From: a virus
Direction: 5' to 3' (one strand)
DNA length: 46,167 nt
IMG/VR virus record: IMGVR_UViG_3300025759_000163
Location: 1-46,167 of that record
Shown: positions 1 to 46,167 of the stretch, one piece after another
Numbering within the stretch: the first letter of the stretch is position 1
Layout of the letters: each line of letters starts with the position of its first letter
Made by a program: the position numbers and the translations under genes
The notes under the pieces: generated by a model
Told to the model about the DNA's origin: nothing
Seen by the model: the letters and a program-made list of their open reading frames with translations, nothing else
Database searches by the model: none

Positions 1-1808
1 TTACTGCAACTCAAAATGGTGGTGCAAATACTAAAGTACCAACCGATTTAAAGTTTGAAACTTCTGCTGATACTTCTACAAATAGCAATCAATTAGTTCT
101 TCATCACGATGGTGGCATAGGTATAGGTACGAGTAGTCCTTCAGGTATCCTATCAATTTTTAGAGACGATTCAAGTACAGTTGGTACTAATGATGTCGTT
201 ATTGAAAATGATGGTAGTGGTGATGCTAGTTTAAAATTTGTTTTAACTGGTGCAACAGAGTGGTTTGCGTATGTAGATAATTCAGACTCAGATAAATTTA
301 AAATACGAAGAAGCACAACAGACCATTTTAGTATTAATGAGTCTGGCAAAATCTCTGTAGGCACGGGCGCCGTTTATGGTCAAGCTACTATTGGAGGTAG
401 TGGAGAAGTCTTATCTCTAAGGTCATCAAGTGGTGCAAGTGAGTTACATTTCTATGAAGGTGGTACAACTAGAGGAGTAATATCAAGTCTTAATGGTTCA
501 GATGGTATTGCTTTAAAGTCAGGTACTACTGAAAGAATGATAATAGATACCAACTCACGAATCTCATTATCGAATAATGATAGTGGTACTAGTAATACAA
601 TATTTGGATATAAAGCTGGTAATGCGATTACAACAGGACATAACAATGTTGTTATGGGTCATAATGCTCTTTTAAACTCACAAGATATAGGATTTGCAGT
701 CGCTATTGGTAATAGTGCAATGGCAAGTGGTACTATGACTGATGCTGCTGATGGCACTGTGGCTATCGGTAAATCTGCACTTACAAATCTAACTACAGGT
801 TCTAACAATGTAGCAGTTGGAGCAAATGCTCTTGATGAGCTTAGTACTGGTGGATATAATACTGCTATTGGAGTAAACGCCTTACATCAAGTAGACAATG
901 GTGAATCTGAAAATGTTGCTATTGGTTACAATGCTGGTTCTAATTTAGATGGGGATGGAGGAACAGCTAGTGGTAATGTTTGTATTGGCTCTAATGCTAT
1001 TCCTTCATCATCAGGAGGATTCAATCAAATAGTAATTGGTAAGGATACAATTGGTGTAGCAAATAATTCAGTAAATATTGGAAATAGTTCTATAACTGAT
1101 AATTATTTTAACGGCAATATAACAGCTTCTAAAAATAGTAATGTTTTTCTTAATCTTACTGCGACTGGTGGTGGAGCAAGAATAAAATTAACTGGTCAGG
1201 CAAATGAGACTACTAATGGTTTACAATTTTATGAAGCAAGTAATATAAAAGCGTCAATCAATGTTAATCACTCTACTGATGACATGGAGTTTAGAACTTA
1301 TAGTTCTGGAGCTATAGGAACTTCTCTTGCTCTCACAATAGATTCATCGCAAAACGCTACTTTCGAAGGAAGTATAGAGGGTATATACATTGAGTCGTTT
1401 TCTCATAATTTTACAGCAGACATTAATACAGATAATGTATATATACCTTGGCAAGGAACAGTTGAAAGCTCTTCAATGGGTAGTTCTTTTACTGCTTTTT
1501 TAACTCCTTTTGCAATGGAACTTGTTAGTTTCCATATAAGACCTGAAACAATAACTACTTCAGATAAAGTTAATATTCAAATGTACAAACAAGCCGATGG
1601 AACAACGACAAGAACTGATATTGGCAGTGCAAATACACTCTCTTTAACTACAAATACTGTAAATGTAGTACAGGCTAGTACATTTGATATACTTCCTACA
1701 GTGAGCGCAAATGAAAAAGTTGGAATAAAAATTCAAGCGCCACAAGATTTAGGAGGAGAAATAGATTGGTATATAACAACAGTTTGGAAAGTAACAAAGA
1801 ACATATAA
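1..1808 (+). CDS. Tail fibre protein, C-terminal part (continues from the right end of the window)
   Basis: The frame is open from the left edge with no start codon; the codon split across the window ends joins in frame with the fibre at 44394-46167. This half begins with the fibre-repeat motif GIGTSSP near base 120. At about bases 600-1100 there is a run of N-x-(V/A)-(A/V)-I-G-x-x-A units like the YadA/Hia head repeat, a left-handed beta-roll found in trimeric adhesins. The last ~130 residues look like a beta-sandwich tip. Role by family: host recognition at the tail. The first ATG inside the window (537) is internal and should not be taken as the start. Fibre assignment is secure from the repeats; the receptor cannot be inferred. 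Confidence 0.85.
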   Translation, partial: TATQNGGANTKVPTDLKFETSADTSTNSNQLVLHHDGGIGIGTSSPSGILSIFRDDSSTVGTNDVVIENDGSGDASLKFVLTGATEWFAYVDNSDSDKFKIRRSTTDHFSINESGKISVGTGAVYGQATIGGSGEVLSLRSSSGASELHFYEGGTTRGVISSLNGSDGIALKSGTTERMIIDTNSRISLSNNDSGTSNTIFGYKAGNAITTGHNNVVMGHNALLNSQDIGFAVAIGNSAMASGTMTDAADGTVAIGKSALTNLTTGSNNVAVGANALDELSTGGYNTAIGVNALHQVDNGESENVAIGYNAGSNLDGDGGTASGNVCIGSNAIPSSSGGFNQIVIGKDTIGVANNSVNIGNSSITDNYFNGNITASKNSNVFLNLTATGGGARIKLTGQANETTNGLQFYEASNIKASINVNHSTDDMEFRTYSSGAIGTSLALTIDSSQNATFEGSIEGIYIESFSHNFTADINTDNVYIPWQGTVESSSMGSSFTAFLTPFAMELVSFHIRPETITTSDKVNIQMYKQADGTTTRTDIGSANTLSLTTNTVNVVQASTFDILPTVSANEKVGIKIQAPQDLGGEIDWYITTVWKVTKNI

Positions 1809-1821
1809 AAGGAATGGTATT

Positions 1822-2145
1822 ATGAAAGATTACGCAAGTATGAAAAAAGCAAAGATATGGTCAGTAGTTAAAAAGAAAGTAATTACTTCACCTGCTATCT
1901 CAGAAGTAAAAGATGAAAATGGTGTTGTTGTAAGAGATAAACAAGATGAGATGTCTTACGATGCATTTAACATTGTTAAAAAACAATTTGATTCTGCAAC
2001 TGGCGCAGAGTTAGATGCGATAGAGCAATCAGTAGATGTGTCAATATGTGATACTGAAATTGAGTTGCTAAGTAAACAAATAACCGAGCTTACTTCTGAA
2101 AAAGAAGGTTGGGAAGCTATAAAAGCTGACGTAGAAAAGCTCTAA
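1822..2145 (+). CDS. Hypothetical protein downstream of tail fibre
   Basis: 107 residues, starting 13 bases after the fibre stop behind AAAGGAATGG. It is charged, with a basic N-terminus and a predicted helical C-terminal third (residues ~75-107, Glu/Lys rich). I do not recognise the family. Its position directly after a fibre suggests a fibre accessory or chaperone, but nothing in the sequence proves this. Confidence 0.7.
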   Translation: MKDYASMKKAKIWSVVKKKVITSPAISEVKDENGVVVRDKQDEMSYDAFNIVKKQFDSATGAELDAIEQSVDVSICDTEIELLSKQITELTSEKEGWEAIKADVEKL

Positions 2146-2160
2146 ATAAAAGGGAATACA

Positions 2161-2382
2161 ATGTCTGATAAAAATAAAAAAGAACCTCAGATAGTAACAA
2201 TCAACGATAAAGATTACAAGATAGATGATTTATCTGAAAAACAATTAGCTTTAGTTAATCATGTAGCAGACCTTGACAGGAAAATACAAACAAGTATGTT
2301 TAATATTGACCAACTAAAGGGCGGAAGAGAGTATTTTATGAAACAACTTGAAGAAGAGTTAAAAATAGGTGAAAAAGATTAA
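2161..2382 (+). CDS. Small DUF6447-like protein
   Basis: 73 residues. The pattern VTINDKDYKIDDLSEKQ followed by a helical segment with GGREYFMKQLEEEL resembles the small phage family annotated DUF6447, often seen near fibre and lysis genes in marine phages; its function is unknown. It is preceded by AAAGGGAATAC and overlaps the following lipoprotein gene by 14 bases. Family recognition is from memory of the pattern only. Confidence 0.65.
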   Translation: MSDKNKKEPQIVTINDKDYKIDDLSEKQLALVNHVADLDRKIQTSMFNIDQLKGGREYFMKQLEEELKIGEKD

Positions 2383-2605
2383 AGTTGTGTTGATAACAGG
2401 CACCTTGCTAGGGCTTATTGCTTTAGCAGGGTGCTCTCCCGGATGGTCAGCATTTGGATATGAAGTTGATAGTGATAGTACTTATGTATATTTAGAAGTT
2501 TTAGATAGTGATAGTGTATCTCATTTTTATGCAGATATGGTAGAAATGAATAAAAGTATTTGGTGTCATACACACAACAGATATGAAATAGTAAGGAAGA
2601 AATGA
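2369..2605 (+). CDS. Small lipoprotein, outer-spanin candidate
   Basis: 78 residues with a GTG start. It has a basic N-terminus, a hydrophobic stretch (residues ~5-20) and the lipobox LAGC with Cys22 as the predicted lipidated residue, so the mature protein would be a short periplasmic lipoprotein. It lies at the head of the lysis region and overlaps the next gene by ATGA. A short lipoprotein beside a holin and endolysin fits an outer spanin, which helps to disrupt the outer membrane; superinfection exclusion is an alternative. The start is a GTG with only a weak upstream purine stretch. Confidence 0.65.
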   Translation: MKKIKVVLITGTLLGLIALAGCSPGWSAFGYEVDSDSTYVYLEVLDSDSVSHFYADMVEMNKSIWCHTHNRYEIVRKK

Positions 2606-2922
2606 GTGAACAAGTTAAAACAGCTAGAAGCTATCGAGGTGCTGTCGTGGATGATAACGCTATTGTCAGTATTAATATCCGCTGGCTTGGACAAATTCTT
2701 ATTCTTGTTGGCACTCTCGTGTACGGCTACTATAGGATTGAGACTAGATTGGGAACACTTGAAACTGACTTGGCTGATGCGAATGAACGCATTGGGGATT
2801 TACTTAATAAACACATCTTGGAAGAAAGGGCTGAGAGAGAAGAGTTATCAAAAAAAATAACTTTTTATGAAAAAGAATTTAATATCAACCCATTGAGTTG
2901 GGGTAAAAAGCGGAGAAAGTAA
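2602..2922 (+). CDS. Single-pass membrane protein with coiled coil (inner-spanin or holin-like)
   Basis: 106 residues. One hydrophobic segment at about residues 28-46 is followed by a charged helical region (~50-90) likely to form a coiled coil and a basic end. Membrane anchor plus periplasmic coil is the layout of an inner spanin, which would pair with the lipoprotein just upstream; a holin accessory is the other option. It couples to its neighbours by an ATGA overlap upstream and a TAATG overlap downstream. Confidence 0.65.
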   Translation: MSEQVKTARSYRGAVVDDNAIVSINIRWLGQILILVGTLVYGYYRIETRLGTLETDLADANERIGDLLNKHILEERAEREELSKKITFYEKEFNINPLSWGKKRRK

Positions 2923-3233
2923 TGGATTTTATGGCGGTATATGGTGAAGCTGGGATGATTGGAGTAGTGGGTATAATGTTTGTATACCTTGTAATAAATA
3001 TGTCTAAAAAATCTACAGCTAACCAAGAATCGTTAGAGAGTCTAAAAATAGAAAATAAAGGTCAATCTGAAACCTTAGAAAATATGGAAGGTATACTAAT
3101 AAAGCTGATTGATAGGTGGAACAAATCCGATGAAACAAGGGATAGGCGTAACGAAGATTTAATGAAAGAAGTTAACGATATGTCTGATAAAATAAGCTAT
3201 TTATCAGGTAGAATAAATGGGAGTGGAAGATAA
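2922..3233 (+). CDS. Small membrane protein, holin-like
   Basis: 103 residues. The N-terminus holds one membrane segment (about residues 8-27, glycine and valine rich), followed by a long polar helical region. The position in the lysis cluster suggests a role in membrane permeabilisation, but the family is not recognised. Start and stop overlap both neighbours as TAATG, which indicates translational coupling. Confidence 0.65.
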   Translation: MDFMAVYGEAGMIGVVGIMFVYLVINMSKKSTANQESLESLKIENKGQSETLENMEGILIKLIDRWNKSDETRDRRNEDLMKEVNDMSDKISYLSGRINGSGR

Positions 3234-3490
3234 TGTCAGAAGCTTGGACAAGAAAAGAAGGCAAGTCACCTAGTGGTGGTTTAAATGCTAAGGGTAGGGC
3301 TAGTTATAAAAAAGGTACGTTAAAGCCTCCTGTTACAGAAAGTAACCCTAAAGGTAAACGTAAAAAAAGAAGAGCTAGTTTTTGTGCTAGAATGTGTGGT
3401 ATGAAAAAGAGATTAACTTCAGCTAAAACAGCAAAAGACCCTAACTCTAGAATTAATAAAGCTTTACGTAAGTGGGGATGTAGGTGCTAA
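3233..3490 (+). CDS. DUF6321-like basic protein
   Basis: 85 residues, very basic. The sequence AWTRKEGKSPSGGLN-KGRASY near the N-terminus and FCARMCGMKKRLTSAKTAKD-PNSRINKALRKW near the C-terminus are the hallmarks of a small phage family annotated DUF6321, common in marine phages. Its function is unknown; the charge suggests nucleic-acid or capsid association. Conserved Cys residues occur at the FCARMC segment and at the C-terminal CRC. Confidence 0.75.
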   Translation: MSEAWTRKEGKSPSGGLNAKGRASYKKGTLKPPVTESNPKGKRKKRRASFCARMCGMKKRLTSAKTAKDPNSRINKALRKWGCRC

Positions 3491-3491
3491 T

Positions 3492-3665
3492 ATGACAAAA
3501 TCAGAATCTTTAAAAAAACTAAAAAACTTTAAAGGTGGTCTAATTAGTTGGGTGTTTGGTGGAAAAAGATATTATGGTAAAAAGAAAGGTGAAACATCTA
3601 CTCATATTTTAGCTACAACTCATAATGGAAAAACTAAAAAAATACCTAAAAAAGGAATGGCGTAA
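3492..3665 (+). CDS. Small basic hypothetical protein
   Basis: 57 residues read directly from the sequence (ATG at 3492, TAA at 3663-3665). Lysine rich, with a central G-G-L-I-S-W-V-F-G-G segment. It starts one base after the previous stop and its TAA overlaps the next ATG. No family recognised. Confidence 0.55.
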   Translation: MTKSESLKKLKNFKGGLISWVFGGKRYYGKKKGETSTHILATTHNGKTKKIPKKGMA

Positions 3666-3811
3666 TGGATAGTATAAAAGTTAGTATGGGAAGTGTAGGT
3701 AGTGGTGCTGTGTTGTTTATGGATTTACTTCCTTACACATTGGGTATTGCTATTGGTGTTCTAAATATAGTATATTTATACTACAAAATCAAGAAAATAA
3801 AAGGAGAATAA
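3665..3811 (+). CDS. 48-residue single-pass membrane protein, holin candidate
   Basis: ATG at 3665 overlaps the previous stop as TAATG; TAA ends at 3811. A hydrophobic run from about residue 10 to 41, interrupted by Asp20, is followed by a lysine-rich tail, as in short phage holins. It lies two genes before the endolysin. Holin function is inferred from size, topology and location only. Confidence 0.55.
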   Translation: MDSIKVSMGSVGSGAVLFMDLLPYTLGIAIGVLNIVYLYYKIKKIKGE

Positions 3812-3812
3812 C

Positions 3813-4040
3813 GTGGATATTAAATCAATGTTAGTCAAAATAGCTGAAGAACAAGCTGATAAAATGCAAGACCAAGCAGTTGGTCATATTGCTTCAGATG
3901 CTTTTTCAGATAAGTTAGCACAACTACTTAACGATAAAATAAACATACCTTTCGTAAAAGAAGAAAAAGAAGGTAAAATGTTTAAAGAATTAGTCGAAGT
4001 TATACAAAAATTAGTAATAGGAATGATTAAAGGAAAGTAA
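3813..4040 (+). CDS. Small helical hypothetical protein upstream of endolysin
   Basis: 75 residues with a GTG start behind a good ribosome site (AAAGGAGAATAAC). Predicted mostly helical and amphipathic, with a hydrophobic C-terminal stretch (ELVEVIQKLVIGMIKGK). It abuts the endolysin start. It may take part in lysis control, but no family is recognised. Confidence 0.65.
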   Translation: MDIKSMLVKIAEEQADKMQDQAVGHIASDAFSDKLAQLLNDKINIPFVKEEKEGKMFKELVEVIQKLVIGMIKGK

Positions 4041-4522
4041 TGCTTACTGAATTTAAAGATATAATTCTTAAAGTTCTAGAACACGAAGGTGGATATGTAA
4101 ACGACGCTGATGACCCGGGTGGTGAAACTATGATGGGTATTAGTAAAAGAGCTTATCCCAACCTTGATATATCGGGATTATCTAAACAAGATGTTATAAA
4201 GATATATAAGAAAGACTACTGGGATAGAAACAGAGTTGATTCTTTTCCCGATAGAATAAAGTATATCTATTTTGATATGTGTGTTAATATGGGTAAGTCT
4301 AGAGCTGTAAAGATAATTCAGCAAGCTTGTAATAGCAAAAAACAAAATCTCTCCGTAGACGGAGGATTAGGACCCTTGACGTTGAAAGCTGTGCGTAAAT
4401 GTAAGTTATCAGCATCAAGGATTAGAGCTTATAGAGTAAAATACTACGTAAACTTAGTTAATAGAAAACCAGTTCTTGATAAATATTATTACGGCTGGTT
4501 TAAAAGGTCATTATCCGTATGA
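4040..4522 (+). CDS. Endolysin, GH108 muramidase with C-terminal peptidoglycan-binding domain
   Basis: 160 residues. Residues ~4-90 match the glycoside hydrolase family 108 pattern: HEGGYVND-DDPGGET-MGIS, with Glu16 of the EGGY motif as the expected catalytic acid. Residues ~90-160 match the PG_binding_3 module (DGGLGPLTLKAV, then RAYRVKYY and a GWFKRS end). The enzyme cleaves the glycan strand of peptidoglycan at the end of infection. No signal peptide is present, so export would depend on a holin, with candidates at 2922-3233 and 3665-3811. The length is typical of the family. Confidence 0.92.
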   Translation: MLTEFKDIILKVLEHEGGYVNDADDPGGETMMGISKRAYPNLDISGLSKQDVIKIYKKDYWDRNRVDSFPDRIKYIYFDMCVNMGKSRAVKIIQQACNSKKQNLSVDGGLGPLTLKAVRKCKLSASRIRAYRVKYYVNLVNRKPVLDKYYYGWFKRSLSV

Positions 4523-4800
4523 AACTAGATGAAAATACAGTATATAAAAATATAGGTTTTCAAGGGAATAAAGTACATCAACATCAACCAGAGAATTGCG
4601 ATTATTGCGGTTCAGAATATGTAAAAGGTATTGAAGTAATTGGGGCTAAAGATGGAGTTTTATATTGGGAGTGTGAGCATTGCTTAGAACCAACATTAAG
4701 ATTTAGTCCTAGAGAAACAAAAGATTATTTAAGTAATACTTTAGATTTGCATATTAACTTAGAGGGGTTATCAACAATATGGCAAGAACAACCAAATTAG
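4519..4800 (+). CDS. Small zinc-ribbon protein
   Basis: 93 residues with two C-x2-C pairs, Cys27/Cys30 and Cys52/Cys55, which form a likely zinc ribbon. It overlaps the endolysin end by ATGA and the next gene by 22 bases. No further family recognised; a metal-stabilised nucleic-acid or protein-binding role is possible. Confidence 0.7.
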   Translation: MKLDENTVYKNIGFQGNKVHQHQPENCDYCGSEYVKGIEVIGAKDGVLYWECEHCLEPTLRFSPRETKDYLSNTLDLHINLEGLSTIWQEQPN

Positions 4801-5573
4801 ATAATGGAGTAGTTAAGAGAGGAATAGTAACACCAGATAAACACTTTCCACTCCACGATGCTCCAGCAATAAATGTTTTAACTCAGGCTATAAAAATAAT
4901 AAAACCTGACTTTTATGTAGACTTAGGAGATACTGGTGAATGGGGTTCAGTAAGTCATTTTCAATGGAAAAGAAAGAAAAGACCTCCATTAGAGTATCAA
5001 TTACCAAGAGTGTACAAAGATATAAAAGATGTTAATGCTGGTATTGACATTATAGATGAGGCTCTAGATAAAGTTAATTGTTATGAAAAATATTTTACAG
5101 AAGGTAATCACGATGCATGGCTTAATCACTTTTCAGAAGAACATCCTTTTCTTGAGGGTCTTGATGTTAAGTCAGCTATGCAACTTGATAGAAGAAGATA
5201 TAAATATTATAAAAATGGAGAATATTTAAGACTTGGAAAACTTTCGTATTATCATGGAAACCACTACGCTTCGATTAACCATACGAGAAATCATTTGGTG
5301 CGTCTTGGTACTAACATTATATATGGGCATCATCACGATTTACAACAAAGCAGTATTACCCACATCGATGGACCTAAGTCTGCTTGGTCTATCGGGTGTT
5401 TAAAAGATATGAGTCCTGAAGCAAATGGGTGGTTAGGTGGGAGACAAACAAACTGGGCTCACGCTTTTGCAGTAGTAGATTACTTTGATGAAGGTAATTT
5501 TACAGTACACGTAGTAAATATAGTTAATGGAATAACAAGTCTTTGGGGGCAAAGAATAGATGGCAATAAGTAA
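4779..5573 (+). CDS. Calcineurin-like metallophosphoesterase
   Basis: 264 residues with the full metallophosphoesterase motif set in order: D20-x-H22, GD51, GNHD (Asn110, His111, Asp112), H159 in the YHGNH segment, and GHHHD (His184-His186). These residues bind a two-metal centre that hydrolyses phosphoester bonds. The substrate cannot be told; known phage relatives include 2',3'-cyclic phosphodiesterases and protein or nucleic-acid phosphatases. It is unusual to find it in the late block between lysis and tail genes, which suggests late expression or a virion-linked role. Confidence 0.88.
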   Translation: MARTTKLDNGVVKRGIVTPDKHFPLHDAPAINVLTQAIKIIKPDFYVDLGDTGEWGSVSHFQWKRKKRPPLEYQLPRVYKDIKDVNAGIDIIDEALDKVNCYEKYFTEGNHDAWLNHFSEEHPFLEGLDVKSAMQLDRRRYKYYKNGEYLRLGKLSYYHGNHYASINHTRNHLVRLGTNIIYGHHHDLQQSSITHIDGPKSAWSIGCLKDMSPEANGWLGGRQTNWAHAFAVVDYFDEGNFTVHVVNIVNGITSLWGQRIDGNK

Positions 5574-5829
5574 GTTAATACATGAAGTAAAAAAATTTAG
5601 CTTAGGTATTATAGCTAGACCTGACGATGAAAGAGATACGCCTGATGACGCCGCTGTACTTAGTTTAAATATTGAAAGTTTAGCAGATGGCGAACTAAGA
5701 GGTATACCTCAAGATTTGTACTTAAAACAATCAGGGTTTAATTCTAATTATAGTAGTATTTTATATGAACAAGGTGGTGGAGGATTTACTGAACCTACCT
5801 ATGAACAACCAACCTTACCTACTCAATAA
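5560..5829 (+). CDS. Hypothetical protein preceding the tail nozzle-like gene
   Basis: 89 residues; overlaps its upstream neighbour by 14 bases and the next gene by 1 base. The N-terminal half is polar; the C-terminal end is glycine-rich, then EPTYEQPTLPTQ. No family recognised. The tight coupling to the 1327-residue protein suggests a structural partner. Confidence 0.65.
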   Translation: MAISKLIHEVKKFSLGIIARPDDERDTPDDAAVLSLNIESLADGELRGIPQDLYLKQSGFNSNYSSILYEQGGGGFTEPTYEQPTLPTQ

Positions 5830-8800
5830 TGCCAATAACAGCAAGCACAAATAATAATTTTAATAAGATTTCTATATCTGGAACCTATACTGGTACTAAA
5901 GATAAAGATTTTAAAATAAAAGTATCTGCAACTGGTTCTACTAACAAATGGAGATGGAAGTATAAAGAAGAATCAGGAGTATGGTCTGATTGGCAAATAA
6001 CAGCAACAGCTATAGTAGTAGATACTGATATAGCTTTATCTGACGGCGTTGTAATTAAATTTACAAATGCAAATCAAAGTATGTACAATGTTGATGATAA
6101 ATGGACATTTACAGCGTATGCTAATTTTAATATTTCTGGTGCAACTAATGAAACTAAATTTCATTTTATGGATACCATTGTAAGAGGAGATGAGACTGAT
6201 TTAGTATTATTTAGTAAAGCTGGAAATGTTTCTCTAATTAAAAATTTTGAATCACCTGAACCCGAGTTCTCTCCCGAAATAACAAGTATCCATAGCTTTG
6301 ATGATTTACACGCAGAGAAAAAGAATAAAGAATTATATATATCTACAGGTAAAGATTTAGCTCCTAAATGGGTAGGTTATAGCGGTAATAACGGTTTTGA
6401 AGGAACTGTTGATGAGAATTTTATTACAGCAGAAGCATTAGATAAATTTGATTCTAGTGATAGACCTAACTCTGAAGTATTTGATAAATATGTAAGCCTT
6501 AGAGGAGGAGTTGCTAATACAACAGACTCAAAACTTCTTGTAGGGATAAATACTGAAGGAGATAGGGCAAGTAAAGATTTAATGATTTATAATGTTATAG
6601 ATAATAAATTATATAAATTTCCATTAAGCGAACAACCAATAGCTATTAGAAAATGGCATAAAAAGAATAGCGCATATGAAGAATCGCATTATGGTGCAGA
6701 GGGAATAGCGCTACTTTTACCTTCTAGTGTAAACGATGGCAATAGACAGGCAATAGCTGAGATTCAATTTTGGCATATACCAAACACTGGAAATATTGGT
6801 GAAAATGCTAATTTAGAAAAAAGATTATACTTTGAAGCACCTACTGGACAAGGCATAAATAAATTTTTTGATTTTTTAATTATTCCAAATACAAATACTA
6901 TTCAAACTGCAAGTACAGATTATACACTTATATTAGCAACAAATGTAGCGGGGAGAGATTATAATTCTGGTCAAGCTCATACATATGAATGGCTTTGGAA
7001 ATTGGATAGTTCTGATTATGATTGGGAAGCTGAACCTTCTGATGAACTTATAAATGATAGTAACTATGTAAACATTACTCCTAAAGTAGATTTTTCAGAA
7101 CATAATGATGAAAATTGGAGTCAAACAGAGCTACCGGAAGGTGGATGGTGTTACCTTGCTGATAATTTTTACAATACGCATATGGAAGCTAGTGGAGCGC
7201 AATGGCAAAGAAGAAAAGTTATTCCAGCGGGTTCTACAAATAGTGGATTACACCAAAGAATTACTGATTTCCCAAGGTTACATTGCTTAGAGTTTGGTGG
7301 TTATGATGCCAATGGTGAAAATCCAGTCATAATGTGGACTGCTAGATTTAGAAAGCCAAGTCCTGACAATGTAAATTTTAATTACGAAAGAGACCCTTAT
7401 AATCTACCAAGCAGTACTTCAGATTTATTTGATAAAATTTTTACTAGTACAGAAGTAGCTTCAGCAGGTACTGATACAAATGGTAATTCAATATATCCAA
7501 GAAATATGGCTGTATATGGTCCTGTTCTTAGTGATGCATCTACAACTGAAGCTACAAGGATTTATAGAGCTGTAGAGTGGGGTACATATGCTATACCTTT
7601 TAGGTCTACTAGTGGATTTCAGCAACATAAATTATTCTGCCATTTCCAAGACTGGGCTACAAGCACTAGTGTTAGAGATTTATTTGCTAGCAGAGTTCAT
7701 CACGGCGAACAACTTCCTTTTTGGTTAACATCAGCAGATTTTGGTAATTCATCTAGTCCTGAATTTCAAATGATAGTTCCTTCACAAAGTCCAAACTTTG
7801 ATTTAAGAGGTAGATTTCAAATATATGGAGATGAAGATGACAATGGAGCTAGGATGGGTTTATATTACTATAAAAGTGGAGTTGCAGAAATATTAAACTT
7901 TCAATGGAATGATGGTACTGGTAGTTATCATGCTCCCGCTGGTACTCCGTATAGTGGCGTTAAACATCCGGGTGTATTCCCAAATAGATTATCTACAGTA
8001 TATGATGTTTTTAATAAAAATATTCCTGCAGACCCTCCTACTACTACTGTAGATACAAGTGGTTTACCATCTGGTAGCAATCATGCTCCTAAAATATCTG
8101 GAGATGCTGTACAAGTACATGATTTAAGTGATAATGATGATATAGTTGGCGATTTAGTTCTTGTAGACAAGAACAAGGCAGATGATAAAGTTAGATGGAG
8201 ACTTGCTGAAGGATATAGACAATTAGATATGGCTGTTGGTAGTGGTGACCCTCCACCTGATAAATGGTACCCAAGAGGTAATGAAGCAATATATATAAAT
8301 GCTGTTCCTTTTGGTAGTGCTCTTACTAAAGCTATGTATAAATTAGATTTTCAACCTACGGGTACAGATATTAACGCTACATCTGAAATAGGAACTAGTG
8401 CTTCTTTTATTAGCATAGATGTTCCTGAGTCAGGTCAACCAACAACCACTTGGAAGGGTCCTGATAATATAAAAAAATTATTTTATAAAATAGCTTTTAT
8501 ATATGATGGGTATCAAGAAACTCCTTTATTGCAAGCTACAGGTCTTTGGGACCATTCTAGTGCCCTTACTCATCAAAGATATATAGATATAACTATATCT
8601 GATAATTACCCTTTAAATCAAAGGATAACTGGAGTTGCTTTGTATAGGGCTTTTGATTCAGATGATACATCCACAGACCCTGAAACTTTATATAGATTTA
8701 TAGAAGAAATACCAATGTATCAATTTAATTTTAGCTCTAACTCTGATTGGACATTTAGAGTTACTGATACAGGGGATTCAGAAGCTACATATGAAGCTTT

Positions 8801-9812
8801 AAATGATATATCTGAAAGAAGTTATGATTTAAATTTACATTATAAAGTATCTACTCAACAAAATGGATATTTATTTGCTAGTAATACTCATCACGAACAA
8901 ATTAAAAATGCAGATAATTATTTATTTAGAAGTAAACCGGGTAAATACTCTATATTTGACTGGACAAGAGATTTTACCATACTCCCTATGACTCCTACTT
9001 GTTTAAAAGGTTTTATGGGTAAAGTATACTCTTTTAACCATAGTATGTTTAGTATTATAAACCCTGAAAGTTTATTTATAGAAGACACAATAGAAGGCAT
9101 AGGATGTTTAAGCCAGCACAGTATTAAAATTTCTGATGCTGGTATGTTTTGGTGTGATTATAAAAATATATATATATCAAGCCCTAAAATACTACCTATT
9201 GGAGATACTATAAAAGAAGTAGAAACTTACGGATGGAATAATCTAACTAAAGAAGCTAAAGACACTATTCGTATAGGGTATGATGCTTTACGTAATTCTT
9301 TCTTAATATTTTTCACACTTGGTGATGAACATAAATGTTGGGCATATTCTGTAACTAGAAATAGATGGGATTTATGGGATACTGAACATAAAATAGAAGA
9401 TACAGTAGATATGGATAGCGGTGGGTGTTTAATTCTTCAAGATGATAATACGATTGTTCATTATTTAGGTCACCCAACTAATAAAAGAAACTGGTATTGG
9501 GAATCTAAAAAACTTACTTATGGTAGAGATTTACAAGAAAAAAGAATTAGAAATGTTAAAATATCATCTAATAGCAGAGCTGATAGTACAGTGCAGTATA
9601 AAGTAGATAATAATTATAGTAGTTGGAACAATGGAATTGATATAAGTACTAAGTTTCCCGGAGCTGAGAATAGTGCTATAAAACTTTCTTCATCAGATGG
9701 TGTAAAACATTATTGGGCAAAATACAAAATTTCTGGTACTAATGACAATAGTGGTAAAAATACAAAAGTATTTGGCTTAAGTACTATTTACAAAGCTAAA
9801 AGGTATAAATAA
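5829..9812 (+). CDS. Large tail/stabilisation protein (P22 gp10-like or tail-tube nozzle candidate)
   Basis: 1327 residues. The N-terminal ~120 residues look like a beta-sandwich. The rest is Thr/Ser/Asn-rich beta sequence, and the C-terminal third has propeller-like blades (segments such as MFWCDYKNIYISSP, then CWAYSVTRNRWDLWDT). Podovirus tail nozzle and DNA-stabilisation proteins of the P22 gp10 / T7 gp12 type share this style of repeated Trp/Tyr beta blades. No enzymatic motif seen. This assignment rests on sequence style and position and is uncertain; a large host-contact or baseplate-like protein is the alternative. Confidence 0.55.
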   Translation: MPITASTNNNFNKISISGTYTGTKDKDFKIKVSATGSTNKWRWKYKEESGVWSDWQITATAIVVDTDIALSDGVVIKFTNANQSMYNVDDKWTFTAYANFNISGATNETKFHFMDTIVRGDETDLVLFSKAGNVSLIKNFESPEPEFSPEITSIHSFDDLHAEKKNKELYISTGKDLAPKWVGYSGNNGFEGTVDENFITAEALDKFDSSDRPNSEVFDKYVSLRGGVANTTDSKLLVGINTEGDRASKDLMIYNVIDNKLYKFPLSEQPIAIRKWHKKNSAYEESHYGAEGIALLLPSSVNDGNRQAIAEIQFWHIPNTGNIGENANLEKRLYFEAPTGQGINKFFDFLIIPNTNTIQTASTDYTLILATNVAGRDYNSGQAHTYEWLWKLDSSDYDWEAEPSDELINDSNYVNITPKVDFSEHNDENWSQTELPEGGWCYLADNFYNTHMEASGAQWQRRKVIPAGSTNSGLHQRITDFPRLHCLEFGGYDANGENPVIMWTARFRKPSPDNVNFNYERDPYNLPSSTSDLFDKIFTSTEVASAGTDTNGNSIYPRNMAVYGPVLSDASTTEATRIYRAVEWGTYAIPFRSTSGFQQHKLFCHFQDWATSTSVRDLFASRVHHGEQLPFWLTSADFGNSSSPEFQMIVPSQSPNFDLRGRFQIYGDEDDNGARMGLYYYKSGVAEILNFQWNDGTGSYHAPAGTPYSGVKHPGVFPNRLSTVYDVFNKNIPADPPTTTVDTSGLPSGSNHAPKISGDAVQVHDLSDNDDIVGDLVLVDKNKADDKVRWRLAEGYRQLDMAVGSGDPPPDKWYPRGNEAIYINAVPFGSALTKAMYKLDFQPTGTDINATSEIGTSASFISIDVPESGQPTTTWKGPDNIKKLFYKIAFIYDGYQETPLLQATGLWDHSSALTHQRYIDITISDNYPLNQRITGVALYRAFDSDDTSTDPETLYRFIEEIPMYQFNFSSNSDWTFRVTDTGDSEATYEALNDISERSYDLNLHYKVSTQQNGYLFASNTHHEQIKNADNYLFRSKPGKYSIFDWTRDFTILPMTPTCLKGFMGKVYSFNHSMFSIINPESLFIEDTIEGIGCLSQHSIKISDAGMFWCDYKNIYISSPKILPIGDTIKEVETYGWNNLTKEAKDTIRIGYDALRNSFLIFFTLGDEHKCWAYSVTRNRWDLWDTEHKIEDTVDMDSGGCLILQDDNTIVHYLGHPTNKRNWYWESKKLTYGRDLQEKRIRNVKISSNSRADSTVQYKVDNNYSSWNNGIDISTKFPGAENSAIKLSSSDGVKHYWAKYKISGTNDNSGKNTKVFGLSTIYKAKRYK

Positions 9813-10081
9813 TGGGTAAGTTAGTAACGACAAAAAGAACTAGAAGCCTATCTGGAACACACACGCTTAGTGAATCTAATAGAGATATTGAAGATGCATT
9901 AGATAAACAAGCTGATTTAACTGATAGTAAAACTTCTAATAGTGAAGAAAAATTTGCTAAAGACGGTACTATGAGGATAACAAATGATGGGCAAAACTAT
10001 TATTTAGAAGTAAAAACTAAAGACGGATGGATAGTAAGTGATAATTCATCTGCAAGTGGATTTAAATTTAAAAAGCAATAG
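9812..10081 (+). CDS. Hypothetical small structural protein
   Basis: 89 residues, coupled by a TAATG overlap to the gene before. A helical N-terminal half (RDIEDALDKQADLTD) is followed by a beta segment with DGTMRITNDGQNYYLEVKTKDGW, as in small fibre or tail-knob modules. No family recognised. Confidence 0.6.
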   Translation: MGKLVTTKRTRSLSGTHTLSESNRDIEDALDKQADLTDSKTSNSEEKFAKDGTMRITNDGQNYYLEVKTKDGWIVSDNSSASGFKFKKQ

Positions 10082-10089
10082 GAGAAAGT

Positions 10090-11370
10090 ATGGGATTTTT
10101 TGATAAAATAAGAAAATTTAGACCAATGGATATACTTGAAAAAGCTCAAGGACTTGATGGTATGCCTACTGGTGATGATGTTTTAGCTCGATATAAAAAA
10201 TATGGAATAGATTACGGACCCGCAGAAGAAGGTGAAGCACCTACTTTATATGACCGAGGTCAAGAAATGATGGATAGGGACTCTGCTTACAATCAAAGTA
10301 TCAGAGCTCAAATGGAATCATCAAGTGCTGATGCACAAGCAGAAGCCATGAGACAACAACAGCGTATGATAGCTATGGGTGGCTCTAATGTACCTGCTAG
10401 TGTTTTAGCGGCTCAAGGTTTACAGTCTGCTAATCAAGCTCAAGCTATGACAGCTCAACAATTTGAGCAAGGACAAATGGCTAGAGAGCAAAGAGGTATG
10501 GGTGTACTGTCAGGCGCTATGGCTAATCAAGCTCAGTTAGTACAGCAAGCTATGGGTGCTGACCAAGCTAGAAATATGGCTAAAAGAAACGCATACCAAC
10601 AAGGTCTTGGTATAATGGGTAATCTCTATAATATGGCTGGAGATACTGCTCAAACAGCAGGTATGGCTATGATGGGTATACCTCCTGTTCCTGCTCAAAA
10701 AGGTGGTTATATGAAAGGCTATCAGAAAGGTGGTGAGGCTAAATTTAAACCTCATATGATGTATAAGGGCACTGATGAAGTTATGGCTGAAACATATCAA
10801 GACCATTTAGATTTAAAAGAAAAAGGATATAGTCATTCTAAAGGTATGATGTATGGTGGTGAAGTAAAGAAAATGCAGACAGGTGATTTTGTTAAATCAG
10901 GTGGATTACTAGGTATGCTTCAAGAATATTACAATGAAAATAAACCGGACACATCAGGTGGTTTACTTGGTATGGCTGGTAGGAGTGCAGAAGATGGTAT
11001 GTTAAGTGACATAGCTATGAAAGCTGGTAGTGGTTATCAGAAAACAGCAGACTATTTTTCTCCAGACCAAGAAAGAGCATTAGATAAAATTAATGAAAGA
11101 TTTGGTAACTATATGGATGAAGAAGTTACTAGTGATGTAGATGGTGCTACAGCAGTAAGGAGAGGAGATATGTGGAAAGGTAAGGCTTTAAAAGGAGTTG
11201 GAAGTATATTAAAAGGTCTTGGTGAAGGTTCTAAGGAACTATCTATGCCCGGATATTTAATGGCTAAAAATCTTAATTTAGACGTAATAAGTGGACAGCA
11301 AGAAGGCGGTTATCAAAATAGCGTATTAAATAGAATACCAATGAGAGTAGGAGGTGGTAAAATTGGCTAA
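10090..11370 (+). CDS. Probable internal virion protein, Gln/Ala/Met-rich
   Basis: 426 residues. Residues ~65-175 are a long Ala/Gln/Met-rich helical region typical of podovirus internal core and ejection proteins. The remainder holds glycine and lysine-rich repeats (MKGYQKGG, then two SGGLLGM copies). It is the first of four genes ending in the giant 2876-residue protein, an arrangement like T7/N4 internal proteins that are ejected into the host. Function is inferred from composition and location. Confidence 0.6.
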   Translation: MGFFDKIRKFRPMDILEKAQGLDGMPTGDDVLARYKKYGIDYGPAEEGEAPTLYDRGQEMMDRDSAYNQSIRAQMESSSADAQAEAMRQQQRMIAMGGSNVPASVLAAQGLQSANQAQAMTAQQFEQGQMAREQRGMGVLSGAMANQAQLVQQAMGADQARNMAKRNAYQQGLGIMGNLYNMAGDTAQTAGMAMMGIPPVPAQKGGYMKGYQKGGEAKFKPHMMYKGTDEVMAETYQDHLDLKEKGYSHSKGMMYGGEVKKMQTGDFVKSGGLLGMLQEYYNENKPDTSGGLLGMAGRSAEDGMLSDIAMKAGSGYQKTADYFSPDQERALDKINERFGNYMDEEVTSDVDGATAVRRGDMWKGKALKGVGSILKGLGEGSKELSMPGYLMAKNLNLDVISGQQEGGYQNSVLNRIPMRVGGGKIG

Positions 11371-12808
11371 TAAATATAGTCCGTATCCCGGAGATACAAT
11401 ACCAGCAATATTAGAAGACGGTGAATATGTATTAAATAGAAATGCTGTAAAAGCTATAGGTAAAGACAAGTTGGATAGAATTAACCACGTAGAAGAGCCT
11501 AGATTTGCTCAAAATGGAGGTTTTATGGAAAATGCAGGTTTCCCTACGCAAAATAAATTTAAGCTCGGTTTAGCCCGTAAAATGGCTAATGGTGGTATTG
11601 CAACTCGAGATGCTCAACAAAGAAGAAATTATATAAACTATATGCAAGGACCTAAAGAATTACAAGGTCCTCCACAAAATCCTAATGATAGATACATAAG
11701 TGATAGAGAAGCTGAACTTAGAGGTTTTGGCGAAGACCCTTATTATGAAGCTGACTATATAAGTGATGAACAAGCTAGTAAAATGGGTTTTGATATACCT
11801 GAAAATGTACAAGGACCAGTAGAAAAATTAATGCTTCAAAATCTTAACTTAGACAACTACGTAGATGAGTTTGGAATGACTGGTGGCAATTTAAATCTTC
11901 CTAGACCATCAGATAGTTTTGAAATTAGAAAAAGTGATAATCAAATGTATCCTTCTAGAGTTGAACCAGATACAATAAACATACCTAAAAGTATGGCTAA
12001 AGCTCTTGTAAAAAAATACCTAGCTCCTAATATAGAAAAAACTTTAGAAAATGTTGAACCATTTATAGAATCTGTTACTGAAGGCAGTTTAGATGCAGGT
12101 GAAAAACTTTTAAAAGGTAGTGGTGAAAAATCTTTAAAAGCTAGTAGCGATATTATTAAACAAGTACGAGAAGGTCAAAAAGGGACTTCTAGATTCCTTG
12201 GTAATCTCGGGAAAGCTTTTAAGAAAGGTAGAGATAGTACTAAGAGTAATAGTAAAACCGTTAAAACAAGTAAAAGTAATACTAATAGTACTAAAGAGTC
12301 TGATAAAATAAAAGAAAAAGTTACAAAGAAAAATAACAAAGAGCAACCATTTATAGGACCTATGCCATTTATAGGACCTATGCCTAAAGAAGATAGTCCA
12401 ATAAGCGATGCTCGATTGACAAGCTATGGTATGCAAGAAGGTGGTGATGTAATGGATAGAAGTACAGCTAAAAGTATAGGCGTACCTAATGTAGATAAGA
12501 GAATGCAAAGGAGACTACAGCAAATAAGACTGCAAATGCAACAACAGAAATTATTAAAGCATAGGTCTGGTGGAGATATTGGACTATACAATAGGCATGT
12601 AAAAGCTCGAGAGGAGAGTGGAGATTTTTTAACTAAAAAACAGATTGATGATACATTCAAGTATTTTATAAAAAGACAATCTGGAGATATACCTAGAATG
12701 CAACAAGGTGGTATGGTTAATAGCACTGGTGATAATATGAGTGGAGTACAGATGAATAGTCGAAGGTTATTAAATATGGCTAAAAGGAGAAAAAATGTCA
12801 GAGGTTAA
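11363..12808 (+). CDS. Structural/ejection protein with GEYVLNRNAV motif; TTG start preferred
   Basis: About 481 residues from a TTG at 11363, which lies 7 bases after a strong AGGAGGT; the in-frame GTG at 11354 overlaps that ribosome site and is less likely. The N-terminal motif TIPAILEDGEYVLNRNAV is seen in many phage tape-measure-like and internal structural proteins. It continues with low-complexity, Ser/Lys-rich helical sequence and a Met/Gln-rich C-terminus. A duplicated FIGPMP unit lies in the middle. Role inferred: internal virion protein or scaffold for ejection. Confidence 0.6.
   Translation: MANKYSPYPGDTIPAILEDGEYVLNRNAVKAIGKDKLDRINHVEEPRFAQNGGFMENAGFPTQNKFKLGLARKMANGGIATRDAQQRRNYINYMQGPKELQGPPQNPNDRYISDREAELRGFGEDPYYEADYISDEQASKMGFDIPENVQGPVEKLMLQNLNLDNYVDEFGMTGGNLNLPRPSDSFEIRKSDNQMYPSRVEPDTINIPKSMAKALVKKYLAPNIEKTLENVEPFIESVTEGSLDAGEKLLKGSGEKSLKASSDIIKQVREGQKGTSRFLGNLGKAFKKGRDSTKSNSKTVKTSKSNTNSTKESDKIKEKVTKKNNKEQPFIGPMPFIGPMPKEDSPISDARLTSYGMQEGGDVMDRSTAKSIGVPNVDKRMQRRLQQIRLQMQQQKLLKHRSGGDIGLYNRHVKAREESGDFLTKKQIDDTFKYFIKRQSGDIPRMQQGGMVNSTGDNMSGVQMNSRRLLNMAKRRKNVRG
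12347..12382 (+). repeat. Tandem 18-bp duplication inside a structural gene
   Basis: Two perfect, adjacent copies of an 18-base unit (12347-12364 and 12365-12382) encode the repeated hexapeptide (P)FIGPM. The identical third-codon bases suggest a recent duplication. Confidence 0.9.
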
Positions 12809-13907
12809 AAGTTTAAATTTATCTGGTGGTTACGACCCGATGAGGTCTGTTGATAGAGAAAGCTATGCAGATAAAGTAAGGAAGACTAGTCAAATGGTAT
12901 TGTCTCAAGCTATGGGTCAATATCAAATGAAACAAGCTCAGCAAAATATAGAAAACCAGCAAACTATGAGAAGGGCTGATGAATATTTTGGTGAAAATAT
13001 GAATAAATTTATGTCTAGTTCTGCTAATATAAAAGACCCTAAAAGCTGGAGTTTTAATACTGGAGAAACAAGAGAAAGAGCTTTTAATGATTACAGAGAT
13101 AAGGTAGGCGGTAATTACTCAGCTTTTAACCAAGCTTGGTCTCAAAAGCAAAACGCTGAATCTCAAGCTTTAATTAGGAGTCTTGGAGAATGGAGAAAAG
13201 AAGTTGGTGATGATGATGAATTTAAAAATATGTATAGTGAATGGTTTGATAACTTACCAGAAACAACTAGAAATAATTTAATGTCTAATGCCAATCAGGA
13301 ATTGTATACAAATTTAAGTTCTTATTATAAACCAGAAAAAGATAGGCAAGGTTTATTGGAAAAATATGTGAAGCCTGTAGGTTATGGAGCCTCCGCACTT
13401 TTTTCACCTGCAATATATCGTGGATTAAAAACGAAACTTGGCTTTGGACCTAAAACTCCCGAAGGTATAAAAAACGAAGCAGGAGAGATAAAAAATAAAA
13501 GAAAGTCTAAGGGTAAAAAAGTAAAAACATCAGGAGCAAAAGTTACCTCTCAAGATATTTATAAAGGTGAAGGTAAGAAAGTAAATATAAGAGAGTTAAT
13601 GAATAGAAGCTCTAAAGTAGGTGGTACTGAAGAAAAGAATTTTATAAATAAAGTTAAACAAAATTTTTCTAAAGCCGCGACTGGTAAAAATAGTAAAAAT
13701 TTTATGAAAAGATTAATAAAAATCACAAATAATCCTACTGTTAAAAAGAAATTAACTAAGGTAGCCGCTAAAGGAGCCGCTAAAGCTACTGCTTCCGGAG
13801 CAACTGGCGTTGGTGCTCCATTAAGTGTTATATTTGGATTGTTAACAGTAAAGGAAATATATGATTTGTACAATGACCCTGAAATACAAAGCATGTTAGA
13901 TGGCTAG
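12795..13907 (+). CDS. Probable internal virion protein with hydrophobic C-terminus
   Basis: 370 residues. The first ~110 are Gln-rich and helical; residues ~225-310 are strongly basic; the C-terminal ~60 are Ala/Gly-rich and hydrophobic (KGAAKATASGATGVG, then a VIFGLLTV segment), so they may contact membrane. Overlaps the previous gene by 14 bases and the giant gene by 8. Composition and place suggest an ejected core protein that helps DNA or protein cross the envelope. No family recognised. Confidence 0.6.
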   Translation: MSEVKSLNLSGGYDPMRSVDRESYADKVRKTSQMVLSQAMGQYQMKQAQQNIENQQTMRRADEYFGENMNKFMSSSANIKDPKSWSFNTGETRERAFNDYRDKVGGNYSAFNQAWSQKQNAESQALIRSLGEWRKEVGDDDEFKNMYSEWFDNLPETTRNNLMSNANQELYTNLSSYYKPEKDRQGLLEKYVKPVGYGASALFSPAIYRGLKTKLGFGPKTPEGIKNEAGEIKNKRKSKGKKVKTSGAKVTSQDIYKGEGKKVNIRELMNRSSKVGGTEEKNFINKVKQNFSKAATGKNSKNFMKRLIKITNNPTVKKKLTKVAAKGAAKATASGATGVGAPLSVIFGLLTVKEIYDLYNDPEIQSMLDG

Positions 13908-16900
13908 ACTTACACCTGAGGGTTGGCAACCTAGTGCCGAAAGAAAGCAAATATCTGACGCTGTATATCAATACACTATTAACCCTACTAATTTTCAAGA
14001 TGATAGTTCGCTTGATGATTTAGAATTACACGCATCGCATTATGGTATTCCATTTGCAAGAAGTAAGGAACATCAAGATAGTCTTATATCTAGAACCCTA
14101 GGTGAAGTTGGTAAAGGATTTGCTGAAGGTATTACAGCAAACTTATGGAAAGGAGAGCCTCCTGCTCCCAGTGATAATGTAGCTAAGATAGCTAGGCAAC
14201 TTGGTTCTGTAGCTGGTTTTATGGGCTACATACCGGGTAGAAAATACTTACCTATCTTATCTAAAGTTAAAAACCTTAGTTTACCTATGTATGCATCTAC
14301 CAAGGCTACTAAAGCTGTTGGTAAAGCTATAAACCCATTAATAAAACAAACTAATAAAGAAGTAAAGGATTTTTTAACAGGTAGCGTAATATCTGATGTT
14401 GTACAGGGTGGTTTTCAGATGGGTGTTGCTTCTGCTGTATCTGGAGAATGGAAAGATGGTGTTGGCACTATACTTAAAAATGCTGGATATGGTAGTTTAT
14501 ATGGTGGTGTAGCTCGTGGTATAGGTAATATGAAAGGGTTTGGAAAGAGAATAACAGTAGACCAGTTAGATAAATCTACTGGTGCTCCAAAGCTTTCTAA
14601 GCTTGCTGACGGACAAAAAATTGATTTATCTATGCGAGTATTAGCTAATGGTACTTTTGATGCTTTAAGTGCTAAAATGCAAGGTCAAACTACACCTGAG
14701 CAAGTTTATAATTTTATTATGGGTGGATTTTTAGGTTGGAGAGATTTACCGTTATCAACAAGGACTAGTCAAGAATTTATATGGAAAACTTTAAGAGATA
14801 AAACTATAGAAGACCCTGAATTGCATCCTGATTGGGAGAATTATACTCCAGAAATGCATGAGATTATTAAAAAAGATATGGATTTTTATTTTGGTCCACA
14901 AGAAGCTAGGGGTGTTGTTGCTAAACTTTTAGAAAATAAAGGAATAATAAGTGAAGAAGAATTTTATAAAAGTATTGGGAAACAATTAGGTGCAGATTTT
15001 GAGAAAGGACCTGATGGTGTTCCAATTAAAAAACTTACTAATAAAGATGTAGAAGAGTATGTAAAAGATTATACTGATAATGGTGCTACTAAAGATTTAG
15101 ACGACCTTGATATGCATATTAGCGATGTAAGAGACCTTGTTGGTAAAGGTCAACCTGTTGTTAATTGGGTTAGCTCTCATTTAAAACCTAAAAATGAATT
15201 TGAAAAAATAGGTATGAGTGCTGATTTATTTGCTCAATGGAAAAGATATTTTGAACAAGGTGAAGATGGTGTAAAGCCAAAAGATAATGCCGAAAATGAG
15301 ATGTATAGATACATCAATGGAAAGTTTGGAATTAAATTAAACGACGAAGGTAAGGGGTGGTGGAGAAGATTCGCTGAAGAGCAAAGAAAAAGAATTTTTG
15401 TACCTCAATTAACTGTAGTAGATGGAGTAGCAAGTTTTTTAAGTGGTAATATAAATGCGGTTGGTAATAAAAAAGATGTACATTTTCAAAGACCTATTAT
15501 AGGAGATGTTTTATATTCTCAGTATCCAGAAACAGTAGGGAAAGATTTCTTTACTTATCTTGACCATATAATATATAATGGGAAAGAATATACAATAAGA
15601 GGTGCTGAAAAAGGTATATTTAGAGACTTGCTTCAAAAAGCTGAAAATGAAAGAAAGGGACCTCTTGAAGGAGAAGAAATAGGTCTCATACAAGAGCAAT
15701 CTAAAAGTATATTTAAGTCTAATATTGATGCTGTTAATGAAAGGCTTGATAAAGAGGGATATTACTATGTAGGTGGTAAAGGTGATAAAGATGCTATGTA
15801 TTTCGTTCAAAAACACCCCTTTATAGCGAATAAAAAGAATAAAGATGGTAAAGGTACACTTCAAGTTTTAAAAGCTTTATATCAGCATTCAAAAGCAAAT
15901 GGTTTTACAAAAAAACCTAATGTAGAAAGTTTTATAAAGGAACTAGAATTAGACACTCAATATTTAAAAGATAGTGTAGCTAGTAATGTTTTATATGATA
16001 TGACTTGGAATGGCTTTAAAATAGCTGACCAATTAAAATCAGGAGATGTTAGAACTACTACATTGATAAAAGATTTGTTAAGCGTAATGAAGAATAGCGG
16101 TAAGTTTTTAAATAGTGCAAAAGCTTACAACAAAAGAGCTCAAATATGGTTTAATACTGGAATTAGTAGTAATGCAGATAATGTAAGTAAGTTAATAAAA
16201 AGCGTACCTGTAGTAAATGGTAATTTAAAAATAAAAATATTTGATGATGATAAAAAAGGTAACCTTGTTGGGAGAGGTGATACTCAAACAGAATTTACAG
16301 ATGGTGCTATACTTGGTTTAAAAGATGTTATAAAAGCATTAAACATTGACAAAGGAATGCCTACAGATGGTAATGTTAATAAAAGCTTTATAGTTAGTCC
16401 TGATGAAAGTTATGGAGCTTTGCTTGGTAAATACATGATACACGAACCTAGTAAAGCAACTTCTGATAAAATGAAGAAAGAAGGAGTTCATCTATTATTA
16501 CCTGAGTCAGCAGTAAAGCAAATGGGTTTTAGGAAATTTGACACTGTTTATGATTTACCTATAGAACATATTAGAACTACTATGTCTGAAATAACAAGTA
16601 GTAAATATATAAAACCTCAAAGACTACCTAAACAGATGATGACTGTTTTAAGCGCTGTTGATGGTAATAACTCTGATTTATTTAAACAAATGTATGAAGA
16701 CTTTAGCGGTGCAAGTAAAAATGGAACAGAACAAGGTAGAAATATATTAGAAAAATTTAAATTAGACCCTGCAAAAAATGAAAAAGATTTAATTGATAAT
16801 TATGATGAAATACCTATAAGTCAATTGTTTGATATTATAAGGAATCCTAATTATGAAAGTGCATCAGCAGGTCTTATGCAAAAAATACTTAAAATACAAG

Positions 16901-19900
16901 ATGACCATTATAGAAATACAACAGAAGAATCTGAATATAGTAGGGATGAATTATCAGAAGAAAGAATTAGCTTAGTAGAATATAATACTATAGTAGAAAG
17001 GTTAGCGTCTCTATACCCTAAAGGTAGTACTGGTGGATTGATGCATAAATTCATTAGAGACTTTAGAATGGTAGCTTTAAAAAACTATGCTGTACATAGT
17101 GCAACTAGACCTAAGTTAAAAGGTAGTGCTGTAGCTCGTATTAGACCTTGGGATGAAGGTATGAAAAGCACTATGGACGATATAAATAATGATAGTAACA
17201 AAGTATTCTATCTTGATAATGGTCATAAGAAAATACTTTTATATGATTCTAGATTTAAAAATGGTGAAGCTACTCTAGAAGAAGTGTTTAATATGTCTAA
17301 GGATAAAAATTTAAACAAGGATGATATAGAAGATTATAAAGAGATGATTCGGGGTGTATTAACAAGAGTTCCTATGGATAGTATGAGTGGCGCAAATGTT
17401 CTTAGGCTGGGTGGTTTTACTGGGATAGATGGTTATGGAGTGTTAATGCACCCTAGAGTTATGAGGGCTCTTGGTGGTGCTGATTTAGACGGTGATAAAG
17501 CATTTATATTTTTTGGTGGTGAAGGCGGTATGAAGCCTGAATATAAAAAAATGTATGAAGAAGCTAGGGATGAATTTTTTGATAAAAAAAGAGAAATGCA
17601 TAATAAAGATGAAAAGGATAAACTTAACCCTAAAAAAACAGTTAGAGAATTATTTACCGTAAGTGATAAAGATTATCTAGATAAAGCTAGTAATAATGCT
17701 AATTATTATAATCCTATATGGCGTAAAGCGATGAGCGATGGAGCAAGTTCTGGTAGGGATGTACTTGGAACTGCTGTTAATACACGTAGTGCTATATTAG
17801 GGGCTTATAATGCTATCACAAATATGGTCAGCAAAGTAAATAAAGTAGAGTTATTTAGATTAATGGAGGATGGTAGTAGGGGTAAATCTATAATAAAAAA
17901 AGATGAAAAAGGCAATATAAGTTATATATTAAATTATAAATCAAGTTACAATAGAAAAGATGGTTCAGTAGGTTATTTTTTTAAAAGAATAATTATGGAT
18001 TTAAAGCCCGAAAATATGGATATATTCAAACAGAGGTCTAGAGCTGCAATAGCTATAGGTTCTGACCCTATGGATGAAGCTGGAGTAAAATCTGCAAGCG
18101 ATTTTAAACAAATAATGTTAGAGCCTCTATTTGATATTAAGCAAGAAGTTTATAAAAAAGGTAAGTATGTACCTGATAAATATAGTCAAAACTCAATAAA
18201 TATATTGCCTAAAACTCTTATAGGGGATTTTTTAAGTGTTAATTCAGCTTTATATGGAAAAAATAGCGCTACTGGCTTAAGGTATACTTATTCTGATATT
18301 AAATCAATAATTTCTAAATTAACAAAATTACCAAAAAGTGCAGAAAATAACGTGATGGTAAATTTAGCTAAAGATATTAATGATATTAATTGGAGTGATA
18401 ATTTATTTAGAAAAGTAGACAGAAGAGCTTTAGGACAAATGTATCAAGAACATAGAGATAATCTTGATAAATTTGAATGGTTAAAACCTATATTAAATAG
18501 AACTACTTTTGCTGTAAAGCCTAGTAGGATTGCTGAGTATGTTTTTGGTAAAAATATGTGGAGTGATATTCACTTAAAAAAATACTTAGAAAACGACGAA
18601 GCTTGGGCAGACTTATTTTTAAATAGCCCTAAAGATAGATATAACGAACTAGATGTTCCTTATAATTTAAAAGCAAATACTACTTATAAAAGAACTTTAG
18701 AATCAGATATGAAGGAAGAGGATATAGTTAAAGCTATTAGCCCTGAATGGAGAAGTTCTTGGATAGACTATATGGTTTTAAAGTCTGAAGATTTTTTAGT
18801 AAACGATATGAGCGATATTACGACGATAAATAGAATTGTAGATATTGTTAAAGAAGGTAATATTAATCCAGCTAGGATAGATGAAATTTTTAAAAGAGCA
18901 GAATATATAAAGAACCAAAGCTATCATAAGATGCAAAATAGAAAATCTCAAGTTGATAAATTGGAGTTTGACTTTATAGGACACAATGAAAGAACTATAA
19001 ATGATATTTCTGATTTTAAAACTAGTACTGATAAAGTTAGTGCTGGAGCTGATAATGTTCTTATTGATATAATGATAAAAGATTTTATTAAGGATAAAGA
19101 ATTAAATACTAAAGAAAAAGAACTTTTTGACACAATGCTGATGGGAAGTTTAACTAGAGGTGATTTAAAAAAAGAACAAACCTTAAAGAAAAATATAAGG
19201 AAATTAAAAAGAGGTAGAAATTGGGGTGGTAAAAAAGCTCAATATCAAGAAGCATTGTTAAAAGATTTACAAAAAGACGCTGAAAGCACATCATTAATGA
19301 AGGTGGGATTAAATAGCAAAATAGTAAGTAATGAAAATATAAAAAAATACTTTGATGAATATGAAAAACTATTTAAAAAGTCATCTACTAAACTTACAGA
19401 TGAAGAAATAAAAACAATTGAAGAATCATTGCTTCCTGATAAAGGTTCAGATAAGATAGTAAATTTATTAACTGCTAATGGTAAAAGAGTTGAAGGAAGT
19501 ATACTTGAGCAATCTGATTTAGATAAAGCTCAACGTAGATTTTTAGATGAATTAGACCCTTTTTTAAATTTAGGTAAAGCTGATATTAAAGACCCTGAGA
19601 TAAATGAATTGTACCTTGATTTAAAAAGACATTTAGATAATATGCATAATGTAGATGCTAAAAACATTAACTGGTTATTTAGAACTGTTGCTGGTAAAAA
19701 TATAAACCTAGCTAATAAAATTGATTTAGAAGCTTTTAGAAATTATTTAGATGATATGAATACCCCTAGTTTTTGGAGAAGAAGTTGGGATTATATTACT
19801 GGTAAAAACCCAACCGAAATAAAAAGAGCTTATTATATGCAGTTTCCTGCTACAGTAGATAAAGACTTAGCCACTAGCCCTGCATTTAGACAATTACAAG

Positions 19901-22530
19901 AAAGTATTAGCCCTTATAAAGATAGACTTGGTAATACTATTATGGGTAAAAATTTAACACCTATTACACCTATGGGTTTAATACAGCAATTTAGCGCAAA
20001 AGCTACTGAAGTATCACAACAAGTTATACAAAATGAAAAAAGTGAACTTAGGGATAAGTTGTTACCTTATCTTGACGGGATAGAAAATGGTAGAGATTTA
20101 TATGACATAGCTGTTGCTATGAGAGAAAAAACAATAGCAAATAAAAGATTTAAAAATGATAAAATATTTCTTTCTGAATATATAGAAAATTGGAATGAAG
20201 TAAAGCCTCTATGGAACAAATTAAAGAATCAAACTTATAGAGTCCCTTTAAAAACTGGTGTACAAATTATGAAAGGTTCTGATGTTGTAAATAATATAAA
20301 TAACATTATTACAATACAGAATCAAAAAGTACATCAATGGTTAACTGGTGACGGTAAATCTGCTAATAGATTTTTAGATATGGCTAGAGATAAACAAGGA
20401 AGGGTTACCTACGGTGGTTTAGTTATTTTAAGAAGAGCTTGGAATAAAGAAGTTGCTAAACTATTAAAAGACGGAAAACCTATTCCTATAGAAAAATATG
20501 GAATAGACGGTATAAGGTTAATTAGTAAACATATTGTTCAAAGTCATATACCTTTAAAATTAATTAAAGAAGGTGGTTGGAAAAAATTAAAAGAAATAAA
20601 TAAAAAACTTGATTTTCAAATGTCAGAGTATACTGGTAAATATGATTATAGCGAATATTTCCCTCATATAGGATTAGATAAAAAGAAAGCTAAGGAAAGG
20701 TATGAGTATGCTATAAAAACTTTAAACGAAAGAGATTTGACAAAGAAAGAAAAAGACGTAGAGATTAAAAAAATATTTACTCAATATAAAAAATTGACTG
20801 GTGATTATATGTCAAAAGATATGATGGGTGAAAATTATGATAAAGTAGAAGATATTATTACAGCAGTTGCACAAAATAATAAAAAATACGCTAATAATAT
20901 ATTGAGTAATGAACTTGTTAAAGTGGGAAGTCAATTTAGTAGAGAAAGTCATATTGGTGGGTGGTCTAGAACTCCAGAAGCTTACGATGCGTATATGAAG
21001 AATATAATAGATACATTTTACAGACAGGCTATGCAAACTGCAAACAGGTCTACTATACACGAGTTTGGTGAAAAGTTTTTCCGAAAAACCAAGGATGCTA
21101 AATTAACTACAGCTTGGAGAAGATTTTTTAGCTTATATGCTAATCAAGCTATGGGTTATCCTAGCCATATACCTCAGCAAGTTATGGATGACCCTCTTAT
21201 GAAGTTAAGTTATACTCCTTATAAGTTTATGTCTGATAGTCAAACTAAAAAAAGAGTTGATTTTATAAGAAAAAAACTAAATATAGATAGAAAACAATTA
21301 AAAGAATTTGATTTAAGTGAAGATGTTATAGATGAAATGACTGGAGTTAGCTATGCTCAATTAGAAAGTATGAGTGCTGTAGAAGCTAAATGGCAGTTAG
21401 CATCTCTACTTGCCCACCCTAAGAGTGCTGTAGCTAACTTTTATGGTGGTAGTGTGCATACTGTTATTAATACTGGTTGGAGTACTTTTAAAAACGCTAG
21501 AAGTATTGAGTATTTAAAAGCTAAAGTAAATTCTAAATGGAATAGTATGTCTGATGTAGAAGACTGGTTGCAAAAACTAGGTGTTACTGAAGACTTTTTA
21601 CAATACGAAGTTGGTTTAAATCCTAATCAAAAAGATAGTAATCTAGCTAAAATGGCTAATGATGTTGGTAACAGGTTAAAAGTTGGTAAGAAAGTAGGTC
21701 CTAAAGAGTTATTAGAGATAAAGAATAAATATAATCTTAGTGCTAGTGCTTTTAAATTTGCTAGTTCTTTTATGAGAGTACCTGAAAGAGCCTTAAGGCG
21801 AGATGCTTTTATGGCTCACTACCTACAAGCTAGAGAAAGATTTGGTAATGCTATTAAAGACCACGACCATCCATTCTTAATAGAAATGGCTAAGAAAGGT
21901 GTTAAAGCTACTCAGTTTCTATATTCAGCTCCATATAGACCAGCTTGGACAACAAGTGCTATGGGTAAAATATTTTCTAGATTCCAGTTATGGAGTTGGA
22001 ACTCTGTAAGATTTAGAAGAGATATACTTAAAAGAGCTAAGATATATGGCTTTGTTCCGGGTACAGAAGCACACGATAACGCTATAAGAATGATGCAAGC
22101 AGACGCTTTTATGTTAGGTATGGCTAGTGTTTATACATATTCCTTGTTTGAATCGGCATTACCTGCACCATATAACTGGTTACAAGATACAGCAGATTAC
22201 TTTTTTGGTGATGAAAAAACTAAAGATAGAGCATTTTTTGGTAGTCCTCTTGGACCATTTCAATTAATAACTCCACCATTTTTAAGAGCTATGCCACAAT
22301 TATTTAAATGGATGGTTAATAAAGACCAAGAGATTATGACTGAATATGTAGCTTGGAGTTTATTCCCTTTCGGTAGAATAGGTAGAGATATATTAGGTAA
22401 AGGTGGTATTATAGAGAATCCATATTATGCTGTAAATAAAATGACTGGATTACCATTAATTGATGTAGCTGGAGATTTAAAACCTATATTTCCTTATTTA
22501 GGCAATAAGAAGGAGCAAGAAGATGCTTAA
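13900..22530 (+). CDS. Giant virion protein with double-psi beta-barrel RNA polymerase signature
   Basis: 2876 residues. The key motif is ADLDGD, with Asp1195, Asp1197 and Asp1199 matching the metal-binding DxDGD of multisubunit and YonO/QDE-1-type RNA polymerases. As in beta-prime, it is preceded by R1156-x-P1158 and MHP (His1184-Pro1185). Upstream, residues ~800-865 (conserved-looking Lys828 and Lys844 in an LLGKYM context, then LPESAVKQMG) have the look of the first, lysine-bearing barrel. Residues before ~330 and after ~2300 resemble injected polyvalent proteins, with a hydrophobic C-terminal region. By analogy with the crAss-like virion polymerase (phi14:2 gp66), I infer a single-chain polymerase packaged in the head and injected to transcribe early genes. 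The remaining domains are unassigned. Confidence 0.75.
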   Translation: MARLTPEGWQPSAERKQISDAVYQYTINPTNFQDDSSLDDLELHASHYGIPFARSKEHQDSLISRTLGEVGKGFAEGITANLWKGEPPAPSDNVAKIARQLGSVAGFMGYIPGRKYLPILSKVKNLSLPMYASTKATKAVGKAINPLIKQTNKEVKDFLTGSVISDVVQGGFQMGVASAVSGEWKDGVGTILKNAGYGSLYGGVARGIGNMKGFGKRITVDQLDKSTGAPKLSKLADGQKIDLSMRVLANGTFDALSAKMQGQTTPEQVYNFIMGGFLGWRDLPLSTRTSQEFIWKTLRDKTIEDPELHPDWENYTPEMHEIIKKDMDFYFGPQEARGVVAKLLENKGIISEEEFYKSIGKQLGADFEKGPDGVPIKKLTNKDVEEYVKDYTDNGATKDLDDLDMHISDVRDLVGKGQPVVNWVSSHLKPKNEFEKIGMSADLFAQWKRYFEQGEDGVKPKDNAENEMYRYINGKFGIKLNDEGKGWWRRFAEEQRKRIFVPQLTVVDGVASFLSGNINAVGNKKDVHFQRPIIGDVLYSQYPETVGKDFFTYLDHIIYNGKEYTIRGAEKGIFRDLLQKAENERKGPLEGEEIGLIQEQSKSIFKSNIDAVNERLDKEGYYYVGGKGDKDAMYFVQKHPFIANKKNKDGKGTLQVLKALYQHSKANGFTKKPNVESFIKELELDTQYLKDSVASNVLYDMTWNGFKIADQLKSGDVRTTTLIKDLLSVMKNSGKFLNSAKAYNKRAQIWFNTGISSNADNVSKLIKSVPVVNGNLKIKIFDDDKKGNLVGRGDTQTEFTDGAILGLKDVIKALNIDKGMPTDGNVNKSFIVSPDESYGALLGKYMIHEPSKATSDKMKKEGVHLLLPESAVKQMGFRKFDTVYDLPIEHIRTTMSEITSSKYIKPQRLPKQMMTVLSAVDGNNSDLFKQMYEDFSGASKNGTEQGRNILEKFKLDPAKNEKDLIDNYDEIPISQLFDIIRNPNYESASAGLMQKILKIQDDHYRNTTEESEYSRDELSEERISLVEYNTIVERLASLYPKGSTGGLMHKFIRDFRMVALKNYAVHSATRPKLKGSAVARIRPWDEGMKSTMDDINNDSNKVFYLDNGHKKILLYDSRFKNGEATLEEVFNMSKDKNLNKDDIEDYKEMIRGVLTRVPMDSMSGANVLRLGGFTGIDGYGVLMHPRVMRALGGADLDGDKAFIFFGGEGGMKPEYKKMYEEARDEFFDKKREMHNKDEKDKLNPKKTVRELFTVSDKDYLDKASNNANYYNPIWRKAMSDGASSGRDVLGTAVNTRSAILGAYNAITNMVSKVNKVELFRLMEDGSRGKSIIKKDEKGNISYILNYKSSYNRKDGSVGYFFKRIIMDLKPENMDIFKQRSRAAIAIGSDPMDEAGVKSASDFKQIMLEPLFDIKQEVYKKGKYVPDKYSQNSINILPKTLIGDFLSVNSALYGKNSATGLRYTYSDIKSIISKLTKLPKSAENNVMVNLAKDINDINWSDNLFRKVDRRALGQMYQEHRDNLDKFEWLKPILNRTTFAVKPSRIAEYVFGKNMWSDIHLKKYLENDEAWADLFLNSPKDRYNELDVPYNLKANTTYKRTLESDMKEEDIVKAISPEWRSSWIDYMVLKSEDFLVNDMSDITTINRIVDIVKEGNINPARIDEIFKRAEYIKNQSYHKMQNRKSQVDKLEFDFIGHNERTINDISDFKTSTDKVSAGADNVLIDIMIKDFIKDKELNTKEKELFDTMLMGSLTRGDLKKEQTLKKNIRKLKRGRNWGGKKAQYQEALLKDLQKDAESTSLMKVGLNSKIVSNENIKKYFDEYEKLFKKSSTKLTDEEIKTIEESLLPDKGSDKIVNLLTANGKRVEGSILEQSDLDKAQRRFLDELDPFLNLGKADIKDPEINELYLDLKRHLDNMHNVDAKNINWLFRTVAGKNINLANKIDLEAFRNYLDDMNTPSFWRRSWDYITGKNPTEIKRAYYMQFPATVDKDLATSPAFRQLQESISPYKDRLGNTIMGKNLTPITPMGLIQQFSAKATEVSQQVIQNEKSELRDKLLPYLDGIENGRDLYDIAVAMREKTIANKRFKNDKIFLSEYIENWNEVKPLWNKLKNQTYRVPLKTGVQIMKGSDVVNNINNIITIQNQKVHQWLTGDGKSANRFLDMARDKQGRVTYGGLVILRRAWNKEVAKLLKDGKPIPIEKYGIDGIRLISKHIVQSHIPLKLIKEGGWKKLKEINKKLDFQMSEYTGKYDYSEYFPHIGLDKKKAKERYEYAIKTLNERDLTKKEKDVEIKKIFTQYKKLTGDYMSKDMMGENYDKVEDIITAVAQNNKKYANNILSNELVKVGSQFSRESHIGGWSRTPEAYDAYMKNIIDTFYRQAMQTANRSTIHEFGEKFFRKTKDAKLTTAWRRFFSLYANQAMGYPSHIPQQVMDDPLMKLSYTPYKFMSDSQTKKRVDFIRKKLNIDRKQLKEFDLSEDVIDEMTGVSYAQLESMSAVEAKWQLASLLAHPKSAVANFYGGSVHTVINTGWSTFKNARSIEYLKAKVNSKWNSMSDVEDWLQKLGVTEDFLQYEVGLNPNQKDSNLAKMANDVGNRLKVGKKVGPKELLEIKNKYNLSASAFKFASSFMRVPERALRRDAFMAHYLQARERFGNAIKDHDHPFLIEMAKKGVKATQFLYSAPYRPAWTTSAMGKIFSRFQLWSWNSVRFRRDILKRAKIYGFVPGTEAHDNAIRMMQADAFMLGMASVYTYSLFESALPAPYNWLQDTADYFFGDEKTKDRAFFGSPLGPFQLITPPFLRAMPQLFKWMVNKDQEIMTEYVAWSLFPFGRIGRDILGKGGIIENPYYAVNKMTGLPLIDVAGDLKPIFPYLGNKKEQEDA

Positions 22531-22756
22531 AAAAGAAATTCTTTTTAATTATGTAAAAAATAATCCCGCTAAAGCAAGTAAGGAAATAATTAAAGCATTT
22601 TCTAGTAAAAGTCCAGAGGGAAAATCGTTTAAACTTGCTGGAATGGCTATGGATATGGCTAGCTTAGCTTATATAGGTAAAGAAATGTCTGATACATTAA
22701 CACCATATCTATTTAATATGTCGGATGATGATGACGAAATGCCTTCAAAACCTTGA
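22523..22756 (+). CDS. Small hypothetical protein, last gene of the late unit
   Basis: 77 residues behind a strong AAGGAG site; overlaps the giant gene by 8 bases. A central hydrophobic stretch (residues ~36-52) is followed by an acidic end (SDDDDEMP). It ends 3 bases before the converging early unit. No family recognised; its pairing with the giant protein suggests a virion partner. Confidence 0.6.
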   Translation: MLKKEILFNYVKNNPAKASKEIIKAFSSKSPEGKSFKLAGMAMDMASLAYIGKEMSDTLTPYLFNMSDDDDEMPSKP

Positions 22757-22759
22757 ATA

Positions 22760-22960
22760 CTATAAACTATCAATTATTTTTTTTATAATATTGTCGTAAT
22801 ACTTGCATTCAGTGTCGGCAGTACATGGTTTGTTTTCTTTCTTGCTATCTAGAAAAACTCTAAGTTCTCCTTCTTTAGAACTTAACATTACTCCCATACA
22901 ATTACCGCTATCCCAATTAGAACAGTGCTTTTGTGCGTTTCTTAATTTTACTGTTTTCAT
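22760..22960 (-). CDS. Small four-cysteine protein, last gene of the early unit
   Basis: 66 residues with Cys13, Cys21, Cys46 and Cys52 in the spacing C-x7-C-x24-C-x5-C around a NWDSGNC-MG core and a KPC...CKYY end. Such small metal-binding or disulphide proteins recur in phages without known function. No ribosome site precedes its ATG, and a possible promoter lies immediately upstream, so it may be made from a leaderless transcript. Confidence 0.65.
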   Translation of the reverse strand: MKTVKLRNAQKHCSNWDSGNCMGVMLSSKEGELRVFLDSKKENKPCTADTECKYYDNIIKKIIDSL

Positions 22961-22966
22961 ATGTAA

Positions 22967-22996
22967 AGTTTAATAGACGACTATACAATAAGTCAA
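22967..22996 (-). promoter_or_regulatory. Possible sigma70-type promoter for the four-cysteine gene
   Basis: On the minus strand TTGACT (22996-22991) and TAAACT (22972-22967) are 18 bases apart, 5/6 and 4/6 matches to consensus. The start codon follows the -10 by 6 bases, so the transcript would be leaderless. The spacer overlaps an inverted repeat. Weak -10; tentative. Confidence 0.3.
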
Positions 22997-23015
22997 GCGT
23001 TTATATAGCCGTCTA
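22974..23015. repeat. Interrupted 12-bp inverted repeat between two early genes
   Basis: TAGACGACTATA (22974-22985) and TATAGCCGTCTA (23004-23015) pair with one mismatch across an 18-base loop. It could be an operator overlapping the putative promoter, or an RNA hairpin. No T-tract follows on either strand. Confidence 0.5.
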
Positions 23016-23021
23016 CTAGTT

Positions 23022-23195
23022 TTATCTTACTATCTTTTTCTCGTCTTTAGCGTCCCATTTAGATTCTATTTTTACTTTAGACATTAAGTCATGTATTTCA
23101 ATAGCTAATCCGTGTTGATTTTGGAACTCCATTGTTTTTTCTAGTTTGTCTAATCCCGAAACAATCAAGGTTACTTCTCTTGGTGTAATTTTCAA
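23022..23195 (-). CDS. 57-residue hypothetical protein with TTG start
   Basis: Read directly: TTG at 23195-23193 lies 7 bases after a perfect AGGAGGT and overlaps the HNH stop as TTGA; TAA ends at 23022. The protein is charged and predicted helical (KITPREVTLIVSGLDKLEKT near the N-terminus). The strong ribosome site and the overlap make it convincing despite the rare start. No family recognised. Confidence 0.65.
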   Translation of the reverse strand: MKITPREVTLIVSGLDKLEKTMEFQNQHGLAIEIHDLMSKVKIESKWDAKDEKKIVR

Positions 23196-23629
23196 AATCT
23201 ACCTCCTTTGGCAAGTTTTCTCATTACATATTTGTTTAACTCTTCTGGTAATTCACTAACTAATTGAACTAATAATTCAAAATCCTGTTCATCTAATGGA
23301 CCTTTTCTTGTGTTACAAGTCCTACATATTAGTTGTAAATTTTTAACTGTTGACTCACCACCTTTTGTTAAAGGTATTATATGGTCACAAGCTATAGTTC
23401 TTATGTTAAGTTTTTTATCACAATACTTGCATTCTTTGCCATATACATCTATGAACATTTTTTTTATTTCATCAAGTGAAATATCAAACTTAACATTATT
23501 ATCTTTAGACCTTACTTTTAAAGAAGATTTTAATGCTGACATTTTCCTTGTCAATTTAGTGTATGCTTTTTTCCAGAATGTTTTATGCACTGGATACAAT
23601 ACTTTTTTAAATTCTTCTTTACTAATCAT
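23192..23629 (-). CDS. HNH endonuclease
   Basis: 145 residues. Zinc pair Cys67/Cys70, the catalytic segment CDHIIPL (Asp82, His83), Asn97 in VKNLQLIC, and the second pair Cys102/Cys105 form a standard HNH fold. The N-terminal ~50 residues are basic. HNH proteins nick or cut DNA; in phages they act as homing nucleases or in packaging. This copy lies in the early unit far from the terminase, so homing or host DNA breakdown is more likely than packaging. Confidence 0.88.
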   Translation of the reverse strand: MISKEEFKKVLYPVHKTFWKKAYTKLTRKMSALKSSLKVRSKDNNVKFDISLDEIKKMFIDVYGKECKYCDKKLNIRTIACDHIIPLTKGGESTVKNLQLICRTCNTRKGPLDEQDFELLVQLVSELPEELNKYVMRKLAKGGRF

Positions 23630-23781
23630 TATGTATTTAAGTTAAAATTATTCAATCTTAAATAATCATATCTTCTAGATGCCATTCCATCTTTTTTAAT
23701 TCTACCTGTTTTTAGTAAAAATTTATAAGCATCTGTTATATATGTTCTTCTTGCATGTTTACTTGGTATTTTAGGTCTCAT
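23629..23781 (-). CDS. 50-residue basic hypothetical protein
   Basis: Read directly: ATG at 23781 overlaps the upstream stop as ATGA, and its TAA overlaps the HNH ATG as TAATG. Lys/Arg and Tyr rich, with a DAYKFLLKTGRIKKDG segment that suggests a small DNA-binding helix. No family recognised. Coupling on both sides supports translation. Confidence 0.6.
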   Translation of the reverse strand: MRPKIPSKHARRTYITDAYKFLLKTGRIKKDGMASRRYDYLRLNNFNLNT

Positions 23782-24032
23782 TTATTCATTCCTTTTCTTA
23801 TTTTATTTAAATTGTCGTTTACTTTCAACACGTCTTGATATTTATCATTATATTGTTTATCCATAAGCTTTAATATAGCACTTGCTGTATACACCATACC
23901 ATCTAATATTTCTTCTAAAGCTTCTATTTCCCATTCTCTTCCATCATTAACATCAAGTTCACCACCATAAGTTTCCGCACCTTTATCAAGGCGTTCTTTT
24001 ATTAATTCTATAATAATATTATTCGTACTCAT
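23778..24032 (-). CDS. Small MazG-like all-alpha NTP pyrophosphohydrolase
   Basis: 84 residues. The pattern R-x2-KG-x-ETYG followed by EALEEILDG (Glu40, Glu41, Asp44) and a second helix resembles the metal-binding core of all-alpha NTP pyrophosphohydrolases of the MazG/dUTPase type. Such phage enzymes adjust nucleotide pools or lower (p)ppGpp. It is shorter than a full MazG domain, so activity is uncertain. Good AAGGAAATGT ribosome site. Confidence 0.55.
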   Translation of the reverse strand: MSTNNIIIELIKERLDKGAETYGGELDVNDGREWEIEALEEILDGMVYTASAILKLMDKQYNDKYQDVLKVNDNLNKIRKGMNK

Positions 24033-24105
24033 ACATTTCCTTGTTTATTCGGGAATTAAAAGACTTTGTAGCGCCAACCACTTCAGATTTCATTATATGT
24101 TTCAT
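24019..24105 (-). CDS. Possible 28-residue peptide
   Basis: An open frame ATG (24105) to TAA (24019) overlaps the start of the MazG-like gene by 14 bases and has AAGGATG just upstream (an in-frame ATG also occurs at 24111). It could be a leader peptide for the MazG-like gene. Too short to judge by composition. Confidence 0.25.
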   Translation of the reverse strand: MKHIMKSEVVGATKSFNSRINKEMYEYE

Positions 24106-24132
24106 ATACATCCTTATCTTCTAATTCCCGAA
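24048..24132. repeat. 11-bp perfect inverted repeat in an early intergenic gap
   Basis: TTCGGGAATTA (24048-24058) and TAATTCCCGAA (24122-24132) are perfect complements 63 bases apart, and bracket the small peptide frame between two early genes. It could fold as an RNA stem that isolates the following start, or serve as a paired protein-binding site. Confidence 0.6.
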
Positions 24133-24143
24133 AGTTATATTGT

Positions 24144-24356
24144 TTAATTAATTAAGCTATACTCTGCGTATTTATTACCTGTATGAGATTCTATCAACTT
24201 TGTAATAATGTTATGATTATCATCTCTTAATACATATATAATAGCCGATAATCTAAAGCAATTAAATTTATGCAAAGCTTGCATTGGGTTAATACTATTA
24301 CCTTCTTTTAAATATTCTAAAATCAGGTCTTTTTGACTTCTTTTACTGCGTGGCAT
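24144..24356 (-). CDS. Small helix-turn-helix-like protein
   Basis: 70 residues from the ATG at 24356, chosen because AGGAG lies 10 bases upstream; an in-frame ATG at 24422 lacks a site and lies inside the neighbouring frame. The start MPRSKRSQKDLILEYLKEG then ALHKFNCFRLSAIIYVLR has the look of a winged helix DNA-binding fold seen in small phage proteins. It might regulate the early unit. Confidence 0.6.
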   Translation of the reverse strand: MPRSKRSQKDLILEYLKEGNSINPMQALHKFNCFRLSAIIYVLRDDNHNIITKLIESHTGNKYAEYSLIN

Positions 24357-24523
24357 AGGTTTATTTCTCCTAATGTTAGTTGTTGTGAAAATCCTAGTTT
24401 CCATATGAATGCATCTAAACAAATATGTGTTGATTCTTCATATGTTACTGTAAAGATACTAATTTCAAACAAGTTAAAAAGACATATTCCAATTCCGTTT
24501 TTACGTAATCCTATTTTTATCAT
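24323..24523 (-). CDS. 66-residue hypothetical protein coupled to Gp157-like gene
   Basis: The ATG overlaps the upstream stop as ATGA and has AGAAGG just before it; the end overlaps the HTH-like gene by 34 bases. Hydrophobic and aromatic residues are frequent, with two Cys. No family recognised. The overlap on both sides is the main support; it could be a spurious frame. Confidence 0.45.
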   Translation of the reverse strand: MIKIGLRKNGIGICLFNLFEISIFTVTYEESTHICLDAFIWKLGFSQQLTLGEINLCHAVKEVKKT

Positions 24524-25047
24524 GACCTTCTAACTCGTTTTACTTTAGTTAGAGCTAAACCGGGTATTTGTTTACCTGATTTCAACTCTTCTTTAGCTTT
24601 TACTTTGTTAATCATTTCTGTTTGTTTTACAACTTTATATTCATCTGGTATCATACTTTCATTATGAACTACAACAGGTCCCCAAGTTTCAAATAACTTA
24701 TATCTTGCTGTATCTGTTTCATATACTCCGTTTTCGTCACCAAGTTGGTCAACAATCATAGGTATCAACTCATTATTAAAGTATTTTTTCATACTTTCAA
24801 CTGCTTTTCTTCGGAACTTAAGTCTGTTCATTTCATCTTTGATAGCCTCTATTTCAGCATCAATAAGATGTTCTTTTCTATTAAGTTCAACCATAAAGCG
24901 GTCAATACCTTCTGTTTTCTTTTTTATTTTACCTTTGACAATCAATAGTTTATTATCTATATCTTCTGATGTATTTAAACCTGTTTCTTTATCTATCTCT
25001 ACATCTATAAACTCGTTGATAAGGTCTCTTGTTGTTTCTTTAGGCAT
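24520..25047 (-). CDS. Gp157-like protein
   Basis: About 175 residues from the ATG at 25047, preferred over the upstream ATG at 25068 because GGAG lies at the right spacing. The protein has a long coiled coil (residues ~30-95), then the Gp157 signature: WGPVVVHNESMIPDEY-VVK, a helix, and LKSGKQIPGLAL. Siphovirus Gp157-family proteins are common in phage replication/recombination clusters next to SSB and Sak-type genes; exact function is unclear. It lies here in the same kind of neighbourhood. Confidence 0.75.
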   Translation of the reverse strand: MPKETTRDLINEFIDVEIDKETGLNTSEDIDNKLLIVKGKIKKKTEGIDRFMVELNRKEHLIDAEIEAIKDEMNRLKFRRKAVESMKKYFNNELIPMIVDQLGDENGVYETDTARYKLFETWGPVVVHNESMIPDEYKVVKQTEMINKVKAKEELKSGKQIPGLALTKVKRVRRS

Positions 25048-25204
25048 CCAGTTCTCCATTAGTTTCATATATTTTAGCTTGATATTCTAAAATATACTCT
25101 ATTTGCTTTTTAAGACTTCTCTTTTCTTTTTGAGCAATTTTAACTAACATTAACTTAGTTTCAGGAGATACTTCTGCTTTAACCAGTTCTGTTTTTATTT
25201 TCAT
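25040..25204 (-). CDS. 54-residue ribbon-helix-helix-like protein
   Basis: Read directly: ATG at 25204 one base after the primase-helicase stop, with AAAGGTAGG upstream; TAA ends at 25040. A short beta-like start is followed by SPETKLMLVKIAQKEKRS and a second helix, the layout of an Arc/CopG ribbon-helix-helix. It may be a small DNA-binding regulator. It overlaps the next start by 8 bases. Confidence 0.55.
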   Translation of the reverse strand: MKIKTELVKAEVSPETKLMLVKIAQKEKRSLKKQIEYILEYQAKIYETNGELDA

Positions 25205-25205
25205 T

Positions 25206-26981
25206 TTAACCTACCTTTGGTAATCTAAATGACGGAGTCCAGTTTAAATTTACATTAAACAAATCACCATCACTGTTTTTAAATAAAGATACTTCTTTAG
25301 CTGTATTATCCTGTCTACCATTAATACCTATAACTTTTCTTGATGCATTCTCTATAGCACCTGAACCTTTACCAGCATATATGTCTAATATTTCATTTCT
25401 ACTATAATCTCTTGATACTTGTGAGATTTGTATAATAATTATATCCATATTTACAGCAAGGTTTGATAGGTAATGAGATATATATCTTACTTGTTCATAT
25501 TCTCCACGTAAATGTGGTGGACATTCTAGTAAATCTATATAGTCTATTACAACTACTGAAGGTTGCATTTCTTTAATCTTCTTAGCTATTGCTTCTGGTT
25601 GTGTTGCTATTGTTTGTATTGTAAGATGTTGTAATTGAGATGCGTAATCTACACCTATTTGATGAACATCTTCATTAACAGCGTCTTTATTTAAGCCTGA
25701 TACTATTTGAAGATTCCTTCTATGCATATAATGACCTGACAATTCTAAACTTAAAAACAATGTAGGTAACTGCCATTCTGGAGTTATAACATCATCTTTA
25801 AAATCATATCCTAAAACTATATTTTGTGCCAATGTTGTTTTATTACTACCTGTTGGACCGAATATAGTTACTAATTCACCCGGATATATTGTACAGTCTT
25901 TATCTTTTAAGCCGAAACTTTTAGCTAAATCTATACTTTTACCAGTGTAATCAGTAGATAATCTCTCTTCTAATTGTTCTTGTAATTGTTCTCGTGTATG
26001 TACATCAACAAGATAGTCTTTATGTTTATAATACACACACTTTGGGTCACAATATTCTGACATTATAGAGTCTTTACAACCATATTGGTATCCGTGATTG
26101 TATGTAGCCTCTACTTTATCTATTACTATTTGTGGGTTTAACTGATTATTATTCCAATGTAACAAACTTGCTTTAGTAGCGTCACTTGGAATGCCGTGTC
26201 TTCTAAAATGACTAGCCATTCTTAATAATGTGTTATTTCTATTACCTTGAGTAGGACCTTTTTTATACATTGTTTGAACACAAGGTACTACATTCCTTGG
26301 TTCTTGTACTGCTTGCATAGCCCTTACTTCAGGAACTTCTTTTTTCACATATTGTTCTAAGCTACCATCTCCTGTAAGTGTTGATATTGCTGAATTTAAC
26401 TCTCTAGTTTGAGCTTTACTTAATATCTGTTCAGGTTTTAGAGTGTTTAATTCCATAGAAGTCAATGGTATTTTATACAAACTACTTTTTGTATTAAATG
26501 AATGCGGTGAACGTATTATTGCTGACTTTGTATATACACTTAAATCTATTTTATAATCAATTAAGTCTTTCATAGTTTGTTTAAGTATATAAGGTAAGTC
26601 TTGGCTAGGTTCAATGTTAAAGCATTTACCTGATATATTTATATGATAACCTGTACCACTAAAATATACTTGGTAGTTCTCTTCCTTTAAACCAAGTTCC
26701 TGTAATTCAAATAAAACAAATTGAGCTTGTTGTTGTGTGTATTCATCTGTTTGTTGGCCTCTATCAATATCAATAGGTATTTCATCTATATATCTTTTAC
26801 CAACAAAGTTTTTAATACTACCACTTTTATTAATGAACTTTATAGCCTCTTCGTCGTATAGAAAAACACTTCTATACATAGCTATTCCCGGAGATTGTTC
26901 ATATAATATATCCCAATAGTCTTCTACAGAAACGAGAGTCCCCCTTGATGAGGGACTCCCGATTGCTATTTCAACATACAT
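25206..26981 (-). CDS. Primase-helicase fusion: archaeo-eukaryotic-type primase plus RecA-fold helicase
   Basis: 591 residues. Residues ~35-185 carry the archaeo-eukaryotic primase motifs: D71-x-D73, S108-G-T-G-Y-H113, and D146 followed by R157-S-P-H160. Residues ~230-320 hold four Cys (234, 302, 311, 315) around a GNRNN...LLHWNNN...GC segment, a PriCT/PriL-like module that may bind metal or an iron-sulphur cluster. Residues ~345-591 are a DnaB/RecA ATPase with Walker A GPTGSNKT (375-382), Glu413 and Walker B VVVID (Asp480). One chain would make primers and unwind DNA at the fork. Start overlaps the SSB-like stop as TAATG. Confidence 0.85.
   Translation of the reverse strand: MYVEIAIGSPSSRGTLVSVEDYWDILYEQSPGIAMYRSVFLYDEEAIKFINKSGSIKNFVGKRYIDEIPIDIDRGQQTDEYTQQQAQFVLFELQELGLKEENYQVYFSGTGYHINISGKCFNIEPSQDLPYILKQTMKDLIDYKIDLSVYTKSAIIRSPHSFNTKSSLYKIPLTSMELNTLKPEQILSKAQTRELNSAISTLTGDGSLEQYVKKEVPEVRAMQAVQEPRNVVPCVQTMYKKGPTQGNRNNTLLRMASHFRRHGIPSDATKASLLHWNNNQLNPQIVIDKVEATYNHGYQYGCKDSIMSEYCDPKCVYYKHKDYLVDVHTREQLQEQLEERLSTDYTGKSIDLAKSFGLKDKDCTIYPGELVTIFGPTGSNKTTLAQNIVLGYDFKDDVITPEWQLPTLFLSLELSGHYMHRRNLQIVSGLNKDAVNEDVHQIGVDYASQLQHLTIQTIATQPEAIAKKIKEMQPSVVVIDYIDLLECPPHLRGEYEQVRYISHYLSNLAVNMDIIIIQISQVSRDYSRNEILDIYAGKGSGAIENASRKVIGINGRQDNTAKEVSLFKNSDGDLFNVNLNWTPSFRLPKVG
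26936..26958 (-). promoter_or_regulatory. Stable hairpin inside the first codons of the primase-helicase gene
   Basis: In the minus-strand RNA, GAGUCCCUC pairs with GGGGGACUC (9 bp, one G-U) around an AUCAA loop, about 23 bases after the start codon. It stands out in this AT-rich genome. It may slow translation or mark a processing site; no U-tract follows, so it is not a standard terminator. Confidence 0.6.
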
Positions 26982-27565
26982 TAAAATGGTGCTGAATCTG
27001 AATTAGATGTGACAGTCGGTACTACATTACCTGTCTCTGTCACTTCCTTGATAAGATTCTTAGACTTTAAGAAGTTTACATAACCTTCAAAGTCTTTTTC
27101 ATCAGTACCTAGTTTAGGATATACTTTAGTATATGTTTTATCGCCTATCTTAGCTTTTTCTTTATATGCATAAGCATAAAAAGTTTTATTAGCTAATTGA
27201 GATAAATGATTATCGTGTAGATGCTTTTCAAAGTTAGCTATTTCTACACCATTCTCATCTACTAATTTACCAGTTTTATCTGGACCACCCTTAAACCCTA
27301 TAGCGTCAAAGAATCCATAAGCTCTTCTTAATAAAGTACAGCTTTTAATATCTCCATTAGGTTCTTTATCGTATGAGCCTAATATTGACATTGTGTAAGG
27401 ATACTGTGAATTTGGTGATGTTAGTGTTACGTCGATAAACATATCAGCCCAATCAAACTCATCAGTTCTATCATTGAAGTTTGCTATTGTTACTGGTATA
27501 ATACCTAAGTAATTACCACTACCTGTAGATGAATCTATATCATCTGGTCTAAAACGTTCGGACAT
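26981..27565 (-). CDS. SSB-like single-stranded DNA-binding protein
   Basis: 194 residues. A central beta-rich segment with FDAIGFKGG and FYAYAYKEK, and a flexible Asn/Ser end finishing in DSAPF, resemble phage single-strand binding proteins whose acidic-phenylalanine tip contacts partners. It lies directly after the Sak4-like ATPase, a pairing seen in many phage recombination modules. TAATG couplings link it to both neighbours, and AAGGAGG precedes it. The fold is inferred from context and tip. Confidence 0.6.
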   Translation of the reverse strand: MSERFRPDDIDSSTGSGNYLGIIPVTIANFNDRTDEFDWADMFIDVTLTSPNSQYPYTMSILGSYDKEPNGDIKSCTLLRRAYGFFDAIGFKGGPDKTGKLVDENGVEIANFEKHLHDNHLSQLANKTFYAYAYKEKAKIGDKTYTKVYPKLGTDEKDFEGYVNFLKSKNLIKEVTETGNVVPTVTSNSDSAPF

Positions 27566-28425
27566 TAGTCCTCCTTTTTGTATGTTAGTATTTCGTTTCT
27601 TACACTCTCGTAATTAAACGGGAGTCTTTTTTGTGCAAGTGGCTTAAGCCTGCTACCTACTACTCTCTCATCGTAAGCTTCAAAAGATATGTAATACTTA
27701 CCACCATCTTTATCTGCTGTACAATAGCCTATAACATCAGCTTTAGCGGCTAGACTATAACCTAGTCCTCTCGGTAATTCAGGACCTAGTTGAGCTTTAC
27801 CATCTGTAACTGTTGTAGTTTTACTATGACTAATTAAGATAAGGTTTGCACCCATCTTTTTAGTTAAGGTTTGGAATCTCTTGATAACATCTAGATTTTT
27901 ACGTCTAGCTTTTCCCCAATCAGAACCCCAAGAACCTTCGCCCATAGCAGTTATTCCTAGTTCTTGTAGAACTATTGTTTCTACCCATTCATTAACTTGT
28001 CCTATAGTATCTATAACTATAGTATCGTAAGGTAGATTATCCCATTCTTTTGCAAGCCATTGATAAACTTCTATCATGCTATACACAGGCATAGGTTTAC
28101 CTGTATCTTTACCTGTTCTAAACCTAAAACCTCTTTCTTCTGGAGGCACTACTTCAAACTGAGGCTTACCGCCTTTGACGACTTGTTTACCGTCACTCTT
28201 TAGTTCTCTCATAGGTGGGTTTAGTTCGGTTACTGTAACTACATTAGCTTTATCTGTAAAATCAGAGCCAAGGTCAGTGTCAATAATTAACACTCCCTCA
28301 GCTCCTTTTTCACTCCAAGAGCTAGTTGCAGTTGTTTTACCTGTTTTCGGTTGACCAATGAAGAAGTACGTCAGTCCCGAGGGCATTATCCCCCAGTCCG
28401 TCTGTACTTTGCGTACTTTTATCAT
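27565..28425 (-). CDS. Sak4-like RecA-fold ATPase
   Basis: 286 residues. Walker A GQPKTGKT (24-31) comes straight after a short leader ending in PSGLTYFFI, and Walker B is TIVIDT (Asp139), followed by LILISHSK. This is the compact RecA core of the Sak4 family, which promotes single-strand annealing with an SSB partner. It overlaps the E1 gene end by 89 bases; the start at 28425 is supported by AAAGGAAATAG. Confidence 0.8.
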   Translation of the reverse strand: MIKVRKVQTDWGIMPSGLTYFFIGQPKTGKTTATSSWSEKGAEGVLIIDTDLGSDFTDKANVVTVTELNPPMRELKSDGKQVVKGGKPQFEVVPPEERGFRFRTGKDTGKPMPVYSMIEVYQWLAKEWDNLPYDTIVIDTIGQVNEWVETIVLQELGITAMGEGSWGSDWGKARRKNLDVIKRFQTLTKKMGANLILISHSKTTTVTDGKAQLGPELPRGLGYSLAAKADVIGYCTADKDGGKYYISFEAYDERVVGSRLKPLAQKRLPFNYESVRNEILTYKKED

Positions 28426-29119
28426 CTATTTCCTTTTGTTTTATTGTTGGTACTATTAATGTCCCATAATGGATATTTATTGGACTCAAGCTGGACCAAA
28501 TATAATCATAATAAGACAAATTTGCAACTAAAGAATGTACTTGACTGGCTACAAGACTTGCTACATTTGTTGTGGCAAATACTGTATGTTTCATTGAACA
28601 AGGTGCTTTAGGAACTGAATCTGTAGGAACCCAATGCTCTTGATAATTTTGTTTTATAACACCTTTACAAGTAACTATTTCTACATTAGTAGCACCCATA
28701 CGAGCATCTATAAACCAAGAGTCTTTATTTTTTCTACCTTCATCTTCCCACCACATTCTATAAGCCATTCTTCTAGATTCCATATCATCTGTACATACAA
28801 TCATTTTACTAGTTACTTTTGAGGAATAATCAAATTTCTTATTAAATGCTAAAAATTCTTGATTATCTGTAACTCTATTAAAAAGATTTTGAGCACATTC
28901 TGTTTTAGGTTTACCTACATCATCAAAGGAATATGCAGTGCTTGATAAGTTATGTGATTCCATTCTATCATTATCAAAGCCTCGTATAGATTTGAATCCC
29001 ATAATTCCTAAAGTTTGAACTAAAAATGAACCTATACCTCCTAAACCTACTATTGTAACTTTGTCTAGTTTATCTATGCTAATAAGGTCTTTATTTCTTA
29101 AGAATCTTGTATCATTCAT
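28337..29119 (-). CDS. E1/ThiF-like ubiquitin-activating enzyme
   Basis: 260 residues. The Rossmann nucleotide-binding loop VGLGGIGS (24-31), Asp49-Asn50-Asp51, Asn57, Lys70 and the VCTDD segment (Asp111/Asp112) are the adenylation residues of the E1/ThiF/MoeB superfamily. ARMGA (139-143) follows as in family members. Cys174 (APCSMKHT) is the best candidate for a thioester cysteine. The enzyme would adenylate the C-terminus of the small Ubl encoded at 32111-32335. It is compact, lacking the large extra domains of eukaryotic E1. It is fourth of the four-part conjugation cassette. Confidence 0.88.
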   Translation of the reverse strand: MNDTRFLRNKDLISIDKLDKVTIVGLGGIGSFLVQTLGIMGFKSIRGFDNDRMESHNLSSTAYSFDDVGKPKTECAQNLFNRVTDNQEFLAFNKKFDYSSKVTSKMIVCTDDMESRRMAYRMWWEDEGRKNKDSWFIDARMGATNVEIVTCKGVIKQNYQEHWVPTDSVPKAPCSMKHTVFATTNVASLVASQVHSLVANLSYYDYIWSSLSPINIHYGTLIVPTIKQKEIDDKSTQSTDGLGDNALGTDVLLHWSTENR

Positions 29120-29348
29120 TATGATGTATCTCCTTTTTTAAAAGTTTTATTTGGTTTTGTATTTCTCTCATTGCTTCATATCTACCCAATAAATATGCAA
29201 CATGTTCTCCTGAATCTATCTTAGTATCAGTAAGATATTTAATGTTGTAAGTATCTTCTAACTCATAATCAACATCCCATATTATATTATTTACTAGAGT
29301 AGTTACTCTTTCAAGAGCTTCTTGAGCTCTAAATTTACTCAACTTCAC
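29112..29348 (-). CDS. 78-residue helical protein between JAB and E1
   Basis: GTG start with AAAGAGG 7 bases upstream; ends overlapping the E1 start by 8 bases. Mostly helical and charged. No family recognised. Placement inside the conjugation cassette suggests an accessory factor or substrate adaptor. Its ribosome site can pair with a hairpin loop just upstream. Confidence 0.65.
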   Translation of the reverse strand: MKLSKFRAQEALERVTTLVNNIIWDVDYELEDTYNIKYLTDTKIDSGEHVAYLLGRYEAMREIQNQIKLLKKEIHHNE

Positions 29349-29369
29349 TTATAACCTCTTTTTATAAAG

Positions 29370-29413
29370 CCCCTAGACACCAAAGAGGAGATGACTTGAG
29401 AAGTGCCTAGGGG
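29370..29413 (-). promoter_or_regulatory. Intergenic RNA hairpin upstream of the 78-residue gene, loop complementary to its ribosome site
   Basis: In the minus-strand RNA, CCCCUAGGCAC (29413-29403) pairs with GUGUCUAGGGG (29380-29370), 11 bp with one G-U. The 22-base loop contains CCUCUUU, an exact complement of AAAGAGG, the ribosome site before the GTG at 29348. The stem could help stop upstream transcripts or protect them, and the loop could hide the ribosome site as a pseudoknot. Confidence 0.6.
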
Positions 29414-29419
29414 ACTTTG

Positions 29420-30292
29420 TTATATTCCTATTTTATTAATACTATTCTCCTTATAGTATTCTCTAATTACTGTTGTTGCGTCTAGATTTTTATCTATAGC
29501 TTCTAAATCTAGTTTAAACCGTCTAAAGTCAGAACTAATAATGTAAGCATCTATAGCGTTAAGAATTAAATCTTCGTTATCTATATCTTCAACAATATTA
29601 GCACTTAAAGCTTTAGTAGCTGGAGAAGCATTAAACATACTTCTTTGATTTACGTTATATCCATCGTAGTATCTATAACCGTAATTAGCCCAACTATTTT
29701 TAGTTTCTTTCTTTGCCTTTGCTTTTATAGTATTAGCTTCTTCTTTCCATTGCTTATCTACAACAATCTTTCTCATAGGTTTAACTACTTTACCTTCTAT
29801 GAAATGACCAATACCTAATCTATCTCTGTAACTAAAGCCAAAAACACATTTCTTTTTCTCACTTGCTACTACTGTACTGAAATACAAACCAGTATTTGTA
29901 GCATTTTCTAGAGCTGTATCTTTGTCAGTTCCACTGAAGAAAGCACCTAATGTATGATGACTATGTATTAAACCTAAAGCACAGTCTTTCAACTCTGGCT
30001 TTTGTTTGTATAATTTGTATAGCATCTTTCCTAGTTCTTCTCCGTCTAACTCTGTACTTGTAGAATCGCCTAAGTCAATAGGTACAAAATACAATAGAGT
30101 TACTTTTAATGGAAAATCATCTTGTTTCTTATCTACTTTGTAGAATGCTGGACCTGACCATTCTGTATTAGGAAATGTTCGCAGTAAATAAATTATTTTG
30201 TCTTTCATTTCCAAGTCTATCGAGAGATGAGACTCTAGATTCTTCTCTTCGATGTTTTTCTCTTTTTTCTTGTGCTTTTCTTGATATTTCAT
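29420..30292 (-). CDS. JAB/JAMM metallopeptidase (deubiquitinase-like)
   Basis: About 290 residues from ATG at 30292, chosen because AAAGGAG lies 6 bases upstream; in-frame ATGs at 30337 and 30208 lack a good site. The zinc motif is complete: Glu44 in TEWSG, His110-x-His112 in IHSHH, Ser120 and Asp123 in SGTD. JAMM enzymes cut isopeptide bonds at ubiquitin-like tags or trim the tag precursor. With Ubl, E2 and E1 in the same operon, it is likely the tag processor or remover. It overlaps the E2-like gene by 125 bases, an unusually long shared stretch. The C-terminal ~130 residues are unassigned. Confidence 0.87.
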   Translation of the reverse strand: MKYQEKHKKKEKNIEEKNLESHLSIDLEMKDKIIYLLRTFPNTEWSGPAFYKVDKKQDDFPLKVTLLYFVPIDLGDSTSTELDGEELGKMLYKLYKQKPELKDCALGLIHSHHTLGAFFSGTDKDTALENATNTGLYFSTVVASEKKKCVFGFSYRDRLGIGHFIEGKVVKPMRKIVVDKQWKEEANTIKAKAKKETKNSWANYGYRYYDGYNVNQRSMFNASPATKALSANIVEDIDNEDLILNAIDAYIISSDFRRFKLDLEAIDKNLDATTVIREYYKENSINKIGI

Positions 30293-32006
30293 CCTGTTCT
30301 CCTTTGAATTTAGATAATGTGTTATTAATATATTCACTAAATGATAATGCCATATCGTTCTTTACTGCAAGTACTTGATTCTTTGTTAATTTAGCATTAG
30401 CAATCCAATCGAATATTTTAACTGCTGGTTTTTTACTATAAAGAATTTGATAACCACTAGCAACTCTATTATGCTTTATTTTTAAATTATCAATTTCTTT
30501 GGCTTCTATTAACTCAGATATATTAACTTTATAACCAAGTAAGTTAAGTATATGAATACTTATCAGACACCATCCTAATCCATATTGCAGAATACTTCTA
30601 TTCTTTATTGACATTATATCTACAAAAGAACTATTAATTGTATTTTGCAGTATTTTAGTTTCATCAATTTTAAATAACTCTTGAATGTATTCTTGACGAA
30701 TTATACCTATATTACCCACATAATAAGTTATATTTACCATTCTATCGTTTTCGAAATTTTCAATATCTCTAACAAGAGTATCTATATTACAATTTGCATT
30801 TCTATAGATGTTTAATAAAACCCATCCAAATTTATAATTATCTGTCAATTCTGTAGAAACATTAATTGAAACATTTTTTTTAGATAATGATAAATTTATA
30901 TCATTTAGTAATTCAGGATTAGTAATAGAACTTCCATCATTTTGTAAGTTTCTCTTATCAATGGTACGAAACCCTAAATGACGAGAATGTAGTGTACCGT
31001 CTCCCCAAGAACCTCCATTTTTAGGTAAATTCAACCAATCTAGTATAAATAATTTATTTATTCTATGTCGAAGCGTTTGATTTGAAAATATACCATTATA
31101 AATTGATGAAGAACTTTGTTCAGCAGTAATATTAGCAAAATTCAAGCGAGGTAATAATAATTCCTCAAATTTCTTGTTGATACTTTCGAAATCTGATTTA
31201 TTATAATTTTCGTGCAACCAAGTATATAATACAAGCAATGATTCAGCAAATTGATAATATGGTTGGTGTTTACCTTCTTTTAATCTTGCTATATATATAT
31301 TTGTATGGCTTTCTCTTCCTATGAAATCAATATTTGAAAACATTACATTTTGTGGTAGTACTTTTGACTTTTTAGCTTGAAGAGTTCTATTCCACATTAA
31401 CCAACTAGCATAATCTTTAATACCTTCTTTGAATTTCTTCTTTACACTTTGAAGAGCAGGATTTTCTCCAAAAGCCTCATCATACATTAAATTCACTTGT
31501 GTATAATGGCGACGCCAAGATGTCCAAAGACTATTAATATCCCAATATGCATCATTACGAGTCCAAGTGTTTAAGAAAACACCAGCATACCTTGCTATAT
31601 CTTTTACAGTGCTATTCTGCACTGTATAAAACATTAGAGTTTCGTGCTGACCTAAACAAGGAATGCCATCTCCACTAATATGTGGATGTAATGTGCAATT
31701 TTCACTCGATTCATTAACAAACTTAGTACTGAGCAAAGCTCCTCTTTTACTAAATTTTATTTCAAGATTAATTTTAGGCATAATGTACTTTCTAGCACCT
31801 TGTAATCTTGGTCTTTTTGGTAAATTAATATACATTATGTAATTATCTTGAGCTTTTACTTTAGTAATTAATCCTAAAGATTCTTCATCAACTTGATTAA
31901 CTGTCTCATTAGGATTGTCAGTCTGGTATTCTTCTCGAGCTCTTAATTGAGCTTTGTAAAACATTGATAATACTTTAGATATTACTTTTTTACTTTTTAA
32001 AAACAT
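30168..32006 (-). CDS. E2-like conjugating enzyme with long C-terminal extension
   Basis: 612 residues. Residues ~50-165 match the E2/UBC core: a beta meander, then HPHISGDGIPCLG (107-119), equivalent to the HPN...G-x-I-C-L catalytic segment, with Cys117 as the expected thioester cysteine. After it a tryptophan-rich helix (DINSLWTSW) follows. Residues ~190-570 have no recognised domain and the last ~45 are Lys/Arg/Glu rich. An E2 normally has ~150 residues, so this is a fusion that may carry a ligase-like or substrate-binding part. A clear AAAGGAG site sets the start; the upstream hairpin loop can pair with it. Confidence 0.78.
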   Translation of the reverse strand: MFLKSKKVISKVLSMFYKAQLRAREEYQTDNPNETVNQVDEESLGLITKVKAQDNYIMYINLPKRPRLQGARKYIMPKINLEIKFSKRGALLSTKFVNESSENCTLHPHISGDGIPCLGQHETLMFYTVQNSTVKDIARYAGVFLNTWTRNDAYWDINSLWTSWRRHYTQVNLMYDEAFGENPALQSVKKKFKEGIKDYASWLMWNRTLQAKKSKVLPQNVMFSNIDFIGRESHTNIYIARLKEGKHQPYYQFAESLLVLYTWLHENYNKSDFESINKKFEELLLPRLNFANITAEQSSSSIYNGIFSNQTLRHRINKLFILDWLNLPKNGGSWGDGTLHSRHLGFRTIDKRNLQNDGSSITNPELLNDINLSLSKKNVSINVSTELTDNYKFGWVLLNIYRNANCNIDTLVRDIENFENDRMVNITYYVGNIGIIRQEYIQELFKIDETKILQNTINSSFVDIMSIKNRSILQYGLGWCLISIHILNLLGYKVNISELIEAKEIDNLKIKHNRVASGYQILYSKKPAVKIFDWIANAKLTKNQVLAVKNDMALSFSEYINNTLSKFKGEQDEISRKAQEKREKHRREESRVSSLDRLGNERQNNLFTANIS

Positions 32007-32025
32007 ATAATTCTCCTTTATTAAA

Positions 32026-32094
32026 GTGAGAGCACCGGTCTTTACTTGTAGCTTATAGGAATAGACTCTTTCAATAAAAGCCCAGCACTCTCAC
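32026..32094 (-). promoter_or_regulatory. Intergenic RNA hairpin between Ubl and E2 genes, loop complementary to the E2 ribosome site
   Basis: In the minus-strand RNA, GUGAGAGUGCUGG (32094-32082) pairs along its full 13 bases with CCGGUGCUCUCAC (32038-32026), including three G-U pairs, which favours this strand. Loop bases 32080-32070 can pair over 11 bp (two G-U) with 32025-32015, which includes the first bases of the AAAGGAG site. It may let Ubl be made in excess over E2, by partial termination, processing or translation block. Confidence 0.6.
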
Positions 32095-32110
32095 CGTTTA
32101 ATCAAGTAGC

Positions 32111-32335
32111 TTAGCTACCTGAAGTTACTTTACTCTGGCTAAAATGTACGAAATCACCATCGCTAAGAGGTGTGTTCATTTCAGCTTTATTACCATTTAC
32201 CATAATAACAACATTGCTTACACTCAAGTTACGCATTTCAGCAATAGTCGCAGGTGTTAAACCCGGTCCTTCTACTGATTGCACTGAACTATTAGCTTGT
32301 ACTGTTACTTTGATTGTATTAGGTGTTCTTCCCAT
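32111..32335 (-). CDS. Ubiquitin-like protein (ThiS/MoaD-type beta-grasp)
   Basis: 74 residues with a strong AAGGAG site. The beta-grasp pattern is clear: IKVTVQA first strand, a helix around TPATIAEMRN, VVIMVNG (Asn47-Gly48) and LSDGDFVHF (Asp59-Gly-Asp61), then a flexible end in TSGS. ThiS, MoaD and ubiquitin end in Gly-Gly; this one ends Ser-Gly-Ser, so removal of one residue by the JAB peptidase would expose a C-terminal glycine for E1 activation. It is the first gene of the Ubl-E2-JAB-E1 cassette. Conjugation targets are unknown. Confidence 0.82.
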   Translation of the reverse strand: MGRTPNTIKVTVQANSSVQSVEGPGLTPATIAEMRNLSVSNVVIMVNGNKAEMNTPLSDGDFVHFSQSKVTSGS

Positions 32336-32336
32336 A

Positions 32337-32450
32337 CTATTCTCCTTGTTTTAAGGTTGTTGTTTTAAAAATTCTTTCTAATCTTGACAGTCTACGATAT
32401 ACATTAGACAGTAAAGCTCTTCTTATTCTTTTCTTTATGGATTCATACAT
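32337..32450 (-). CDS. 37-residue Arg/Lys-rich peptide
   Basis: Read directly: ATG at 32450 lies within the end of the zinc-finger gene (8-base overlap), TAG ends at 32337 one base before the Ubl start. Strongly basic and amphipathic helical (KKRIRRALL...YRRLSRLERI). The tight packing suggests it is translated; it could be a nucleic-acid binding or membrane-active peptide. Confidence 0.45.
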   Translation of the reverse strand: MYESIKKRIRRALLSNVYRRLSRLERIFKTTTLKQGE

Positions 32451-32658
32451 TATGTCTCTCATTTTCACCTGTTTTACTCATTAATACATCATTATATTCA
32501 TCAGGCATATAAATATAAGTGCAATCTTCACAATAAGAACCTATTGATGAAGTAGATACTGGTTCATCTATAAATTCTTCTATTAACATTTCTTGACCAC
32601 AACAGGGGCAATCTACCCCTGCTGGGTCTCCGCCAATCGGCATAACTGGAATACTCAT
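32443..32658 (-). CDS. Small zinc-binding protein
   Basis: 71 residues. C17-x2-C20 and C43-x2-C46 form a zinc ribbon; the first pair is in the CPCCG-E form common in rubredoxin-like knuckles. It precedes the Ubl gene. Its start overlaps the previous stop as ATGA with only a weak site. It could be a cofactor for the conjugation cassette or a host-takeover protein. Confidence 0.65.
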   Translation of the reverse strand: MSIPVMPIGGDPAGVDCPCCGQEMLIEEFIDEPVSTSSIGSYCEDCTYIYMPDEYNDVLMSKTGENERHNV

Positions 32659-32816
32659 TTCTCTATATCATTTAGTAGTTTGTTCAACTTTTCTTGTAAG
32701 TCAAAACAATTACTTCTCCAAAATTCTATCTCATCTTGGTATGTATTGATATAAGTAACGCTAACAAGTATCATCGCAATATAACCAATGGTAACTAATC
32801 CTATTAAACTATACAT
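32655..32816 (-). CDS. 53-residue single-pass membrane protein
   Basis: Read directly: ATG at 32816 behind AGGAG (spacing 6), TGA at 32655. Hydrophobic segment residues ~3-22, then a charged helical tail. No family recognised. One of two tiny membrane proteins at the head of the early operon; candidates for envelope-level host effects. Confidence 0.6.
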   Translation of the reverse strand: MYSLIGLVTIGYIAMILVSVTYINTYQDEIEFWRSNCFDLQEKLNKLLNDIEK

Positions 32817-32817
32817 A

Positions 32818-33027
32818 TCATACTCCTACGTGATTACTAACCATATCATCACAATATTCGTACAATTCTTTACGAGCAAGATTAACTTGGTCTCTTTTGA
32901 TATTTAACTGTCTAACTTCAGAGTGAGGTGGCTTTGTTCTGTAATATCTCATAATGCCTTTCTCTAACTCTAACTTTTCTTTCTCTAGAGCTTTAATTTT
33001 ACGCTCTAATTTTCTCATAAAACTCAT
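32818..33027 (-). CDS. 69-residue coiled-coil protein
   Basis: Starts behind AAAGGAG. The N-terminal half is a Lys/Glu heptad-like helix; the C-terminal half is also helical with two Cys-free basic patches. No family recognised. Its start overlaps the membrane-protein stop upstream as ATGA. Confidence 0.6.
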   Translation of the reverse strand: MSFMRKLERKIKALEKEKLELEKGIMRYYRTKPPHSEVRQLNIKRDQVNLARKELYEYCDDMVSNHVGV

Positions 33028-33161
33028 AACCTATCTCCTTTTGTTGTTATAATAACACTGAATAATAGCGTTATTACAAATAAACCGCATCCAAGAAAGA
33101 ATACTCCTAATCCTAATGCTAGGAAATTGAATATCCATTCGTGTAATTGAACTATCATCAT
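33024..33161 (-). CDS. 45-residue membrane peptide, first gene of the main early operon
   Basis: Read directly: two successive ATGs at 33161 and 33158 behind TAGGAG; TGA at 33024 overlaps the next ATG. Residues ~10-39 are hydrophobic, so one long membrane segment. It is the first gene after the pseudoknotted leader, so it would be among the earliest proteins made. Confidence 0.6.
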   Translation of the reverse strand: MMIVQLHEWIFNFLALGLGVFFLGCGLFVITLLFSVIITTKGDRL

Positions 33162-33226
33162 AGTTACTCCTATTTACTGTTAATAAAAATCTTTAAGTAT
33201 ATTGCATCCTTTAATACGAGGATGAT

Positions 33227-33315
33227 AATTAGGAAGTTACTAGTAGGTACTGTCGCTATACTCGCTGATTCGACAGATTACTGCGAGACCTCTAGATACT
33301 TAATGCTTCCTAATT
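33227..33315 (-). ncRNA. Candidate structured leader RNA with H-type pseudoknot
   Basis: An outer perfect 10-bp stem (33227-33236 with 33306-33315) and an 8-bp stem with one bulge (33240-33248 with 33288-33295) enclose two interleaved stems: CTGTCG 33250-33255 with CGACAG 33271-33276, and CTCGC 33261-33265 with GCGAG 33283-33287. Interleaving means a pseudoknot with 5-6 base loops. It lies in the 236-base gap before the first gene of the main early operon. Nothing in it matches a riboswitch or ribozyme class I know. The strand is inferred from the operon; base pairs are equally possible on the other strand. Confidence 0.55.
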
Positions 33316-33355
33316 TATTGAATAATTAATATGTAGGTGTGATAAAATATATATA

Positions 33356-33377
33356 GCCCCACACGTATGTGCAGGGC
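33356..33377 (-). terminator. Rho-independent-type terminator after the 98-residue gene
   Basis: In the minus-strand RNA a 9-bp stem, GCCCUGCAC / GUGUGGGGC with two G-U pairs and an AUAC loop, is followed by UAUAUAUAUUUUAU. It lies 21 bases after the stop of the gene at 33398-33694, and separates that gene from the structured leader of the main operon. A TTGACA at 33393-33388 just upstream has no good -10 partner. Confidence 0.6.
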
Positions 33378-33397
33378 GTATATCTTTTGTCAAGTCG

Positions 33398-33694
33398 TTA
33401 GAACTCGATAGCAACTCTATCGGAAACAGGAATTAACTGAACGGAGTTCGTGCTTGTTCTTTTCTTTTTCCCTTTTTTAGAGCTGTAGGGAGTTCCTACC
33501 GGCTTAGCGGAAAGTCTGTAGGTGACACCGTCACTCATAGTAACTTCTTCGCCATTGAATGGAACAAATTGTGAAACCATTTCGTTGGATTTAGCTTTAG
33601 CCAAAGAAAACTTCTTTGTATCGGAGCCAGCGATGTTATAAATCTCGAAGGAGGTACCTACTGACTTTATTAGTTCGATTAGTTTTTTATTCAT
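33398..33694 (-). CDS. 98-residue hypothetical protein, first leftward gene
   Basis: Starts behind AGAGGACATT. Beta-rich (EVTMSDGVTYRL, VQLIPVSDRVAIEF) with a basic patch KKGKKKR around residues 73-79. No family recognised. It is the gene closest to the divergent control region and is cut off from the main operon by a terminator, so it is a candidate immediate-early host-takeover or regulatory protein. Confidence 0.65.
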   Translation of the reverse strand: MNKKLIELIKSVGTSFEIYNIAGSDTKKFSLAKAKSNEMVSQFVPFNGEEVTMSDGVTYRLSAKPVGTPYSSKKGKKKRTSTNSVQLIPVSDRVAIEF

Positions 33695-33734
33695 AATGTC
33701 CTCTATTATTAATGATTAATTGATTGTACTAATA

Positions 33735-33891
33735 TACTCAAAGAGTACAGGGGACGCATCTACCCAAAGGTTTTGCATTAGCAGGATAGTCGAGGGTCTA
33801 AGAGCAGGGAAGAATCTCGAGTGAAGCTCGATGTTCAACCTGCCGGGACCCCACTAGCCGTAAAACCGACGGGTACGGTGTAATGTATACC
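33735..33891 (+). ncRNA. Candidate long nested structured RNA in the control region
   Basis: Hairpin 33735-33747 is followed by a long nested stem: TACCC 33761-33765 with GGGTA 33871-33875; GGTTTT 33769-33774 with AAAACC 33862-33867; TAGT 33787-33790 with ACTA 33853-33856; GGGTC 33794-33798 with GACCC 33847-33851; GCAGG 33804-33808 with CCTGC 33839-33843; and TCGAG 33817-33821 with CTCGA 33827-33831. GGTGTA 33877-33882 with TATACC 33886-33891 forms a further hairpin. Two G-U pairs become A-C mismatches on the other strand, favouring the plus strand. GC content is far above the surroundings. No known RNA class recognised. Confidence 0.55.
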
Positions 33892-34055
33892 ACGTACTCC
33901 CATTCTACAGCAATTTTTCAAACCTTTTTTTGGATTGACCCCCCACCCCTTTTTATATAGAGCCTTGATGCTTCGGGAATTTTATTTTTTAGTATAAATT
34001 TTGATATTGTTATACTTAAGGAATAATTATTATTATAATTTAATACTTGCATTAG

Positions 34056-34067
34056 TACTATATAGTA
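34056..34067. repeat. Perfect 12-bp AT-rich palindrome
   Basis: TACTATATAGTA lies in the AT-rich half of the control region, among several AGTAT/ATACT-like copies. It could be an operator or part of an origin, or simply low-complexity sequence. Confidence 0.4.
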
Positions 34068-34136
34068 TTATATATTATTAGTATATTTTAGGTCTATTAG
34101 CTTATAGATAATATCCCGTTAAAACAAGGTTTACGT

Positions 34137-34301
34137 ATGTTAGGTAAGTACTTAAAGAAGGATGGAACATTAGATTATCAGAAGATATACAATGATATGT
34201 ATAGGATTACTGGATTTAACGCTAAAAGGAGTAGAGAAGACTTGTATGAAATGGTTATCAGAGAGTATGAGGAGTATAAAAAGATTACTAGAGCTGATTA
34301 A
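34137..34301 (+). CDS. 54-residue hypothetical protein, first rightward gene
   Basis: Read directly: ATG at 34137 with AAGG 8 bases upstream, TAA at 34299-34301. Charged, helical, Tyr and Lys rich (YQKIYNDMYRITG). No family recognised. It precedes the packaging genes by 50 bases; it might be a small DNA-binding or packaging accessory protein. Confidence 0.55.
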   Translation: MLGKYLKKDGTLDYQKIYNDMYRITGFNAKRSREDLYEMVIREYEEYKKITRAD

Positions 34302-34351
34302 AGAGTACGCTTGGTTGAAATTAGGTATTTTTATGTTAAAAATGCACCATT

Positions 34352-35116
34352 ATGTTCACAATAAAGATAAATCATAATGATAAGGGACTGACTGAGTACA
34401 GTATATACTCTAAAGAAGAGGCATTAGAAGAAAAACTAGATTTTAAGCATTGGCAGAAAGCCCTTGAGGGTGAATATGCTTTGACAGATGATGGATATGT
34501 AGCCAAAGTCATCAAACGTAAAGAATATGAGGATAAAGAGACGAAAAGAATTTCCTTGTATTATAGGATGCCCTTTGGTTATATTATGTGGAATCCCAAA
34601 TATCCCGATAAACAGTTCAATTGCGGTGGTAGGGAGGCTAATAATACTATGTCAGGGAAGAAATGGCTAGAGGTTATTAGTAAAAGTGATAAGTATAGGG
34701 CTTTAGCTACTTGGGCAGCTATCTCTGAGGATAGAGATGTAGCAATAGACCAAGTATTTGGACCTGTAAGCGTTAGTAAGAGACGTAAATTACGTAGACA
34801 CATGAGGACGGAGACGTTTAGGACTATGAAGAGAGAAGAATCGCAGAAACTTTTAGCAGATAACTTTATGGATGCTACTTATTTCGTTGAATTAATGAAA
34901 CAAGGCATAAATATAGCAGTAGAAAAGAAAGATGTTAATGGTATTAGGGGCTTTGTTAGTGACGGGATGGAAATACATGGAATGAAGGATAAAGAAGTCG
35001 TAAAAACTACTGAAAAACTAGAAGCTGTACAGACTAGAAAGTTAATTGATAATATAAACCAAGAAGAAGAAAGGCTCATAGCTACAAGAACTACTGAAGA
35101 GCCTACTGATGACTAA
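34352..35116 (+). CDS. Putative small terminase subunit
   Basis: 254 residues, no good ribosome site, stop overlapping the large terminase start by 8 bases. The middle holds a basic helical region (VSKRRKLRRHMRTETFR) fit for DNA binding, and the last ~50 residues are charged helix. Small terminases, which recognise phage DNA for packaging, usually lie here. The assignment rests on position and size; the family is not recognised. Confidence 0.5.
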   Translation: MFTIKINHNDKGLTEYSIYSKEEALEEKLDFKHWQKALEGEYALTDDGYVAKVIKRKEYEDKETKRISLYYRMPFGYIMWNPKYPDKQFNCGGREANNTMSGKKWLEVISKSDKYRALATWAAISEDRDVAIDQVFGPVSVSKRRKLRRHMRTETFRTMKREESQKLLADNFMDATYFVELMKQGINIAVEKKDVNGIRGFVSDGMEIHGMKDKEVVKTTEKLEAVQTRKLIDNINQEEERLIATRTTEEPTDD

Positions 35117-36605
35117 AGATTTTGAAGCCCAGTGGGCTCAAGAAAATGCATTAAAGAAATTAAAAAATAATATAGGTTTATTCGGTAAGACTATGTTTCC
35201 TACGGCACTCAATAAAGATGTGCCACCCTTCCACAATGAAATATATAAATCTTTGTCTGAAGCTGATAAGAAGAGGGTCCTTATAGCCGCTCCTCGTGGA
35301 ACAGCAAAAAGTACTGTAACTTCTCTCATCCTCCCTCTGCATCAGGTTGCTTTTAAGCCTTCAGGCAAAGACTTGTTTATAGTTATTATCTCAGAGTCAC
35401 AGTCACAGAGTATAAACTTTTTATCTCGTATCAAGTATCATCTAACTAATAGTAATAATTTCAAGGAGATGTTTGGAAACTATGGACCAGAAACTGCAAA
35501 GAGATGGACAAATAATGACATCGTACTCGCCAATGGAAGTCGTATCATTGCTGTTGGTACTGGTCAACGTGTTCGTGGGTTTATTGAGGGTGATACTCGC
35601 CCTAATCTCATTATCGTAGATGACTATGAATCTGAATTAAATGCTTTTACAGCAGAATCTAGAGCAAAGAATCGTAAGTGGATTACAGAGGCTGTCATAC
35701 CCTCCCTTTCTGATGACGGGAGAGTTATTATGATTGGTACTGTAATTAGTGAGGATTGTTTTTTATATTGGGCAAAAGAATCTCCAGCGTGGCACGTTCT
35801 GTGGTTTAGCATATATGGAGAGGATGGTAAGAGTATTTGGGAAGAACGATTCCCTGAAGAACGGATACAGCAAATAAAAACAGAGTTTGAGAGTGTAGGT
35901 AATTTAAATGGTTTTTATCAAGAATATATGAATGAAGCCCAAAGCCCTGATAATGCTCCTTTTAAACCTGAATATATAAAACTACATCATTATAACTTTA
36001 GAAGAACTGAAGAAGGAATTAACACACTCTATAGAACTATAGATGGAGAAGATAAGGTTGTACCAGTAGATATATATTGCGGTATTGACCCAGCATCCTC
36101 TCTTACAGCAAGGAGTGATTTCTTTGTAATTGCAGTTATTGCTGTAGATAGCGACAATAATAAATATATAGTAGACATTATTAGAGATAAAATAGACCCT
36201 GCTTACCAGCCTGAAACTATTATAGATACATATAAAAAATATAAACCTAAAAGAGTTAGGATAGAGACTACAGGTTATCAGGAAGCATTACGTAGTAATG
36301 TTAGAAAAATGATGTTAGAACAAAGACTATATATACCCGGACTAGAAAAAGGTATCAAGCCTAGAAATAGAAAGAGTGAGAGGTTGATGAGCCTTGTACC
36401 TATGCTTGCTAGGGGGGAATTTCACTTTAGAAAAAAGGATATTATACCACAACAAGAATTTTTATCTTACCCAAGAGGTAAGCATGATGATGTACTAGAT
36501 GCAATCTATTATGCAGTAGATACTATGAAGCCAGCTCGTAATAAATCTATTGATGGAGTTAATATAAAAAAAAATAATAAATTACTTGACTGGATGACCT
36601 TATAG
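35109..36605 (+). CDS. Large terminase subunit
   Basis: 498 residues. ATPase domain: Walker A PRGTAKST (62-69), Walker B NLIIVDD (Asp171/Asp172) with Glu174 nearby, and a coupling segment around VIMIGT (207-211). RNase H-like nuclease domain from ~320: Asp327 in YCGIDPA, RIETTGYQE (Glu386) and HDDVLDA (Asp460, Asp461, Asp464). This motor pumps DNA into the procapsid and cuts the concatemer. Length is typical of P22/T4-like terminases. Confidence 0.93.
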   Translation: MTKDFEAQWAQENALKKLKNNIGLFGKTMFPTALNKDVPPFHNEIYKSLSEADKKRVLIAAPRGTAKSTVTSLILPLHQVAFKPSGKDLFIVIISESQSQSINFLSRIKYHLTNSNNFKEMFGNYGPETAKRWTNNDIVLANGSRIIAVGTGQRVRGFIEGDTRPNLIIVDDYESELNAFTAESRAKNRKWITEAVIPSLSDDGRVIMIGTVISEDCFLYWAKESPAWHVLWFSIYGEDGKSIWEERFPEERIQQIKTEFESVGNLNGFYQEYMNEAQSPDNAPFKPEYIKLHHYNFRRTEEGINTLYRTIDGEDKVVPVDIYCGIDPASSLTARSDFFVIAVIAVDSDNNKYIVDIIRDKIDPAYQPETIIDTYKKYKPKRVRIETTGYQEALRSNVRKMMLEQRLYIPGLEKGIKPRNRKSERLMSLVPMLARGEFHFRKKDIIPQQEFLSYPRGKHDDVLDAIYYAVDTMKPARNKSIDGVNIKKNNKLLDWMTL

Positions 36606-36621
36606 GAGGTAAATTGGTACG

Positions 36622-38805
36622 ATGGCTTATGTAGAGAAAGAAACAGAAATTCCTGATAATATAGTACAATCGACTCAGGACTTATGGAGAACATATAGTA
36701 ATAAGCGAGAGACGTGGGCAAACCAAGCTCAAGAAGACGCAGAGTTTAGACTTGGTAAGCAATGGACAGCAGAACAACAAAAAATTCTACTTGAGAGGGG
36801 TCAAGCTCCACTCGTAGTTAACCGTATTCATCCAGCCGTTGAAGCGGCAAAAGCACTTCTAACTAGTACCCGACCCTCTTTTAGAGTTTCACCTAGAGAA
36901 GATAGCGACAATAAAACCGCACAAGCTTTCAATGGACTTTTAGAATATATGTGGTACATCTCAGAAGGTACCCAAGCGCTACGTAATGTCATCGATGACT
37001 ATTATACAATGGGAATGGGTGCTATGTGTGTATACATTGACCCCTTAAAAGACTATGGTCGTGGTGAGGTATGTATCCACGATGTTGACCCATTAGACAT
37101 TTATATAGACCCTAATAGTAGGGATAGGTTGGGTGACGATGCTGAAAATATTATTATTTCTAGATTATTTACAAAAGAGCAAGCTATTAATATGTACCCT
37201 ATGTATAAAGATGCTATTAAGAATGCAACTAGTGATATGCATACTGATAGACCGACTACCTCTAGGGCTGACAATAAAGGCATTATCTTCCCAGAAGACA
37301 CTGAAACGAAAACAGAAACTACATATGGCAGTGATTCTGAGTATGTTAGAGGATATGAAAGATACTACAAAGTTTGGGTAAAGCGTTATCATATTAAGAA
37401 TAACCTTGATGGAACGGAAGAGGTCTTATTAGAAGATGATGTAGAAGCATGGTTAAGTCAACCAGCTATTAGAGTTAATGGTCAAGTATTTACTGACCCT
37501 GAAAAAGCTAATGGTATTATAGCTCAGTTAACTCAACAGCACGACCAGTTAGTTGTTCAGGCTGAGGCTCAGGGTGTTGATGCACCTCCTCTACCTGAAA
37601 TAGAACAATTAACTTATCAAAATTTAGTAGATGAAGGATTGATAGAGATAGTATCTGTCCCAGTGCAACGCATTAAAATGTGCGTTGTAATTGGAGATAC
37701 TTATCTATATTCAAGGATTCTACCCGTAGAACATTATCCTATTGTGTTATTTCAAAATATACATAATAGGACTCCTTATCCAATTAGCGATGTCAGAATG
37801 GTTAAGGATATGCAAGAGTATATAAATAAAACAAGGTCTTTGATAGTAGCTCACGCTACCACTAGTACTAATACAAAGATTTTAATTCCGAGTGGCTCTG
37901 TTGATATGCAGGATTTTGAACAGCGTTGGGCTCAACCGGGAGTTGCAATAGAGGTTGATATGGACCAAGGCGTACCACAGCCTATCCAACCAACACCACT
38001 TCCTAGTACATTATATCAAAATGAGCAAGTTGCTAAAACTGATATAGACCATCAATTAGGTTTATACGAGTTAATGCAGGGTAATGCACAAGCCGCACCT
38101 CAAACCTATAAAGCTACTATTAGTCTTGACGAATTTGGGCAAAGAAAAATAAAGTCTAAATTACAGGATATAGAGACTAGTTTAGCTAGAGTTGCAAAAG
38201 TAGCAATACCTTTAATGCAACAGTTATTTCACTCGGAAAAAATAGTTAGAATTGTACAGCCTAATAACAGTATTAACGAATATGTTATTAATAAAAAGTT
38301 GTATGATGATAAGAGTGGAGAAATAAGCGTTTTGAACGATATATCAAGAGGCGCTTTTGATGTAGTTGTAGTAACAGGCTCTACTCTACCTACAAATAGA
38401 TATGCTCAACTTGAGATGTATATGGATGCTTATAAGAACGGAGTTATTGATAATGTTGAAGTTCTTAAGAAGACTGAAGTATTTGATATGCAAGGCGTAA
38501 TGGAACGTAAAGACCTTACAACTCAATTACAAGCTCAATTACAAAATGCTCAAGAACAAATTAAAAAATTAGAAGGCGATATGCAAACCCGTGAAAGAGA
38601 AGTTTACCACGCAAAGCAAAGAGCTGAAATAGAAAAATTCAAGGCAGACCTCGATAAAACTTCAACCCAGACAAAGATGTCAGGCAAGTTGTTCGAGAAG
38701 AGGCTTGATGACGTAATGGGAAATGTAAAATCTGATATTAGAGAAGCTAATAAACAGAATCAACAACAAGTCTCACCCCTTATTCCCGAAGGACAGACTA
38801 AATAA
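36622..38805 (+). CDS. Portal protein (P22 type)
   Basis: 727 residues. The N-terminus follows the P22 gp1 family plan: an early Trp-rich helix (ETWANQAQEDAEFRLGKQW), VVNRI, then a segment with YYTMGMGAMCVYIDP and DPLDIYIDPNSRD. The stem and crown follow, with a C-terminal Gln/Glu coiled coil (~620-700) like the P22 barrel. It forms the dodecameric DNA channel at the capsid vertex and docks the terminase just upstream. AGGAGGT precedes the start. Confidence 0.88.
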   Translation: MAYVEKETEIPDNIVQSTQDLWRTYSNKRETWANQAQEDAEFRLGKQWTAEQQKILLERGQAPLVVNRIHPAVEAAKALLTSTRPSFRVSPREDSDNKTAQAFNGLLEYMWYISEGTQALRNVIDDYYTMGMGAMCVYIDPLKDYGRGEVCIHDVDPLDIYIDPNSRDRLGDDAENIIISRLFTKEQAINMYPMYKDAIKNATSDMHTDRPTTSRADNKGIIFPEDTETKTETTYGSDSEYVRGYERYYKVWVKRYHIKNNLDGTEEVLLEDDVEAWLSQPAIRVNGQVFTDPEKANGIIAQLTQQHDQLVVQAEAQGVDAPPLPEIEQLTYQNLVDEGLIEIVSVPVQRIKMCVVIGDTYLYSRILPVEHYPIVLFQNIHNRTPYPISDVRMVKDMQEYINKTRSLIVAHATTSTNTKILIPSGSVDMQDFEQRWAQPGVAIEVDMDQGVPQPIQPTPLPSTLYQNEQVAKTDIDHQLGLYELMQGNAQAAPQTYKATISLDEFGQRKIKSKLQDIETSLARVAKVAIPLMQQLFHSEKIVRIVQPNNSINEYVINKKLYDDKSGEISVLNDISRGAFDVVVVTGSTLPTNRYAQLEMYMDAYKNGVIDNVEVLKKTEVFDMQGVMERKDLTTQLQAQLQNAQEQIKKLEGDMQTREREVYHAKQRAEIEKFKADLDKTSTQTKMSGKLFEKRLDDVMGNVKSDIREANKQNQQQVSPLIPEGQTK

Positions 38806-38816
38806 AAGGAACTCAA

Positions 38817-39788
38817 ATGACTGAAAACGAAATGGTTACTCCGGAAGAGAATGTAGCTCCAGCAGGAAGCCCTGTTGAGAATTTACTTTCTAATCTAGAC
38901 ACCAATACGCAAGAGACATTAGAAGAGTTATCGCCAGAGAGTATTCTTGATGAAAGCTCTCCATTCGATGGATTTAATAGAGTAAATAAAGCTGAAGAGT
39001 CTGCTGAAGCAGAACCTCAACAAGCTGAAGCTCCAAAGTCCAACGAGGAAGTACGTTATCAGTACTGGCAATCAGAGGCTGATAAAGCTAAGAACGAAGT
39101 TAATGAGTTAAAGACTAGGTTAGAATCGATTGAACAAACTCAACAACAAGTACAAGCACAGCCTCAACAAGTAGAGGAATCCGAAGAACACTTTCCTTCC
39201 CCTCCAGATAAACCTGCTCCTCCAAGAGGTTTTTCTAGAGAAGAGGCTTATAGTGACCCTAGTTCTGAATCTGCTCGTTATCTAGAAGATGTAGATGAAT
39301 GGCGCGACGACATGGACGAATATAATAGACTCTATACAGAGTATAATATGGCAGTCCTTGCTGAAGAAAAAGAAGCGTTAGAAGAGCAAAGAAGAGCTAT
39401 AGCAGAAAGAGATGCACAGGCGCAAGAATACCAGAAGAATATGGCGAATATTGCTAACCATTTAACTCAGAACTACAATGCTACTCAAGAAGAGGTAGCG
39501 CAGTTCGTAGAAGTTATGGACAAGCCGGAAAGCCTAACTGTGGATAACTTGTTCCAGTTATTTCGTATGCAAACGGGTGGTGGTGTATCCCCTCAAGTTA
39601 GTCAACCTATTGTGAATGCAGAAGCTACAACAAGTAAAGCGGAAAGCTTTAATCAGCTAAAGCGTGCACAGCAAGTTCCTAGCCCAATGGGTGTACTACC
39701 TAGTAGTAATGCTAACACTCAAAGCACTCCTGAAGAAAGTATAATGGATTCAATGGTAAATTCATATAACAAAAGAAATCCTTGGTAG
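38817..39788 (+). CDS. Scaffold-like protein
   Basis: 323 residues, acidic and Gln/Glu/Ala rich, with a helical coiled-coil centre (~80-215) and a Pro-rich patch. It lies between portal and major capsid genes, the usual place for a scaffolding protein that guides procapsid assembly. Sequence is not conserved enough to name a family. Confidence 0.65.
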   Translation: MTENEMVTPEENVAPAGSPVENLLSNLDTNTQETLEELSPESILDESSPFDGFNRVNKAEESAEAEPQQAEAPKSNEEVRYQYWQSEADKAKNEVNELKTRLESIEQTQQQVQAQPQQVEESEEHFPSPPDKPAPPRGFSREEAYSDPSSESARYLEDVDEWRDDMDEYNRLYTEYNMAVLAEEKEALEEQRRAIAERDAQAQEYQKNMANIANHLTQNYNATQEEVAQFVEVMDKPESLTVDNLFQLFRMQTGGGVSPQVSQPIVNAEATTSKAESFNQLKRAQQVPSPMGVLPSSNANTQSTPEESIMDSMVNSYNKRNPW

Positions 39789-39811
39789 GATTTCTAAATT
39801 AGGAGAGAGTA

Positions 39812-41167
39812 ATGTCAATTAACTCTAATAGTACAGGTGGTGCTTTACCAGCAGGTCAGGTAAGCATTAATGACTCTCGCCGGATTTATAATTTTGGCGA
39901 AAGAGTAGCGGAATTAGCTCCGCAAACATCACCATTTTTTGTTTACCTATCTAAGATTGCGAAAGAAGCTACTGACGACCCAGTGTTTAAGTTCCTTGAA
40001 CAGCGTCATCAGTTTCAGCGTCGTAATTTTATATTAAAAGGTGACCAATCAGCGGTGGATGGTAATATCACTAACGCACAACTTGTTTGTGGTTATGATA
40101 AATATGGTTCAGAGATTACAGCAGCAGGCAAAACAGCAGCTCCTCAATTCCTTATTAACGGACAAGTTGTAAGGATTCAAGGAAAAGCTTTTAAAGTCTC
40201 TGGTGTAAATATTGGTTCAGGTGTCGCTAGTACATTTACTACAGGTGATAGTGCTGGTTCTTCTGCTTCATATACTGAAGTTGATTTAACAGCTCTTGAA
40301 ACAATAACTGCTGGTGACTTAAAAGATGATTCAGATGCAGATAATCTTAACTTAGGACAAGTTATTGGTAGTGCATGGGCTGAAGGTTCAACAGACCCAG
40401 ATGGTTGGAAAGATGAATTAAGTACTCGTGAAGGGTATTGTCAGATTTTCAAAACTGGTATTGAGCTTTTCTCAGGTTCTGCTTTAGCTACACGCTACAG
40501 AGGAAGACCTGATGAGTATAAAAGAGTCTGGGCTGATAAGCTAATGGAGCACAAAATGGACATTGAGCACGCTATGTTGTTTGGTGTTGGTGCTTCTGAC
40601 GAGGCTGGTGCCAGCCCTACAGGACCTGTAAGATATACTCATGGTATTGTTCCTTACACTGAAGCTAATGGTAATGTCTATAACTTCACATATGCAAGTA
40701 GTGATTATGATGCATTTATAGACGCAATGCAAGACTTTTTTGCTCCTGAAACTGGAAACAGTGGAGATAAATTGGTTTTAGCATCACGTAAAATCATGGC
40801 TTGGTTAAGTAAGCTTGGTGACGATGGATTCTTGAGAAACACTGTTACTTCTAACTCTTATAAGTTAGATGTGCAGAATATTCAAGGTGCATTCGGACAT
40901 CAGGTAACAAAGGTTAATACATTGTTTGGTAATCTTCACTTTGTACCAGAGCCTTTATTTAGAAATCAAGATGATAATTTAGCAGTTGCTGTTGATTTAG
41001 CAAATGTTAAGTATCGTCCGTTAGTAGGTAATGGTGTATCAAGAGATACGCATATTATCTCTAATGTTCAAAATAACAACGTTGACGGAAGGAAAGATAT
41101 TGTCATGACCGAAGCTGGTCTTGAGATTAGTTTACCTGAAACTCACGCTGTTATGAAGTGGTCTTAA
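39812..41167 (+). CDS. Major capsid protein
   Basis: 451 residues with a strong GGAGAG site. Position after portal and scaffold, size, and sequence style (RVAELAPQTSPFFVYLSKI near the N-terminus; FGNLHFVPEPLF and HIISNVQNN near the C-terminus) fit an HK97-fold coat protein of marine podoviruses. Codon use is slightly richer in GC at third positions than the fibre genes, as expected for a highly expressed gene. A stable hairpin follows the stop. Confidence 0.8.
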   Translation: MSINSNSTGGALPAGQVSINDSRRIYNFGERVAELAPQTSPFFVYLSKIAKEATDDPVFKFLEQRHQFQRRNFILKGDQSAVDGNITNAQLVCGYDKYGSEITAAGKTAAPQFLINGQVVRIQGKAFKVSGVNIGSGVASTFTTGDSAGSSASYTEVDLTALETITAGDLKDDSDADNLNLGQVIGSAWAEGSTDPDGWKDELSTREGYCQIFKTGIELFSGSALATRYRGRPDEYKRVWADKLMEHKMDIEHAMLFGVGASDEAGASPTGPVRYTHGIVPYTEANGNVYNFTYASSDYDAFIDAMQDFFAPETGNSGDKLVLASRKIMAWLSKLGDDGFLRNTVTSNSYKLDVQNIQGAFGHQVTKVNTLFGNLHFVPEPLFRNQDDNLAVAVDLANVKYRPLVGNGVSRDTHIISNVQNNNVDGRKDIVMTEAGLEISLPETHAVMKWS

Positions 41168-41184
41168 TCTAACTCGACAAGGAC

Positions 41185-41208
41185 GGGGGGTAGTTCATTC
41201 TGCCCCCC
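41185..41208 (+). terminator. GC-rich hairpin after the capsid gene, possible attenuator
   Basis: GGGGGGUAG pairs with CUGCCCCCC (9 bp, one G-U) around a UUCAUU loop, 17 bases after the capsid stop. No U-tract follows (AUACUAUAU), and the next gene starts 9 bases later without a separate ribosome site. It may protect capsid mRNA or reduce downstream expression. Confidence 0.5.
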
Positions 41209-41217
41209 ATACTATAT

Positions 41218-42012
41218 ATGGCATCATTTTCAAGTAGGATAGAGCAGTACACAGGAAGCAATACAAATTTAGACGTAACTAATGCTTTAAAACAAGCAGT
41301 TGATAATACATTAGGTGTTGTTAAAAGTAGAGCGCCTCAACTTCTTTCTTTATTTGCTAGAAAGATGTCTATTATAGGTGATGTAAAATATAATTTATCA
41401 AGTAAAAATGTTTTTGATGTTAGTAAAGTTGAAAGAGAAGATGGTACTAATACATATGTTTGCCAGCCAGTACCTGCTGAACAACTGTATAGTGTTGGAG
41501 ATGCTTCGAGTATTTATTACGCTCAAGTTTATTCCCCAGTTTATACAATAGATTTTGAATCAAATTTAACTATAAAGCCATCTGCTACGGCTACAGATAA
41601 AGCTTATATGTATTTAGTGTATAATAGTGATTCTAAAACAATTGATGATTCAGGAGGCACTATAACAGATGTTTCCGAAACTATCACCCAAGATGGAGCT
41701 AGTGTTTCTGACCCCTACACAGCCTCAGTACACTTCCCAGATGTATGGCAACAATATGTTGTTTTGTCTGCAAGTTCTATATTAGTTCAAGAAAAAATTA
41801 GCTTATTACTAAGTGATGCTGGTTTAGATTCTATTACAAGTATAGAAGAGTGGTTAGCTGATGAAGATGAAGGTATGGTTTCTTCAACTGGTCAAGCAGT
41901 GAACTTATTTCAAGGAAAACTAAGTATTATTGATAAATATAAACAAGAATTTTTAATGAGTCAAGGTATAGGCGGGACATCTGACGACCCAAGACAAGGT
42001 CAAAAATCATGA
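41218..42012 (+). CDS. Hypothetical head/tail protein
   Basis: 264 residues. Helical N-terminus, then Ser/Thr/Asp-rich beta sequence. Starts 9 bases after a strong hairpin with no visible ribosome site, so translation may be weak or coupled. Position suggests a head completion or virion decoration protein; family not recognised. Confidence 0.65.
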   Translation: MASFSSRIEQYTGSNTNLDVTNALKQAVDNTLGVVKSRAPQLLSLFARKMSIIGDVKYNLSSKNVFDVSKVEREDGTNTYVCQPVPAEQLYSVGDASSIYYAQVYSPVYTIDFESNLTIKPSATATDKAYMYLVYNSDSKTIDDSGGTITDVSETITQDGASVSDPYTASVHFPDVWQQYVVLSASSILVQEKISLLLSDAGLDSITSIEEWLADEDEGMVSSTGQAVNLFQGKLSIIDKYKQEFLMSQGIGGTSDDPRQGQKS

Positions 42013-42272
42013 AACTAAAAGAAATGATAGAAAGAGTTCAACAACATCATCCTAATATGAATGTTACAGAGATAGTAAGAAGTCTGAATGATGCTATGAA
42101 TGATATGGGTTTTAAAACAGAAATGGTAGAATCAGCAGACCAATTTAATACAGAAATAGATAAAAGAGTTTACAAGTTGCAAAAACATATTATGAGAGTT
42201 AAGAGTGTAGACTATGATGGTAAGAATATAAAAAAACTTTTATCTAGACCTTTAGAAAGGGACTTGACATGA
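42009..42272 (+). CDS. Small hypothetical protein of the head-tail region
   Basis: 87 residues; ATGA couplings to both neighbours. Mixed helical, basic end. It lies where short adaptor proteins occur in phages. No family recognised. Confidence 0.6.
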   Translation: MKLKEMIERVQQHHPNMNVTEIVRSLNDAMNDMGFKTEMVESADQFNTEIDKRVYKLQKHIMRVKSVDYDGKNIKKLLSRPLERDLT

Positions 42273-42754
42273 GTGTTCGTAATTTTAGTATAAGTCAATA
42301 CGTTTGGTGGGTTGAAAGAGATAGTGTTTTAATAGCTTATTATAACGCTGATACTGCTAAATATATTAGTCCTACAGAAGTTAAACCAGTAACTTTATTC
42401 TATATACAAAGACCTGATAAATTTTTATTAGCAGGTGAAGGACCTGAAAGGTCTGGCTTTACTTCTTACTCATCTAATAATGATACTGGTAGTTATTTAA
42501 CTGGTGGTCAATTAGATAGCAATATAAAACTAATTTCTGATAGTTTTTTTGAACAAGAATCAGAAATACCTGAACAATTTCATGAAGCTTTAGTAGCGAG
42601 AGTTATTGGTAATGGGTATGAAAGAGATGTAGAAACTATTAAATTAGCAGGTTATTTTTTAAGTAAATATGAAGCTGGTGTTAGAGAAGCTAAAAAGTAT
42701 TCTAGAAGAGGTAGGGACGGTTCTCAAATCAGTATTAAATCAGTAGATTTCTAA
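42269..42754 (+). CDS. Head-tail connector-like protein
   Basis: 161 residues. N-terminal beta sequence with aromatic residues (YVWWVERDSVLIAYY) and a C-terminal helix pair (FHEALVARVIGNGYE, then LAGYFLSKYEAGVREAKKY) resembling connectors that follow the capsid gene and link portal to tail. Not a confident family match. Confidence 0.5.
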   Translation: MSVRNFSISQYVWWVERDSVLIAYYNADTAKYISPTEVKPVTLFYIQRPDKFLLAGEGPERSGFTSYSSNNDTGSYLTGGQLDSNIKLISDSFFEQESEIPEQFHEALVARVIGNGYERDVETIKLAGYFLSKYEAGVREAKKYSRRGRDGSQISIKSVDF

Positions 42755-43002
42755 TGGCATTTATAAGAGATGAAAAAGAAGTTGTAGAAACTGTTAAGTT
42801 AAAAACTTCTCCTACGGTTTCTTTAAAAGTAGCTAACCCTTCTATAACCAAAATAGGAGATACTTGGGAAACTATAAATGTTTTATGGGCTAATGTTGGA
42901 ACTAAATGGACTAATATCGCAAGTTCTTATAATACTATTTCAAGTTCTCCAGTAACAAGTACTAGAGTAGTTAATCCGATAACAACAAGTGTGAGAGTAT
43001 AA
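42754..43002 (+). CDS. Small Ser/Thr/Val-rich structural protein
   Basis: 82 residues, TAATG coupled at both ends. Beta-prone, with a WETINVLWANVGTKWTNI centre. Probably a small fibre or tail component; no family recognised. Confidence 0.6.
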   Translation: MAFIRDEKEVVETVKLKTSPTVSLKVANPSITKIGDTWETINVLWANVGTKWTNIASSYNTISSSPVTSTRVVNPITTSVRV

Positions 43003-43286
43003 TGTCAGATTTATCTTCAACAAGAGTATCAGATACTTTTCCAGATTTATTACATTTATATAATGGAACTGTTGGACAAGGTCTTACATCTAGTTTAAAA
43101 TTAGTTTATGACGGAGATGGTACAGCAACTAGTCTTAGTTTAGCTAGTGGTAAATCTCAGTTTACAGGGTTGCTTTATTTAAACGGGAGTACAATATTTC
43201 AAAATAAAAGTAGTAGTGCTCTAGCTAGTACTCCTCAATTAGGTGAATTTGCATTTATTAATAACGAATTATATATAGGGAAATAG
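43002..43286 (+). CDS. Small fibre-associated protein
   Basis: 94 residues. The repeat style DGDGTATSLSLASGKSQF and the ending LGEFAFINNELYIGK are typical of short modules in marine phage fibres. It directly precedes a fibre gene. Likely a fibre cap or connector. Confidence 0.65.
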   Translation: MSDLSSTRVSDTFPDLLHLYNGTVGQGLTSSLKLVYDGDGTATSLSLASGKSQFTGLLYLNGSTIFQNKSSSALASTPQLGEFAFINNELYIGK

Positions 43287-43287
43287 A

Positions 43288-44073
43288 ATGGCAACATGGA
43301 AAAAGATAGTAGTTGAGAATGGTAGTAATACTATTGCTCAAACAAGTTCAGGAATAACAGGAGTAACTCTAGGAGCTTTAGCTACCTTAAATACTGTTGG
43401 TACTTCTCAAATTGACAATGACTCTATTACTGCGGCTAAGATTCAAGATGAAGTAATTACTTATGATAAAATAGCTCCAAATACGATTGGTGCTGGTGTA
43501 CTAAATGTATCAGGAAATGGTTCTAGTGGTCAAATCCTTGCTAGTGACGGTGATGGAAGTTTTTCTTGGGTAGCTGATTCTCAAGTAACTGTAGATGCAA
43601 GTTTAAGTAGTTCTAGTGCTAATCCAGTAGAGAACCATGTAGTATATGATGCTTTAGCATTAAAAGCCTCGCTTGCTGGAAGTTCTAGTCAAAATTTTAG
43701 TACTAATGACTTAGCTGTATCTGGTGATTTAACAGTTTCAGGTGAAGTAACTACTGTTAATACTGAAGAAATAAACCTTGCCGATAATACAATAGTATTT
43801 AATTCAAACCATGATGCAAATACTGCTCCTTCTCAAGATAGTGGTATTACTGTTAATAGAGGTAGCTCAACAGACCAAAGCTTTTATTGGGATGAATCTA
43901 CAGACAAATGGTCTATAGGACATACTGAATCAAGCGGAGAGTTTAGTTCAACTGCAAACGTAGCGATGATTAGAACAGGTTCATACGTTTCAAGCCAAAC
44001 TCTTTCAAATGGTTTTGGTGCCGTAGGAAGTTTTCAATTAACTGGAACAAGTTTATATGTTAGGACTGCTTAA
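43288..44073 (+). CDS. Tail fibre protein with MATWKK N-terminus
   Basis: 261 residues. Begins MATWKKIVVENGS, nearly the same as the large fibre at 44394, then has short fibre repeats (DNDSITAAKIQDEVITYDKI, VDASLSSSSANPVENHVV, NTEEINLADNTIVFNS). The shared N-terminus likely attaches both fibres to the same tail site. The end is a beta segment. Host contact role inferred from family style. Confidence 0.75.
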   Translation: MATWKKIVVENGSNTIAQTSSGITGVTLGALATLNTVGTSQIDNDSITAAKIQDEVITYDKIAPNTIGAGVLNVSGNGSSGQILASDGDGSFSWVADSQVTVDASLSSSSANPVENHVVYDALALKASLAGSSSQNFSTNDLAVSGDLTVSGEVTTVNTEEINLADNTIVFNSNHDANTAPSQDSGITVNRGSSTDQSFYWDESTDKWSIGHTESSGEFSSTANVAMIRTGSYVSSQTLSNGFGAVGSFQLTGTSLYVRTA

Positions 44074-44255
44074 TGTCGAAGTTTATTAAAAAAGAAATTG
44101 AGATACCTAAATCTTCTATGGATTTAAACGTAAAAGAAACGGACTTCTTATTAAAGCTATTGCTAAAAAGTTCATTTCAAGGCGCAGAAATAGAAGTAGC
44201 GTATACAACTATTCAAAAACTTACTGAATCTCATAAGGCAAAACTTGAAGCTTGA
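44073..44255 (+). CDS. 60-residue helical protein between fibre genes
   Basis: TAATG overlap with the fibre before. Pattern EIEIPKSSMDLNVKETDFLLKLL then a helical end. Similar tiny proteins lie between fibre genes of marine phages; function unknown. Confidence 0.6.
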   Translation: MSKFIKKEIEIPKSSMDLNVKETDFLLKLLLKSSFQGAEIEVAYTTIQKLTESHKAKLEA

Positions 44256-44394
44256 ACTAAGTGCTGATGATTTATTTATCATCAAACAATCTATAGAGGA
44301 AATCACTGTTAAAGGCAAAGACGCTATGAGAATTGGTAAGCTATTAGTTAAAGTGGAAAATGCTTTTGTAAAAGAAGCGGAGAAATCTAAATAA
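44245..44394 (+). CDS. 49-residue helical protein with TTG start
   Basis: Read directly: TTG at 44245 with AAGG 6 bases upstream, overlapping the previous gene by 11 bases; TAA overlaps the large fibre ATG as TAATG. Helical and charged (SADDLFIIKQSIEEITVKG). The coupling to the fibre supports it. No family recognised. Confidence 0.55.
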   Translation: MKLELSADDLFIIKQSIEEITVKGKDAMRIGKLLVKVENAFVKEAEKSK

Positions 44395-46167
44395 TGGCTA
44401 CTTGGAAAAAACTCGTATTAGCTGATGATACAGGTGTTGGTATTAATACTACTTCAGATGGATGGGGTTTAAATGTAAAAGGTTTAGATGCCAATGTATT
44501 TAAAGTTCAGGCAAGTGATGGTAATACATTAAGTTTCCTACAAGGAACAAATGGAGATGCTACACAAAAATGGTTTGCAGATGGTAATGTTACAAAAGTT
44601 TTAATTAATACAAATGGTGACTCTTATTTTACTGGAGGCTCACTTGGTGTAGGAACTGCTTCTCCAAATGAATTACTTTCAGTTGCACCTGATACAGATG
44701 TGAGTGCAGAAGTAGGAAGAGCGCATATAGGATACATTGGATATTCTGATATGGCTGGTTTTAGCCATGTTGATTTAAACGCTCCAAGCACTTTTGCATT
44801 GGCTCAATCAAGTGCTGGTAAAACTATTGTGCAGTCTAAGTCTGGTCAAATTATTGCATTTAAGCCGAGTGGTTCTGATAAAGTAGCTATTACCTCAACT
44901 GGTCTTGGTATAGGAACTGAATCCCCAGCATCAGCTTTGGCAATAAATGTAACAGATGGTCAAAATATAAAAGGTTTGCATATTACTCAACTTGATGGTG
45001 GTGAATGGACTTCTATGATGGAGGCAGAAGCCTATGGATTATTAATTAGGTCTACTGCAAATGATACAACTCCAGCTCTTAAAATTCAAGGTAATGGAAC
45101 TTCTAATGAAGTTTTAACTGCATTATCAAATGGTAATGTAGGTATAGGAACTAGCTCCCCAGATAACGAATTGCACATTACTGATGGTTCTGCTGGTAGT
45201 GTAACTGCTAATTCAAATTCACAAGTAACTATTGAATCTAATAGCCATGCATCTTTACAATTTTTATCACCAAACAACGCTAATAGTATTATTTATTTTG
45301 GAGATGCTGATGACAATGATGTAGGATATATAAATTACGCTCATAGTTCAAATACAATGAACTTCCAAACTAATGCTGTAGTTAGAATGAGTATAAATGA
45401 TTCAGGTAACGTAACTGTAAATAGTGGTTCTGCAATTCAATTTGGAGATAGTTCATATAAAATAATTGGCTCTACTGCTGGTAACTATTTAAGATTTTAT
45501 ACTGAATCAACTCAAGCATTAGAGATTGATGACTCACAAAACGCTACATTTGATGGTAATGTAGGTATAGGAATAACGCCAGTACATAATTTAACTGTCA
45601 ATAATCAAATTGGTGTTAAGAGAGATGGTACTAATGCTTATGGAACATTAACATTTGATGATTCGGGATTTGTAATCGACCAAAGTGCTTCAGGATACTC
45701 TCCATTAAAAGTTAAATCAAACGGAACAGAAATTGCTAGATTTACAAGCGATGGGAAATTAGGTATAGGAACTAGCTCTATTAATGGAGTCTTTACTGCA
45801 CAAGGCATACCTATGACTGCTATAGGCGCTCAAACTGTAGCTGATATTTTTGGTTTTGTTCAGCAAGATGTAGATAAAGGTGGTGGTATTGGATTAGGTG
45901 GAAGATATATAACAAATTCTAGTTCAGTAACTGCTTTTGCAGAAATTTCAGGAGTAAAAGCTAATAACACAAGTGCTAATTATGAAGGCGAAATGGTTTT
46001 TAAGACTCGTGTTCATGGTGGTAATTTAACCGAAAGAATGAGAATAGATGGTTCAGGTGATGCTACATTTGCTGGTTCAGTTTTTCTCGGTGGGACAACA
46101 ACCACTAAAATTTTCGATACTAGTAGCTATTTAGCATTAGATGCACCTAATGGTGTTATTTTGCAAG
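44394..46167 (+). CDS. Tail fibre protein, N-terminal part (continues at base 1)
   Basis: 591 complete codons, open at the right edge with one leftover base that forms GTT with bases 1-2. N-terminus MATWKKLVLADDTG matches the smaller fibre upstream. At least four G-(I/V)-G-T-x-S(P) repeats occur about every 80-100 residues, each following a DGN/DGK turn, as in T4-like and marine long fibres. Joined with bases 1-1808 it would be about 1193 residues, with YadA-like repeats near the end. The likely role is receptor binding. Confidence 0.88.
   Translation, partial: MATWKKLVLADDTGVGINTTSDGWGLNVKGLDANVFKVQASDGNTLSFLQGTNGDATQKWFADGNVTKVLINTNGDSYFTGGSLGVGTASPNELLSVAPDTDVSAEVGRAHIGYIGYSDMAGFSHVDLNAPSTFALAQSSAGKTIVQSKSGQIIAFKPSGSDKVAITSTGLGIGTESPASALAINVTDGQNIKGLHITQLDGGEWTSMMEAEAYGLLIRSTANDTTPALKIQGNGTSNEVLTALSNGNVGIGTSSPDNELHITDGSAGSVTANSNSQVTIESNSHASLQFLSPNNANSIIYFGDADDNDVGYINYAHSSNTMNFQTNAVVRMSINDSGNVTVNSGSAIQFGDSSYKIIGSTAGNYLRFYTESTQALEIDDSQNATFDGNVGIGITPVHNLTVNNQIGVKRDGTNAYGTLTFDDSGFVIDQSASGYSPLKVKSNGTEIARFTSDGKLGIGTSSINGVFTAQGIPMTAIGAQTVADIFGFVQQDVDKGGGIGLGGRYITNSSSVTAFAEISGVKANNTSANYEGEMVFKTRVHGGNLTERMRIDGSGDATFAGSVFLGGTTTTKIFDTSSYLALDAPNGVILQ

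What the first reader, a model, noticed from the sequence alone, without database searches (positions are those of the whole stretch)
28337..32335. Complete ubiquitin-like conjugation cassette in a phage early operon
Seen: a beta-grasp Ubl, an E2-like protein with HPHI...PCLG, a JAMM peptidase with full HxH...SxxD motif, and an E1/ThiF enzyme with GxGGIG and the adenylation residues. They lie in the order Ubl-E2-JAB-E1, with one extra small gene between JAB and E1. Known: bacterial Bil defence cassettes use the same four parts and order and tag phage tail proteins; PRTRC elements have a related set. Inference: here the phage itself owns the machinery and runs it early, next to its replication genes. 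It may counter a host Bil-type system, modify host proteins, or tag its own proteins.
Basis: partly seen in the sequence, partly recalled or inferred. Interest (0 to 1): 0.95.

Follow-up and report, generated by a model that had tools for sequence, protein, structure and literature searches.

The report
Phage-encoded ubiquitin-like protein-tagging cassette
A bacterial virus known from metagenomes, and many relatives including common human-gut phages, carries its own complete set of genes for attaching a small ubiquitin-like tag to proteins, placed among its DNA-replication genes, which points to a little-explored way in which phages may control proteins in infected cells.

Summary
The four-part cassette is real and conserved. 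On the minus strand the window encodes, in order, a beta-grasp Ubl, an E2-like protein fused to a ~400-residue helical tail, a JAMM/JAB peptidase and a single-domain ThiF/E1, directly ahead of Sak4, an unnamed gene and DnaB/primase. All four occur together in every one of 25 distinct related viral contigs with enough DNA. The Ubl ends KVTSG plus 0-4 variable residues, a likely JAB processing site. The E2 carries HPH-x7-C-L with canonical spacing; its best PDB match is UBE2W, the E2 that tags N-termini. E1 and JAB homologues, in the same gene order, lie in the replication region of crAss-like phages (crAss001 gp79-76), annotated as thiamine, metalloprotease or hypothetical proteins. It is not Bil, PRTRC or CBASS by the tests made here. 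Most likely it is a working Ubl-conjugation cascade used in the replication phase. The E2 tail diverges to near-random identity while its neighbours stay ~80% identical, so I favour variable, probably host, targets. Targets and activity are untested. New variant of a known kind.

The parts
32443..32658 (-). 71-aa zinc-ribbon protein (CxxC...CxxC, 'GGD' N-terminus) just upstream of the Ubl; candidate accessory part, role unknown
   Evidence: Profile hit in 32 of 33 loci with upstream DNA; alignment with four conserved Cys. No family assignment over cut-off.
32111..32335 (-). Ubl, 74 aa, beta-grasp, C-terminus ...KVTSG-S; predicted conjugating residue Gly73
   Evidence: Weak Pfam ThiS and MoaD_arch 5.8e-4 below cut-off; AlphaFold pLDDT 81, strand-strand-helix-strand-strand; Foldseek PDB hits ThiS-like Mth1743 (TM 0.72), SUMO, MoaD, archaeal Ub; invariant KVTSG. 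SD AAGGAG.
30168..32006 (-). E2-like protein, 612 aa: UBC-type core ~41-175 with H107-P-H109...C117-L-G, then a ~400-aa helical, fast-evolving tail
   Evidence: Conserved motif; core profile finds UBE2W as its two best PDB hits, E 0.06-0.07; model has a 4-strand meander, active loop, helices; structure hits a crAss phage protein in the E2 slot and a marseillevirus E2 with E 0.08-0.11.
29420..30292 (-). JAB/JAMM isopeptidase, 290 aa (revised start ATG at 30292)
   Evidence: Pfam Prok-JAB 1.5e-5 over cut-off; complete JAMM motif invariant; SD and start analysis.
29112..29348 (-). 78-aa gene between JAB and E1; not a conserved part of the cassette
   Evidence: Relatives only in the L001/L003 group and weakly L095; a ~145-aa gene fills the slot in most relatives.
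28337..29119 (-). Single-domain E1 (ThiF/MoeB-like), 260 aa, catalytic Cys174 candidate (APC174SMKH)
   Evidence: Pfam ThiF 1.5e-15; invariant nucleotide-binding residues and C174; PDB matches NEDD8 E1, UBA5, MccB, ThiF, Cap2.
27565..28425 (-). Sak4-like recombinase; overlaps the E1 gene; conserved downstream neighbour
   Evidence: phrog_124 6.5e-27; next to E1 in all near-clade loci that reach it.
26981..27565 (-). 194-aa conserved replication-module protein, possibly single-strand DNA-binding (inference)
   Evidence: Conserved between Sak4 and DnaB; no family hit.
25206..26981 (-). DnaB-like helicase/primase
   Evidence: Pfam DnaB_C 8e-15, PriCT_1 1e-5; phrog_19 3e-26.

Best explanation
The phage encodes a self-contained, reversible ubiquitin-like conjugation cascade. 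Inferred steps: JAB trims the Ubl precursor after ...KVTSG; the E1 adenylates the C-terminal glycine and loads it on Cys174; the Ubl passes to E2 Cys117; the E2 transfers it to an amine on target proteins; JAB can remove it. The long helical tail of the E2 is the likeliest target-recognition module, since no E3 is encoded apart from, possibly, the small zinc-ribbon protein. The genes sit in one operon with replication genes, so the cascade should act in the replication phase. My working hypothesis for its role (about 40%) is tagging of variable host proteins, such as defence or takeover targets. Gene content, motifs, the Ubl fold and conservation are shown here; the E2 fold is likely but not proven; catalysis, targets and role are inferred.
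For: All four parts in 33/33 loci (25 contigs). Catalytic motifs conserved or invariant. Ubl C-termini are KVTSG+0-4 residues in the near clade, and KVKSGK, KVESGS, NKSGIVS, NNKVGG, NKTGG, NTGGAA in more distant DnaB-linked phages: constant up to Gly and variable after it, the signature of a processed modifier. crAss-like Ubls mostly have KKIKSG followed by 2 or ~140 extra residues. The E2 core keeps the UBC active-site layout: H-to-C distance 10 in 67/73, Trp at C+8 in 24/39, and UBE2W is the best PDB match. Order Ubl-E2-JAB-E1, with E2/JAB overlap in most, recurs in crAss-like phages and Flavobacterium phage FpV4. Where DnaB pairs are 80-99% identical, median identity is E1 75%, Ubl 82%, Sak4 84%, but E2 tail 24% (shuffled baseline 19%).
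Against: No activity has been measured. The E2 fold is not statistically proven: Foldseek E 0.07-0.26 on a low-confidence model, no Pfam E2 hit in any of 31 members. The Arg73 position of MoeB is not conserved. dN/dS of the E2 tail is ~0.2 in close pairs with raised dS, so its divergence reflects relaxed constraint and/or recombination, not demonstrated positive selection. The operon location would equally suit phage replication proteins as targets.
Confidence: 0.72

Rival explanations
1. The cascade modifies the phage's own replication/recombination proteins (Sak4, the 194-aa protein, DnaB), comparable in logic to SUMO or ubiquitin on eukaryotic PCNA.
For: Constant placement beside replication genes in the window family, in crAss-like phages between primase and UDG, in FpV4, and beside topoisomerase/ligase genes in a Xanthomonas jumbo phage. 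crAss001 replication genes are middle-expressed (PMC8375218).
Against: Sak4 and DnaB are ~84% identical where the E2 tail is 24% identical; a tail that recognises them should be conserved. Five relatives with the same Sak4-194aa-DnaB block lack the cassette next to it.
Confidence: 0.25
2. Specific counter-defence: the cassette interferes with host ubiquitin-like immunity (Bil, Bub, type II CBASS), e.g. by removing or mimicking tags.
For: Part and order match with Bil; JAB could remove host tags; cassette is dispensable in one subclade.
Against: The Ubl, E2 and JAB show no recognisable kinship to BilA/B/C; deconjugation alone would need only the JAB, whereas all four genes are kept. Host and its defences unknown.
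Confidence: 0.12
3. A sulfur-carrier (ThiS/MoaD/Urm1-type) pathway for thiolating RNA, DNA or a cofactor.
For: E1 is ThiF-like, Ubl is ThiS/MoaD-like; Ubl+E1+JAB sets occur in sulfur metabolism (PMC1779556).
Against: A conserved E2-like protein with an invariant Cys is always present; no rhodanese or sulfurtransferase was assigned in this operon; Ubl ends in SG, not GG, in this clade.
Confidence: 0.1
4. Virion or tail protein tagging/processing, as proposed for lambda TAPI/TAPK.
For: JAB and Ubl pairs occur in lambdoid tail clusters (PMC1779556); Bil interferes with phage assembly (Hor 2024, title cited in PMC13373217).
Against: Cassette lies on the opposite strand from the structural genes and in replication modules in other phages.
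Confidence: 0.06

Closest known systems
Uncharacterised ThiF/metalloprotease genes of crAss-like phages (crAss001 gp79-gp76; DAC15, cr106_1, Kolpuevirus, bajarodcaudo) and Flavobacterium phage FpV4 gp53-gp50
   Same: Ubl-E2-JAB-E1 order, E2/JAB overlap in most, E1 and JAB homologous (E ~1e-25 to 1e-30 and ~1e-16 to 1e-21), K[IV]xSG Ubl motif in most, in the replication region
   Different: E2 is HSH...C[LTI]G with marginal profile similarity (hhalign 9e-4); Ubl similarity not demonstrable by sequence; Ubl usually has a long C-terminal extension; crAss001 E1 has a ~150-aa N-terminal extension
Bil (bacterial ISG15-like) antiphage operon
   Same: Same four functions and gene order (L163)
   Different: Carried by phage not host; single Ubl domain not two; E1 is 260 aa with one domain, not 453 aa; E2 is HPH..C not the BilB CEHH arrangement (PMC11354881); no profile kinship except the generic E1 fold
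PRTRC cassette of plasmids/integrative elements
   Same: ThiF, JAB and E2-like parts; nearer E1 than BilD in the profile test; PRTRC_B has ENGSVCMG reminiscent of DGxPCLG
   Different: E1 scores 32 bits against a 145-bit cut-off; E2 match not significant; no PRTRC model over cut-off in the proteins scanned
UBE2W (eukaryotic N-terminal ubiquitinating E2)
   Same: HPH in place of HPN, same spacing to Cys, often Trp at C+8 in the phage family
   Different: E-value only 0.06; phage E2 has a 400-aa tail; the window E2 has Met at C+8; N-terminal specificity not tested
Lambda-type TAPI (Ubl) and TAPK (JAB+NlpC)
   Same: Phage-encoded Ubl plus JAB (PMC1779556)
   Different: Tail cluster, no E1 or E2 described there
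Type II CBASS Cap2/Cap3 and Bub operons
   Same: E1/E2/JAB-type chemistry in prokaryotes; E1 profile reaches Cap2
   Different: Cap2 is an E1-E2 fusion with a non-Ubl substrate (PMC12355090); here all are separate genes in a phage; PADLOC E1-E2 hits cover only part of the adenylation domain. Bub components were not available for a direct test

Membership tests
Ubiquitin-like conjugation systems (general) | beta-grasp modifier with conserved C-terminal Gly | tested here: met
   Model and Foldseek; invariant KVTSG
Ubiquitin-like conjugation systems (general) | E1 adenylating enzyme with ATP site and Cys | tested here: met
   ThiF 1.5e-15, invariant GxGGIGS, K72, D111, C174; Arg73 position not conserved
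Ubiquitin-like conjugation systems (general) | E2 with UBC fold and catalytic Cys | tested here: inconclusive
   Active-site signature and spacing met; fold supported but not significant
Ubiquitin-like conjugation systems (general) | JAMM isopeptidase | tested here: met
   Complete invariant JAMM motif, Prok-JAB over cut-off
Ubiquitin-like conjugation systems (general) | Covalent protein-Ubl adducts | not testable with these tools
   Needs biochemistry
Bil | Ubl-E2-JAB-E1 order | tested here: met
Bil | BilA with two Ubl domains | tested here: not met
   74 aa, single domain
Bil | BilD E1 with inactive plus active adenylation domains (~450 aa) | tested here: not met
   260 aa; BilD not among the PADLOC hits listed; 4.7 bits
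Bil | BilB CEHH active site | tested here: not met
   HPH precedes the Cys; no E2-profile hit to BilB
PRTRC | ThiF and JAB proteins passing PRTRC models | tested here: not met
   PRTRC_ThiF 32.4 vs 144.75 bits, PRTRC_A 13.8 vs 101.8
PRTRC | ParB/ParM-type partner genes | tested here: not met
   None among the Pfam-scanned cassette neighbours; the rest of the genome was not scanned with Pfam
Type II CBASS | CD-NTase substrate and E1-E2 fusion | tested here: not met
   E1 and E2 are separate genes; 6A-MBL cap2_3 34.8 vs 320 bits; no nucleotidyltransferase among scanned neighbours
Sulfur-carrier (ThiS/MoaD) pathways | Ubl ending in GG, sulfurtransferase partner, no E2 | tested here: not met
   SG ending, E2 always present, no sulfurtransferase assigned
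UBE2W family | HPH motif with Cys 10 residues after the first His | tested here: met
UBE2W family | Transfer to N-terminal alpha-amino groups | not testable with these tools
   Needs biochemistry

The most novel reading that the evidence does not exclude
Tailed phages of several unrelated groups, including crAss-like phages common in human guts, share an ancient replication-phase ubiquitin-like tagging system. Its HPH-type E2 attaches the tag to protein N-termini, and a fast-evolving E2 tail picks host targets. This would be a viral ubiquitin system in bacteria that mirrors, rather than merely evades, host ubiquitin-like immunity.
Probability: 0.2. Interest if true: 0.93.

Novelty: new variant of a known kind. 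Interest (0 to 1): 0.82.

Why it matters
Ubiquitin-like conjugation in bacteria is known mainly as host antiphage defence. Phages that carry the full set of enzymes reverse that picture and add a natural source of compact E1/E2/JAB systems. The crAss001 and DAC15 versions sit in culturable phages but are labelled 'thiamine biosynthesis', 'metalloprotease' or 'hypothetical', so the function can be tested at once. I found no description of such a system in the papers held; most subscription papers and all preprints were not searchable, so priority is not established.

Tried and rejected
1) A beta-clamp-like QLSxF tail at the E2 C-terminus of relatives: it lies in the stretch that overlaps the conserved start of the JAB gene, so it may be a by-product of overprinting; not claimed. 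2) Positive selection on the E2 tail: dN/dS ~0.2, not supported. 3) Kinship of E2 and Ubl with crAss proteins by sequence: Ubl not detectable, E2 marginal. 4) E2 against Pfam, NCBIfam, PADLOC: nothing. 5) Full-length E2 profile against PDB sequences: only helical noise; the trimmed core worked. 6) Promoter scan: no excess over shuffles, so no promoter claim. 8) Several E1 hits in phage records (Salmonella, Escherichia) look like host thiF-type genes and were set aside.

Full report
What is there. The window is a whole virus record of 46,167 bases with tailed-phage genes on the plus strand (terminase, portal, major head protein, tail fibre) and a minus-strand replication block (HNH endonuclease, Mu Gam-like protein, DnaB/primase, a 194-aa protein, Sak4). 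Directly upstream of Sak4, in the same orientation and closely spaced, lie E1, a 78-aa gene, JAB, E2, Ubl and a zinc-ribbon gene. Shine-Dalgarno sequences precede Ubl, E2, E1, Sak4 and the 194-aa gene; they also place the JAB start at 30292, not 30337.

Conservation. A scan with the E1 found 59 viral loci. All 33 loci with enough upstream DNA, from 25 distinct contigs, have Ubl, E2, JAB and Sak4, and 32 have the zinc ribbon. Catalytic residues are conserved in alignments of E1, E2, Ubl C-terminus and JAB. A DnaB-anchored scan shows the cassette beside Sak4 in nearly all relatives whose contigs reach it. It is missing beside Sak4 in five (L129, L131, L132, L134, L152), of which two were read in full and have a different gene set before Sak4 (only these stretches were seen). 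So the cassette is common but not obligatory.

The modifier. The Ubl models as a beta-grasp fold (pLDDT 81) and matches ThiS-like Mth1743, SUMO, MoaD and archaeal ubiquitin. Its end is KVTSG, constant in the near clade, followed by nothing or up to four variable residues; more distant relatives end KVKSGK, KVESGS, NKSGIVS, NNKVGG or NKTGG. crAss-like Ubls carry mostly K[IV]xSG followed by a short or ~140-residue extension. Constancy up to the Gly and variability after it is what a processed modifier should show. Cleavage by the JAB is inferred.

The E2. Residues 107-119 read HPHISGDGIPCLG. The distance from the first His to Cys is 10 in 67 of 73 proteins, and Trp stands at Cys+8 in 24 of 39 distinct cores (not in the window, which has Met). 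A 26-sequence core profile against 177,635 PDB sequences returns UBE2W as its two best hits at E 0.06-0.07. HPH instead of HPN is described as unique to the UBE2W family, whose Cys93 and Trp101 are spaced alike (PMC4630614), and UBE2W tags protein N-termini (PMC8322077). The AlphaFold model is confident only for about residues 41-216, which show a four-strand meander, the active loop and helices. Structure search gives Cdc34 (E 0.26), and among viral models a marseillevirus E2 (E 0.08) and the 435-aa crAss phage cr128_1 protein that by length and origin corresponds to the E2 slot (E 0.11, probability 0.92). None is significant alone; together with the motif they make a UBC fold likely. More distant DnaB-linked phages have mostly HP(Y/F)...C with an invariant Cys.

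The E1. It is a one-domain ThiF-type enzyme; the PDB profile search reaches NEDD8 E1, UBA5, MccB, ThiF, MoeB and Cap2. No curated model of PRTRC, CBASS or Bil claims it. In a 46-row tree it lies in a virus-only clade with DnaB-linked relatives (98/97), apart from crAss, jumbo-phage, PRTRC and Bil sequences, whose deep order is unresolved because of long branches.

Wider spread. Named phages with an E1 relative include crAss001, DAC15, cr106_1, cr128_1, cr85_1, Kolpuevirus, bajarodcaudo virus and FpV4. In each region examined, Ubl, E2, JAB and E1 follow one another by gene order and size, in crAss-like phages after primase and before uracil-DNA glycosylase where these are annotated. Xanthomonas jumbo phage PhiXhv-12 has a Ubl-like protein ending ASGG, an HPH..LCLG protein with a Cys-rich tail, and an E1 beside topoisomerase genes, but no JAB in the stretch seen. 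A Verrucomicrobia-binned contig, L080, also has all four.

How it probably works. Trimming, activation, thioester transfer and conjugation follow from the parts. Target choice is the open point. Where DnaB pairs are 80-99% identical the E2 tail is 24% identical, near the shuffled baseline of 19%, whereas E1, Ubl and Sak4 are 75-84%. If the tail picks targets, those targets vary between close relatives, which suits host proteins better than the conserved phage replication proteins. dN/dS near 0.2 with raised dS shows no positive selection and hints at recombination, so this is an inference, not proof. The HPH motif raises, but does not show, N-terminal conjugation.

Known or new. Bil shares the four functions and order (L163) but fails on Ubl domain number, E1 architecture, E2 active site and sequence kinship. 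PRTRC is nearer than Bil on E1 but far below model cut-offs. Lambda-type TAPI/TAPK clusters have Ubl and JAB only. Text searches of the held library found no description of a phage-encoded E1-E2-JAB-Ubl set; the two main crAss papers checked do not mention ubiquitin or ThiF. I rate it a new variant of a known kind, widespread and directly testable in cultured crAss-like phages.

Noticed in passing
L073 4238-8648 (crAss001 gp79-gp76); L154-L158: In crAss-like phages the same four-part cassette is annotated as hypothetical, metalloprotease and 'thiamine biosynthesis protein ThiF', probably a misannotation in many public records.
   Followed up: yes
window 30168-30292: E2 and JAB genes overlap by 125 nt; overlaps of about 60-125 nt recur in crAss-like phages and FpV4, suggesting translational coupling. 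The conserved E2 tail of relatives (QLSxxF) may be overprinting of the JAB N-terminal helix.
   Followed up: partly
L007 6564-7001 and most near relatives: A ~145-aa protein starting MMTVPQKKYF..RIDEI fills the JAB-E1 gap in most relatives but is absent from the window; function unknown.
   Followed up: partly
L075 and L159 (Xanthomonas PhiXhv-12, Erwinia Ep032): Jumbo phages of two host genera carry nearly identical E1 genes; in PhiXhv-12 it follows an E2-like protein with a Cys-rich tail, beside topoisomerase and ligase genes; no JAB seen.
   Followed up: partly
L078, L079 (Patescibacteria / Ryanbacteria contigs): Cellular-looking neighbourhoods with a JAB and a similar compact E1 and, upstream, a possible E2; a candidate host-side cousin.
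   Followed up: partly
window 1-3 / 44394-46167: The tail-fibre ORF at the right end continues in frame into the ORF at the left end (junction codon GTT), so the record may be a complete circularly permuted genome although no terminal repeat was found.
   Followed up: partly
window 13900-22530: A 2,876-aa plus-strand ORF among the structural genes was not identified.
   Followed up: no
L119, L126, L127, L133, L136, L147, L153: Same Sak4-194aa-DnaB block preceded by a distinct Ubl cassette type (Ubl ending VGG or TGG, E2 mostly HP-Y/F...C), as if cassette types were exchanged at one site.
   Followed up: partly
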